Below are positions 1 through 39,473 of a DNA stretch of 39,473 nucleotides, in pieces. The first letter of the stretch is position 1; each line of letters opens with the position of its first letter. Source of the DNA: a virus; the IMG/VR virus record IMGVR_UViG_3300017757_000035, positions 1 through 39,473 of that record; one strand, given 5' to 3'. The position numbers and the translations under genes were made by a program. The notes under the pieces were generated by a model. That model had not been told where the DNA came from, did no database searches, and saw only the letters and a program-made list of their open reading frames with translations.

Positions 1-70
1 TAACAAATCATACACCGATAAGGTAATGAATAAGTCTATCGATGATATGATAAAAGATAATGAACGATGA
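1..70 (+). CDS. 3' end of an unidentified upstream gene (partial)
   Basis: A reading frame is open from the window edge (first full codon at 2) and stops with TGA at 68-70. The visible tail is about 22 residues, charged and hydrophilic (ending DDMIKDNER). The TGA overlaps the ATG of the holin gene as ATGA, a junction typical of translationally coupled phage genes. Too little is visible to name it; being next to a holin, a lysis gene such as an endolysin is possible but is only positional inference. Confidence 0.6.
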   Translation, partial: NKSYTDKVMNKSIDDMIKDNER

Positions 71-483
71 TAGGAAAATTTATAGGTGGCTTATTCGGTA
101 AGGTAGTAGAAAATGCAGAAGGAATACTTGACAAAGTTATTACAACAGACAAAGAAAGAGATGAAGCGAAGCATGCTCTCAAACGTTTACTACTCGACGC
201 CGAAAAACAAGCTTTCGCAAAAGAAGTCGAAGACAGAAAGAGCGCTAGAGATATGTACAAAGACGATGCACTTATTCAAAAGATACTTGCAACTCTATTT
301 ACGGCAGCGTACTTTGGATTGAGCTTCATGATGTTTAGAGTATTCGTAATGGGAGACTTGGATCTTGGAGAATTTGAGATAAGTTTTATCTCTACGATAT
401 TTGGCGCAATGAGCGCAAAAGTTAATACGGTAGTCGATTTCTTTTTCGGCGGATCGTCAAAAAAGAATGAACAACAAAAATAA
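67..483 (+). CDS. Holin of the 3TM / gene-transfer-agent type
   Basis: A 138-residue membrane protein expected to make holes in the inner membrane at lysis. Residues 1-20 form a glycine-rich amphipathic stretch, 21-70 are charged and helical with the signature DRKSARDMYKDD (56-67), 73-95 and 103-127 are hydrophobic membrane segments, and the end has the typical VVDFFFGGSSKK sequence before a hydrophilic tail. The SARDM-like block, two late hydrophobic helices and the DFFFGSS-K ending match the 'holin of 3TMs, for gene-transfer release' family as I know it. The ATG at 67 overlaps the previous stop by 4 bases. Function rests on family resemblance only. Confidence 0.75.
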   Translation: MIGKFIGGLFGKVVENAEGILDKVITTDKERDEAKHALKRLLLDAEKQAFAKEVEDRKSARDMYKDDALIQKILATLFTAAYFGLSFMMFRVFVMGDLDLGEFEISFISTIFGAMSAKVNTVVDFFFGGSSKKNEQQK

Positions 484-495
484 ATAATAAATAAC

Positions 496-861
496 ATGGG
501 ATTAAATTCAACAGAAGTCGCTTATGGCTTCGGACAAATGGGCAGCATGATTAGTGCTACAACAGCAACCCTAACACCTCCAACAGGAAAAGTATTTGTA
601 GCTATAACAATGTTAGCAGATACAGTTTTTAATGCAACTAATGGTTTAGTTGCCGATAACAATGTTGCAGCAGGTTTAGAGTTTATTGGAACAGATGACG
701 CCGCTCATGATTTGGCTTTATCACCTGATCTTGGGGAATCTGGGGTTGGTGGTCAAGTTGCTGATACTATTACTTTTCCAAAAGGAGTTACAATATATGG
801 TAGATGGACAAAGGTGATTAATAACGCTGCTACACCAATAATGCTTTACATAGGAGAATAA
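496..861 (+). CDS. Small hypothetical structural-like protein (121 aa)
   Basis: A 121-residue protein rich in Ala, Thr, Gly and Val with few charges, no signal peptide and no membrane helix; the pattern suggests an all-beta protein. The N-terminus (MGLNSTEVAYGFGQMGSM) is glycine-rich, and the C-terminus (IYGRWTKVINNAATPIMLYI) looks like a closing beta strand. Such small beta proteins often decorate capsids or fibres, but no family is recognised. Its TAA overlaps the next ATG by one base (TAATG), and an AGGAG sits inside its last codons just before that start, so the two genes are probably translated together and may act together. Confidence 0.6.
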   Translation: MGLNSTEVAYGFGQMGSMISATTATLTPPTGKVFVAITMLADTVFNATNGLVADNNVAAGLEFIGTDDAAHDLALSPDLGESGVGGQVADTITFPKGVTIYGRWTKVINNAATPIMLYIGE

Positions 862-1790
862 TGTTAGGATTAGGAAATTCAATATCATCTAGTTCACTTA
901 TTTCTGGCGAATCGGTGTTTGTCGATCCAAACTCAGTATCAGGCACTGTAGGTTGGTGGGATTTTACTGTTGCTGGAAATATGTACACAGACACTGGCTC
1001 AACTAATGTTTCTAGTGACGGTGATCTTATAAAGAGAATAGATAACTCATCTACAAGTGGTAATAAACTTGGAGTTTTTTTAGAAGCACCTTTTTCAGGA
1101 AACCGTCCAGCTTATAAAACTGGAGGAACAAATAGTAAGACCTATGCTAAATTTGATGGCTCGAATGATGCTTTGCGTTGTTGGCATCAATCTGGATCAA
1201 GTAGTGTTGGTGGTATAGAGACAAACAAATTGTCTAATTCAAGTGTGATGAGACTTGATAACTACACTTTATACTATGTTGCAAAAGCAGATATAGCTAC
1301 TCCAACTAGTGACGAGATAATTATACACATGTCAGCATATGACGATAGTAACGAGAATAACATGGTATTTCTTAAACATCCTGATGCTAATGTAAGTGGT
1401 GGAACAGATGATGAGCCCACAGTTAGTTTTTATACTCAATCAACTTCAGAAGGACCCGGAGCAGCTATGGTAACTGACCAACTACTAACAACTAATACTG
1501 AACTTTGGACTATAAGATCTGATGGCGATAGTTCGTCGTTTTATAAAAATGCAAATACTAGTCTCGGTTTAACTGGTCACGATATAGGTATAGAAGGAAA
1601 AATGACATGGAATAGAACTGACTCAGGTGGATCTTTCTTTCAAATTGGCTCTCAAGGGAATGCAGCTGGTAATGTTGCTATTAATGGTTTTGATGGAGAT
1701 GTGTATGAAATGATACTAATAGAAAGAGCTGTAACAGATGCAGAAAATACAAGTATAGAAAACTACTTAATGACTAAGTATGATTTATAA
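861..1790 (+). CDS. LamG / concanavalin-like fold protein, probable virion glycan-binding protein
   Basis: A 309-residue protein resembling the LamG/concanavalin A-like lectin fold. After a Ser-rich N-terminus come GWWDFT, FDGSNDALRCW (the FDGxxD strand typical of these domains), YTLYYVAKAD and a C-terminal GDVYEMILIERAVTDAENTSI block from about residue 277 that matches the usual ending 'G-x-I-x-E-x-x-I-Y-x-R-x-L-(S/T)-D-x-E ... YL-x-x-KY'. There is no signal peptide, consistent with a virion part rather than a secreted phage protein. It starts at an ATG preceded by AGGAG (852-856), one of the few clear Shine-Dalgarno sites here. It probably binds surface sugars or decorates the capsid or fibre; the location is inference. 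Confidence 0.65.
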   Translation: MLGLGNSISSSSLISGESVFVDPNSVSGTVGWWDFTVAGNMYTDTGSTNVSSDGDLIKRIDNSSTSGNKLGVFLEAPFSGNRPAYKTGGTNSKTYAKFDGSNDALRCWHQSGSSSVGGIETNKLSNSSVMRLDNYTLYYVAKADIATPTSDEIIIHMSAYDDSNENNMVFLKHPDANVSGGTDDEPTVSFYTQSTSEGPGAAMVTDQLLTTNTELWTIRSDGDSSSFYKNANTSLGLTGHDIGIEGKMTWNRTDSGGSFFQIGSQGNAAGNVAINGFDGDVYEMILIERAVTDAENTSIENYLMTKYDL

Positions 1791-1821
1791 ATAAATAATA
1801 ATTAAATAAAATTAAATAAAA

Positions 1822-2106
1822 ATGGCAAAAGATAAAACAGTACAGGTAAAAGAAAAGGCAGTAAAAATACACGATAAGCATTTGAAGCAAATGCAAAGTG
1901 TTGTTAATACTATAAATGCAATACAATTTAATATTGGCAAAATGGAGGTTTCAAAGCAAACAGCTTTAGATGAAATGAAAAAACAGCAGGTAAATATATC
2001 TGAAATACAAGATCTTCTTCTTAGAGAATACGGTACGTATGACGTCAATATAGATGACGGTACAATAAATTGGCCGAAAGAAAAAGAAGATAAAAATGAA
2101 AAATAA
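1822..2106 (+). CDS. Small coiled-coil hypothetical protein (94 aa)
   Basis: A 94-residue charged helical protein. Residues about 10-68 show heptad-like spacing of hydrophobic residues and look like a coiled coil; the end has LLLREYGTYDVNIDDGTINW, a short beta-like tail. Small proteins of this build (helix, then EYG-x-x-x-NIxDG) are common upstream of terminase genes in marine phages, but I know of no assigned function. It follows a 31-base A/T-only gap and overlaps the next gene by 11 bases. Confidence 0.65.
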   Translation: MAKDKTVQVKEKAVKIHDKHLKQMQSVVNTINAIQFNIGKMEVSKQTALDEMKKQQVNISEIQDLLLREYGTYDVNIDDGTINWPKEKEDKNEK

Positions 2107-2320
2107 TATAATTAGAAAGATAACAATAGGTAAGGACTATAAAAATGATTCAATGCACTATGCTGTGGGTCAAGAGGTTTACGGTGGACACAAGATATGT
2201 GATATAATAGAAGAAGAAGATAAGTATTGTATTTACATCAAAAAAGGGGATGTAGTTATACCTTGGAAAGACTTCAATAAAAACATGGCAATATCTATTG
2301 AGTATAATTTAGAGTATTAA
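2096..2320 (+). CDS. Small hypothetical protein (74 aa)
   Basis: A 74-residue soluble protein with alternating charged and beta-prone stretches (YAVGQEVYGGHKICDIIEEE then KYCIYIKKGDVVIPWKDF). The spacing suggests a small SH3-like or other beta-barrel fold, but no family is recognised. It starts within the last 11 bases of the previous gene, and its last base is the first base of the next ATG (TAATG), so it is part of a tightly coupled run. Function unknown. Confidence 0.6.
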   Translation: MKNNIIRKITIGKDYKNDSMHYAVGQEVYGGHKICDIIEEEDKYCIYIKKGDVVIPWKDFNKNMAISIEYNLEY

Positions 2321-2910
2321 TGAGAGCTTATAAAGATTTTATAGTGTCGCCAAAAGGTGAGCGTTATAATAACTCTAAAAAAATTGATGATAAAGAACTA
2401 ATACTCAACACTGAAATCTTTAATCATCATTTTGTTAATAGGAAAGCAAAAGTAATCGCTACTCCACTATTATTTCAATCACCCATCAACGTGGGTGATG
2501 AAGTAATAGTTCATCATAATATCTTTAGAAGGTGGCATGATATTAAGGGTAGAGAAAGAAATAGTAGATCTTATTGGAAGGAAGATAAATACTTTATATC
2601 TGAAGACCAAATTTTTTTGTACAATAAAAAAGCTACGCCCGGATATAGTTTTGTTAAACCGATTAAATCAACAAACCCGCATCACTATAAATTAAGTTTA
2701 GATGTAGAAAAACCACTAGTTGGAATTATTAAATACTCTGACGGAACTTTTGTTAAAAACGAGTTAGTTGGATTTGAACCAAGTAGTGAGTATGAGTTTG
2801 TTATAGATGGTGAAAGACTATATAGAGTTCTAAATAAATTTATTACAATTAAATATGAATATCAAGGAAACGAAGAAGAATATAATCCAAGCTGGACACA
2901 AGGCGGTTGA
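2320..2910 (+). CDS. Putative GroES/Cpn10-like co-chaperonin
   Basis: A 196-residue protein whose centre resembles the chaperonin-10 barrel: a strand with KAKVIATP, then INVGDEVIVHH (about residues 54-66, like the VGDxVLF strand of GroES), an insertion of about 30 residues, and KYFISEDQIFLY (like the EYLILREEDILAV end of GroES). A second similar half may follow, with YEFVIDGERLYRV. Phages such as T4 encode GroES substitutes that help fold their capsid proteins, and similar proteins sit next to terminase genes in marine phages. The match is by pattern only and the length is about twice that of GroES, so a different beta-barrel protein remains possible. The last 56 bases overlap the next gene. 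Confidence 0.45.
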   Translation: MRAYKDFIVSPKGERYNNSKKIDDKELILNTEIFNHHFVNRKAKVIATPLLFQSPINVGDEVIVHHNIFRRWHDIKGRERNSRSYWKEDKYFISEDQIFLYNKKATPGYSFVKPIKSTNPHHYKLSLDVEKPLVGIIKYSDGTFVKNELVGFEPSSEYEFVIDGERLYRVLNKFITIKYEYQGNEEEYNPSWTQGG

Positions 2911-3130
2911 AGAATTAATTAAAGTTGCTAGAGAAGAGATAGTTGATTCAGACGAAGATATATCAGCAGATAGATTAAAGAATGCAGCAGCTACAAAGAA
3001 ACTAGCTATATTCGATGCATTTGAAATATTAACCAGAATCCAAGAGGAAGAAGCTATGCTTGACGGAAAACCCGTAGAGGAGAAAAAGGAGAGCACTTTT
3101 AAGGGTTTCGCAGAAGGAAGATCTAAATAA
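2855..3130 (+). CDS. terS: Probable terminase small subunit
   Basis: A 91-residue, almost all-helical acidic protein directly before the large terminase gene, sharing one base with its ATG (TAATG). The core DISADRLKNAAATKKLAIFD followed by AFEILTRIQEEE fits the helical oligomerisation part of small terminase subunits in marine podoviruses. The small subunit binds phage DNA and controls the large-subunit motor. No clear helix-turn-helix can be assigned by eye, so the call depends mainly on position, size and helical character. The start lies 56 bases inside the preceding gene; a later start near the helix core would avoid much of the overlap but no other ATG is suitably placed. Confidence 0.6.
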   Translation: MNIKETKKNIIQAGHKAVEELIKVAREEIVDSDEDISADRLKNAAATKKLAIFDAFEILTRIQEEEAMLDGKPVEEKKESTFKGFAEGRSK

Positions 3131-5364
3131 TGTACAAGCAAACATTATATAAGGTTGTAGAACCTATAAAATTAAATACCATCAAAAGACTTAATAAGTC
3201 TAAGAAATGGGAGTATGGTTATAATAAAGAAAATGATATTGTTGTTATATCTAAAAATGGAACAATTGGAGAAGTGTTAGAGATTCAAGGTTTCAAAATT
3301 GCTTTACCAAAAGTACCTAATAACGTTTACTCTAGTAGTAAAGATCCAGTTGGGCAAATGTGGAAACAATTTCCACAAAACGAAGCTTTTAAAAGAATTA
3401 AAACAGTGTTTGATTGGGAGAGTTATCCAGATGATTTTAAAGAAAAACATTATGGGTATATAGATGATGAATTCAAAAGAAGAGATGATGGTTTTTGGTT
3501 TATGAACAATGGTAAGCCAACCTATATAACAGGTACACATTATATGTATCTACAGTGGAGTAAGATTGATGTTGGCGCTCCAGACTATAGAGAAGCAAAT
3601 AGGTTGTTCTTTATATTTTGGGAGGCTTGCAAAGCAGATAAAAGAAGTTACGGAATGTGTTACTTAAAAAATAGACGTTCTGGTTTTTCTTTTATGAGTT
3701 CAGCTGAAACAGTTAATCAAGCAACATTAGCTAGTGATAGTAGATTTGGTATACTATCTAAAACTGGTAGTGACGCAAAAAAGATGTTTACTGATAAAGT
3801 GGTACCTATTAGTTTAAATTATCCGTTCTTCTTTAAACCAATACAAGATGGTATGGATCGTCCAAAATCAGAGTTAGCGTATAGGGTTCCTGCTAAGAAG
3901 TTTACTCGTAGAAAAATGAGGGAACACGAGGAGCAAGATGACATGGAGGGACTAGATACTACTATAGATTGGAAAAATACAGGTGATAATAGTTATGATG
4001 GTGAAAAACTTTCTTTACTAGTTCATGATGAAAGTGGTAAATGGGAGAGACCTGATAATATAAAAAATAACTGGAGAGTTACAAAAACTTGTCTACGATT
4101 AGGTAGTAGGATTATAGGTAAGTGCATGATGGGATCAACAAGTAATGCTCTTGACAAAGGTGGTGATAATTTTAAAAATTTATACAATAGCTCAGATGTT
4201 ACAAAACGAAATCGCAATGGACAGACTAAGTCAGGATTATATTCTTTGTTTATCCCTATGGAATGGAACTACGAGGGATTTATTGACAAATATGGACAAC
4301 CCGTGTTTAATACTCCTGAAGAACCCAAGTTCGATCCCCATGGAATAGAGATAGACTATGGTGTTATAGACCACTGGGACAATGAAGCTGAAGGACTAAA
4401 AGACGATCAAGATGCTTTAAATGAATTTTATCGTCAATTTCCTAGAACAGAAGAACATGCTTTTAGAGACGAGACAAATAATAGCTTATTTAATCTTGTT
4501 AAAATATATGAACAAATAGATTTTAATGAGGGCAATAGGGATTCATCCGTATTAAGTAAAGGTAACTTTCAGTGGGTTAGTGGGGTTAAGGATACAAGAG
4601 TTATTTTTAATCCAGATCCCAATGGTAGATTCAATGTTAGTTGGGTACCTAGTTTGCAATTACAAAATAATGTTATTATTAAAAACGGTAAAAAGCATCC
4701 TGGCAACGAACACATGGGAGCTTTTGGTTGTGACTCGTATGATATATCAGGAACGGTAGATGGTACTGGATCGAAAGGAGCTTTACATGGATTAACTAAG
4801 TTCTCTATGGAAGATGCACCAGCTAACACATTCTTTTTAGAATATATAGCTAGACCACAAACAGCTGATATATTTTTTGAAGACGTATTGATGGCACTAG
4901 TATTTTACGGAATGCCACTACTCGCAGAGAACAATAAACCTAGACTCTTATATTATCTAAGAAGAAGAGGTTACAGAGGGTTTAGTATGAACAGGCCTGA
5001 TAAAATTTGGAATAAATTATCAGTAGCAGAGAAAGAAGTAGGCGGAATACCCAACTCAAGTGAAGATATAAAACAAGCTCACGCCGCGGCAATTGAAATG
5101 TATATCAATGATCATGTTGGTTTAACAGGAGATGGTACGTATGGTACAATGTATTTTAACGATACATTAAATGACTGGTCTAGATTTGATATAACAAAAA
5201 GAACAAAGCATGATGCTTCAATAAGTTCTGGATTAGCTGTCATGGCTTGTAACAGGCATTTGTATAGACCAACTCCTAAGCGAGAAGAAACACCAGTTAA
5301 TATAAATATATCAAAATACAACAATAAAGGATTTTCCTCTAAAATAATAAAACAAGAAATATGA
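3130..5364 (+). CDS. terL: Terminase large subunit (DNA-packaging ATPase/nuclease)
   Basis: A 744-residue packaging motor that pumps DNA into the prohead through the portal and cuts concatemers. The ATPase half shows a variant Walker A at residues 180-187 (KNRRSGFS), a Walker B with catalytic acid at 296-305 (LLVHDESGKW; D300, E301) and a coupling motif around 334-339 (MGSTSN). The C-terminal half holds a likely RNase H-like nuclease with D535 and D538 in GAFGCDSYDISG and more acidic residues downstream. The P-loop lacks the usual GK(S/T) and has its Lys at the front, as in lambda-type terminases. GAAGGAAG lies before the start. The stop overlaps the portal start (ATGA). Confidence 0.93.
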   Translation: MYKQTLYKVVEPIKLNTIKRLNKSKKWEYGYNKENDIVVISKNGTIGEVLEIQGFKIALPKVPNNVYSSSKDPVGQMWKQFPQNEAFKRIKTVFDWESYPDDFKEKHYGYIDDEFKRRDDGFWFMNNGKPTYITGTHYMYLQWSKIDVGAPDYREANRLFFIFWEACKADKRSYGMCYLKNRRSGFSFMSSAETVNQATLASDSRFGILSKTGSDAKKMFTDKVVPISLNYPFFFKPIQDGMDRPKSELAYRVPAKKFTRRKMREHEEQDDMEGLDTTIDWKNTGDNSYDGEKLSLLVHDESGKWERPDNIKNNWRVTKTCLRLGSRIIGKCMMGSTSNALDKGGDNFKNLYNSSDVTKRNRNGQTKSGLYSLFIPMEWNYEGFIDKYGQPVFNTPEEPKFDPHGIEIDYGVIDHWDNEAEGLKDDQDALNEFYRQFPRTEEHAFRDETNNSLFNLVKIYEQIDFNEGNRDSSVLSKGNFQWVSGVKDTRVIFNPDPNGRFNVSWVPSLQLQNNVIIKNGKKHPGNEHMGAFGCDSYDISGTVDGTGSKGALHGLTKFSMEDAPANTFFLEYIARPQTADIFFEDVLMALVFYGMPLLAENNKPRLLYYLRRRGYRGFSMNRPDKIWNKLSVAEKEVGGIPNSSEDIKQAHAAAIEMYINDHVGLTGDGTYGTMYFNDTLNDWSRFDITKRTKHDASISSGLAVMACNRHLYRPTPKREETPVNINISKYNNKGFSSKIIKQEI

Positions 5365-7748
5365 GAGAGACTTACGTAAATTTCCCATCTCAAGCTGTTA
5401 CTGATTTAGAAAAACTAAGTCAAGAGTACGGTGAAAAAGTAGCTAAAGCCATAAAGCATGAATGGTTTTCTGACAACACAAATAAATTTAATGGAAATTT
5501 AAATGAATTTAGAACATTAAGATTATACGCTAGAGGGGAGCAGTCTATAGAAAAATACAAAAATGAATTATCAATTAATGGTGATTTGTCATATCTCAAC
5601 TTAGATTGGAAACCCGTGCCTATTATTCCTAAGTTTGTAGACATTGTTGTAAATGGTATGGCTAATAGATCATATGAAATAAACTGTTATTCGCAAGATC
5701 CTTTCGGTATAGCAAAGAGAACAGAATACATGAGTAAGATACAACGAGATATGGAGGCTCGTAGCTATAATGACATGGTTCAAGAACTATTTAACTTCAA
5801 CTTACAAGAAAGTGACATGGATATGTTACCAGAGACTCAGGAGGAACTATCACTTCATATGCAGTTAACGTATAAACAAGCAATTGAATTAGCGGAGGAA
5901 CAAGCTATAAACGTATTATTAGAGGGTAGTGATTATGATCTTATTAGAAGAAGGACTTTACAAGATTTATGTGTTTTAGGAATTGGTGCAACTAAGACAA
6001 CTTTTGATTTTAGCGAGGGAGCTCAAGTTGAATATGTCGATCCAGCTAACTTAGTTTGGTCTCATACCGAATCCCCGTATTTTGATGATATATATTATGT
6101 TGGCGAAGTAAAGGAAATCCCAATAAACGAGTTAGTTAAGCAATTTCCAGATTTAACAGAAAGTCAAATAAAAGAAATAACAGACTATAGTTACGATCCA
6201 GTAACAAATACACCACATAGAGATAAGAACCAGGTCCAAGTGCTTTACTTTAATTATAAAACACATTCTAATAATATATATAAACTAAAGAAAACATCTA
6301 GTGGTGGAGAAAAGATTATAAAAAAGGATGGTAATTTTAACCCACCTAAGGACAAGCAAGGAGATTTTGAAAAGGTAGAAAGAGTTGTGGAAGCTTTGTT
6401 TGAGGGGGTTTTTGTTTTAGGAAGTCAAAAGCTATTAAGATGGAGAATGGCTCCTAATATGATGAGAACTAGATCTGACTTTGCTAAAGTTAAAATGAAC
6501 TACCAAATAGTTGCACCAAGAATGTACGAGGGTAGAATAGAATCTTTAGTCGGTAGAATAACAGGTTTTGCTGATATGATTCAACTTACTCATTTAAAGC
6601 TACAACAAGTGATGGCAAGAATGGTTCCTGATGGAGTGTTCTTAGATGTAGATGGCTTAGCTGAAATAGATCTTGGTAATGGAACAAACTACAATCCACA
6701 GGAAGCGCTAAACATGTTTTTTCAAACAGGTAGTGTTTTAGGTAGAAGCTACACAGCTGATGGCGAACAGAATCCAGCAAAAGTACCAATTCAACAAATA
6801 CAAAATGCCGGTGGTGGAAACAAGATACAGAGCTTAATAGGTGCTTACAATTATTACTTACAAATGATAAGAGATGTGACTGGACTTAACGAAGCTAGAG
6901 ATGCAGCTTCTCCAGATCCAAACGCCTTGGTTGGAGTTCAGAAAATGGCTGCAGCTAATTCAAATACAGCAACAAGACATTTATTACAATCAATGTTATT
7001 TTTAACATCTGAAGCAGCAGAGGATTTATCTCTTAGAATAGCTGACATAATAGAGTATTCTCCGACTAAAAATGCTTTTATTCAAGCTATAGGTTCTCAT
7101 AATGTTGCCACTCTCGATGAAATAAAAGAATTACATCTATATGACTTTGGTATATTTATAGAATTAATGCCAGATGAGGAAGAACAGGCTATTTTAGAAA
7201 ATAACATACAAGTTGCTTTAGGTCAAAAACTAATAGAGTTAAGTGATGCTATTGACGTGCGTAACATTAGGAATATAAAGTTAGCTAATCAAATGTTAAA
7301 GATAAAGAGAAAGCAGAAACAAGAAAGAGATCAAGCTATGGCTCAACAGCAAATGCAGGCCCAAGCTCAAGCGAATGCTCAACAACAAGCTGCTGCTGCT
7401 CAAGCAGAAGCTGCTAAAACTCAAGCTAAGGTTGAAGCTGAAGCTGGTTTAGAACAAACAAAAAATGCTATGAAAATAGCATATTTACAAGAAGAGGCTA
7501 AGGTTAAGAAAGATTTAATGGCCTTCGAATTTAGTTTAAATTCACAATTAAAAATGCATGATACTGAGAACTCAAACTCAATGGAATCAATGAGAGAAGA
7601 TAGAAAAGATAGAAGGGAAGATAGAAAAATGAAGAACCAAAGGAAGATAGAAAGAGAGAGAAATTCAGCTAAATCCGTTAAAAAGTTTGAATCATCAGGT
7701 AATGATATAGTTACAGGAAGCGCTGGTATCGAAAGATTCGGTGCTTAA
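5361..7748 (+). CDS. Portal protein
   Basis: A 795-residue protein forming the ring at the capsid vertex through which DNA passes. Position directly after the large terminase, length, and a mixed alpha/beta body with a long helical region (about residues 400-640) fit large podovirus portals. The tail of the chain is unusual: residues about 659-700 are a Gln/Ala-rich helix (AMAQQQMQAQAQANAQQQ), followed by a Lys/Glu/Arg-rich coiled coil (REDRKDRREDRKMKNQRK) and a short Gly-rich end. Such tails form the 'barrel' reaching into the capsid in P22-type portals; that role here is inference. The start is the ATG of an ATGA overlap with the terminase stop. Confidence 0.85.
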   Translation: MRETYVNFPSQAVTDLEKLSQEYGEKVAKAIKHEWFSDNTNKFNGNLNEFRTLRLYARGEQSIEKYKNELSINGDLSYLNLDWKPVPIIPKFVDIVVNGMANRSYEINCYSQDPFGIAKRTEYMSKIQRDMEARSYNDMVQELFNFNLQESDMDMLPETQEELSLHMQLTYKQAIELAEEQAINVLLEGSDYDLIRRRTLQDLCVLGIGATKTTFDFSEGAQVEYVDPANLVWSHTESPYFDDIYYVGEVKEIPINELVKQFPDLTESQIKEITDYSYDPVTNTPHRDKNQVQVLYFNYKTHSNNIYKLKKTSSGGEKIIKKDGNFNPPKDKQGDFEKVERVVEALFEGVFVLGSQKLLRWRMAPNMMRTRSDFAKVKMNYQIVAPRMYEGRIESLVGRITGFADMIQLTHLKLQQVMARMVPDGVFLDVDGLAEIDLGNGTNYNPQEALNMFFQTGSVLGRSYTADGEQNPAKVPIQQIQNAGGGNKIQSLIGAYNYYLQMIRDVTGLNEARDAASPDPNALVGVQKMAAANSNTATRHLLQSMLFLTSEAAEDLSLRIADIIEYSPTKNAFIQAIGSHNVATLDEIKELHLYDFGIFIELMPDEEEQAILENNIQVALGQKLIELSDAIDVRNIRNIKLANQMLKIKRKQKQERDQAMAQQQMQAQAQANAQQQAAAAQAEAAKTQAKVEAEAGLEQTKNAMKIAYLQEEAKVKKDLMAFEFSLNSQLKMHDTENSNSMESMREDRKDRREDRKMKNQRKIERERNSAKSVKKFESSGNDIVTGSAGIERFGA

Positions 7749-7774
7749 TATTTAATATTTTATAAAATTTTATT

Positions 7775-8932
7775 ATGGCAGAAGAAAAAGAAAACAAAGT
7801 CGAAGAGACTAAGGTTGAGGAACCTAAAAAACCAGAGATGACAAGCGTTGATCTTAGAAAGAAAGCTAAGGAACTTAAAGATAATGTTGTTAAAGTTGAC
7901 ATGTCTAAACCACCGTTAAGCAACGAGGATGTTGACAGTAAGCCTACTGAAGAAGATGTGGTTGTGATTAATCCAGATCCAAAAGAAGAGGTTAAAGAAG
8001 AGACTGTAGAAGAAGATACACCTATTATACAGGAAGTTACTAACGAACCAGAGAAAATTAATGTTCCAAAAGTACCTACTGATAGTCCTGAACCTCCATA
8101 TAAATTACCAGAAAAGTTACAAAAAGTAGCTGAGTTCATGAACGAAACAGGTGGCAATCTAAACGACTACGTTAAATTAAATAGAGACGTATCTAAACTA
8201 GATGATTCTGAGGTGCTAGACGAGTATTACAGATCTACTAAATCACATTTGACACCAGAGGAAAGAAACTTTGTATTAGAAGAGAGGTTTAGTTATGATG
8301 AGGACACTGACGATGCAAAAGATATAAAAAGAAAGAAAATAGCCTTGAAAGAGCAAGTTGCTGAGGCTAGAACCTACTTAGACGGGCAAAAGTCTAAATA
8401 CTATGAAGAGATCAAAGCTGGAACTAGTTTGACAGAAGAACAAAAGAAAGCTATTGAATTTTTTAATAGACACAACAAGGAGTCTGCAGAAAGACAGCAA
8501 ATAGAGGATAGTAGTAAAAAACATTTCCTAAATGAAACTGACAACGTTTTTAATGATGATTTCAAAGGTTTTGATTATCAAGTTGGAGACAAAAAATTCA
8601 GGTTCAACGTTAAAGATGTAGATAAAGTTAAGACAACCCAAAGTGATATTAGAAATTTCGTAAACAAGTTTGTTGACGAAAAGACTGATACAGTAAATAA
8701 CGCTGGCGGTTATCATAAATCTTTATTTACAGCTATGAATGCTGACGCGATTGCTAAGCATTTTTACGAACAAGGAAAAGCTGATGCTATAAAAGATACT
8801 ATTGCTGCAGATAAAAACATAAGTTTAGACCCTAGACAAACTCATGGTGACAGTGTCACTTCTGGATTAAAGGTTAGAGCTCTTGGTGATTCATCTAAGG
8901 ATTTCAAATTTAAAATTAACAAGAAAAAATAA
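7775..8932 (+). CDS. Scaffolding protein
   Basis: A 385-residue, highly charged, low-hydrophobicity protein between portal and major capsid genes. Residues 1-105 are an acidic, Pro/Glu/Lys/Val-rich, probably disordered region; about 110-260 are helical with heptad-like runs (KSKYYEEIKAGTSLTEEQKK); the end is basic (KDFKFKINKKK), like the capsid-binding basic end of P22 and T7 scaffolds. Scaffolds guide assembly of the prohead and leave before DNA packaging. No protease motif is visible, so it looks like a scaffold alone rather than a protease-scaffold fusion. It has an A/T-only leader ending TTTATT before the ATG. Confidence 0.75.
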   Translation: MAEEKENKVEETKVEEPKKPEMTSVDLRKKAKELKDNVVKVDMSKPPLSNEDVDSKPTEEDVVVINPDPKEEVKEETVEEDTPIIQEVTNEPEKINVPKVPTDSPEPPYKLPEKLQKVAEFMNETGGNLNDYVKLNRDVSKLDDSEVLDEYYRSTKSHLTPEERNFVLEERFSYDEDTDDAKDIKRKKIALKEQVAEARTYLDGQKSKYYEEIKAGTSLTEEQKKAIEFFNRHNKESAERQQIEDSSKKHFLNETDNVFNDDFKGFDYQVGDKKFRFNVKDVDKVKTTQSDIRNFVNKFVDEKTDTVNNAGGYHKSLFTAMNADAIAKHFYEQGKADAIKDTIAADKNISLDPRQTHGDSVTSGLKVRALGDSSKDFKFKINKKK

Positions 8933-8952
8933 CAATTTAAAAAAAATATATT

Positions 8953-10461
8953 ATGGCAATTAATCCCGGAGATAGTCTGAATAGTGTGCCTGCTCAAAGA
9001 CAGCAAGCATTACAATCAAACTATATCGATTTTACGAGTACAACTACAAGTGGTTGGGCTCAACAATACCTGCCTGACTTAATGGAAAAGGAAGCTGAAG
9101 TTTTCGGTCAACGAACGATCTCAGGTTTCTTGGAAAAAGTTGGAGCGGAAGAGGCTATGACTTCAGATCAAGTAATTTGGTCAGAACAAGGTAGACTACA
9201 CTTATCATACATATGTAAAGTGGCATCTGGTAAAATAGTAATACAAGGTGATATTGATAAAGCTAAGTTTAATGCTAGTGGTATACATACTGCTCAAACT
9301 GCTGGAATCCACCATCACGGTATTAGAGTTAATGATACAATAATTATCGCTAACGCTACTCAAGTTATTAGAGCTATGGTTACTGTTGTAGAGGCTTCCT
9401 CAGTTATTCAAGTAGTACCTTACAGTGGTACGTTAACTGACGATGCTACTACTCAAGCTAATGAATCAACAACTATATTAGTTTATGGTTCTGAGTACGG
9501 TAAAGCTACTAGATATGATGATGCTGATGGTACATTCAGTAACAACGATTCACGTGGAGCTAACGAACCTGACTTCAAAACGTTTTCTAATAAACCAATT
9601 ATCATGAAAGATTACTACGAAATATCTGGATCTGATACTGGTAGAATTGGATGGGTTGAAGTTACTGGTGAAGCTGGACAAAATGGTTACTACTGGTATC
9701 TAAAAGCTGAAGCTGATACAAGAGCTAGATTTAATGATTATTTAGAAATGGCAATGCTTGAATCAGAGAAAACAGCTTATGATGGTACTGGTACTACTGT
9801 TGACGCTCAAATAGGTCAAGAAGGTGGTGCTGTTGGAACTGAAGGTTTATTCGCTGCTATTGAAGAAAGAGGTAATGTTACTACTGGTGTATCTGGTATT
9901 AACGCTGCAACTGATTTAGCTGAGTTCGATGCTATACTAAAAGAATTTGACAAACAAGGTGCTATTGAAGAATACATGATGTTTGTTAACAGAGATGTTA
10001 GTTTAGCAATGGATGATATGTTAGCTTCAATGAATTCTTACGGAGCTGGAGGTACTTCTTATGGAGTATTCGACAACGACGAAGACATGGCGTTAAATTT
10101 AGGTTTCTCAGGATTCAGAAGAGGTTCTTATGACTTCTACAAATCTGACTTTAGATACTTGAATGACAAAGCTACAAGAGGAGGTATTAATACTGCTGCT
10201 GCGGCTGGAGCTGCAATCAGAGGTGTTATGATTCCTGCTGGTACTTCTACTGTGTACGATCAATCGTTAGGTAAAAACCTAAAACGACCATTCTTACACG
10301 TTAGATATAAAGCTTCTCCTACAGACAATAGAAAAATGAAAACTTGGACTACTGGTTCTGTTGGTGCTGCTACATCGGCGCTTGATGCAATGCAAATTCA
10401 CTTTTTATCAGAAAGATGTTTGATCACACAAGGTGCGAACAACTTTATGTTAATGAAGTAA
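8953..10461 (+). CDS. Major capsid protein
   Basis: A 502-residue protein expected to form the icosahedral shell. It follows the scaffold and is followed at once by a strong terminator, the usual setting of the most highly expressed phage gene. Motifs resembling marine podovirus capsid proteins include SGFLEKVGAEEAMTSDQVIW near the N-terminus, FSNKPIIMKDYYEISGSDTG (about residues 211-231) followed by RIGWVEVTGE, and RARFNDYLEMAMLESEKT, which looks like the long spine helix of an HK97-type fold. The N-terminus is short without an obvious delta domain, in line with a separate scaffold gene. The leader is A/T-only, ending ATATT before the ATG. Confidence 0.88.
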   Translation: MAINPGDSLNSVPAQRQQALQSNYIDFTSTTTSGWAQQYLPDLMEKEAEVFGQRTISGFLEKVGAEEAMTSDQVIWSEQGRLHLSYICKVASGKIVIQGDIDKAKFNASGIHTAQTAGIHHHGIRVNDTIIIANATQVIRAMVTVVEASSVIQVVPYSGTLTDDATTQANESTTILVYGSEYGKATRYDDADGTFSNNDSRGANEPDFKTFSNKPIIMKDYYEISGSDTGRIGWVEVTGEAGQNGYYWYLKAEADTRARFNDYLEMAMLESEKTAYDGTGTTVDAQIGQEGGAVGTEGLFAAIEERGNVTTGVSGINAATDLAEFDAILKEFDKQGAIEEYMMFVNRDVSLAMDDMLASMNSYGAGGTSYGVFDNDEDMALNLGFSGFRRGSYDFYKSDFRYLNDKATRGGINTAAAAGAAIRGVMIPAGTSTVYDQSLGKNLKRPFLHVRYKASPTDNRKMKTWTTGSVGAATSALDAMQIHFLSERCLITQGANNFMLMK

Positions 10462-10475
10462 GATGCTTTTTACTT

Positions 10476-10508
10476 ATAAGGGCGGTCTAGTATCGCCCTT
10501 ATATTTTT
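10476..10508 (+). terminator. Intrinsic terminator after the major capsid gene
   Basis: A perfect 9-bp inverted repeat, ATAAGGGCG (10476-10484) and CGCCCTTAT (10494-10502), with a 9-base loop, is followed by A and five T (10504-10508). It begins 15 bases after the capsid stop. It should end, or partly end, transcripts at the capsid gene and protect their 3' ends, giving extra capsid mRNA relative to the tail genes. Confidence 0.88.
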
Positions 10509-10531
10509 ACTAATTTTTATTATATTATATT
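10509..10531 (+). promoter_or_regulatory. A/T-only leader without Shine-Dalgarno
   Basis: Apart from one C, the 23 bases between the terminator and the ATG at 10532 consist only of A and T and end TATATTATATT. No purine-rich Shine-Dalgarno is present. The same kind of leader precedes many genes here, which suggests translation initiation by an unstructured A/U-rich 5' region as in Bacteroidota. Whether the stretch also contains a promoter cannot be told; TATATT-like boxes are unavoidable in such composition. Confidence 0.35.
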
Positions 10532-11341
10532 ATGGCAAAGAAAAAAGAAACAAAAGAAACGGTTATATTAGAAGAACCGAAAAAAATAATACCTAAAGTT
10601 AAGGTTGAACCTAAAAAACCTAGTTGGGAAATCAAAGATAGAGTATACTATTTAAAAGGTAGAAAGAAACCTTTAACATACTCTGTGCGATCATCTAACG
10701 TATATTGGTTTGATGAAGAAAAGGGATATGAAAGAGAGTTAAAATACTGTCAAAATCAAAAAACTCCTTTCGTTGATGAAATGAAAGGTGATCAAAGATT
10801 AGAGCATATCGTTTTTCAAAATGGTACTTTATATGTTCCTAAGTCGAAAACAACATTACAGAAATTACTTTCACTGTATCACCCCCATAGAGATAGTTTG
10901 TACTATGAGTACAAACCAGTGGAGATAGCTCAAAATCAATTAGATTGGTTAGAGTTTGAAGTTGAAGCTCTAAAGATAGCTAAAGAAATGGATGTTGATA
11001 TGGCAGAGGCTGTGTTGCGAGCAGAAAAGGGATCTGAGGTATCTAACTTAAGTTCTAAGGAACTTAAAAGAGATTTACTATTATTTGCTAGGGATAATCC
11101 TAAGTTATTCTTAGAATTAACTGTAGACGATAATGTTATGCTTAGAAACTTTGGTATAAAAGCTGCTGAGGCTAATATCATTAGACTATCTAGCGATCAA
11201 AGATATTTTATATGGACATCTAATGACAGGAAGTTAATGACAGTTCCATTTGACGAACACCCATATTCAGCGCTTGCTGCCTGGTTTAAAACAGATGAAG
11301 GTATGGACGTTTATAAAAATATTGAAAAAAGAATGAATTAA
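10532..11341 (+). CDS. Hypothetical protein isolated between two terminators (269 aa)
   Basis: A 269-residue soluble protein of unrecognised family. Residues 1-35 are Lys/Glu/Pro-rich and probably disordered; 36-130 appear beta-rich with many aromatics (KDRVYYLKGRKKPLTYSVRS, SNVYWFDEEKGYERELKYCQ); 140-200 are acidic helices; and the end is mixed (RYFIWTSNDRKLMTVPFDEH). It sits between the capsid-gene terminator and another terminator just after its stop, so it is probably expressed separately from the tail genes. Position suggests a capsid-associated or head-completion role, which is inference from gene order only. Confidence 0.7.
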   Translation: MAKKKETKETVILEEPKKIIPKVKVEPKKPSWEIKDRVYYLKGRKKPLTYSVRSSNVYWFDEEKGYERELKYCQNQKTPFVDEMKGDQRLEHIVFQNGTLYVPKSKTTLQKLLSLYHPHRDSLYYEYKPVEIAQNQLDWLEFEVEALKIAKEMDVDMAEAVLRAEKGSEVSNLSSKELKRDLLLFARDNPKLFLELTVDDNVMLRNFGIKAAEANIIRLSSDQRYFIWTSNDRKLMTVPFDEHPYSALAAWFKTDEGMDVYKNIEKRMN

Positions 11342-11361
11342 CCTTCTTTTAACTAACGAAG

Positions 11362-11390
11362 ATAGCCACCCGAAAGGAGTGGCTATTTTT
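11362..11390 (+). terminator. Intrinsic terminator after the 269-residue gene
   Basis: The inverted repeat ATAGCCAC (11362-11369) and GTGGCTAT (11379-11386) is extended inside by CC-GAAA-GG, a stable GNRA tetraloop, with one bulged A at 11378; it is followed by T's to 11390. It starts 21 bases after the gene's stop. With the terminator at 10476-10508 it makes the gene in between a separately bounded unit. Confidence 0.88.
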
Positions 11391-11402
11391 ATTTAGATGC
11401 TA

Positions 11403-11450
11403 ACCTTTCTCGTTATTATGTAACTATAATATAGTAAAATATATTATAAT
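11403..11450 (+). promoter_or_regulatory. Possible promoter region upstream of the tail gene block
   Basis: Directly after a terminator, this 48-base A/T-rich stretch would have to contain a promoter if the tail genes are not transcribed by read-through. TATAAT occurs at 11425-11430 and again at 11445-11450. No convincing -35 box lies 16-18 bases upstream of either, and no clear Bacteroidota TAnnTTTG element is seen. The call rests mostly on position. Confidence 0.3.
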
Positions 11451-11618
11451 ATGGAAAAGTCAAAAGGTTTAGGAGATACAGTGGAAAAAATTACAACAGC
11501 CACTGGTTTAAAATCATTAATGGAAATATCAATGGGTGCTGTAGGTTTAAAAAAAGACTGTGGTTGTAACAAGCGTAAAGATTGGTTAAACAAGCAATTC
11601 CCATATAAAAACAAATAA
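11451..11618 (+). CDS. Mini-protein with a CGC motif (55 aa)
   Basis: An open frame of 55 codons starts at ATG 11451 after the A/T-rich leader and stops at 11616-11618, two bases before the next ATG. The protein has a short helical N-terminus (KGLGDTVEKITTATGLKSLM) and a C-terminal block DCGCNKRKDWLNKQFPYKNK. The C-G-C plus basic helix ending in FPYK looks conserved-protein-like and I have seen similar short proteins in phages of this kind, without known function. Perfect fit in the gap, codon use like its neighbours and tight spacing support it as a real gene. Confidence 0.6.
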   Translation: MEKSKGLGDTVEKITTATGLKSLMEISMGAVGLKKDCGCNKRKDWLNKQFPYKNK

Positions 11619-11620
11619 TA

Positions 11621-12346
11621 ATGGTAAGCGTAGATTCAGTATATCAAAAGGTGTTAGCTCTAACTAGTAAAGAGCAAAGAGGGTATATAACTCCTCAAGA
11701 GTTCAACTTGATGGCAGATAGAGCTCAAAAAGAAATATTTGATGGTTACTTTCACAACTTTAAAACAGCTGAAATGAAACCAAAAACTTATGTGCAAGCT
11801 GGTGATGAATTAGAGTTGTTACAGGAGAAACTAAGTATATTCAAAAGAATAACAAGTGCAACAATAGTTCCAGCTGTTACCGGAACGCTATCCATGAATC
11901 CATCTAGCTTACCTCAAGATATGTATAGAGTACATAAGATTATAGATAAATCTAATTTAGCTGAAGTACAAGAGATGTCAACTGATGAGATATTTAGTAT
12001 ATTAAATCACCCATTAACAAAACCAACGATTAATAGAAGAGTGTGGAATAGACATCGCGATAATACGTGGATGTTTTATCCGGATCACGCTGATTCTCAA
12101 TTGCAATTAGTTATAGACATATTCTATTATAGAGAACCCTTAAAACCTAAGTGGGGTTATATTATAGCAAGCGGAACAGCTTTATATAACTCTACCACTA
12201 GTACTAATTTTGAATTACATGCAGCGGAAGAAGAAGTTTTGGTAGCTAAGGTTCTCCAGTTGTGTGGTGTGATTATTAATAAACCAGAGGTAGTTCAAGC
12301 TGGTGGAGGAATGGAAGCTGCAACTAATCAAACTCAAAACGATTAA
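11621..12346 (+). CDS. Probable head-tail connector / ring protein
   Basis: A 241-residue protein, the first sizeable gene after the capsid unit. The N-terminus has the block ITPQEFNLMADRAQKEIFDG then YFHNF, a helix pattern common in connector-type proteins of Bacteroidota podoviruses as I recall them; the middle is beta-rich (ATIVPAVTGTLSMNPSSLPQ, DMYRVHKI) and the end returns to helix (AAEEEVLVAKVLQLCGVIIN). Position between capsid and the tail-tube-like protein suits an adaptor ring that joins the portal to the tail. Family resemblance is moderate; the exact ring it forms is inference. Confidence 0.5.
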   Translation: MVSVDSVYQKVLALTSKEQRGYITPQEFNLMADRAQKEIFDGYFHNFKTAEMKPKTYVQAGDELELLQEKLSIFKRITSATIVPAVTGTLSMNPSSLPQDMYRVHKIIDKSNLAEVQEMSTDEIFSILNHPLTKPTINRRVWNRHRDNTWMFYPDHADSQLQLVIDIFYYREPLKPKWGYIIASGTALYNSTTSTNFELHAAEEEVLVAKVLQLCGVIINKPEVVQAGGGMEAATNQTQND

Positions 12347-12348
12347 AT

Positions 12349-13215
12349 ATGGGATTACTAGATAACCAAACACATCAAGATTATTATAATGGAAGCGATT
12401 TTGGTAACTACCAATTTGTAACATTAGATAGTATTATAAATGCTTTTTCAACTATATACATAGGTGAAGGAAAGATACTAACAAAGGTTAATAGAACTGA
12501 TATACAGTTTTTTGCAATGAGAGCGATGCAAGAATTATCATACGATGTATTTAGATCGATCAAAGCTCAAGAAATACAAGTTCCTAATACTTTAAAGATA
12601 TCACTACCTCATGATTATGTTAATTACGTTAAATTAGTTAAAGTTGGTAATAGTGGTGTTGAAGAAAATATATACCCAACAGGAAAAACTTCCAACCCAT
12701 TTAGTGTTAGCCAAAATGCAAATGGAGATTACTTGTATGATAGTGATGGTAGTTTAACTGATGGTGGTGACAGTGATCTATTGTCAAGTTTTAACAACCA
12801 AGAATCTAATACTAATAGTAGTGACGGAGATGATGTACAAGTTGATTATAGAGGTAGAAGATATGGTTTAGATCCTCAATTTGCTCATCAACATGGTTCT
12901 TTCTTTATAGATAATCAGAGGGGTTTCATACACTTTAGCTCTGATCTATCTGGTTCTGGTATTATTTTAAAATACATCAGCGATGGACTAGGTACAGATG
13001 AAGAGATGGTTGTACATAAATTTTGTGAGGAAGCAGTTTATAAATGGATAGCATACGGCTTGTTGGGTTGTAGAACTGGTATTCCAGATGGAGTACTAAT
13101 GAGATTTAGAGCTGAAAAAATAGCTGAAACAAGAAAAGCAAAAATTAGACTATCTAATATTAAAATGGAAGAATTCACTCAAATCTTAAAAGGAATGAGT
13201 AAACAAATAAAATAA
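12349..13215 (+). CDS. Putative tail tubular protein A-like / adaptor protein
   Basis: A 288-residue protein with an N-terminal segment FVTLDSIINAFSTIYIGEGK, a helix RTDIQFFAMRAMQELSYDVF and LPHDYVNYVKLVKV, then a Ser/Asp-rich loop (about residues 110-165) and a helical C-terminal domain (EEMVVHKFCEEAVYKWIAYG; RFRAEKIAETRKAKIRLSNI). This layout, a helical bundle with a beta insertion and a following very large hub-like gene, is like T7 gp11-type tail tubular proteins and P22 gp4-like adaptors. It starts 2 bases after the previous stop. The call depends on gene order and layout, not on a decisive motif. Confidence 0.45.
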   Translation: MGLLDNQTHQDYYNGSDFGNYQFVTLDSIINAFSTIYIGEGKILTKVNRTDIQFFAMRAMQELSYDVFRSIKAQEIQVPNTLKISLPHDYVNYVKLVKVGNSGVEENIYPTGKTSNPFSVSQNANGDYLYDSDGSLTDGGDSDLLSSFNNQESNTNSSDGDDVQVDYRGRRYGLDPQFAHQHGSFFIDNQRGFIHFSSDLSGSGIILKYISDGLGTDEEMVVHKFCEEAVYKWIAYGLLGCRTGIPDGVLMRFRAEKIAETRKAKIRLSNIKMEEFTQILKGMSKQIK

Positions 13216-13219
13216 TATT

Positions 13220-16200
13220 ATGCCGCAGATTAAAAAAGATTTTTCGGGTGGAAAAATGAATAAAGATCTCGATGAGAGAATTCTACCTGACGGTCAGTAC
13301 AGAGACGCAATGAATATACAGGTCAGAACCACTGGTTCTGATAGTTCATCATCGGCTACTGATGGTGGGACTGGTAATGCGGGTGCTGTTCAAAACATAA
13401 AGGGTAATGTTAAAATAGTTAATAGTGATAAAATTCACTATGAAAAAGATTATGGTGGAGATTTTAATGTTCAAAGTAGATTTGTGGGGCAATGTGTTAA
13501 TGAGAAAGATAATAGTATATATCATTTTATAGCGTCACCAGATATGCAAACTGTGGTTTCACAACTACAAGATTACGCGGCAGCAACACTAATGGGTGTT
13601 TTAAGTGACCCACTGCTAGCCACAAAAATATTTGTAGACACTATAGTTGAGTATAAAACCGAACATATAACTCAAGCTCAAATTGAGGTTTCAGAATCCA
13701 TAACTCCAGTGGTTGTGGATTATTATGGTGCAATACTACCTAAAACAGATCTTGTGGCAGCTAATTCCCTGCCAAGTCCTCAGGGTTGGGTATCTGCAAC
13801 GTTTAGCTCAGGAATGGGTAAGTATTTTAAACCAGGAATGATATTTAATGCTTACAACATTAGTAGTCAAGTAATAATAAGTAATGCAGATGGATCAGGT
13901 GCTCCAGAAGTTTATGCGGTTGATGGAGATAAAGTTACTTTTCATAACGAGATAAATAGTTTAAACTGGAATGACGTTAGGTATGTAACTCTGCGTGCAC
14001 CTAGGGTTTTAAACTTCCCTAGCTCCACGGGCGATATATCAAAAACCATAACAGGTATAAATATTGTTGATGATCTACTATTCTGGACAGACAATCAAAA
14101 TCCAACCGCTATCGACCCGTATATCGGAGAACCTAAAAAAATAAATATAACAAGATGTAAGGCTGGATCAGAAGCTAACATAGGTGCATCAAAGTGGATA
14201 AAGCACACTCAGATTAAATTAAAAGATCCAAACGATAGTAGTTTATTAATAGACTACGTTGATCCATCAACAACATCAATAGGTGTTCCCGAGCAACCAC
14301 TGTCTCCATCTGTCGACAATAACATGAAACCAGAACACGTAACAGTTATTAGAAAAGCACCCACGATGGCGCCAACTGTTCATATGAAGGTTAGCGATAG
14401 AGAGGGTACAACAGTGGTTAATACTTTTACTGCTGATTTTGGCTCATGGAATAATCCTGGTCAAGAAGAGTTAGCTAATATAGCTTTAGGTTCTGTTTTA
14501 ACTATACCTTTTACGGCTGATCTAGCTGGAACTGGTGATAATGATCCAGAATTATTTAATCTTGTTGATTATCAAGTTAATGATATAATAACATTTACCG
14601 AACAAACTTGGGATTCTAGTAACAGTTGGATAACAGCTGTTATAGATGATATTAACTGGACAGACGACGACCCAAACACTACAGCTGTCGAAGAAAGTGG
14701 CTACAAAGTTTTAACTATACGTTTATTGACCATAAATCAAGAGTTGACTCCTATAGATATAGATGAGGCTACAGGTGAGCCAACTATCGATGGACAAGGA
14801 GATTGGACTATAACACTAGAGGAAAGAGACCCTTTATTTGAATTGAAGTTTGGTAGGTTTAGTACTAGATATAGATATGTTGATGGTGAGTATTCTAATT
14901 TTGGACCTTGGTCTGAAATAGCTTTTTTACCAGGTCCTTTTCTTTTTGATCATAAAAATGGTTATAATAAAGGTATGTCCAACACTGTTAGGAGCTTAAC
15001 AATAGAAGACTTTATACCGCACCAAAGAATTAGAAGTTCTGACATGGTGGCGGTTGACCTGTTGTATAAAAACACCGAATCCCCCAACGTATATATAGTT
15101 AAAACAATAACAAAAGGTAGAGATCCAGAATGGGATCGCTATGTTATAAACAACGAGTTAGACGACACAAAAACTAGTTTTGGTCGAATGAATATAACAT
15201 CAGAGATGATATATAAAACAGTAGCTAACAATCAAAACTTGAGAGCTTGGGATAATGTACCTAGATCAGCACTAGCACAAGAAATTGCTGCTAATAGACT
15301 TGTTTACAGTAACTATGTACAAGGTTATGAAATAATAAACAAACCTGGACTAATACAAAATTTAAAAAACTACACAACTCCAACTTCTAGCAAACCGTTA
15401 AAGTCTATGAAGACCATAAGGGATTATCAAGTTGGTATAGTTTATGGTGATAAGTACGGTAGAGAGACACCTGTTTTTTCACCAGGTTACTTAAACGAAA
15501 TATATCCAGGTTCAGACAGATGGGAACACATACCTAATAGCTTTAGAGTTCCTAAAACCTTTTCCGCAATGTCAAACACTGTTGAATTAAAACAGTTGTG
15601 GGGAGAGACTAATGAGGGTATACCGGATGATTGGATTAGTTACGTTAAATACTATATAAAAGAAACATCTAATGAGTATTACAATGTTGTAATGGATAGA
15701 TGGTACGACGCTGAAGATGGTAACGTTTGGATATCTTTTGCTTCAGCTGATAGAAATAAAATAGATGAAGATACTTATTTAATACTAAAAAATAAACATG
15801 GTCAAGATGAGGCTGTTACTGAAAAAGCTAGATATAAAGTTATAGCAATAGAAAACGAAGCTCCTGATTTTATTAAAAGAAAGAGTAAAAGTATGGGTAC
15901 TATCGATCTAGGGACAATGTCTGCCACTAACTCGGGTTCAGGTCCACTAGACTTTCCACAATGGGAACATGCTCAAGATATGTTTGGTGATTCGATGAAC
16001 CCAATAGGTACTTCCCCTATAGAATTAATGAGTGCAACAGAAATGAGAGTTGCTCCATTTGCTTGGAATGGATTTTTAGATTCATACAGTATGGTTGGTA
16101 ATGATTCTGAGCTAGAGTTTAGATGGAAAGCTACTAGTGGTAGTCAGATGGTTGCTGGTAACACGTGGAGAACATTAACATATTTTAACGTAATAGAATG

Positions 16201-19200
16201 TGATGATGATGATGCTGATTGCGAAGATGATGGACTAGCTGGAATAAGATGGGATAAACCATTTGAAGATAGTGCTGATATGTTTGATCTATTAGTTAAC
16301 GCTGTTGGTACGAACCCACTGCCAGATATAACCTACATGATAGAGTTTAGAGAAATGGCTGTTAGTAACAAACCAGAGTTTGACGGTAAGTTCTTTGTTA
16401 AGTTAGAAAAAGACGACATGCTTATGACTACTGTTCTAAATTTAACTGGTATACAAACAGAATACAATATAGCAGATTCTTTTGCTGTTGCTTATGTTGA
16501 CAACGCAGAGTATAATCCATCTGATATGGAATCTCAATACGCTGGTGTAGGTTCTGACCCTAGTAATCCAACGGTTGATCCTATGCCTAGAAGAAATTAT
16601 AAATGGATGAATCAAGCCGGTGTAGCTGGAAGTACTACAAATCCGCTTAACTTTGGAGATGGTGATGATGATATAGAAGCTTTATATGGGTTTGAAGAAG
16701 AATTTACGTGGTCAGATGGTTCAACGGAGTTTATACCAACAAATGTTGACAACTCTAATGGTGGAGGGGGTACAAATATAGGTGAACAAAATATAACTAA
16801 TACACAAGCTGGCGGACTTGTTGGTGAAAACGCGGCAGTTAATAGTATGTTTCCTGGATCAAACAGTAGTACTAGATGTGGTAATTCTTCATCAAAGGGT
16901 TGCCATCCTTATGATGCTGAGTTTATGGCACTTGGTTGTTGGTCTACCGAGGGTCCTCCTACTTCTGGTTATGGAGAAGATGATATGGGTTCTTTAATTT
17001 ATAATAGAACAGTCGAAACACATAGGTGGTGGGAGTGGTTTATGAGATTCGCACAATCAAACAGTGGTAGTCAAGGTGGAACAGGTACTAAGATTTGGAT
17101 TGATGGAATGAGGAGTAGAAACACACAACTCAATAACGATGGATCAAGCATATCTTATTGGAAACCTACTGGATTCGACCCTGGTGTTATAAGTAGTACT
17201 GGTAGTGATGGTAATATTTTCAACCCCACTGGCTCCCAGCTTGGAAGATTATGTTTTGCTATGCAGGGTACGGATTGGCCTGGGGAGGTTGAGTCTGATG
17301 AGTATAGATTTAAACAAGCTATGACCTCTTATGGAACTTTGTTTAAGTTTTTAAAAGATCCGACAAACACTATATACATGATAATTGGTAAAGCAACTAA
17401 TGATGGGTTGATGCCTTATAATAGTAGAAATCACGGTCAATTAGGTTGGGCAGTAGGGGGTGGCACAATATCATCAGCAACCCCAGGTGGTGGTTTGGTT
17501 GCGTCGTTCATGAATATAAACCCTATCCATGCTAATGGTTATGAAACGCCATCTTCAGCCACAGGTGAGAGTTGGGAAGATGGTATAAATAGTTTTATTA
17601 CAATAGGTAATGGTTGTAGTGCTTGCAATTTCATGATGGGTGTAAATAACGTTCTTGGATCAGCTAATCCTCTTGGAGACGAAGGTTCTTGTCATAGAGT
17701 TGGCTATAGAGTTGAGTTTAGAAGATTTGATACGCAAGGAGGTGGATTAGCTAATTCAGATACTGGAACAGGTGATTTAGGTGTTGACACTACAATATGG
17801 GATCCAAGAGGTCTTGTTTGTCATGATGGTAGAGAAGCTATGAGAATAGCTATATTATCAGAGGCTACATCTGGAGGTGAGGTTGTTATACCAACAAGAG
17901 ATCCAGCGATATGGGAAACTGAACCAAAAGAAGACGTTGGTTTAGATATCTACTACGAAGCTTCAAATGCTATTCCAAATAAACTAACTAGTGAGAACAC
18001 GGCTAATTTTGCTCCTTATAACTCTAGGGTTAGACTTAGAAGATTTGAAAACGGGGGTTATAATTACAGTTACGACCAAACATCAGCAGGTACAATAACT
18101 AATGGGCTACCTCAACTTGTTGTTGGAGAAAGTGATGCTACGCCTGACGCTAAAGGATTATACGTAAAATACCTTGGCTACACTAAAACTAACTCTATTG
18201 TTGGATTAGGGGCTACCCAGTTAATACCACCAAACTTAACAAATCTTGAAGACGTTACCGATGGTTTTCTTCAATTTGGTACGTATGACGGTGGCTTTGA
18301 TGTTCCGTATGGTCTCATAAGTTTAGAAGAAGATACGTTTTTCACGTTTACACATCCCGACGGAACGGTTACTATGGCTAAGATTGTTTCTCACATGCAG
18401 CCTATGAACAAGGATGGGGAAGATTTAGTTTGGAATCAAGCTGCCGATTTAGGTCAAGGCGCTTGGATGGATGGAAACTTTGTTGGGTTAACTCAAACAA
18501 AAGAAGCTTTATTTAGAGAAACTGATACACAAACTGGGTTCTTTAAAATAGACTCAGATGTTTGGAAATATCCAGTTGAATTAAGCTGGCATAATTGTTG
18601 GTCTTACGGAAACGGGGTTGAGTCAGATAGAATAAGAGATGACTTCAATGCTAATCAAGTAGATAACGGAGTAAAGGTTTCATCTGTACTATTAGACTAC
18701 GGTAGAGAAAGAAGAGGTAGTGGTATGATATACTCGGGTATATACAATTCAACATCAGGCACAAATAAACTTAATGAGTTTAACATGGCTGAAAAAATAA
18801 CCAAAGATATTAATCCATCTTACGGTAGTATACAAGCTTTAAAAACTAGAGATACTGATATGGTTGTTTTAACTGAAGATAAAGTTTTAAAAGTCACAAC
18901 AAATAAAGACGCGCTGTACAACGCTGATGGAAACCCTCAGTTATTAGCTTCTAATAGAGTTCTTGGTACAGCTGTGCCGTTTGCTGGTGACTATGGTATT
19001 TCTAAAAATCCAGAATCTTTATCTTGGGATCAATATAGATTATACTTCACTGACATGCAGAGAGGTGCCGTAATGAGACTATCAAGGGATGGTTTGACAC
19101 CAATATCAAATGTTGGTATGAAATCTTGGTTTAGAGATCAATTACCTAAAACAAATAAATTACTAGGTACTTTTGATGTTGTTAACGGTGAGTATAATTT

Positions 19201-20020
19201 AACATTAAACTACAAACAGAGTAATGATGCTAAGACAGTTTCCTTTAGTGAAGAAAGTAAAGGCTGGGTTAGTTTTAAATCTTTTATACCTCAAGTAGGG
19301 GGAAGCGTTGGAGGTAAGTATATAACAGCTGTTTCTAGAAATCTTTTCAACGTTGGTAACACTTATATAGCTGGTGCATATAGACACTACGAAGATGTTA
19401 CAGACAACACTACTGGTAGAGTAAAAAATAGAAATACATTTTATCCACCATACAATATAGAGGAACAGACAAATGATGTATTGGACAAATTTTATAAAGA
19501 ATCTGAAATTTGGGTTACCTTTAATGACATGCCAAGTGTAGTTAAGAATTTTAGAGCGGTTAACTACGAGGGTACTCAAGCTAAGGTGAATAGGTTTATA
19601 ACATATAGTGGGAAAGGGGATAATGAGTATTATAACTTAAATGAAAAAGATGGGTGGACAGCATCTGAAATAAGAACAGATAGGTCTTTCTTAGAGGGAG
19701 CTTTTAGAAACTCTGGCGAAGCTGAAGATTTTAAAGACAAGGAGGGGAAATGGTTTTCTCATATAAAAGGAGCACCTAGACCAAATTGGTCAAGTTTATC
19801 GTATAGTCCAGATCAAGAAAGCTTCTACATAAAAGAATTCAGCATGCAAGGTCTAGGCACATCAATAGAGGAACCTATAGATCCAAACATTATAACAGGT
19901 TGTATGGATGAGAGCGCTAACAATTATGATCCAGCAGCAGAAGTAGCCTGTGATGATTGTTGCGATTATACAGTTACCATCACTGCAACAGGGGACATGA
20001 TAGACGAACCAACAGATTAA
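13220..20020 (+). CDS. Giant tail hub-like protein (T7 gp12 / P22 gp10-like ends) with a Cys-rich C-terminal motif
   Basis: A 2266-residue structural protein. The N-terminus (GGKMNKDLDERILPDGQYRD, then AMNIQV) matches the opening of tail hub or DNA-stabilisation proteins of many marine podoviruses. Near the C-terminus, residues about 1913-1964 (GTAVPFAGDYGISKNPESLS; YRLYFTDMQRGAVMRLSRDG) look like beta-propeller blades, followed by WVSFKSFIPQ and KEGKWFSHIKG, again typical of these tail proteins. The centre (about 250-1750) is beta-rich with many Gly/Asp/Trp and several Cys (CDDDDADCEDD, TRCGNSSSKGCHPYD), suggesting inserted surface domains. Residues 2227-2250 carry GCMDESANNYDPAAEV plus three Cys. 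Probably the central tail nozzle, possibly with receptor-binding insertions. Confidence 0.72.
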   Translation: MPQIKKDFSGGKMNKDLDERILPDGQYRDAMNIQVRTTGSDSSSSATDGGTGNAGAVQNIKGNVKIVNSDKIHYEKDYGGDFNVQSRFVGQCVNEKDNSIYHFIASPDMQTVVSQLQDYAAATLMGVLSDPLLATKIFVDTIVEYKTEHITQAQIEVSESITPVVVDYYGAILPKTDLVAANSLPSPQGWVSATFSSGMGKYFKPGMIFNAYNISSQVIISNADGSGAPEVYAVDGDKVTFHNEINSLNWNDVRYVTLRAPRVLNFPSSTGDISKTITGINIVDDLLFWTDNQNPTAIDPYIGEPKKINITRCKAGSEANIGASKWIKHTQIKLKDPNDSSLLIDYVDPSTTSIGVPEQPLSPSVDNNMKPEHVTVIRKAPTMAPTVHMKVSDREGTTVVNTFTADFGSWNNPGQEELANIALGSVLTIPFTADLAGTGDNDPELFNLVDYQVNDIITFTEQTWDSSNSWITAVIDDINWTDDDPNTTAVEESGYKVLTIRLLTINQELTPIDIDEATGEPTIDGQGDWTITLEERDPLFELKFGRFSTRYRYVDGEYSNFGPWSEIAFLPGPFLFDHKNGYNKGMSNTVRSLTIEDFIPHQRIRSSDMVAVDLLYKNTESPNVYIVKTITKGRDPEWDRYVINNELDDTKTSFGRMNITSEMIYKTVANNQNLRAWDNVPRSALAQEIAANRLVYSNYVQGYEIINKPGLIQNLKNYTTPTSSKPLKSMKTIRDYQVGIVYGDKYGRETPVFSPGYLNEIYPGSDRWEHIPNSFRVPKTFSAMSNTVELKQLWGETNEGIPDDWISYVKYYIKETSNEYYNVVMDRWYDAEDGNVWISFASADRNKIDEDTYLILKNKHGQDEAVTEKARYKVIAIENEAPDFIKRKSKSMGTIDLGTMSATNSGSGPLDFPQWEHAQDMFGDSMNPIGTSPIELMSATEMRVAPFAWNGFLDSYSMVGNDSELEFRWKATSGSQMVAGNTWRTLTYFNVIECDDDDADCEDDGLAGIRWDKPFEDSADMFDLLVNAVGTNPLPDITYMIEFREMAVSNKPEFDGKFFVKLEKDDMLMTTVLNLTGIQTEYNIADSFAVAYVDNAEYNPSDMESQYAGVGSDPSNPTVDPMPRRNYKWMNQAGVAGSTTNPLNFGDGDDDIEALYGFEEEFTWSDGSTEFIPTNVDNSNGGGGTNIGEQNITNTQAGGLVGENAAVNSMFPGSNSSTRCGNSSSKGCHPYDAEFMALGCWSTEGPPTSGYGEDDMGSLIYNRTVETHRWWEWFMRFAQSNSGSQGGTGTKIWIDGMRSRNTQLNNDGSSISYWKPTGFDPGVISSTGSDGNIFNPTGSQLGRLCFAMQGTDWPGEVESDEYRFKQAMTSYGTLFKFLKDPTNTIYMIIGKATNDGLMPYNSRNHGQLGWAVGGGTISSATPGGGLVASFMNINPIHANGYETPSSATGESWEDGINSFITIGNGCSACNFMMGVNNVLGSANPLGDEGSCHRVGYRVEFRRFDTQGGGLANSDTGTGDLGVDTTIWDPRGLVCHDGREAMRIAILSEATSGGEVVIPTRDPAIWETEPKEDVGLDIYYEASNAIPNKLTSENTANFAPYNSRVRLRRFENGGYNYSYDQTSAGTITNGLPQLVVGESDATPDAKGLYVKYLGYTKTNSIVGLGATQLIPPNLTNLEDVTDGFLQFGTYDGGFDVPYGLISLEEDTFFTFTHPDGTVTMAKIVSHMQPMNKDGEDLVWNQAADLGQGAWMDGNFVGLTQTKEALFRETDTQTGFFKIDSDVWKYPVELSWHNCWSYGNGVESDRIRDDFNANQVDNGVKVSSVLLDYGRERRGSGMIYSGIYNSTSGTNKLNEFNMAEKITKDINPSYGSIQALKTRDTDMVVLTEDKVLKVTTNKDALYNADGNPQLLASNRVLGTAVPFAGDYGISKNPESLSWDQYRLYFTDMQRGAVMRLSRDGLTPISNVGMKSWFRDQLPKTNKLLGTFDVVNGEYNLTLNYKQSNDAKTVSFSEESKGWVSFKSFIPQVGGSVGGKYITAVSRNLFNVGNTYIAGAYRHYEDVTDNTTGRVKNRNTFYPPYNIEEQTNDVLDKFYKESEIWVTFNDMPSVVKNFRAVNYEGTQAKVNRFITYSGKGDNEYYNLNEKDGWTASEIRTDRSFLEGAFRNSGEAEDFKDKEGKWFSHIKGAPRPNWSSLSYSPDQESFYIKEFSMQGLGTSIEEPIDPNIITGCMDESANNYDPAAEVACDDCCDYTVTITATGDMIDEPTD

Positions 20021-20031
20021 TAAATTAAATT

Positions 20032-21996
20032 ATGAGCGGAAGTGTACATTATTCAATAAATCAAGTAACAACATTACAATCAAACTCTGGGCAAACACTA
20101 CCCTCTGATGAAGGGGGTAATGGAATGGGAATAGTTGGTGAAGCTGTAACGGGTTTAACAACTGGTCAGTACTTAATGTTTGAACTCATTCCAGATGCTG
20201 GATGGTATGTTGAGCCAGATATGTTTAAGTTAAAGGGAGTTGATGGCAACACGATATGGACAAACAACCAAATGCAGGGCATCTTAGGCTATAAATGGAA
20301 CGATCAAGTTGTAAACGGAATAAATATATTTCCAGACTACATAGATGAAGTTACTATATTTAGAGGTGGATGGGACGGTGGTCTTAGTGCTGTAAACTCT
20401 AGTGATAATGAGGTTACTTTTGAATCTCAAGATTATCAAGGAAATAATTATACTAGTAGAGTTTTTGTTAAAGTTATATTTACTGATACTTTTATAGTTC
20501 CAGCTACATGGCAACCAGAGTTTACAATTGTTTTAGATATAGATGGTGACGCACTAGAAATACCTATTGAAGATAATGGTAACGAGGTACAATCCCAGTC
20601 ATTTAACTTTGAAATTGAAATGGCAAATGGTGCAGATAGCAACTGTACAATTGTATTTGCTCCAGCTACAGGAAGAAAGTGGTGGATGGGGATGCCCGGG
20701 GTTGGTTCTTGGGGTGACACTTATGGATTTTATAATACTGGTACACATAACTTTCACTTAGATAACGATACTAATACTTCATGGAGGCGTAGGATTACTT
20801 TTGAGAAACCAAGTGGTGCTTCAGCTGATATACCAATAGCGAGTACAAATGGTAGTGACTACGGGATGTCAAATATTTACCCGCCTGATACATCTGGGGA
20901 AACGTGGGTTTGGATAGTTCCAAAACCAGGTTACACTCTTAATTCTAATTGCCTTAGCGTGAAACAATATGGTAATACCGACTCGGTTGAGCCAAGTGTA
21001 TTTGGTAATAGAATTGATCAAGATCAAGGTACTACACACACTAGTGTTATCCCACTGTGGTCGGGTGGTAGTAGTCCTGATAATGGATGGGGATATGATC
21101 CTGCAGCTGGAGAAGTTATGCCATCATCACCAGCAATGTTTAAACAACAAATGTGGATACATGGTCCGCAGTATATGCTACCAGAAATTGGAGGTAATGT
21201 AATAGAGGATCCTAGTACTTGGGTGGCAGGCAATAACACAACAGCTGGGGATGCTTATTGGTCTTGGTTAGATAATTTTGAAGGAAATAATGTACAGTAT
21301 TTAATTAATAACTTTTTTGGAGAATATACAACTTATGTAAACAACACAACTAACGTGGTGTATGGTGTCTCTATATATTCACATATTAACAACTACTATG
21401 GACCAGCAATAGAAGTAAAGAATGATGGAGGTGATTGGGTATCGTATAATTATAATAATTTAAACCAGATACTACCATCATCAACACCAACAGAAACAGT
21501 GTGGAACGCAAGTGGATTCTCTGGGTGGGGAAGTTATCAATATGGTAGTCACATTAACAACTCCGGAATATATTTCTTTAACACGAACCAGATGTTTTCT
21601 ACCGACACAAACGTATGGCTAATGAATAGTAATGTACAAGCAGGCGGTGTTATGAGTGATTGGTCAGTAAGTAGTTGGACTGGCAGTTTTGGTGATATCG
21701 ATGGTGATGGTGTTTATTCTTCTACCTCTTTTGATAAATGGAGATACCCATGGGATTGGTGGGAGAATGACGAGGGTGGCGATCCATTTCCTTATGGTAA
21801 AGATACAGCTAAAATTCCAGCACCATACTGTGCTTCTGATTACGAGGGTAACGCTGTTGGTATGGTTTTAGCTGGATTTAGTAGATATGTTCCAGGAGCA
21901 CAACCATCTGATATAAAAATAAAAATATACGGAAGCGCTATGCCTAATGACAACAATCAAGAGTGCGTAGATTACGATGTAGAAATAACGTTTTAA
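20032..21996 (+). CDS. Hypothetical beta-rich virion protein with a DxDxDG loop (654 aa)
   Basis: A 654-residue protein, rich in Gly, Asn, Thr, Trp and Tyr, poor in Lys, with no membrane segment; almost certainly beta-structured. Residues 555-560 read D-I-D-G-D-G, a calcium-binding-loop type motif, inside a Trp-rich stretch (DKWRYPWDWW). The N-terminus (LTTGQYLMFELIPDAGWYVE; MFKLKGVDGNTIWTNNQMQG) and the middle share the style of Ig-like or bacterial surface beta domains, but no family is recognised. Location right after the hub-like gene, 11 bases away, suggests a tail appendage. Confidence 0.6.
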   Translation: MSGSVHYSINQVTTLQSNSGQTLPSDEGGNGMGIVGEAVTGLTTGQYLMFELIPDAGWYVEPDMFKLKGVDGNTIWTNNQMQGILGYKWNDQVVNGINIFPDYIDEVTIFRGGWDGGLSAVNSSDNEVTFESQDYQGNNYTSRVFVKVIFTDTFIVPATWQPEFTIVLDIDGDALEIPIEDNGNEVQSQSFNFEIEMANGADSNCTIVFAPATGRKWWMGMPGVGSWGDTYGFYNTGTHNFHLDNDTNTSWRRRITFEKPSGASADIPIASTNGSDYGMSNIYPPDTSGETWVWIVPKPGYTLNSNCLSVKQYGNTDSVEPSVFGNRIDQDQGTTHTSVIPLWSGGSSPDNGWGYDPAAGEVMPSSPAMFKQQMWIHGPQYMLPEIGGNVIEDPSTWVAGNNTTAGDAYWSWLDNFEGNNVQYLINNFFGEYTTYVNNTTNVVYGVSIYSHINNYYGPAIEVKNDGGDWVSYNYNNLNQILPSSTPTETVWNASGFSGWGSYQYGSHINNSGIYFFNTNQMFSTDTNVWLMNSNVQAGGVMSDWSVSSWTGSFGDIDGDGVYSSTSFDKWRYPWDWWENDEGGDPFPYGKDTAKIPAPYCASDYEGNAVGMVLAGFSRYVPGAQPSDIKIKIYGSAMPNDNNQECVDYDVEITF

Positions 21997-21997
21997 C

Positions 21998-23347
21998 ATG
22001 GCTAAAGATACTTTAAAAAATAAAAACACTATAGAAATAATTCCAGTTGGAAGGGATGCTACCATTACTACCACTGATGCTGGTACTGACCAAGAGAAAA
22101 AACACTTTAGGTTTCGAGGAAGAGTTGTTAAGGGAAAACCAACATTAGTTGGACAGTTAAAAATAACATCCGACCAAGATGAGTACAGGTATATAAACAA
22201 AAATGCTTCAGCTTTACCAGATGTGTCTAATATAGAAAGGGGGTTGGGTAGTAATATAAATTTAAAATTAAAATCTAAAAATATCGATACCCGTGGTTTA
22301 AGTGTTGAGCATGTCTATGATATCTTCTATACAGCTAAGGGTAATTCTAAGGGTAAAAACAATACGTTAAAATACTCTATACCAACTACAAATAGAACGT
22401 GGAAAAAAGTTAATGGTGAAAGCAAAAGACCTGCTACCGCAGGCAAGTATATATACAACGTCAAATACGATAAGAACAATATTGACAGCAAGGGTGGTGT
22501 TAGAAAGTTTACTGTAACAGGTGAGCCAGGGGCTAGTTTTGATTTTGTAATCATGAAATATAATGACTATATAGATGAAAACAATAAACGTTTAAACTAC
22601 ACTGAGTCGGTAGTATTAGACGCTCAGTACTTAATACAAGACTTACTAGATAGTGAAAAAGTCGGTCACGGTGTGGTTGTTGATAAGGTTTATAGAGGCA
22701 AAATAGATTCTAGTGGGAAAAAAGAATTTGTTCAATATTTTAATAAATTAGATGGTTCAGATAACGTTAGATATTCTATAAATATAAAAGCAAAATCAAT
22801 TAGTAAGTTAGAATCAAGTAGAATTAAAAAACAATGGGAGCGCTCTCCCCTTGGGTGGGATGGTTGGTACAGGAAAGATATAAATCAAGTTATATCACCT
22901 ATAATTACATTTAGAATAAAAACCACTTCAGCGGGGAAAGACAATATGACCATAAATGGAACACCCATAACATCTGCTAGGCCTTATATCTTAAAACGCA
23001 TAGTCACAAATAATGGTGCTATTAAAGCTAGTGAAACAAATTTTTCAGTAACTTACAATCTAGTTATAACAGGTCATGGTTTAACTATAGTTAATAGGGC
23101 TGGTGTTTTTCCTGTTGGTAACATAGTTTTTGACAACTCAGGTGGAAACAGTAGTTGGGCTAATAGTGATTATAATACTAATGGCGGAACATTAATAAAC
23201 ATATCAAACATCGTAAGAGATGACAACATAGCTGGTGATGCTACTGACGTTAAGGCAGACGTAAAGTTTGACGTAGTTATAGAACAGTTGGGGTCAAAAC
23301 ACGTGACGTTTGATTTGGACTTATCTAACCATTTTACAATATCTTAA
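21998..23347 (+). CDS. Hypothetical virion-associated protein (449 aa)
   Basis: A 449-residue basic protein of unrecognised family, starting one base after the previous stop. It is beta-rich with many Lys, Asn and Thr; segments such as KHFRFRGRVVKGKPTLVGQL, ARPYILKRIVTNNGAIKAS and a final KADVKFDVVIEQLGSKHVTF have the alternation of beta sandwiches. No signal peptide, no membrane helix and no catalytic motif is visible. Its tight coupling to the previous gene suggests that the two products work in the same tail structure; otherwise function is unknown. Confidence 0.6.
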   Translation: MAKDTLKNKNTIEIIPVGRDATITTTDAGTDQEKKHFRFRGRVVKGKPTLVGQLKITSDQDEYRYINKNASALPDVSNIERGLGSNINLKLKSKNIDTRGLSVEHVYDIFYTAKGNSKGKNNTLKYSIPTTNRTWKKVNGESKRPATAGKYIYNVKYDKNNIDSKGGVRKFTVTGEPGASFDFVIMKYNDYIDENNKRLNYTESVVLDAQYLIQDLLDSEKVGHGVVVDKVYRGKIDSSGKKEFVQYFNKLDGSDNVRYSINIKAKSISKLESSRIKKQWERSPLGWDGWYRKDINQVISPIITFRIKTTSAGKDNMTINGTPITSARPYILKRIVTNNGAIKASETNFSVTYNLVITGHGLTIVNRAGVFPVGNIVFDNSGGNSSWANSDYNTNGGTLINISNIVRDDNIAGDATDVKADVKFDVVIEQLGSKHVTFDLDLSNHFTIS

Positions 23348-23357
23348 TAATTAAAAT

Positions 23358-23771
23358 ATGGCACAAACTGTATATACTTACTTACCTTATCCAGTAAATC
23401 AATCACTACAAGTTGGTGATCAAGTTTACATTACTAATACCGTTCAGCAATACGCTGGTTACGATGAAACATGGGAGCTGTCTACTGGAGAAGTAGAATA
23501 CGTTGGTGCAATAACAGCTATAACAAATATATCATTTGCAACACCAAGTGATAATATAACGGACAATGATCCTATTTTAGCAGTTAAACTAGATATCTTT
23601 TCAGTGTTTATTGATGAAATACCAGTTGGTAGTTTTTTGTTTTTTGGAAAGAGAAGAGAGGCTAATGAGTCATCTATGTTAGGGTACTACAGTGAAATGA
23701 AATTTGAAAATAATTCTAAAGAAAGAGCTGAGTTATTTTCAGTTGGTGCTGAGATAACACAAAGTAGCTAA
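23358..23771 (+). CDS. Small hypothetical virion-associated protein (137 aa)
   Basis: A 137-residue protein with a beta-rich body: LQVGDQVYITNTV, then GEVEYVGAITAITNISFATP, LAVKLDIFSVFIDEIPVGSF and FLFFGKRREANESSMLGYYS. The VGDQVYI strand, a short insertion and EVEYVGAI give an OB/SH3-like impression. The last part (SSMLGYYSEMKFENNSKERA) has the look of a C-terminal strand that contacts a partner; similar endings occur in marine phage virion proteins as I recall, without named function. It ends the beta-protein cluster and is followed by a 56-base A/T-rich gap. Confidence 0.6.
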   Translation: MAQTVYTYLPYPVNQSLQVGDQVYITNTVQQYAGYDETWELSTGEVEYVGAITAITNISFATPSDNITDNDPILAVKLDIFSVFIDEIPVGSFLFFGKRREANESSMLGYYSEMKFENNSKERAELFSVGAEITQSS

Positions 23772-23827
23772 ATAATCAACAAAAAATGTAACTATATAAA
23801 AGTAAATATTAATTAAAGAAATATACA

Positions 23828-25084
23828 ATGGGTTTTAAATTAAGGTCTGGTAATAGTAGTGGTTTTAAAATGATGGGTAGCTCAGCTAGTCCGTATAAAG
23901 AAGAGAAGGAAAATACAAAACCGGAGAAAACAGAAACTCCAAAACCGGAGAAAACAGAGACTCCAAAACCAGAGACTCCAAAAACAGAGACTCCAAAAAC
24001 AGATCCAGCTCCAAAGCCATCTCCACAACCGTCAGACGACCCGTCTATTGATCCAGATGACCCAATGGGTGGATTTGAACCTGGAGAAAATCTCAAGGGT
24101 AGTGGTTATGAGTATAATACTAATACCGGTGAAATAGTGAAAAGCGATTACACAGACGATTTAGATCCAGTGACAGAAGCAATACCTGAAGAGTCCGATT
24201 TTACTAGTGGAACAAGAGGCCACACAGGGAATGTTATTCAAAGAGATTACTACGAATCTGACGATCCTGAAAACAAAAGTGATTATTATATTGATAAATA
24301 CAATACCAGGGAGAGTATGAATGAAAGACAAGTAGCCGGTTATGGTGTTCCTTATGGCAGTGACCAGTTTAGCGACGTTAGACCATCACACACTGACCCA
24401 GATACTGGTGAGGTTGTTTTTATGGGAACAGATCAACAATATGGTGATGATATAGCTATACCTTATGGTGGTGTCACGGATTCAGATGCAGCTTCAATTG
24501 GTGTTTCAGAGGCTACAGGTGGAGATGATAAATGGGGAGGTAAAGAAAAACTTCAGAATTACGGAGATGGTCTTACAGAGGGTGCGATTGACAATATACA
24601 GGACACTGTAACAGGTAGGGATAAAGTAGAGGGAGAAATTATAGCTGGAGATGATCAAGGTAAAACAATGAAACTAGTTGAAGGTAGGGGAGGTAATTTG
24701 ATTTCTAAAAAGGTAATAAAAGACGGACCGCTTGGTTTAAAGAGAGAAAAGGAAGTTCATAAAAAAACAAACAAAGGTGGAGTTAGTTACAACTCTGAAA
24801 CTGGTGAACTAGAGTATAGTAAGGGGGCTGTTGTTTCTACAAGAAAAACTATTAATCCAGAAACTGGAAAAATGGAAAAAAAGAAATATATAAACGGTAG
24901 AGAGTTAACTCCGGAATATAAGGAACAAATTAAACAGGCTAAGAAAAACGCAAAGCAACAAAAGAAAAATAATAAAAAAGCATCAAAAGTTAAAAAGGAG
25001 CACGAGAAACGAAATAAAGCTCTTAGGTTCAACGAAGCTAGTGGTGAGTGGGAGAAGAATCCTAATTACGAACCAATGGTATAA
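23828..25084 (+). CDS. Disordered virion-type protein with FKLRS/SGFKMMGSS/ASPYK N-terminus (418 aa)
   Basis: A 418-residue hydrophilic protein. Residues 3-24 read FKLRSGNSSGFKMMGSSAS then PYK, an N-terminus almost repeated in the next gene's product. It is followed by a Pro/Glu/Thr/Lys repeat region (about 25-75) encoded by tandem DNA repeats, a Gly/Asp/Ser-rich central part with little predicted structure, and a very basic helix near the end (EQIKQAKKNAKQQKKNNKKA). No enzyme motif is visible. Its place before an S74-domain protein and the giant protein suggests an internal, ejected or tail-associated protein. Function unknown. Confidence 0.6.
   Translation: MGFKLRSGNSSGFKMMGSSASPYKEEKENTKPEKTETPKPEKTETPKPETPKTETPKTDPAPKPSPQPSDDPSIDPDDPMGGFEPGENLKGSGYEYNTNTGEIVKSDYTDDLDPVTEAIPEESDFTSGTRGHTGNVIQRDYYESDDPENKSDYYIDKYNTRESMNERQVAGYGVPYGSDQFSDVRPSHTDPDTGEVVFMGTDQQYGDDIAIPYGGVTDSDAASIGVSEATGGDDKWGGKEKLQNYGDGLTEGAIDNIQDTVTGRDKVEGEIIAGDDQGKTMKLVEGRGGNLISKKVIKDGPLGLKREKEVHKKTNKGGVSYNSETGELEYSKGAVVSTRKTINPETGKMEKKKYINGRELTPEYKEQIKQAKKNAKQQKKNNKKASKVKKEHEKRNKALRFNEASGEWEKNPNYEPMV
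23918..23995 (+). repeat. In-frame tandem repeat encoding P-E-K-T-E-T-P type units
   Basis: Two 24-base units (23918-23941 and 23942-23965, differing at one base in the direct reading) are followed by two 15-base shorter forms (23966-23980 and 23981-23995), all ending CTCCA. All units are multiples of 3, so the frame is kept and a charged, Pro-rich flexible linker is produced. Confidence 0.85.
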
Positions 25085-25102
25085 ATAATAAAAATTAAGA
25101 AA

Positions 25103-26521
25103 ATGTCAAAATTTAAACTAAGATCAGACGCAGCAAGCGGATTCAAAATGATGGGTTCGTCAAAACCAAAGAGTAGTGCATCGCCATATAATAAGGGTGT
25201 TAAAGACCCTTGGGGTGGTGATCATGAGGTGAAAGCTAAATCAGCTGCCGAAAGTTCTCCTAACAAAAGTGTAACCGCGGATAGAATTAATGAACTAAAA
25301 AGAAAAGGGCTTTATAAAGAAGGAACATCTTCCGATCCATATTATTCTAAAAACATGCGGTTTCATAATATGAGAAATCAAACTGAGGCTCCTAAAGACG
25401 CTGATTGGAATGATCCTCTTTTATACCAGGATTGGAATCAAGATCAATATGATATAGAAAATCCAGCTGACTTTATTAAAGATGGTCATAGAAGATTTAA
25501 TTTTGATAAAAATAAAAAAGGTAAATTAACAGCTAAAGGCAGAAAACAGAAAAGAGAACATGAAGCTTATTTAAATAGATTAGCTATGGATCCTTCTCAT
25601 AGTGACTTAAAGCGTGATAGAAGCAAACCGCAACTTCAAGCACATCAAAGAAAACAGGGTATGTCGCAGGTTCAAGATCCATATGGAAATTGGCACGTTG
25701 TTAATAGACATGGTAACTTAGTTGGTAATAGTCATAATTACTCTCCTGAAAGTAAAGCTTGGAGAAGAAAAGAAAGTTTAAATCCAGATTACGATCCAAA
25801 TGCCACTACTAACTTTAATGAAGATGGAACAATCTCGTTTGACCCAAATACTTTAGATTATAACGAGACTACTGAGGAAACAAACATTATAGATGATACT
25901 CCAGAAATAGTAAAAAATCAAAAAAAGAACGTTCAAAATGCAACGGTAACAACCGAGGAAGATGGTAGTACAACTGTTACAGATAACGATACTGGTGAGG
26001 TTGTTCAAGATAGTTTTAATCCGGTTGAAGAAAACAAAATAGAAGAAGAGATTGTGGGTGAGCCAGAGGAAAGTGCAAGCTTTGGAGATGCATTCCAAGC
26101 TGCTAGAGAACGTGGTGATAAAACATTTGAATTCGACGGTAAATCATATCACAGTAGACAAGCTGATGAATCACCTGAAGAGTGGTCGTCTAACATGGAG
26201 GCTATAAATCCTGATGACACTAGTATGCCAGAAGGAGCTCTCAAAGGTGATCAACCAGGGTTAGGTGATGGTTCTACTAATTTTGAGGATAGAGCTTATT
26301 TAGAAAAAAGAATTCAAAGTGGTGAAGCGACTGACGAAGAGAAAAGTAAATACGTTGACACTTACTCTGAGAATCACCTAGGTATTACAAAAGATGGTGT
26401 TACTGAGGGAACTGAATTTGAAAGCGTAGAGAAAGAAGTGGAGAAAGAAGTAGAACAAGAAGAGGCTAGTAATGAAGTTGAAAAAGAAGTTGAAAAAGAA
26501 GTTGAAAAAGAAGATGAATAA
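25103..26521 (+). CDS. Disordered virion-type protein, N-terminal paralogue of the preceding gene product (472 aa)
   Basis: A 472-residue hydrophilic protein. Its N-terminus FKLRSDAASGFKMMGSS (residues 4-20) followed by KPKSSASPYNKG closely repeats the previous gene's N-terminus, while the rest is unrelated in sequence. The middle is rich in Asp, Asn, Lys and Tyr with little visible structure; the end is a Val-Glu-Lys-Glu repeat helix (about 442-472). DNA identity between the two N-termini is low at third positions, so this is an old duplication or a maintained functional signal, not a recent copy. Probably a virion or ejected protein; enzymatic role not visible. Confidence 0.6.
   Translation: MSKFKLRSDAASGFKMMGSSKPKSSASPYNKGVKDPWGGDHEVKAKSAAESSPNKSVTADRINELKRKGLYKEGTSSDPYYSKNMRFHNMRNQTEAPKDADWNDPLLYQDWNQDQYDIENPADFIKDGHRRFNFDKNKKGKLTAKGRKQKREHEAYLNRLAMDPSHSDLKRDRSKPQLQAHQRKQGMSQVQDPYGNWHVVNRHGNLVGNSHNYSPESKAWRRKESLNPDYDPNATTNFNEDGTISFDPNTLDYNETTEETNIIDDTPEIVKNQKKNVQNATVTTEEDGSTTVTDNDTGEVVQDSFNPVEENKIEEEIVGEPEESASFGDAFQAARERGDKTFEFDGKSYHSRQADESPEEWSSNMEAINPDDTSMPEGALKGDQPGLGDGSTNFEDRAYLEKRIQSGEATDEEKSKYVDTYSENHLGITKDGVTEGTEFESVEKEVEKEVEQEEASNEVEKEVEKEVEKEDE
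26426..26518 (+). repeat. In-frame repeat encoding V-E-K-E units
   Basis: Repeated 12-base units of the form GAAGTTGAAAAA run up to the stop codon of the 472-residue gene, interrupted once by a short EEASN segment. The product is a strongly charged helix, likely a single helix or coiled coil. The units near the 3' end are nearly identical, so recent slippage expansion is likely. Confidence 0.75.
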
Positions 26522-26543
26522 TTTTAATTTAATATAATATAAT

Positions 26544-27512
26544 ATGAGTTTTCCAAGTACACAATCCGGTGGTAAAGCTTCTCCAAATAAAATTTGGGGA
26601 GCATTAGCGTCTACAGCAGTAGGTGCTATAGGTCTTATTGGCGCTGGTAAAAGAAAAAAAGCTGCGGAAGCTAAAGAGCAAGCTGCTAGAGACCAAATGG
26701 CATTGGATAAAAAAGCCTACATGGAGGCTGACTTATCCAATCCTTATGCTAATTTAGAAAATCAATTTGCTGGTATGAAAAACCAATATGCTGGTTTAGA
26801 AAACACAATGGAAGACTTAACAGTTAATCAACAGCAAGCTCAATTTGAAGCTCAACAGTTTCAACAGTCTCAAGCTAATATAATGGACACTATGGCTGCT
26901 TCAGCTGGCGGTTCTGGTATAGCATCAACTGTTCAAGCGTTAGCTCAACAAGGTCAATTACAAGCTCAACAATCTTCAGCTTCTATAGGAGCACAAGAAG
27001 CTCAAAACCAAATGGCCGCAGCTCAACAAGCTGGAAGCCTTCAGCAACTAGAAGCGCAGGGTGCGGCTGAGGTTGATCAAATGGCCAGACAAGGTCAAGC
27101 TAGTATTGATGCTAAAATTGCAGAGGGAGAATCAATATCTCAAGCTAGAGAGTTAGATAGACATGCTACGGTATTAGGTATGTCGCAACAAGAAACAGCA
27201 GCATACCAACAACAAGCTGCTCAGGCCGGTGCTGAAAAAACTGATGCTCTAGGAAAAACAATTAGTGGTATAGGTAGTCTTGTAGCTGGTTTCTCAGACA
27301 GAAGACTTAAGAAGAATATAAAGCATATAGGTAGTTCACCAAGAGGTATTAAGATGTATACATTTGAATATATTAACGATAAGTTAGGAAAAGGAATATA
27401 TCAAGGTGTTATGTCAGATGAAATTCCAAAAGAAGCAATCATTAAACATAGTAGCGGTTATGACATGGTAGACTACTCTAAGTTAGATGTTGAATTTAAA
27501 AATATAATTTAA
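26544..27512 (+). CDS. gp14-like internal virion protein fused to an S74-type intramolecular chaperone domain
   Basis: A 322-residue protein. Residues 11-16 read KASPNK, then 17-35 form a Gly/Ala-rich membrane helix (IWGALASTAVGAIGLIGAGK). About 40-245 is a long Gln/Ala-rich helical region (QQQAQFEAQQFQQSQ), the build of T7 gp14-like internal proteins that form the ejection channel in the outer membrane. From residue 250 the chain is SDRRLKKNIKHIG, FEYIND, GVMSDEIP and a final YDMVDYSKLDVEF, the short Peptidase S74 / intramolecular chaperone domain; the S-D-x-x-L-K signature contains the usual Ser and Lys. S74 domains normally sit on fibres and spikes, so this pairing is notable. Leader A/T-only. 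Confidence 0.72.
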   Translation: MSFPSTQSGGKASPNKIWGALASTAVGAIGLIGAGKRKKAAEAKEQAARDQMALDKKAYMEADLSNPYANLENQFAGMKNQYAGLENTMEDLTVNQQQAQFEAQQFQQSQANIMDTMAASAGGSGIASTVQALAQQGQLQAQQSSASIGAQEAQNQMAAAQQAGSLQQLEAQGAAEVDQMARQGQASIDAKIAEGESISQARELDRHATVLGMSQQETAAYQQQAAQAGAEKTDALGKTISGIGSLVAGFSDRRLKKNIKHIGSSPRGIKMYTFEYINDKLGKGIYQGVMSDEIPKEAIIKHSSGYDMVDYSKLDVEFKNII

Positions 27513-27513
27513 T

Positions 27514-28899
27514 ATGTCAAAATCATCACCATTAAAAGGAGCAGATCCAGTTTTAGCTAGAGGAGCTTACGATGCTGCCGGTAACCAAGTATATCAAGGT
27601 TGGATACACAAGCAACACCAAAGCTTAATGGCTATAGCTGATGAGTTAAAATCATGGGACGTCGGTTCTGGTGCTCAAAGAATAATAGACAGCGGTGGAG
27701 CTCTACCAACTAGTGAAATTGGTGGTATGAGAGATCAAGCTGGTATAGGTAAACAAAAGTACCTAGATGGTAACTCTAGGCAAAAAGAAGAAGAAATGGC
27801 TCAGCTTCAAAAAATGAAGCAACAATCAGATCAATACGCTCAATGGAGACTAGGTTTGTCCACTGATTACATAAACGGGAATCTTAGTGAGGGTTTCTTG
27901 AGAACACAACAAGGTAAAGATGTTTTAGAAATACTAAAAGATAAAAAACGTTTAACTAAAAAGAAATGCCCAGACGGCACTGATGATTGTGAAAACAAAG
28001 GTGACTTCGGCATTATGATGACTGACTACACTGCAATAAATAATGCAAGAACAGAGTTGAACCAAGCTCAAGCTAAACTAAAAAACTTAGAAAACTTAGA
28101 TGATAAAGGTTTACTATATACTCAAGATCACTATGATGAAATGGGTAAACTGCAATCTAAGATTGATGAGATGAATACCTTTATAAAATCTAATCCACAA
28201 AAATGGAACTCACTACAGCAGGTTAATAGCATGGTGAAAATGGTTGATGCAACAGCTAAGAAAAATCTTGAAGACGCTAGAAGTGCTATATATAATAAAG
28301 CTAAAAACTCATTGCCAGAAGAAACTCCTGGTGAATTTGATTTTGAGAAAGCATCTGATATAGTTAATGGGTCTGTTTTAGCTAGCGGAGAGTATCAATC
28401 TCTAGTATACGATGAGATAATTCCACTTAGAACTTTTCATGGTGATTTAAAAGAAGCTATAGGTGGTTTCAATGAGGGTAGAAGAACATACGCTGACCTA
28501 GGTGTAACAGAAGAAATGATATTACAGGGAGACTTGAACCTAGATGGTGAGTTGAGTGATGATGAAATAGAGAATATAGCTCAAGCTGTTATATCAAATG
28601 AAGAGTTGGGTAAAAAAGAAATGTCAGAGTGGATGGTTCAATACTTGCATAACCAGCACCAAAAGGGTTTAAAAGACAAAAGAGGTTCTGTTATTGAAGA
28701 TGAAGACACAGAGACTACTAGCGAGGTAGTTAATAATGCATTTGATAAAAATGGTAATTATATACCTCAATCACAAAGGAGCGAAAATCAAGATGAATCT
28801 CAATCACAGAAAACTCAAGAGACAAAAGAGGAAATAACAGAGATTAGAGAAAACGAAAACGAAGACAAAGACGAAGACGAGGACGAGGACGAAGCATAA
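27514..28899 (+). CDS. Helical internal-type protein with SSPLKG start and EF-hand-like loop (461 aa)
   Basis: A 461-residue mostly helical protein. The N-terminus MSKSSPLKGADPVLARGAYD shares the S-P-x-K signature of the three upstream proteins. Residues about 170-265 form a likely coiled coil (ARTELNQAQAKLKNLENL). Residues 340-351 (D-L-N-L-D-G-E-L-S-D-D-E) satisfy all positions of an EF-hand calcium loop, D1, N3, D5, G6, L8, E12. The end is a strongly acidic tail (NENEDKDEDEDEDEA). Starting one base after the previous gene's stop and lying before the giant protein, it probably belongs to the same internal/ejection set, in the place of T7 gp15-like proteins; that role is inference. Confidence 0.6.
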   Translation: MSKSSPLKGADPVLARGAYDAAGNQVYQGWIHKQHQSLMAIADELKSWDVGSGAQRIIDSGGALPTSEIGGMRDQAGIGKQKYLDGNSRQKEEEMAQLQKMKQQSDQYAQWRLGLSTDYINGNLSEGFLRTQQGKDVLEILKDKKRLTKKKCPDGTDDCENKGDFGIMMTDYTAINNARTELNQAQAKLKNLENLDDKGLLYTQDHYDEMGKLQSKIDEMNTFIKSNPQKWNSLQQVNSMVKMVDATAKKNLEDARSAIYNKAKNSLPEETPGEFDFEKASDIVNGSVLASGEYQSLVYDEIIPLRTFHGDLKEAIGGFNEGRRTYADLGVTEEMILQGDLNLDGELSDDEIENIAQAVISNEELGKKEMSEWMVQYLHNQHQKGLKDKRGSVIEDEDTETTSEVVNNAFDKNGNYIPQSQRSENQDESQSQKTQETKEEITEIRENENEDKDEDEDEDEA

Positions 28900-28935
28900 A
28901 ACTAATTATTAATAACGGGTAACTAACGATACAGT

Positions 28936-31900
28936 ATGGCAAAAGAATATTATATAGACGGTGAACTATACACTGTCGAAGAAGAAAATGAAAATGAGTT
29001 TTTGGAAGAATTTCCAGATGCAAAACCTAAAGAAAAGGAAGTAAAAAAATACAATGTCGATGGAGAAGAAAGATCTGTCGACATTAATAGTATAGAGGAA
29101 TTTGAATCAGAATTCCCAGATGCAACCCCATTAACGGGAAAGTCAAACAGCTCTGTGAAGAGTGCGAACACAGAGCAACCCACCGTAGCACAAAATCTGT
29201 ACGACGATACGGAATTCAAATCGGAAAGTATTTTATCGGAATCACAACTAAATAATCAACAAGACTTTAATAAGACTTTTGGGCCAATGCCTGAGATAAC
29301 TACTGATATAACTCATCAGCCAGAAGAATTTGCTATAAAAGATCTTAGAGACAAGTGGATGGAGTATGGTTTTACATTTGAACAAAAAACCATAGGTATG
29401 GATAGGATAGAGGTTACAGCCTTAAATGGTGAATCCAAGATATTCAACATAGGTATGTCTACAACGAATCATGAAAGGGCAGCTAAAGAGATGAATGATT
29501 GGATGAAGAAAAACGCTGATCACCAAGGTGATAAGTTGGAGGCGTTTTTATCACACGTTAGTGTCAATCAAGATCAAGTTAATGAAATAAAGCCTAATCA
29601 AAGTTTAGCTCAAAAACAAATAGATGAACTTAGAGAAGCTTGGGGATTAGATGGTCATTCTGATGCAGCTGTATTAAAAGAGTATGATAAGTTTATAACA
29701 GCTCAATCAGCAAATAAAAGTATGTCTTATGATATTAAAGATCCTAATTATGCTAATTGGAAACTAAGTGATGCTTACAAAAATTATACAGATAAAAAAT
29801 CTAAATTAGAAGGTACAACTCTTGAAAAAGATTTTAGAAAAAATAGAACAAACCTTGACGTAATTATCAATGGTAAAGAGGGTTACAGGAAAGAAGAAGC
29901 TTTAAAAAAGTATCAAACACAAACTGGAGTTAAGTTAGATGGAATGTATGATGAAGATGGTGGGTTAACCAAGAAAGGTATAGATATATTAAATAGTAAA
30001 GAGTATAAAAACATATATAACGCTTTAAAGGTAGATAAGGATAAAGAGCAGGAATATGTAGATAACTTCTTCGAGCAAGATCAAATGAACAAGTATCTCG
30101 AGGAAAATCTTAAAGAACAAATTGAAAAATTTAGCAACAACCCATTTGTAAAATCTGATACACAGAAAGAATTAATTGAACTAGCTGTTGACAAGAGAGA
30201 AGCTATGAGTAAGCAGAACACTAAGAAAGTCAACGAGTTTAATGTTGTTTATGGTGATTTGGAAAATATATATAATGAGATAGGTGGTAATGCTGATTGG
30301 TTAAACTCAATAGGTGACGGAACAAAGAAGCTAGAAGAATTAAAAAGCAAGTATGACTTAACCACACAAGAAGGGGTTGATGGTTATAACGCTGAGGTGA
30401 AGCAATTTAGAGCTACATACCAAGAGAAATTAGATAGATTTAATTTCTTACAAAAAAAGAGAGGTCAATATGAAAAGTTTGCTAATAAAATAGGTAAACA
30501 ACTAGACAACACTAACTTGACAGATAGTGATATGAAAACCGTTATAGGTGCCTTGAAAAGAAACTATCAACAAGGAACTGTTATGGCTGGCCAGTTTACT
30601 AATGCTGTTATAGACCTTGGTCAAGGTATAGCTGAAGCTGGAGATTGGCTTTTATCTATGCCTAGAGAAGTGTTAAAAGCTATTGACAATCCAGGTGTTG
30701 AAGCTTATAGTAAGGCTAGTAAAACTGTTAACACTGAGAACAAGACTAGAAAATGGGATGAGTGGAATGATTGGTTAGATAATTGGCAGCAAGAAAAAAT
30801 TAATGATAGAATAGAGAAGCCAACTAGATTTGAGGATATAAATTCTTTAAGTGATATTGGTGAGTGGAGTTCTGGTGTTATAGCTTCTCAAATACCTATA
30901 CTAGCAACTATGTGGGCAACTGGTGGTTATTCGCTTTGGATAATGGGTGCTAGCAGTACTGGTTCTAAATGGAGGCAACTAAATGATGCTAAAGATGAGT
31001 ATGAAAGAACGGGTGGTTTATATGGAAACAACCACTCTTGGGGGTCAATGTTTACAAACGCTTTATTCACTGGTACAACAGAGGCTTTATCTGAGAAAAT
31101 TACGCTTGGGCAAATGAACAAGTTTAAAGGTATATTAAAAAACTCTAAGGCAGCTAAACTTGGTTGGGAAAGACATTTGAAGCAAAATGTATTCACATGG
31201 AATAATGCTAAAGCTGGTGCTAAAGATGTTTTTGAAGAAGGCTTCTCAGAGTCCGTAGCTCAAGTATCTAGTAATTTTGCTGATGTATTATCCGGTGTTG
31301 AAGACGCTAACGTATGGGATGGTGTTGCAGAGTCTTTTGTAAGTGGTATGCTTATTTCTCAAGGCATGAAGGTTCCTTCTTTGGGTAGAGCTATGTCCGC
31401 TCCATTTAGATCAAAGGATACAAACGAGAAAACGGGGGAGATAACATCAAAAATAGAAGACCTATCTAAGAGAGCTAGCAAACTCCCTAAAGAATCTAAA
31501 GAAAGACTAGCTATAGAAGAGGAGATAGTTGGTTTAACAAAAGAGGCTAATGACTTAATAGAGCAAGATATAAAAAGAGTTGGTTTATTAAAAGACCACG
31601 AGAAAAAAGCTTTAGTAAATATAGAAAAGCAAAACTACAACGCTAGAAAGAGAGCTGAAGAGATTATGCTGGATAGCAAACTGTCTGATAAAGAAAAGTT
31701 TGATCAAATAAAAAAGCTTAACGAAAAGGTCTCTATGAGACAGGTTACAAAACAAAACATACTATCTCAATACGGAGTTAACGTCATAAACTCTAATTAC
31801 GCTAGAGAAATGGATACCATGAAAAGGCAAACTGAACTAGCTAACAAACAAGGAGGCGTGCAAACAGTAATAGAGGAAGTTGGACAAGATGAGTTTACTG

Positions 31901-34900
31901 ATATAAATACAAAGGAACTTGGAGACAAATCTAAAGCTCAAGTTGATGATTACTTAATGGAGAGGCAAGCTGAAATAGAGGCTTTAAGAGATGTTTTAAA
32001 AGATAAAAATGCTAGCAAAGAAGCTAAATCAGATGCTCAACAAAAACTAGCTGAAGCTAAAAAACAAGAGGGCACAGCCAAGTCTTTGTTAGCTGAGGGT
32101 AACGACTATGGTGTTATGATACCTGTTTTTGATAAGAACAGAAATCTGGTTAGCATGAGGGTAGTTGTCAATAAAGACTTAGCTTTAACAGACGGAAAAC
32201 TTAATACTGGTGCACATGAGTTTCTTCATGCTGCTATGCGGATGACAATGAAGGGTGATCCTAGGATGAGGAAGGTTATGGGGAAAAAGATGCAAGAAAT
32301 AATAGATAGTGGTAAGATGACATTTAAGGGTGATGCTAGGATTGAATATGAGGCTAGAATGAAAATGTATAGAGAAAGTCAGAAAGGTGAAGAGTCTTTT
32401 ACTATATTATCGGAAATGATGAGAGACGGTAAGGTTCAAATAAATGAATCTACAACTAATAAGTTTAAAGACTTTTTTAGAAGGTGGAGTAAAAATTATA
32501 CTAAAAGAGACATAGAGTTTAATGAAACTCAAGATGTTTTAAATTTCATAAAAGACTTTGATTACAACTTAAAGAACAATATAGTTAGTCCAGCTTTAGC
32601 GAGGATGATGGCTCATGGTGCTAAAGGTGAAATGTTTAAAGGAGCTAAGGAAACTAAAGAAAGAGAGGCTATGAAGTCTTTTGATCACGCGGTTGATTTA
32701 AACAGACGTGGTAATCCTGATTTAAAAAGAGAGTTTGATCAATTTATATTAAATGAAGATGGTACACCAAAATACGTTAATCATGAAGAGTTTAAAAATT
32801 CGCCAGATTATGGTGGAGCTATGTTGCATTTATTAGAGGGTAGAGCTCACGATGGTTTGATAATGCAAGGAGCTTCTGATTCAGGTGTTCAACCAGAGAG
32901 AATGAGGGAGTTTGTTAGGAATGTTAAAGAGGAGCTAGCGAGAATGTATTCAGGCGGGTTGAATAAAAAATCAACTGAAAAAATAGCTGAGATAGAAGAG
33001 TTAATAAAGAAAAAAGAAATATTAATTAAAGATGGTGTAGATCAAATTGAGAAAATAAAAAATAATAAAAGTAACTATTTAAGAGAGTTTAACTACGATG
33101 CTGTTGGAGACGGGAAAGTTAGTTTGTTTGGTTGGTTAACTGGTACATATAGAGCTATATGGATAGCTAAAGAGAATGTAAAAAAACAATGGGTTAAAGA
33201 TCAACCTGGTTTTGGAGGTCCGTCTTTAGACAAGCAGATATCAACAAAAGAAGGAACATCAACGCTTAAAGATGTTATTGGTGGAGAGGGTGATTCAGCT
33301 TTTGATGCCATAGACAATATGGACTTGTCTTTTGGTAGAAAAAACGCTGCCAAGGAAATATTGATAAATGAAATAATAATAAGTGATGCTCTAAACTTCA
33401 CTCCAGATGTAATGAATAGTATTACCAATACTATTAAAAGCGCTAGTATAGATATAGGTGCTTTGATTAAAACTGATGGACCATATAAGGGCATAAAAAG
33501 ATTATTAGATGATGTAACTAAGTTTACAAAAATAGATAAAAAAACTGGTAAACCACAAGTTTATAAAACAGGTAAAAACAAAGGGGAGGTTAAGTTATTC
33601 CCCCCAACATCAGAAAAGAAAACAGAACCAATAGGACCTTTGTTTGAAATACTAAATGCAGTGTCAACTGAGTTTGGTGTTGATCCACTTAGAATACTAT
33701 CTACTCAAGATTTAGACGGGGATCAAAGACGGGCAGCGCAAGCTTACATATTAGACAAATCAATAAATGAAGATGGTAGCTTCGATGACACATTATTTAA
33801 GATGTTACCAGAGGGTGAAGATAAAAGTGGTTGGGCAACAGGCGTAGCTAACACAAATCTAGGTGACTTTTACATAAAAGGAGATAGAGTTAAAGTTGGA
33901 GATGGTGCCGACAAAAAGGGTGGGCAAAAGTATGCTCAAGAAAAAAGAAGTAACATAGGTAAAGACGAGTTCCTAAGTATGTTTGGAATAAACCCTAATG
34001 GCAGTTTCCGATCGGGAACTGACGCTGATGGAAGTATACGTGAATTAGTCAAGCAAATAGCCGTTATATCAGCTAATCAAATGATGAGAATAGACGCTGT
34101 TACTAACGGTACGGCAACAGAAGCGGTGGCCGCTAAGTTAGCTGACGGAAAATCTGAAGCAGTATTTAGTAAAAAACTTGATCCTAGAAATATAGATGTA
34201 TACGAGGATTTATGGTCAGAAGCGATTGGTACTTTACACCACGTTAATATGGATGATTTAGAGTCTATAGAGTCTCACCTGTCCAGTATATATGGAGACA
34301 TGCTCTCAAGAAGAGAAATAAATGGCATAGCTCAGGATTGGTACGATTGGAAGAAAGAGTTTGATGAATTAGAGTCTACTAAAAATAGAGATAGTATAGT
34401 CGATGCTTATGATATTCAAACTTTTATAATAGGGAAAACAGAGAGAACACTATTAGAAAGTGGATTGTTAAACACTTATAGAAACAAGTTTGTCACTGAT
34501 ACTCGTAGTGTTAGTGAACTTTTCTTAGACCCAGAGAGAGTTAATAAAAGAAGAGGAGATGTTATTAAGCTTGTTAACAAGTGGAGAGCAGAGGGTAAGA
34601 GTGTGGATGAAATATTGAGATCCTTATATTTTGCTAGAGGCATGTATTCATCAGCTAATAAAGCTGGTGACGGTAGATTAGTGTTATGTAAAAGTAGTTG
34701 GTGCACAGAGGGGACACTAGTTTTAGATCCTAAATGGGAAGATAAATTAGATGAAGAGGGTAACATAATTGAATACGGTAGCAAGTGGAGAAGGTATAAT
34801 AGTAGAAGCAAGGCCGTAAAGGAGGGTAAGGCGAAAGTTGGTGATGTTATAATTAGAAATGGTAAACCCGTACCAGAGGTTAATAGAGGTCAAGTTTTTG

Positions 34901-37900
34901 TTAACACTCAAGATCTTATAAATACAATATCTCAAGCTGAAGGTTTTGAAGATATAAAAAACAAAACATGGACAGAGATAAAAAATGAAAAAGGTTTAAA
35001 CCTAAGCATGTTTCAAGAGAAATCTAAGAATGCTATAGAGGATCAAGATTATGATGGTAGATTAGCTCAAGCTAAAGAAAACAGAAGTATAGTTGAGGAC
35101 TTAGTTAAAATGTATGCTCAAGGTATATATGAGGGTACGCACCAATACGAGGATATAGTTATGTTGGGTAGAATGCTAGGTTCAAACATGGATTCACCTA
35201 TGAAGAGAGCAGCTAACCTAGCGTACATAGGTGTTGGGGTTGGAAATGTAAAAAACCCAGGTACAGACCTGGAGTATGAACACATGAAGCCTACGAACAA
35301 AAAGATAATGGAAACAATTGAGGCTCTGTTAAACGATCCATCTGGTTTACCTAGTGATCACTGGGATGATTACCAGGTAGCTATCATTCCTAAAGATATG
35401 GACAAAGTTTTAATAGCTGCTGGATTAAGAGACTTTATGCAACTAGGATATAAACGTGGAATGGAAGTTTGGAGAAGGTATTTTAATCCTCAAACATGGG
35501 GTAGACCAGGTATGGTGCCTATAAGAAACATACAAACAGGAGAGGTTATAGGAGGAGAGTTTGTTAAGATGGGGGATAAGGTTGTTAAGCGTGAAAAACA
35601 AAACGTTATACAAGAGGCTAACGTGTTTTCAGAATCTATGAAGAGTAAAAAAATACCTGAAATAAAAGGCATGTCTGCTTTTGATTTTGATGAAACGTTA
35701 ATAATAGATGGTAAAAACGTTATTGAGGCCACTAACCCTAAAACCGGAGAGAGAGAAACTATAAGCTCTGAGGATTGGCCAACTAGAGGCACCGAGTTGA
35801 TGGAGCAGGGTTGGGAATTTGACTTTAGTGATTTCATAAATGTAAAAGGTGGAACCAAGGGTCCATTGTTTCAGAAATTAAAAAACAGAATACAAAAGTT
35901 TGGTTCTAAAAATAATTTTATATTAACAGCTAGACCTCAAGAATCAGCCGCTGCTATACACGGTTGGTTAATGGCTAACGGAATATACCTTCCACCAGAA
36001 AATATAACTGGACTAGGTCAAAGTTCTGGAGACGCGAAAGCTATGTGGATTTTAGATAAATTCAAAGAGGGTTATAATGATGTTTATTTCGTTGATGATG
36101 CTCTTCCAAATGTCGATGCTGTTAAGCACGTGATGGAGCAATTGGATATGAAAGGTAGTTCTGTTCAAGCTGTTCTAGATATTAAAGGTAAAACACTATT
36201 ACCAGAGGTAGTTGCCGATGAATTCACTAAAGCGGCTAATAACGCTAGAAAACAAATAGATATAATAGAAAAAGATCTAAAGAAGAAGGGATATGAAATA
36301 ATTGGAACTGTTAGATCTAGTGAGTTCAGAAGAGTTGGTGGTTTAAAAATAGACCTAACAACAAAGGAGGGTAGAGAGATATCTAAAGAATTAGATAATA
36401 TCAAAACAGTTAGCTCTAGCGAGTTTAAGTCTAAGAATAACGAAAGCATGAAGAGTAGAGTTGTTGACACACACAACGCTATTAATGAGGAGTTTAATGA
36501 TATGTTAGAGAGAGCTTCTGGTATAGATTCTAAAAGAGTTATAACAGCAGATGAGGCTAAGAAATCTAAAGGAGATCTAAGTATTTTTCAAAAATTCTTT
36601 GTACCACCGTCAGCTGAGGATTTTAAAGGTTTACTATATAACTTTTTAGGCAAAGGAAAACGTGGAGATAAGGACTTTGGGTTTTTTAAAAAATATCTTC
36701 TAGAACCATTTGCAAATGGTGTTAGAGATTATAATGCTTTTAGACAGAACATGGCTAATGATTATGCGGCTTTAAAAAAGAGTATGCCTAATACTACTAA
36801 GAGTTTTGATAACAAAATAGGTGATTCGGTTTTTACAAACGAGGACGCTATAAGGGTTTATCTATGGAACAAAGCTGGTCACACTATGCCTGGTTTGTCT
36901 GAAACTCAGATTGAGATGTTGATTAACCACGTTAATAGCAATTCTGATTTAATGGGTTTTGCTGAGGGACTAAGTAGAATAACAAAAGGTTATGGAGAAC
37001 CAGATCTAAACTGGGCTGTAACTAGTATAGCTGGGGATTTAAAGTCTATAGCTAACAGTGGTAGAACTAAATTTCTAGCCGATTGGATAGCAAACAAAGA
37101 CATTGTATTTTCAAAAGACAACTTAAATAAAATAGAGTCTATATATGGAGCTCCCACTAGAGAAGCCTTAGAGGATATAATGTATAGAATGGAAACTGGT
37201 AGTAATAGACCTACTGGCCAAAATAGAATTGTAAATAAATTTTTGAACTGGATAAATGGTTCTGTTGGAGCTGTCATGTTCTTTAATACCAGATCAGCTT
37301 TACTACAAACAATATCTACGGTTAACTTTATAAACTGGGAAGACAATAATATATTTAAAGCCGCTGCAGCGTTTGCTAATCAGCCTCAGTTCTGGAGCGA
37401 TTTTGCTATGATATTTAACTCAGACATGTTGAAGCAAAGGAGGTCTGGTCTGCAGATAGACGTTAACTATAATGAGTTATCTGAAGCGTACAAGGGTGGT
37501 AGAAGTAAACCAGAGGCTGTTATTAGATTTTTGTTGGAGAAAGGATTCTTACCAACTCAGATAGCTGATAGTTTTGCTATAGCTATGGGTGGTGCAAGTT
37601 TTTATAGAAACAGATTAAAGAGTTTAATAAAACAAGGTATGCACCCAGAACAAGCTGCACAGCAAGCTTGGAAAGATTTTCAAGAAATAGCAGAAGAAAC
37701 ACAACAGTCTTCTAGACCTGATTTAATATCACAGCAACAAGCTGGTGTTTTAGGTAGGTTGATTTTAGCTTGGCAAAATACTCCAATGCAGATGACGCGT
37801 TTAACTAAAAAAGCTCTTTCTGATCTTGTTAATGGTAGGGGTAGCTTTAAAGCTAATGTATCTAGGATAATGTACTATGGTCTTATACAGAATATAATAT

Positions 37901-38787
37901 TTGGTGTACTACAAACTGGTTTAGCTTTCTTGATGTTTGGTGGAGATGATGAAGAAGAAGAAAAGAAAAAGAAAACTGAAAGAGTTTTAAATGGAGCGTT
38001 TGATACTTTATTAAGAGGTACTGGTGTTTGGGGTGCAGCTGTGTCAACACTTAAAAACACTATAATGAAATTCTATGAACAAAGAGAAAAGGGTTGGAAC
38101 GCTGATCAGACGTATACAATTATTGAAGCTATAAATCTATCACCACCTCTTGGTAGTAAGTTTAGGAAGATATATAACGCTATTCAAACGGACAAATTTA
38201 ATAGAGGTGTTGGTGAAAAATTAAAATACAGAATTGAAAACCCTACTTTAAGTATTGTTGGTAATGTCGTTGAAGCGTTAACAAACCTCCCAATGGCTAG
38301 ACTAATTAACAAAGCTAACAACATAGAAGAAGCGGTAACAGGTAATCATGAGTTATGGCAAAGAATGGCAATGTTAGGTGGTTGGAATAGATGGAGTGTT
38401 GGTGCTGAAGATGAAGAGTTGGAAGCAGCTAAGAAGGAGGTTAAAGATGAAAAGAAAGAAAAAAAGAAAATTGAAAAGGAAAATAAGAAAATAGAAGACA
38501 AAAAGAAAAAAGACAAAGAAAAGAAAGATGACGAAGAGAAGAAAAAGAAAGATGGTATAAAAACCGTTAGGTGTTCTGGTGTTAACTCATCTGGTAAAAG
38601 ATGTGGTATGACAACCGAAACAAAAGCTAAAAGTTGGAAGTGCGTACATCACATGGAATTTAAAGATGGGATGGATAGAGATAATGATGGATTAAAAGAA
38701 TATAGGTGTACAGCTACAACCTCATCTGGCAAGAGATGTAAGAATAAGACGGAGAATAAAAACAAGAAATGTTATGCTCACCAATAA
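28936..38787 (+). CDS. Giant polyvalent-type virion protein: repeats, membrane segments, HExxH zincin, HAD phosphatase, two zinc modules
   Basis: A 3283-residue chain using a quarter of the window. Order: two N-terminal repeats (residues 5-31 and 39-65); helical region to about 540; hydrophobic segments near 550-575, 645-675 and about 800; coiled coils about 830-1060; a zincin motif HEFLH at 1094-1098 with a possible third ligand at E1152 or E1153; a HAD phosphatase (FDFDETL with D2250, D2252, T2254; ILTAR 2329-2333; VDD with D2387, D2388); a conserved-looking region 2500-2970 ending in NTPMQMTRLTKKAL; a membrane helix 2980-3004; a Lys/Glu linker 3166-3208; and two Cys/His modules. It fits the polyvalent-protein class, large phage proteins carrying effectors injected with DNA. 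No RNA polymerase or lysozyme motif was found. Confidence 0.8.
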   Translation: MAKEYYIDGELYTVEEENENEFLEEFPDAKPKEKEVKKYNVDGEERSVDINSIEEFESEFPDATPLTGKSNSSVKSANTEQPTVAQNLYDDTEFKSESILSESQLNNQQDFNKTFGPMPEITTDITHQPEEFAIKDLRDKWMEYGFTFEQKTIGMDRIEVTALNGESKIFNIGMSTTNHERAAKEMNDWMKKNADHQGDKLEAFLSHVSVNQDQVNEIKPNQSLAQKQIDELREAWGLDGHSDAAVLKEYDKFITAQSANKSMSYDIKDPNYANWKLSDAYKNYTDKKSKLEGTTLEKDFRKNRTNLDVIINGKEGYRKEEALKKYQTQTGVKLDGMYDEDGGLTKKGIDILNSKEYKNIYNALKVDKDKEQEYVDNFFEQDQMNKYLEENLKEQIEKFSNNPFVKSDTQKELIELAVDKREAMSKQNTKKVNEFNVVYGDLENIYNEIGGNADWLNSIGDGTKKLEELKSKYDLTTQEGVDGYNAEVKQFRATYQEKLDRFNFLQKKRGQYEKFANKIGKQLDNTNLTDSDMKTVIGALKRNYQQGTVMAGQFTNAVIDLGQGIAEAGDWLLSMPREVLKAIDNPGVEAYSKASKTVNTENKTRKWDEWNDWLDNWQQEKINDRIEKPTRFEDINSLSDIGEWSSGVIASQIPILATMWATGGYSLWIMGASSTGSKWRQLNDAKDEYERTGGLYGNNHSWGSMFTNALFTGTTEALSEKITLGQMNKFKGILKNSKAAKLGWERHLKQNVFTWNNAKAGAKDVFEEGFSESVAQVSSNFADVLSGVEDANVWDGVAESFVSGMLISQGMKVPSLGRAMSAPFRSKDTNEKTGEITSKIEDLSKRASKLPKESKERLAIEEEIVGLTKEANDLIEQDIKRVGLLKDHEKKALVNIEKQNYNARKRAEEIMLDSKLSDKEKFDQIKKLNEKVSMRQVTKQNILSQYGVNVINSNYAREMDTMKRQTELANKQGGVQTVIEEVGQDEFTDINTKELGDKSKAQVDDYLMERQAEIEALRDVLKDKNASKEAKSDAQQKLAEAKKQEGTAKSLLAEGNDYGVMIPVFDKNRNLVSMRVVVNKDLALTDGKLNTGAHEFLHAAMRMTMKGDPRMRKVMGKKMQEIIDSGKMTFKGDARIEYEARMKMYRESQKGEESFTILSEMMRDGKVQINESTTNKFKDFFRRWSKNYTKRDIEFNETQDVLNFIKDFDYNLKNNIVSPALARMMAHGAKGEMFKGAKETKEREAMKSFDHAVDLNRRGNPDLKREFDQFILNEDGTPKYVNHEEFKNSPDYGGAMLHLLEGRAHDGLIMQGASDSGVQPERMREFVRNVKEELARMYSGGLNKKSTEKIAEIEELIKKKEILIKDGVDQIEKIKNNKSNYLREFNYDAVGDGKVSLFGWLTGTYRAIWIAKENVKKQWVKDQPGFGGPSLDKQISTKEGTSTLKDVIGGEGDSAFDAIDNMDLSFGRKNAAKEILINEIIISDALNFTPDVMNSITNTIKSASIDIGALIKTDGPYKGIKRLLDDVTKFTKIDKKTGKPQVYKTGKNKGEVKLFPPTSEKKTEPIGPLFEILNAVSTEFGVDPLRILSTQDLDGDQRRAAQAYILDKSINEDGSFDDTLFKMLPEGEDKSGWATGVANTNLGDFYIKGDRVKVGDGADKKGGQKYAQEKRSNIGKDEFLSMFGINPNGSFRSGTDADGSIRELVKQIAVISANQMMRIDAVTNGTATEAVAAKLADGKSEAVFSKKLDPRNIDVYEDLWSEAIGTLHHVNMDDLESIESHLSSIYGDMLSRREINGIAQDWYDWKKEFDELESTKNRDSIVDAYDIQTFIIGKTERTLLESGLLNTYRNKFVTDTRSVSELFLDPERVNKRRGDVIKLVNKWRAEGKSVDEILRSLYFARGMYSSANKAGDGRLVLCKSSWCTEGTLVLDPKWEDKLDEEGNIIEYGSKWRRYNSRSKAVKEGKAKVGDVIIRNGKPVPEVNRGQVFVNTQDLINTISQAEGFEDIKNKTWTEIKNEKGLNLSMFQEKSKNAIEDQDYDGRLAQAKENRSIVEDLVKMYAQGIYEGTHQYEDIVMLGRMLGSNMDSPMKRAANLAYIGVGVGNVKNPGTDLEYEHMKPTNKKIMETIEALLNDPSGLPSDHWDDYQVAIIPKDMDKVLIAAGLRDFMQLGYKRGMEVWRRYFNPQTWGRPGMVPIRNIQTGEVIGGEFVKMGDKVVKREKQNVIQEANVFSESMKSKKIPEIKGMSAFDFDETLIIDGKNVIEATNPKTGERETISSEDWPTRGTELMEQGWEFDFSDFINVKGGTKGPLFQKLKNRIQKFGSKNNFILTARPQESAAAIHGWLMANGIYLPPENITGLGQSSGDAKAMWILDKFKEGYNDVYFVDDALPNVDAVKHVMEQLDMKGSSVQAVLDIKGKTLLPEVVADEFTKAANNARKQIDIIEKDLKKKGYEIIGTVRSSEFRRVGGLKIDLTTKEGREISKELDNIKTVSSSEFKSKNNESMKSRVVDTHNAINEEFNDMLERASGIDSKRVITADEAKKSKGDLSIFQKFFVPPSAEDFKGLLYNFLGKGKRGDKDFGFFKKYLLEPFANGVRDYNAFRQNMANDYAALKKSMPNTTKSFDNKIGDSVFTNEDAIRVYLWNKAGHTMPGLSETQIEMLINHVNSNSDLMGFAEGLSRITKGYGEPDLNWAVTSIAGDLKSIANSGRTKFLADWIANKDIVFSKDNLNKIESIYGAPTREALEDIMYRMETGSNRPTGQNRIVNKFLNWINGSVGAVMFFNTRSALLQTISTVNFINWEDNNIFKAAAAFANQPQFWSDFAMIFNSDMLKQRRSGLQIDVNYNELSEAYKGGRSKPEAVIRFLLEKGFLPTQIADSFAIAMGGASFYRNRLKSLIKQGMHPEQAAQQAWKDFQEIAEETQQSSRPDLISQQQAGVLGRLILAWQNTPMQMTRLTKKALSDLVNGRGSFKANVSRIMYYGLIQNIIFGVLQTGLAFLMFGGDDEEEEKKKKTERVLNGAFDTLLRGTGVWGAAVSTLKNTIMKFYEQREKGWNADQTYTIIEAINLSPPLGSKFRKIYNAIQTDKFNRGVGEKLKYRIENPTLSIVGNVVEALTNLPMARLINKANNIEEAVTGNHELWQRMAMLGGWNRWSVGAEDEELEAAKKEVKDEKKEKKKIEKENKKIEDKKKKDKEKKDDEEKKKKDGIKTVRCSGVNSSGKRCGMTTETKAKSWKCVHHMEFKDGMDRDNDGLKEYRCTATTSSGKRCKNKTENKNKKCYAHQ
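28948..29130 (+). repeat. Two 34-residue-period repeats at the N-terminus of the giant protein
   Basis: Residues 5-31 (start YYIDGELYTVEEE, end EFLEEFPDAKP) and 39-65 (start YNVDGEERSVD, end EFESEFPDATP) align as Y-x-(I/V)-D-G-E ... V ... E-F-x-x-E-F-P-D-A-x-P. I recognise this kind of repeat from N-termini of other large marine phage virion proteins; its function is not known to me. A capsid- or portal-docking signal is a possible role. Confidence 0.75.
38572..38781 (+). repeat. Tandem C-C-C-H zinc-binding modules at the C-terminus of the giant protein
   Basis: Module 1: C3213, S-S-G-K-R-C3223, C3236, H3239. Module 2: C3258, S-S-G-K-R-C3268, C3279, H3282. Both follow C-x9-C-x(10-12)-C-x2-H with the core SSGKRC, and are separated by a DRDNDG linker. 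The pattern matches small viral zinc modules of the 'C-x3-T-x2-G-x2-C ... C-x2-H' type seen in phage and large-virus proteins. They probably bind zinc and perhaps nucleic acid. Confidence 0.7.
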
Positions 38788-38817
38788 ATGTGTAATAATA
38801 TATAAAAGAAGTAAACT

Positions 38818-38997
38818 ATGATAAATTGGATTAATTCCTGGAAATCGGGAAATAAAAAAGATAGATACGAACTAGCATTAAGAATAAGTACTTTGACGGT
38901 ATTTGAATTAATGTTTTGTCCGTGTTGGAGATGTGAGAACAGGGGTGTATGCCCAAGGTTTAGATTTATGATTCTAAATTTTGGATTTGAAATATAA
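38818..38997 (+). CDS. Cys-rich mini-protein (59 aa)
   Basis: A 59-codon open frame from ATG 38818 to TAA 38995-38997, ending two bases before the fibre gene's ATG. The product starts MINWINSWKSGNKKDRYELA, has a hydrophobic helix-like middle (LRISTLTVFELM) and a cluster C-P-C-W-R-C-E-N-R-G-V-C-P with four Cys, then FRFMILNFGFEI. The four Cys could bind one metal ion. Tight spacing to both neighbours (30 bases after the giant gene) supports it as a real gene. No family recognised. Confidence 0.55.
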   Translation: MINWINSWKSGNKKDRYELALRISTLTVFELMFCPCWRCENRGVCPRFRFMILNFGFEI

Positions 38998-38999
38998 AA

Positions 39000-39473
39000 A
39001 TGAAATGGATAGGCCAGCATATTTGGGATTTTATATCTAGGTTTCGTAATGATGTTTACTTAGAGGATTTAACTACTACATCGGAGTCAAGTGTCCTAGT
39101 TGTTGATTCAAATGGTAAGGTAAGTAAAAACACCTCTGTTGGTGGTACCACAACATTTACTTTAACCGCTGATGGTGGTAGTGATCAGACTATAAGTAAT
39201 GGCGAAACACTAACGATTACTGGTGGGAATGCTATATCAACTACAGTTAGTGCTACTGACAGGGTCACTGTGAATCATGAGGACACATCATCAGCAACAA
39301 GTGTAAATAATTCTGGTGAGACTTGGGTGCAGGACCTAACAATAGATACTTATGGCCACGTAACAGGAATAACCTCAACTGCTAGTGCTAACAGGTACTA
39401 TAAAACCGTAACATCCACACTTACATCAGCAGATGTATATAGTCTTAACTCTGGCTCTGGTTATGTTATTGTA
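39000..39473 (+). CDS. Tail fibre protein, 5' part (runs off the window)
   Basis: The frame opens at ATG 39000 and stays open for all 158 codons to the window end. The first residues MKWIGQHIWDFISRF followed by RNDVYLEDL match the conserved start of fibre proteins in marine phages I recognise, probably the part attaching the fibre to the tail. Then comes a Thr/Ser/Gly-rich beta region (SSVLVVDSNGKVSKNTSVGG) and DLTIDTYGHVTGITS, a strand pattern typical of trimeric fibre shafts. The distal receptor-binding end is outside the window. Confidence 0.75.
   Translation, partial: MKWIGQHIWDFISRFRNDVYLEDLTTTSESSVLVVDSNGKVSKNTSVGGTTTFTLTADGGSDQTISNGETLTITGGNAISTTVSATDRVTVNHEDTSSATSVNNSGETWVQDLTIDTYGHVTGITSTASANRYYKTVTSTLTSADVYSLNSGSGYVIV

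Follow-up and report, generated by a model that had tools for sequence, protein, structure and literature searches.

An N-terminal peptide shared by unrelated late proteins in a clade of marine short-tailed phages, with a possible role in loading the phage head

The window considered here is the whole of a 39.5 kb record (39,473 nucleotides) from IMG/VR, in which a TerL gene, called by position, is followed by genes for a portal, a putative scaffold and a coat protein, by a gene of tail-hub size, by four consecutive genes sharing an N-terminal signature, referred to below as the tag, and by a gene encoding a giant protein of 3283 residues. The features that concern us are the following:

5361..7748, + strand: portal protein (PHROG 6547, E 7e-139), which marks the tag-carrying phage clade
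7775..8932, + strand: putative scaffold, between portal and coat
8953..10461, + strand: major coat protein candidate, untagged (PHROG 13704, virion structural protein)
23828..25084, + strand: tagged late gene, 418 aa orphan; the tag, residues 1-24, is MGFKLRSGNSSGFKMMGSSASPYK
25103..26521, + strand: tagged late gene, 472 aa; the tag, residues 1-31, is MSKFKLRSDAASGFKMMGSSKPKSSASPYNK
26544..27512, + strand: gp14-like internal or ejection protein, 322 aa; residues 1-16, MSFPSTQSGGKASPNK, precede a hydrophobic helix
27514..28899, + strand: gp15-like protein, assigned by position, 461 aa; the tag, residues 1-9, is MSKSSPLKG
28936..38787, + strand: giant gp16-like protein, assigned by position, 3283 aa, untagged in the window

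The window ends shortly after the giant gene (38788-39473) and a longer, near-identical contig, G001, continues beyond this point. The portal of the window is 26-51% identical to the portals of several cultured phages, namely Maribacter phage Panino, Flavobacterium elemo phages, Cellulophaga phi38:1, phi19:3 and phi46:3, and Tenacibaculum Gundel_1, and the tag-carrying clade consists of marine short-tailed phages; the hosts of its cultured relatives are Bacteroidota.

A first-pass annotation of the window had reported that four consecutive genes share a short N-terminal signature of the form S/A-S-P-x-K, that the remainders of the four proteins are unrelated, that the first two share a longer start and that the shared residues are encoded by different codons, and all of these observations were borne out. 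The four N-termini read as described, with [SA]SP-x-K in the first 8-31 residues of these late gene products, no pair of bodies yielded a BLAST match better than E ~0.1, and the likeness between the first two proteins is confined to their first 26 residues; with the bodies unrelated, recent duplication is ruled out as the source of the shared starts. When residues 1-35 encoded by each of the 23 genes in the window were shuffled 20,000 times, no shuffle produced a run of four tagged genes, or even four genes anywhere with [SA]SPx(0-2)K (mean 0.14 genes), and beyond residue 40 of the window proteins a single instance of the motif was found in 11,789 residues.

The signature consists of two elements, FK[ML][KR] and SP-x-K, which may be separate signals. 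Genes 23828 and 25103 encode long low-complexity proteins, each starting with two FK elements and one SP-x-K element, and the second carries a further SSPNK at residue 51, behind the tag. The products of genes 26544 and 27514 carry the SP-x-K element only. A relative of the 23828 protein is encoded at 31029 in G003 and starts with MARKKFNLRSGNKSSFKLMGHRQSPLAK. Although the signature was correctly located in the four genes of the window, it is not limited to them, since it recurs among relatives and G001 carries six more tagged genes (42019-45989) past the right edge of the window.

Relatives were gathered both via the ejection protein and via the portal, and the majority of the longer contigs was read from end to end. 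Many of their short late genes open with a fuller form of the tag, MAFKMKG, MGFKLGS or MAFKMRGF followed by SP[LFM]xK (also SP[LFMA]xK), and six such tagged genes lie inside 2907-5493 of G002. The consensus is M-A-F-K-[ML]-[KR], in many cases with S-P-x-K behind it or, more broadly, M-x-F-K-[ML]-[KR]-G with S-[PA]-hydrophobic-x-[KQ] frequent within 40 residues. A DNA pattern for MAFKMKG was found in at least 120 stretches of IMG/VR, compared with 12 for the scrambled control MAKFMKG. The portal family of the window was present in 42 of the 45 tagged contigs searched, and the other three may be fragments or unrelated. From 149 tagged starts that were read, supplemented with contig ORFs, 277 unique tagged proteins were obtained, yielding 252 bodies in 120 homology clusters with 89 singletons, the number of clusters being approximate because low-complexity basic proteins may be clustered incompletely. 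Some tagged proteins (G051 47921, G052 3215, L188 and similar) contain long runs of SAMKMKKEAAMKMKK repeats that look like a multiplied K-hydrophobic-K element. Prophages did not lead to the identity of a host, none of the 27 MAFKMKG matches in genome_contigs being a recognisable tagged phage gene, and among the papers searched none contained FKMKG or MAFKMKG and none described the tag.

The distribution of the FK element was examined in 49 contigs, some of which had been selected for tag presence. Within residues 1-40, FK[ML][KR] is present in 85 of 1417 late proteins and in 2 of 384 early ones, against a shuffle mean of 2.3 and a count of 2 for the swapped KF[ML][KR]; at residues 41-80 it was found twice among 1287 proteins, and in the last 40 residues once. 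The 26 contigs that were fetched by portal alone gave 15 late and no early occurrences. In 76 of 92 late occurrences the element begins inside the first 10 residues, and S[PA]-hydrophobic-x-[KQ] stands behind MAFKMKG in 69 of 141 cases, where shuffling gives a mean of 4.5 and the reversed order 8. The early-arm, middle and C-terminal controls, together with the scrambled motifs, rule out a general property of late genes or of all proteins and, as judged from these sequences, the tag is a real, peptide-level, N-terminal and clade-specific feature that is essentially confined to the late arm.

The view of the first-pass annotation that selection acts on the peptide, and that the shared starts do not reflect recent duplication, has been strengthened. 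AFKMKG is written by 37 different DNA encodings with a nearly even Gly wobble, and the codons differ even within one contig; because the codons vary, it is the peptide that is under selection, and a DNA-level signal is ruled out by this diversity. Some bias exists in that Ala codon 2 is preferentially GCA or GCG and the tag is A/T-rich.

Peptide-level selection is also apparent in a tagged HExxH family with few characterised relatives, which occurs in 25 of the 50 contigs searched (loci include L115:2930-3694 and L112:4315-4683, alignment A1) and was not found in the other 25, many of them fragments. A profile built from the body alone found 25 members, of which 24 carry the tag, and M1, F3 and K4 are no less invariant than H58, E59, H62 and E113, the residues of the HExxH motif and the late glutamate, with MAFK retained across the family at 36% identity. 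The fold of this peptidase is predicted confidently, with residues 1-11, the tag, disordered. Structure matches in BFVD named SprT-like phage proteins (best E 7e-4), and a PDB fold search gave no significant match, only weak zinc-peptidase resemblances. We consider this SprT-like family a candidate injected metallopeptidase.

Other carriers of the tag are the gp14-like proteins, a few gp15-like proteins, some giants, small DUF6321 proteins and accessory proteins, while the large late families with neither element are the portal, coat and head-completion proteins and GroEL and GroES, the phages encoding these chaperonins in their late arm. In this survey a loose tag pattern gave false positives on TerL (MYKQ...) that were absent under strict F-K-[ML]. 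Tagged bodies are very basic, with a net charge of +7.1 per 100 aa compared with -3.1 for other late proteins, and they are poorer in hydrophobics; the tag regions themselves are basic, with a median of +4 in 40 residues.

Among the ejection genes the tag is distributed unevenly. The 26544 protein matches PHROG 6121 (E 4e-15) and 4287 (E 2e-13), annotated as virion structural protein or DNA ejection protein, and its family profile aligns with homologues from the structural modules of cultured phages (hhalign 96.9%, E 1.6e-10). Because this match starts at column 23 here and at residue 5 there, the tag appears to be an added N-terminal extension. The gp14-like protein is tagged in 16 of 45 genomes, or in 18 of 45 under the wider motif definition used for the tree, and, mapped on the portal tree, its tag state must have switched at least 8-11 times, a pattern indicating that the tag on the ejection protein is repeatedly gained or lost. 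The cultured relatives examined showed no tag in the ~42 kb read of each, and no cultured tagged phage was found among the relatives. Since most relatives, and all the cultured ones examined, carry a homologue without the tag, it is optional on the ejection protein, and a virion-only rule was not upheld for the core ejection genes. Relatives lacking the motif, which had been named beforehand as evidence against the proposed tag, do exist for the ejection-protein homologue, and this objection holds in part. Homologues of the 27514 protein are tagged in G003 and untagged in G002, and no direct match of the gp15-like protein to cultured phages was obtained. Tagged homologues of the giant protein were found in two relatives, G052 (MRKPSPLK) and G071 (MKKPSPF). 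As most gp14-like, gp15-like and giant proteins of the relatives are untagged, ejection proteins can be loaded without the tag, which counts against the head-loading reading given below.

At its other end, the 26544 protein is Peptidase_S74-like, with a weak Pfam S74 match. Residues 251-314 form a truncated C-terminus of this kind (SDRRLKKNI), on an ejection protein and not a tail fibre, and such ends also occur at ejection or structural genes of Vibrio, Microcystis, Rhizobium and other phages.

The product of gene 7775 shows scaffold-type features in its position between portal and coat and in its helical core and disordered ends, as seen in a structure model of modest confidence; the N-terminus is acidic and the C-tail ends with DFKFKINKKK. 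In cultured phages the annotation of its homologues goes no further than structural protein. The last residues of the scaffolds read FKFKIKKK or SFKIRKKN, with the same hydrophobic-lysine alternation as the tag, and phi-K-phi-K lies near the C-terminus of 48 of 50 scaffolds and of 7 other late ORFs, although the 48 are not independent because all belong to one family. This likeness between scaffold and tag spans four residues in a lysine-rich proteome. Three scaffolds (G036, G042 and elemo) carry an N-terminal FK[ML]. In P22 and herpesviruses it is established that the scaffold binds coat through its C-terminal end, and the coat-binding domain of P22 is a helix-turn-helix (PMC12005531). The likeness to P22 lies in the gene order portal-scaffold-coat, whereas the coat-binding part would here be a disordered FKFKIKKK tail. 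That a cargo tag might use the site of the scaffold tail is something that we infer from the four residues.

The reading that we favour, rating its chances somewhat above even, is that the tag constitutes an N-terminal capsid-targeting, or cargo-loading, signal for the assembling phage head. Late proteins would carry at their N-terminus a disordered tail of positive charge, which would bind inside the growing procapsid, most plausibly where the scaffold's own FKFKIKKK C-tail binds, and the tagged protein would be enclosed in the head and later leave with the DNA. This head-loading reading is based on the occurrence of the tag in the late arm only, on its association with ejection proteins and small basic proteins, on its absence from shell, packaging and chaperone proteins and on the likeness to the scaffold tail. 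The first-pass annotation had already suggested a packaging or ejection tag, and these results support the direction of that suggestion, whereas packaging itself, together with the presence of the tagged proteins in the virion, their binding partner and their entry into the host, is what we infer. Two of the 69 members of the hub-sized cluster start with SP-x-K (G038 17354 and G052 25539), and these count against head loading. So do genes 26544 and 27514 if, as could be the case, their SP-x-K element is a separate signal, and the basic bodies are compatible with DNA binding as much as with loading into the head.

A precedent exists in T4, where internal proteins IPI-IPIII carry a capsid-targeting sequence (Mullaney and Black), of which ten residues suffice, and which is removed by gp21 (PMC9026906). 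The T4 internal proteins are basic and poor in hydrophobics, like the tagged bodies described here, and their targeting sequence is thought to allow loading of varied cargo (PMC9026906). Common to both is a short N-terminal segment on divergent basic proteins, internal in T4 and putatively so here, within one phage lineage, but the tag differs in sequence, is followed by no clearly enriched gp21-type site, occurs on apparently many more unrelated bodies and has a putative role in packaging. In P1 the N-terminal 30 residues of DarB suffice for loading a reporter into the head, and no consensus is seen among the Dar N-termini (PMC9024508), whereas here there is one on more than 100 bodies. Encapsulin cargo-loading peptides are similar in being short linear motifs that load unrelated cargo into an HK97-fold shell. 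They are usually C-terminal and on dedicated enzyme cargo, whereas the tag is N-terminal and in a phage. Finally, the three genes 26544, 27514 and 28936 resemble T7 gp14, gp15 and gp16 in being of rising size, the last giant, and the product of the first has its matches in PHROG ejection and virion families, although all but the first are assigned here by position. We know of no T7 counterpart of the tag extension.

The strongest rival to head loading is DNA binding, in which the tag would be a nucleic-acid binding tail tethering late accessory proteins to replicating or packaged DNA, with a passive presence in the head. The basic charge of tag regions and bodies would fit such a role, as would the resemblance of SP-x-K to SPKK, the S/T-P-K-K motif being a feature of H1 histones. 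However, the x position favours L, F, M and Y over K or R, the FK[ML]K order is fixed (2 for the KF control versus 85) whereas DNA tails tolerate scrambling, and early DNA-handling proteins are essentially untagged, and we judge this explanation rather improbable. A little less probable again is that the tag docks accessory proteins on the phage GroEL/GroES or on the giant ejection protein, loading into the virion being indirect or absent. The late-arm chaperonins could provide such a dock, and short hydrophobic-basic strands would be plausible chaperonin ligands, but coat and portal, which are known chaperonin clients, are untagged, and the retention of MAFK by an enzyme that is small and folded does not reflect a folding requirement.

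The processing site that the first-pass annotation had offered as an alternative has lost ground. A maturation-protease site removed from internal proteins would have a parallel in the T4 capsid-targeting sequences cut by gp21 (PMC9026906), and many members of the clade encode the tagged SprT-like peptidase, though it was not found in half of the contigs, many of them fragments. Motif counts behind the tag gave no clear support for cleavage relative to shuffles, with [LIFM]xE slightly above the shuffle mean but inside its range, in 38 of 76 cases against a mean of 28 (range to 41), and with [SA]xE and A[SG] not enriched, and we regard such a site as distinctly unlikely. Least credible of all, to the point of near dismissal, is that the shared start reflects a feature of the DNA or RNA, such as an early coding region that enhances translation, or a cassette for recombination at gene starts. 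The bias at Ala codon 2 and the A/T-richness of the tag would agree with it, but the many encodings do not, the highly expressed coat is without the tag, the position of SP-x-K floats, and MAFK is kept throughout the divergent enzyme family.

If head loading is correct, a further step, which we put forward tentatively and consider doubtful, is that the tag mimics the coat-binding tail of the scaffold and serves as a lineage-wide transferable code for an open-ended, fast-changing set of injected proteins. New genes would then become virion cargo by acquiring a tag of ~8-30 residues, and the cargo would include basic proteins, the SprT-like metallopeptidase and ejection proteins. Injected phage proteins are usually identified by proteomics only, and the phage capsid-targeting signals defined so far are, to our knowledge, very few (T4, P1). 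A true signal would make the packaged or injected proteins of a whole marine phage clade readable from sequence, commonly with ~2-13 candidates per long contig, most of them without a known domain and a metallopeptidase among them. Moreover, a new capsid platform could adopt such a peptide, ready made, for loading, and whether the loading of cargo imitates the binding of scaffold to coat could be cleanly tested.

Two minor observations concern gene 25103-26521. Its counterpart in the near-identical contig (G001 25803-27284) carries an extra copy of an SPxxKGVKDPWGGDHEVK segment, which indicates that the SP-x-K region varies by short tandem duplication. At residues ~326-356 the protein also contains a short module, SFGDAFQAARERGDKTFEFDGKSY, that is shared with tagged proteins of G003 and G050. 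The same module occurs in Rhizobium phage RHEph01, where connector and capsid-assembly genes flank it, in a MedDCM phage, where it adjoins TerL, and in a microvirus, and it is a phage module of wide distribution with no assigned role.
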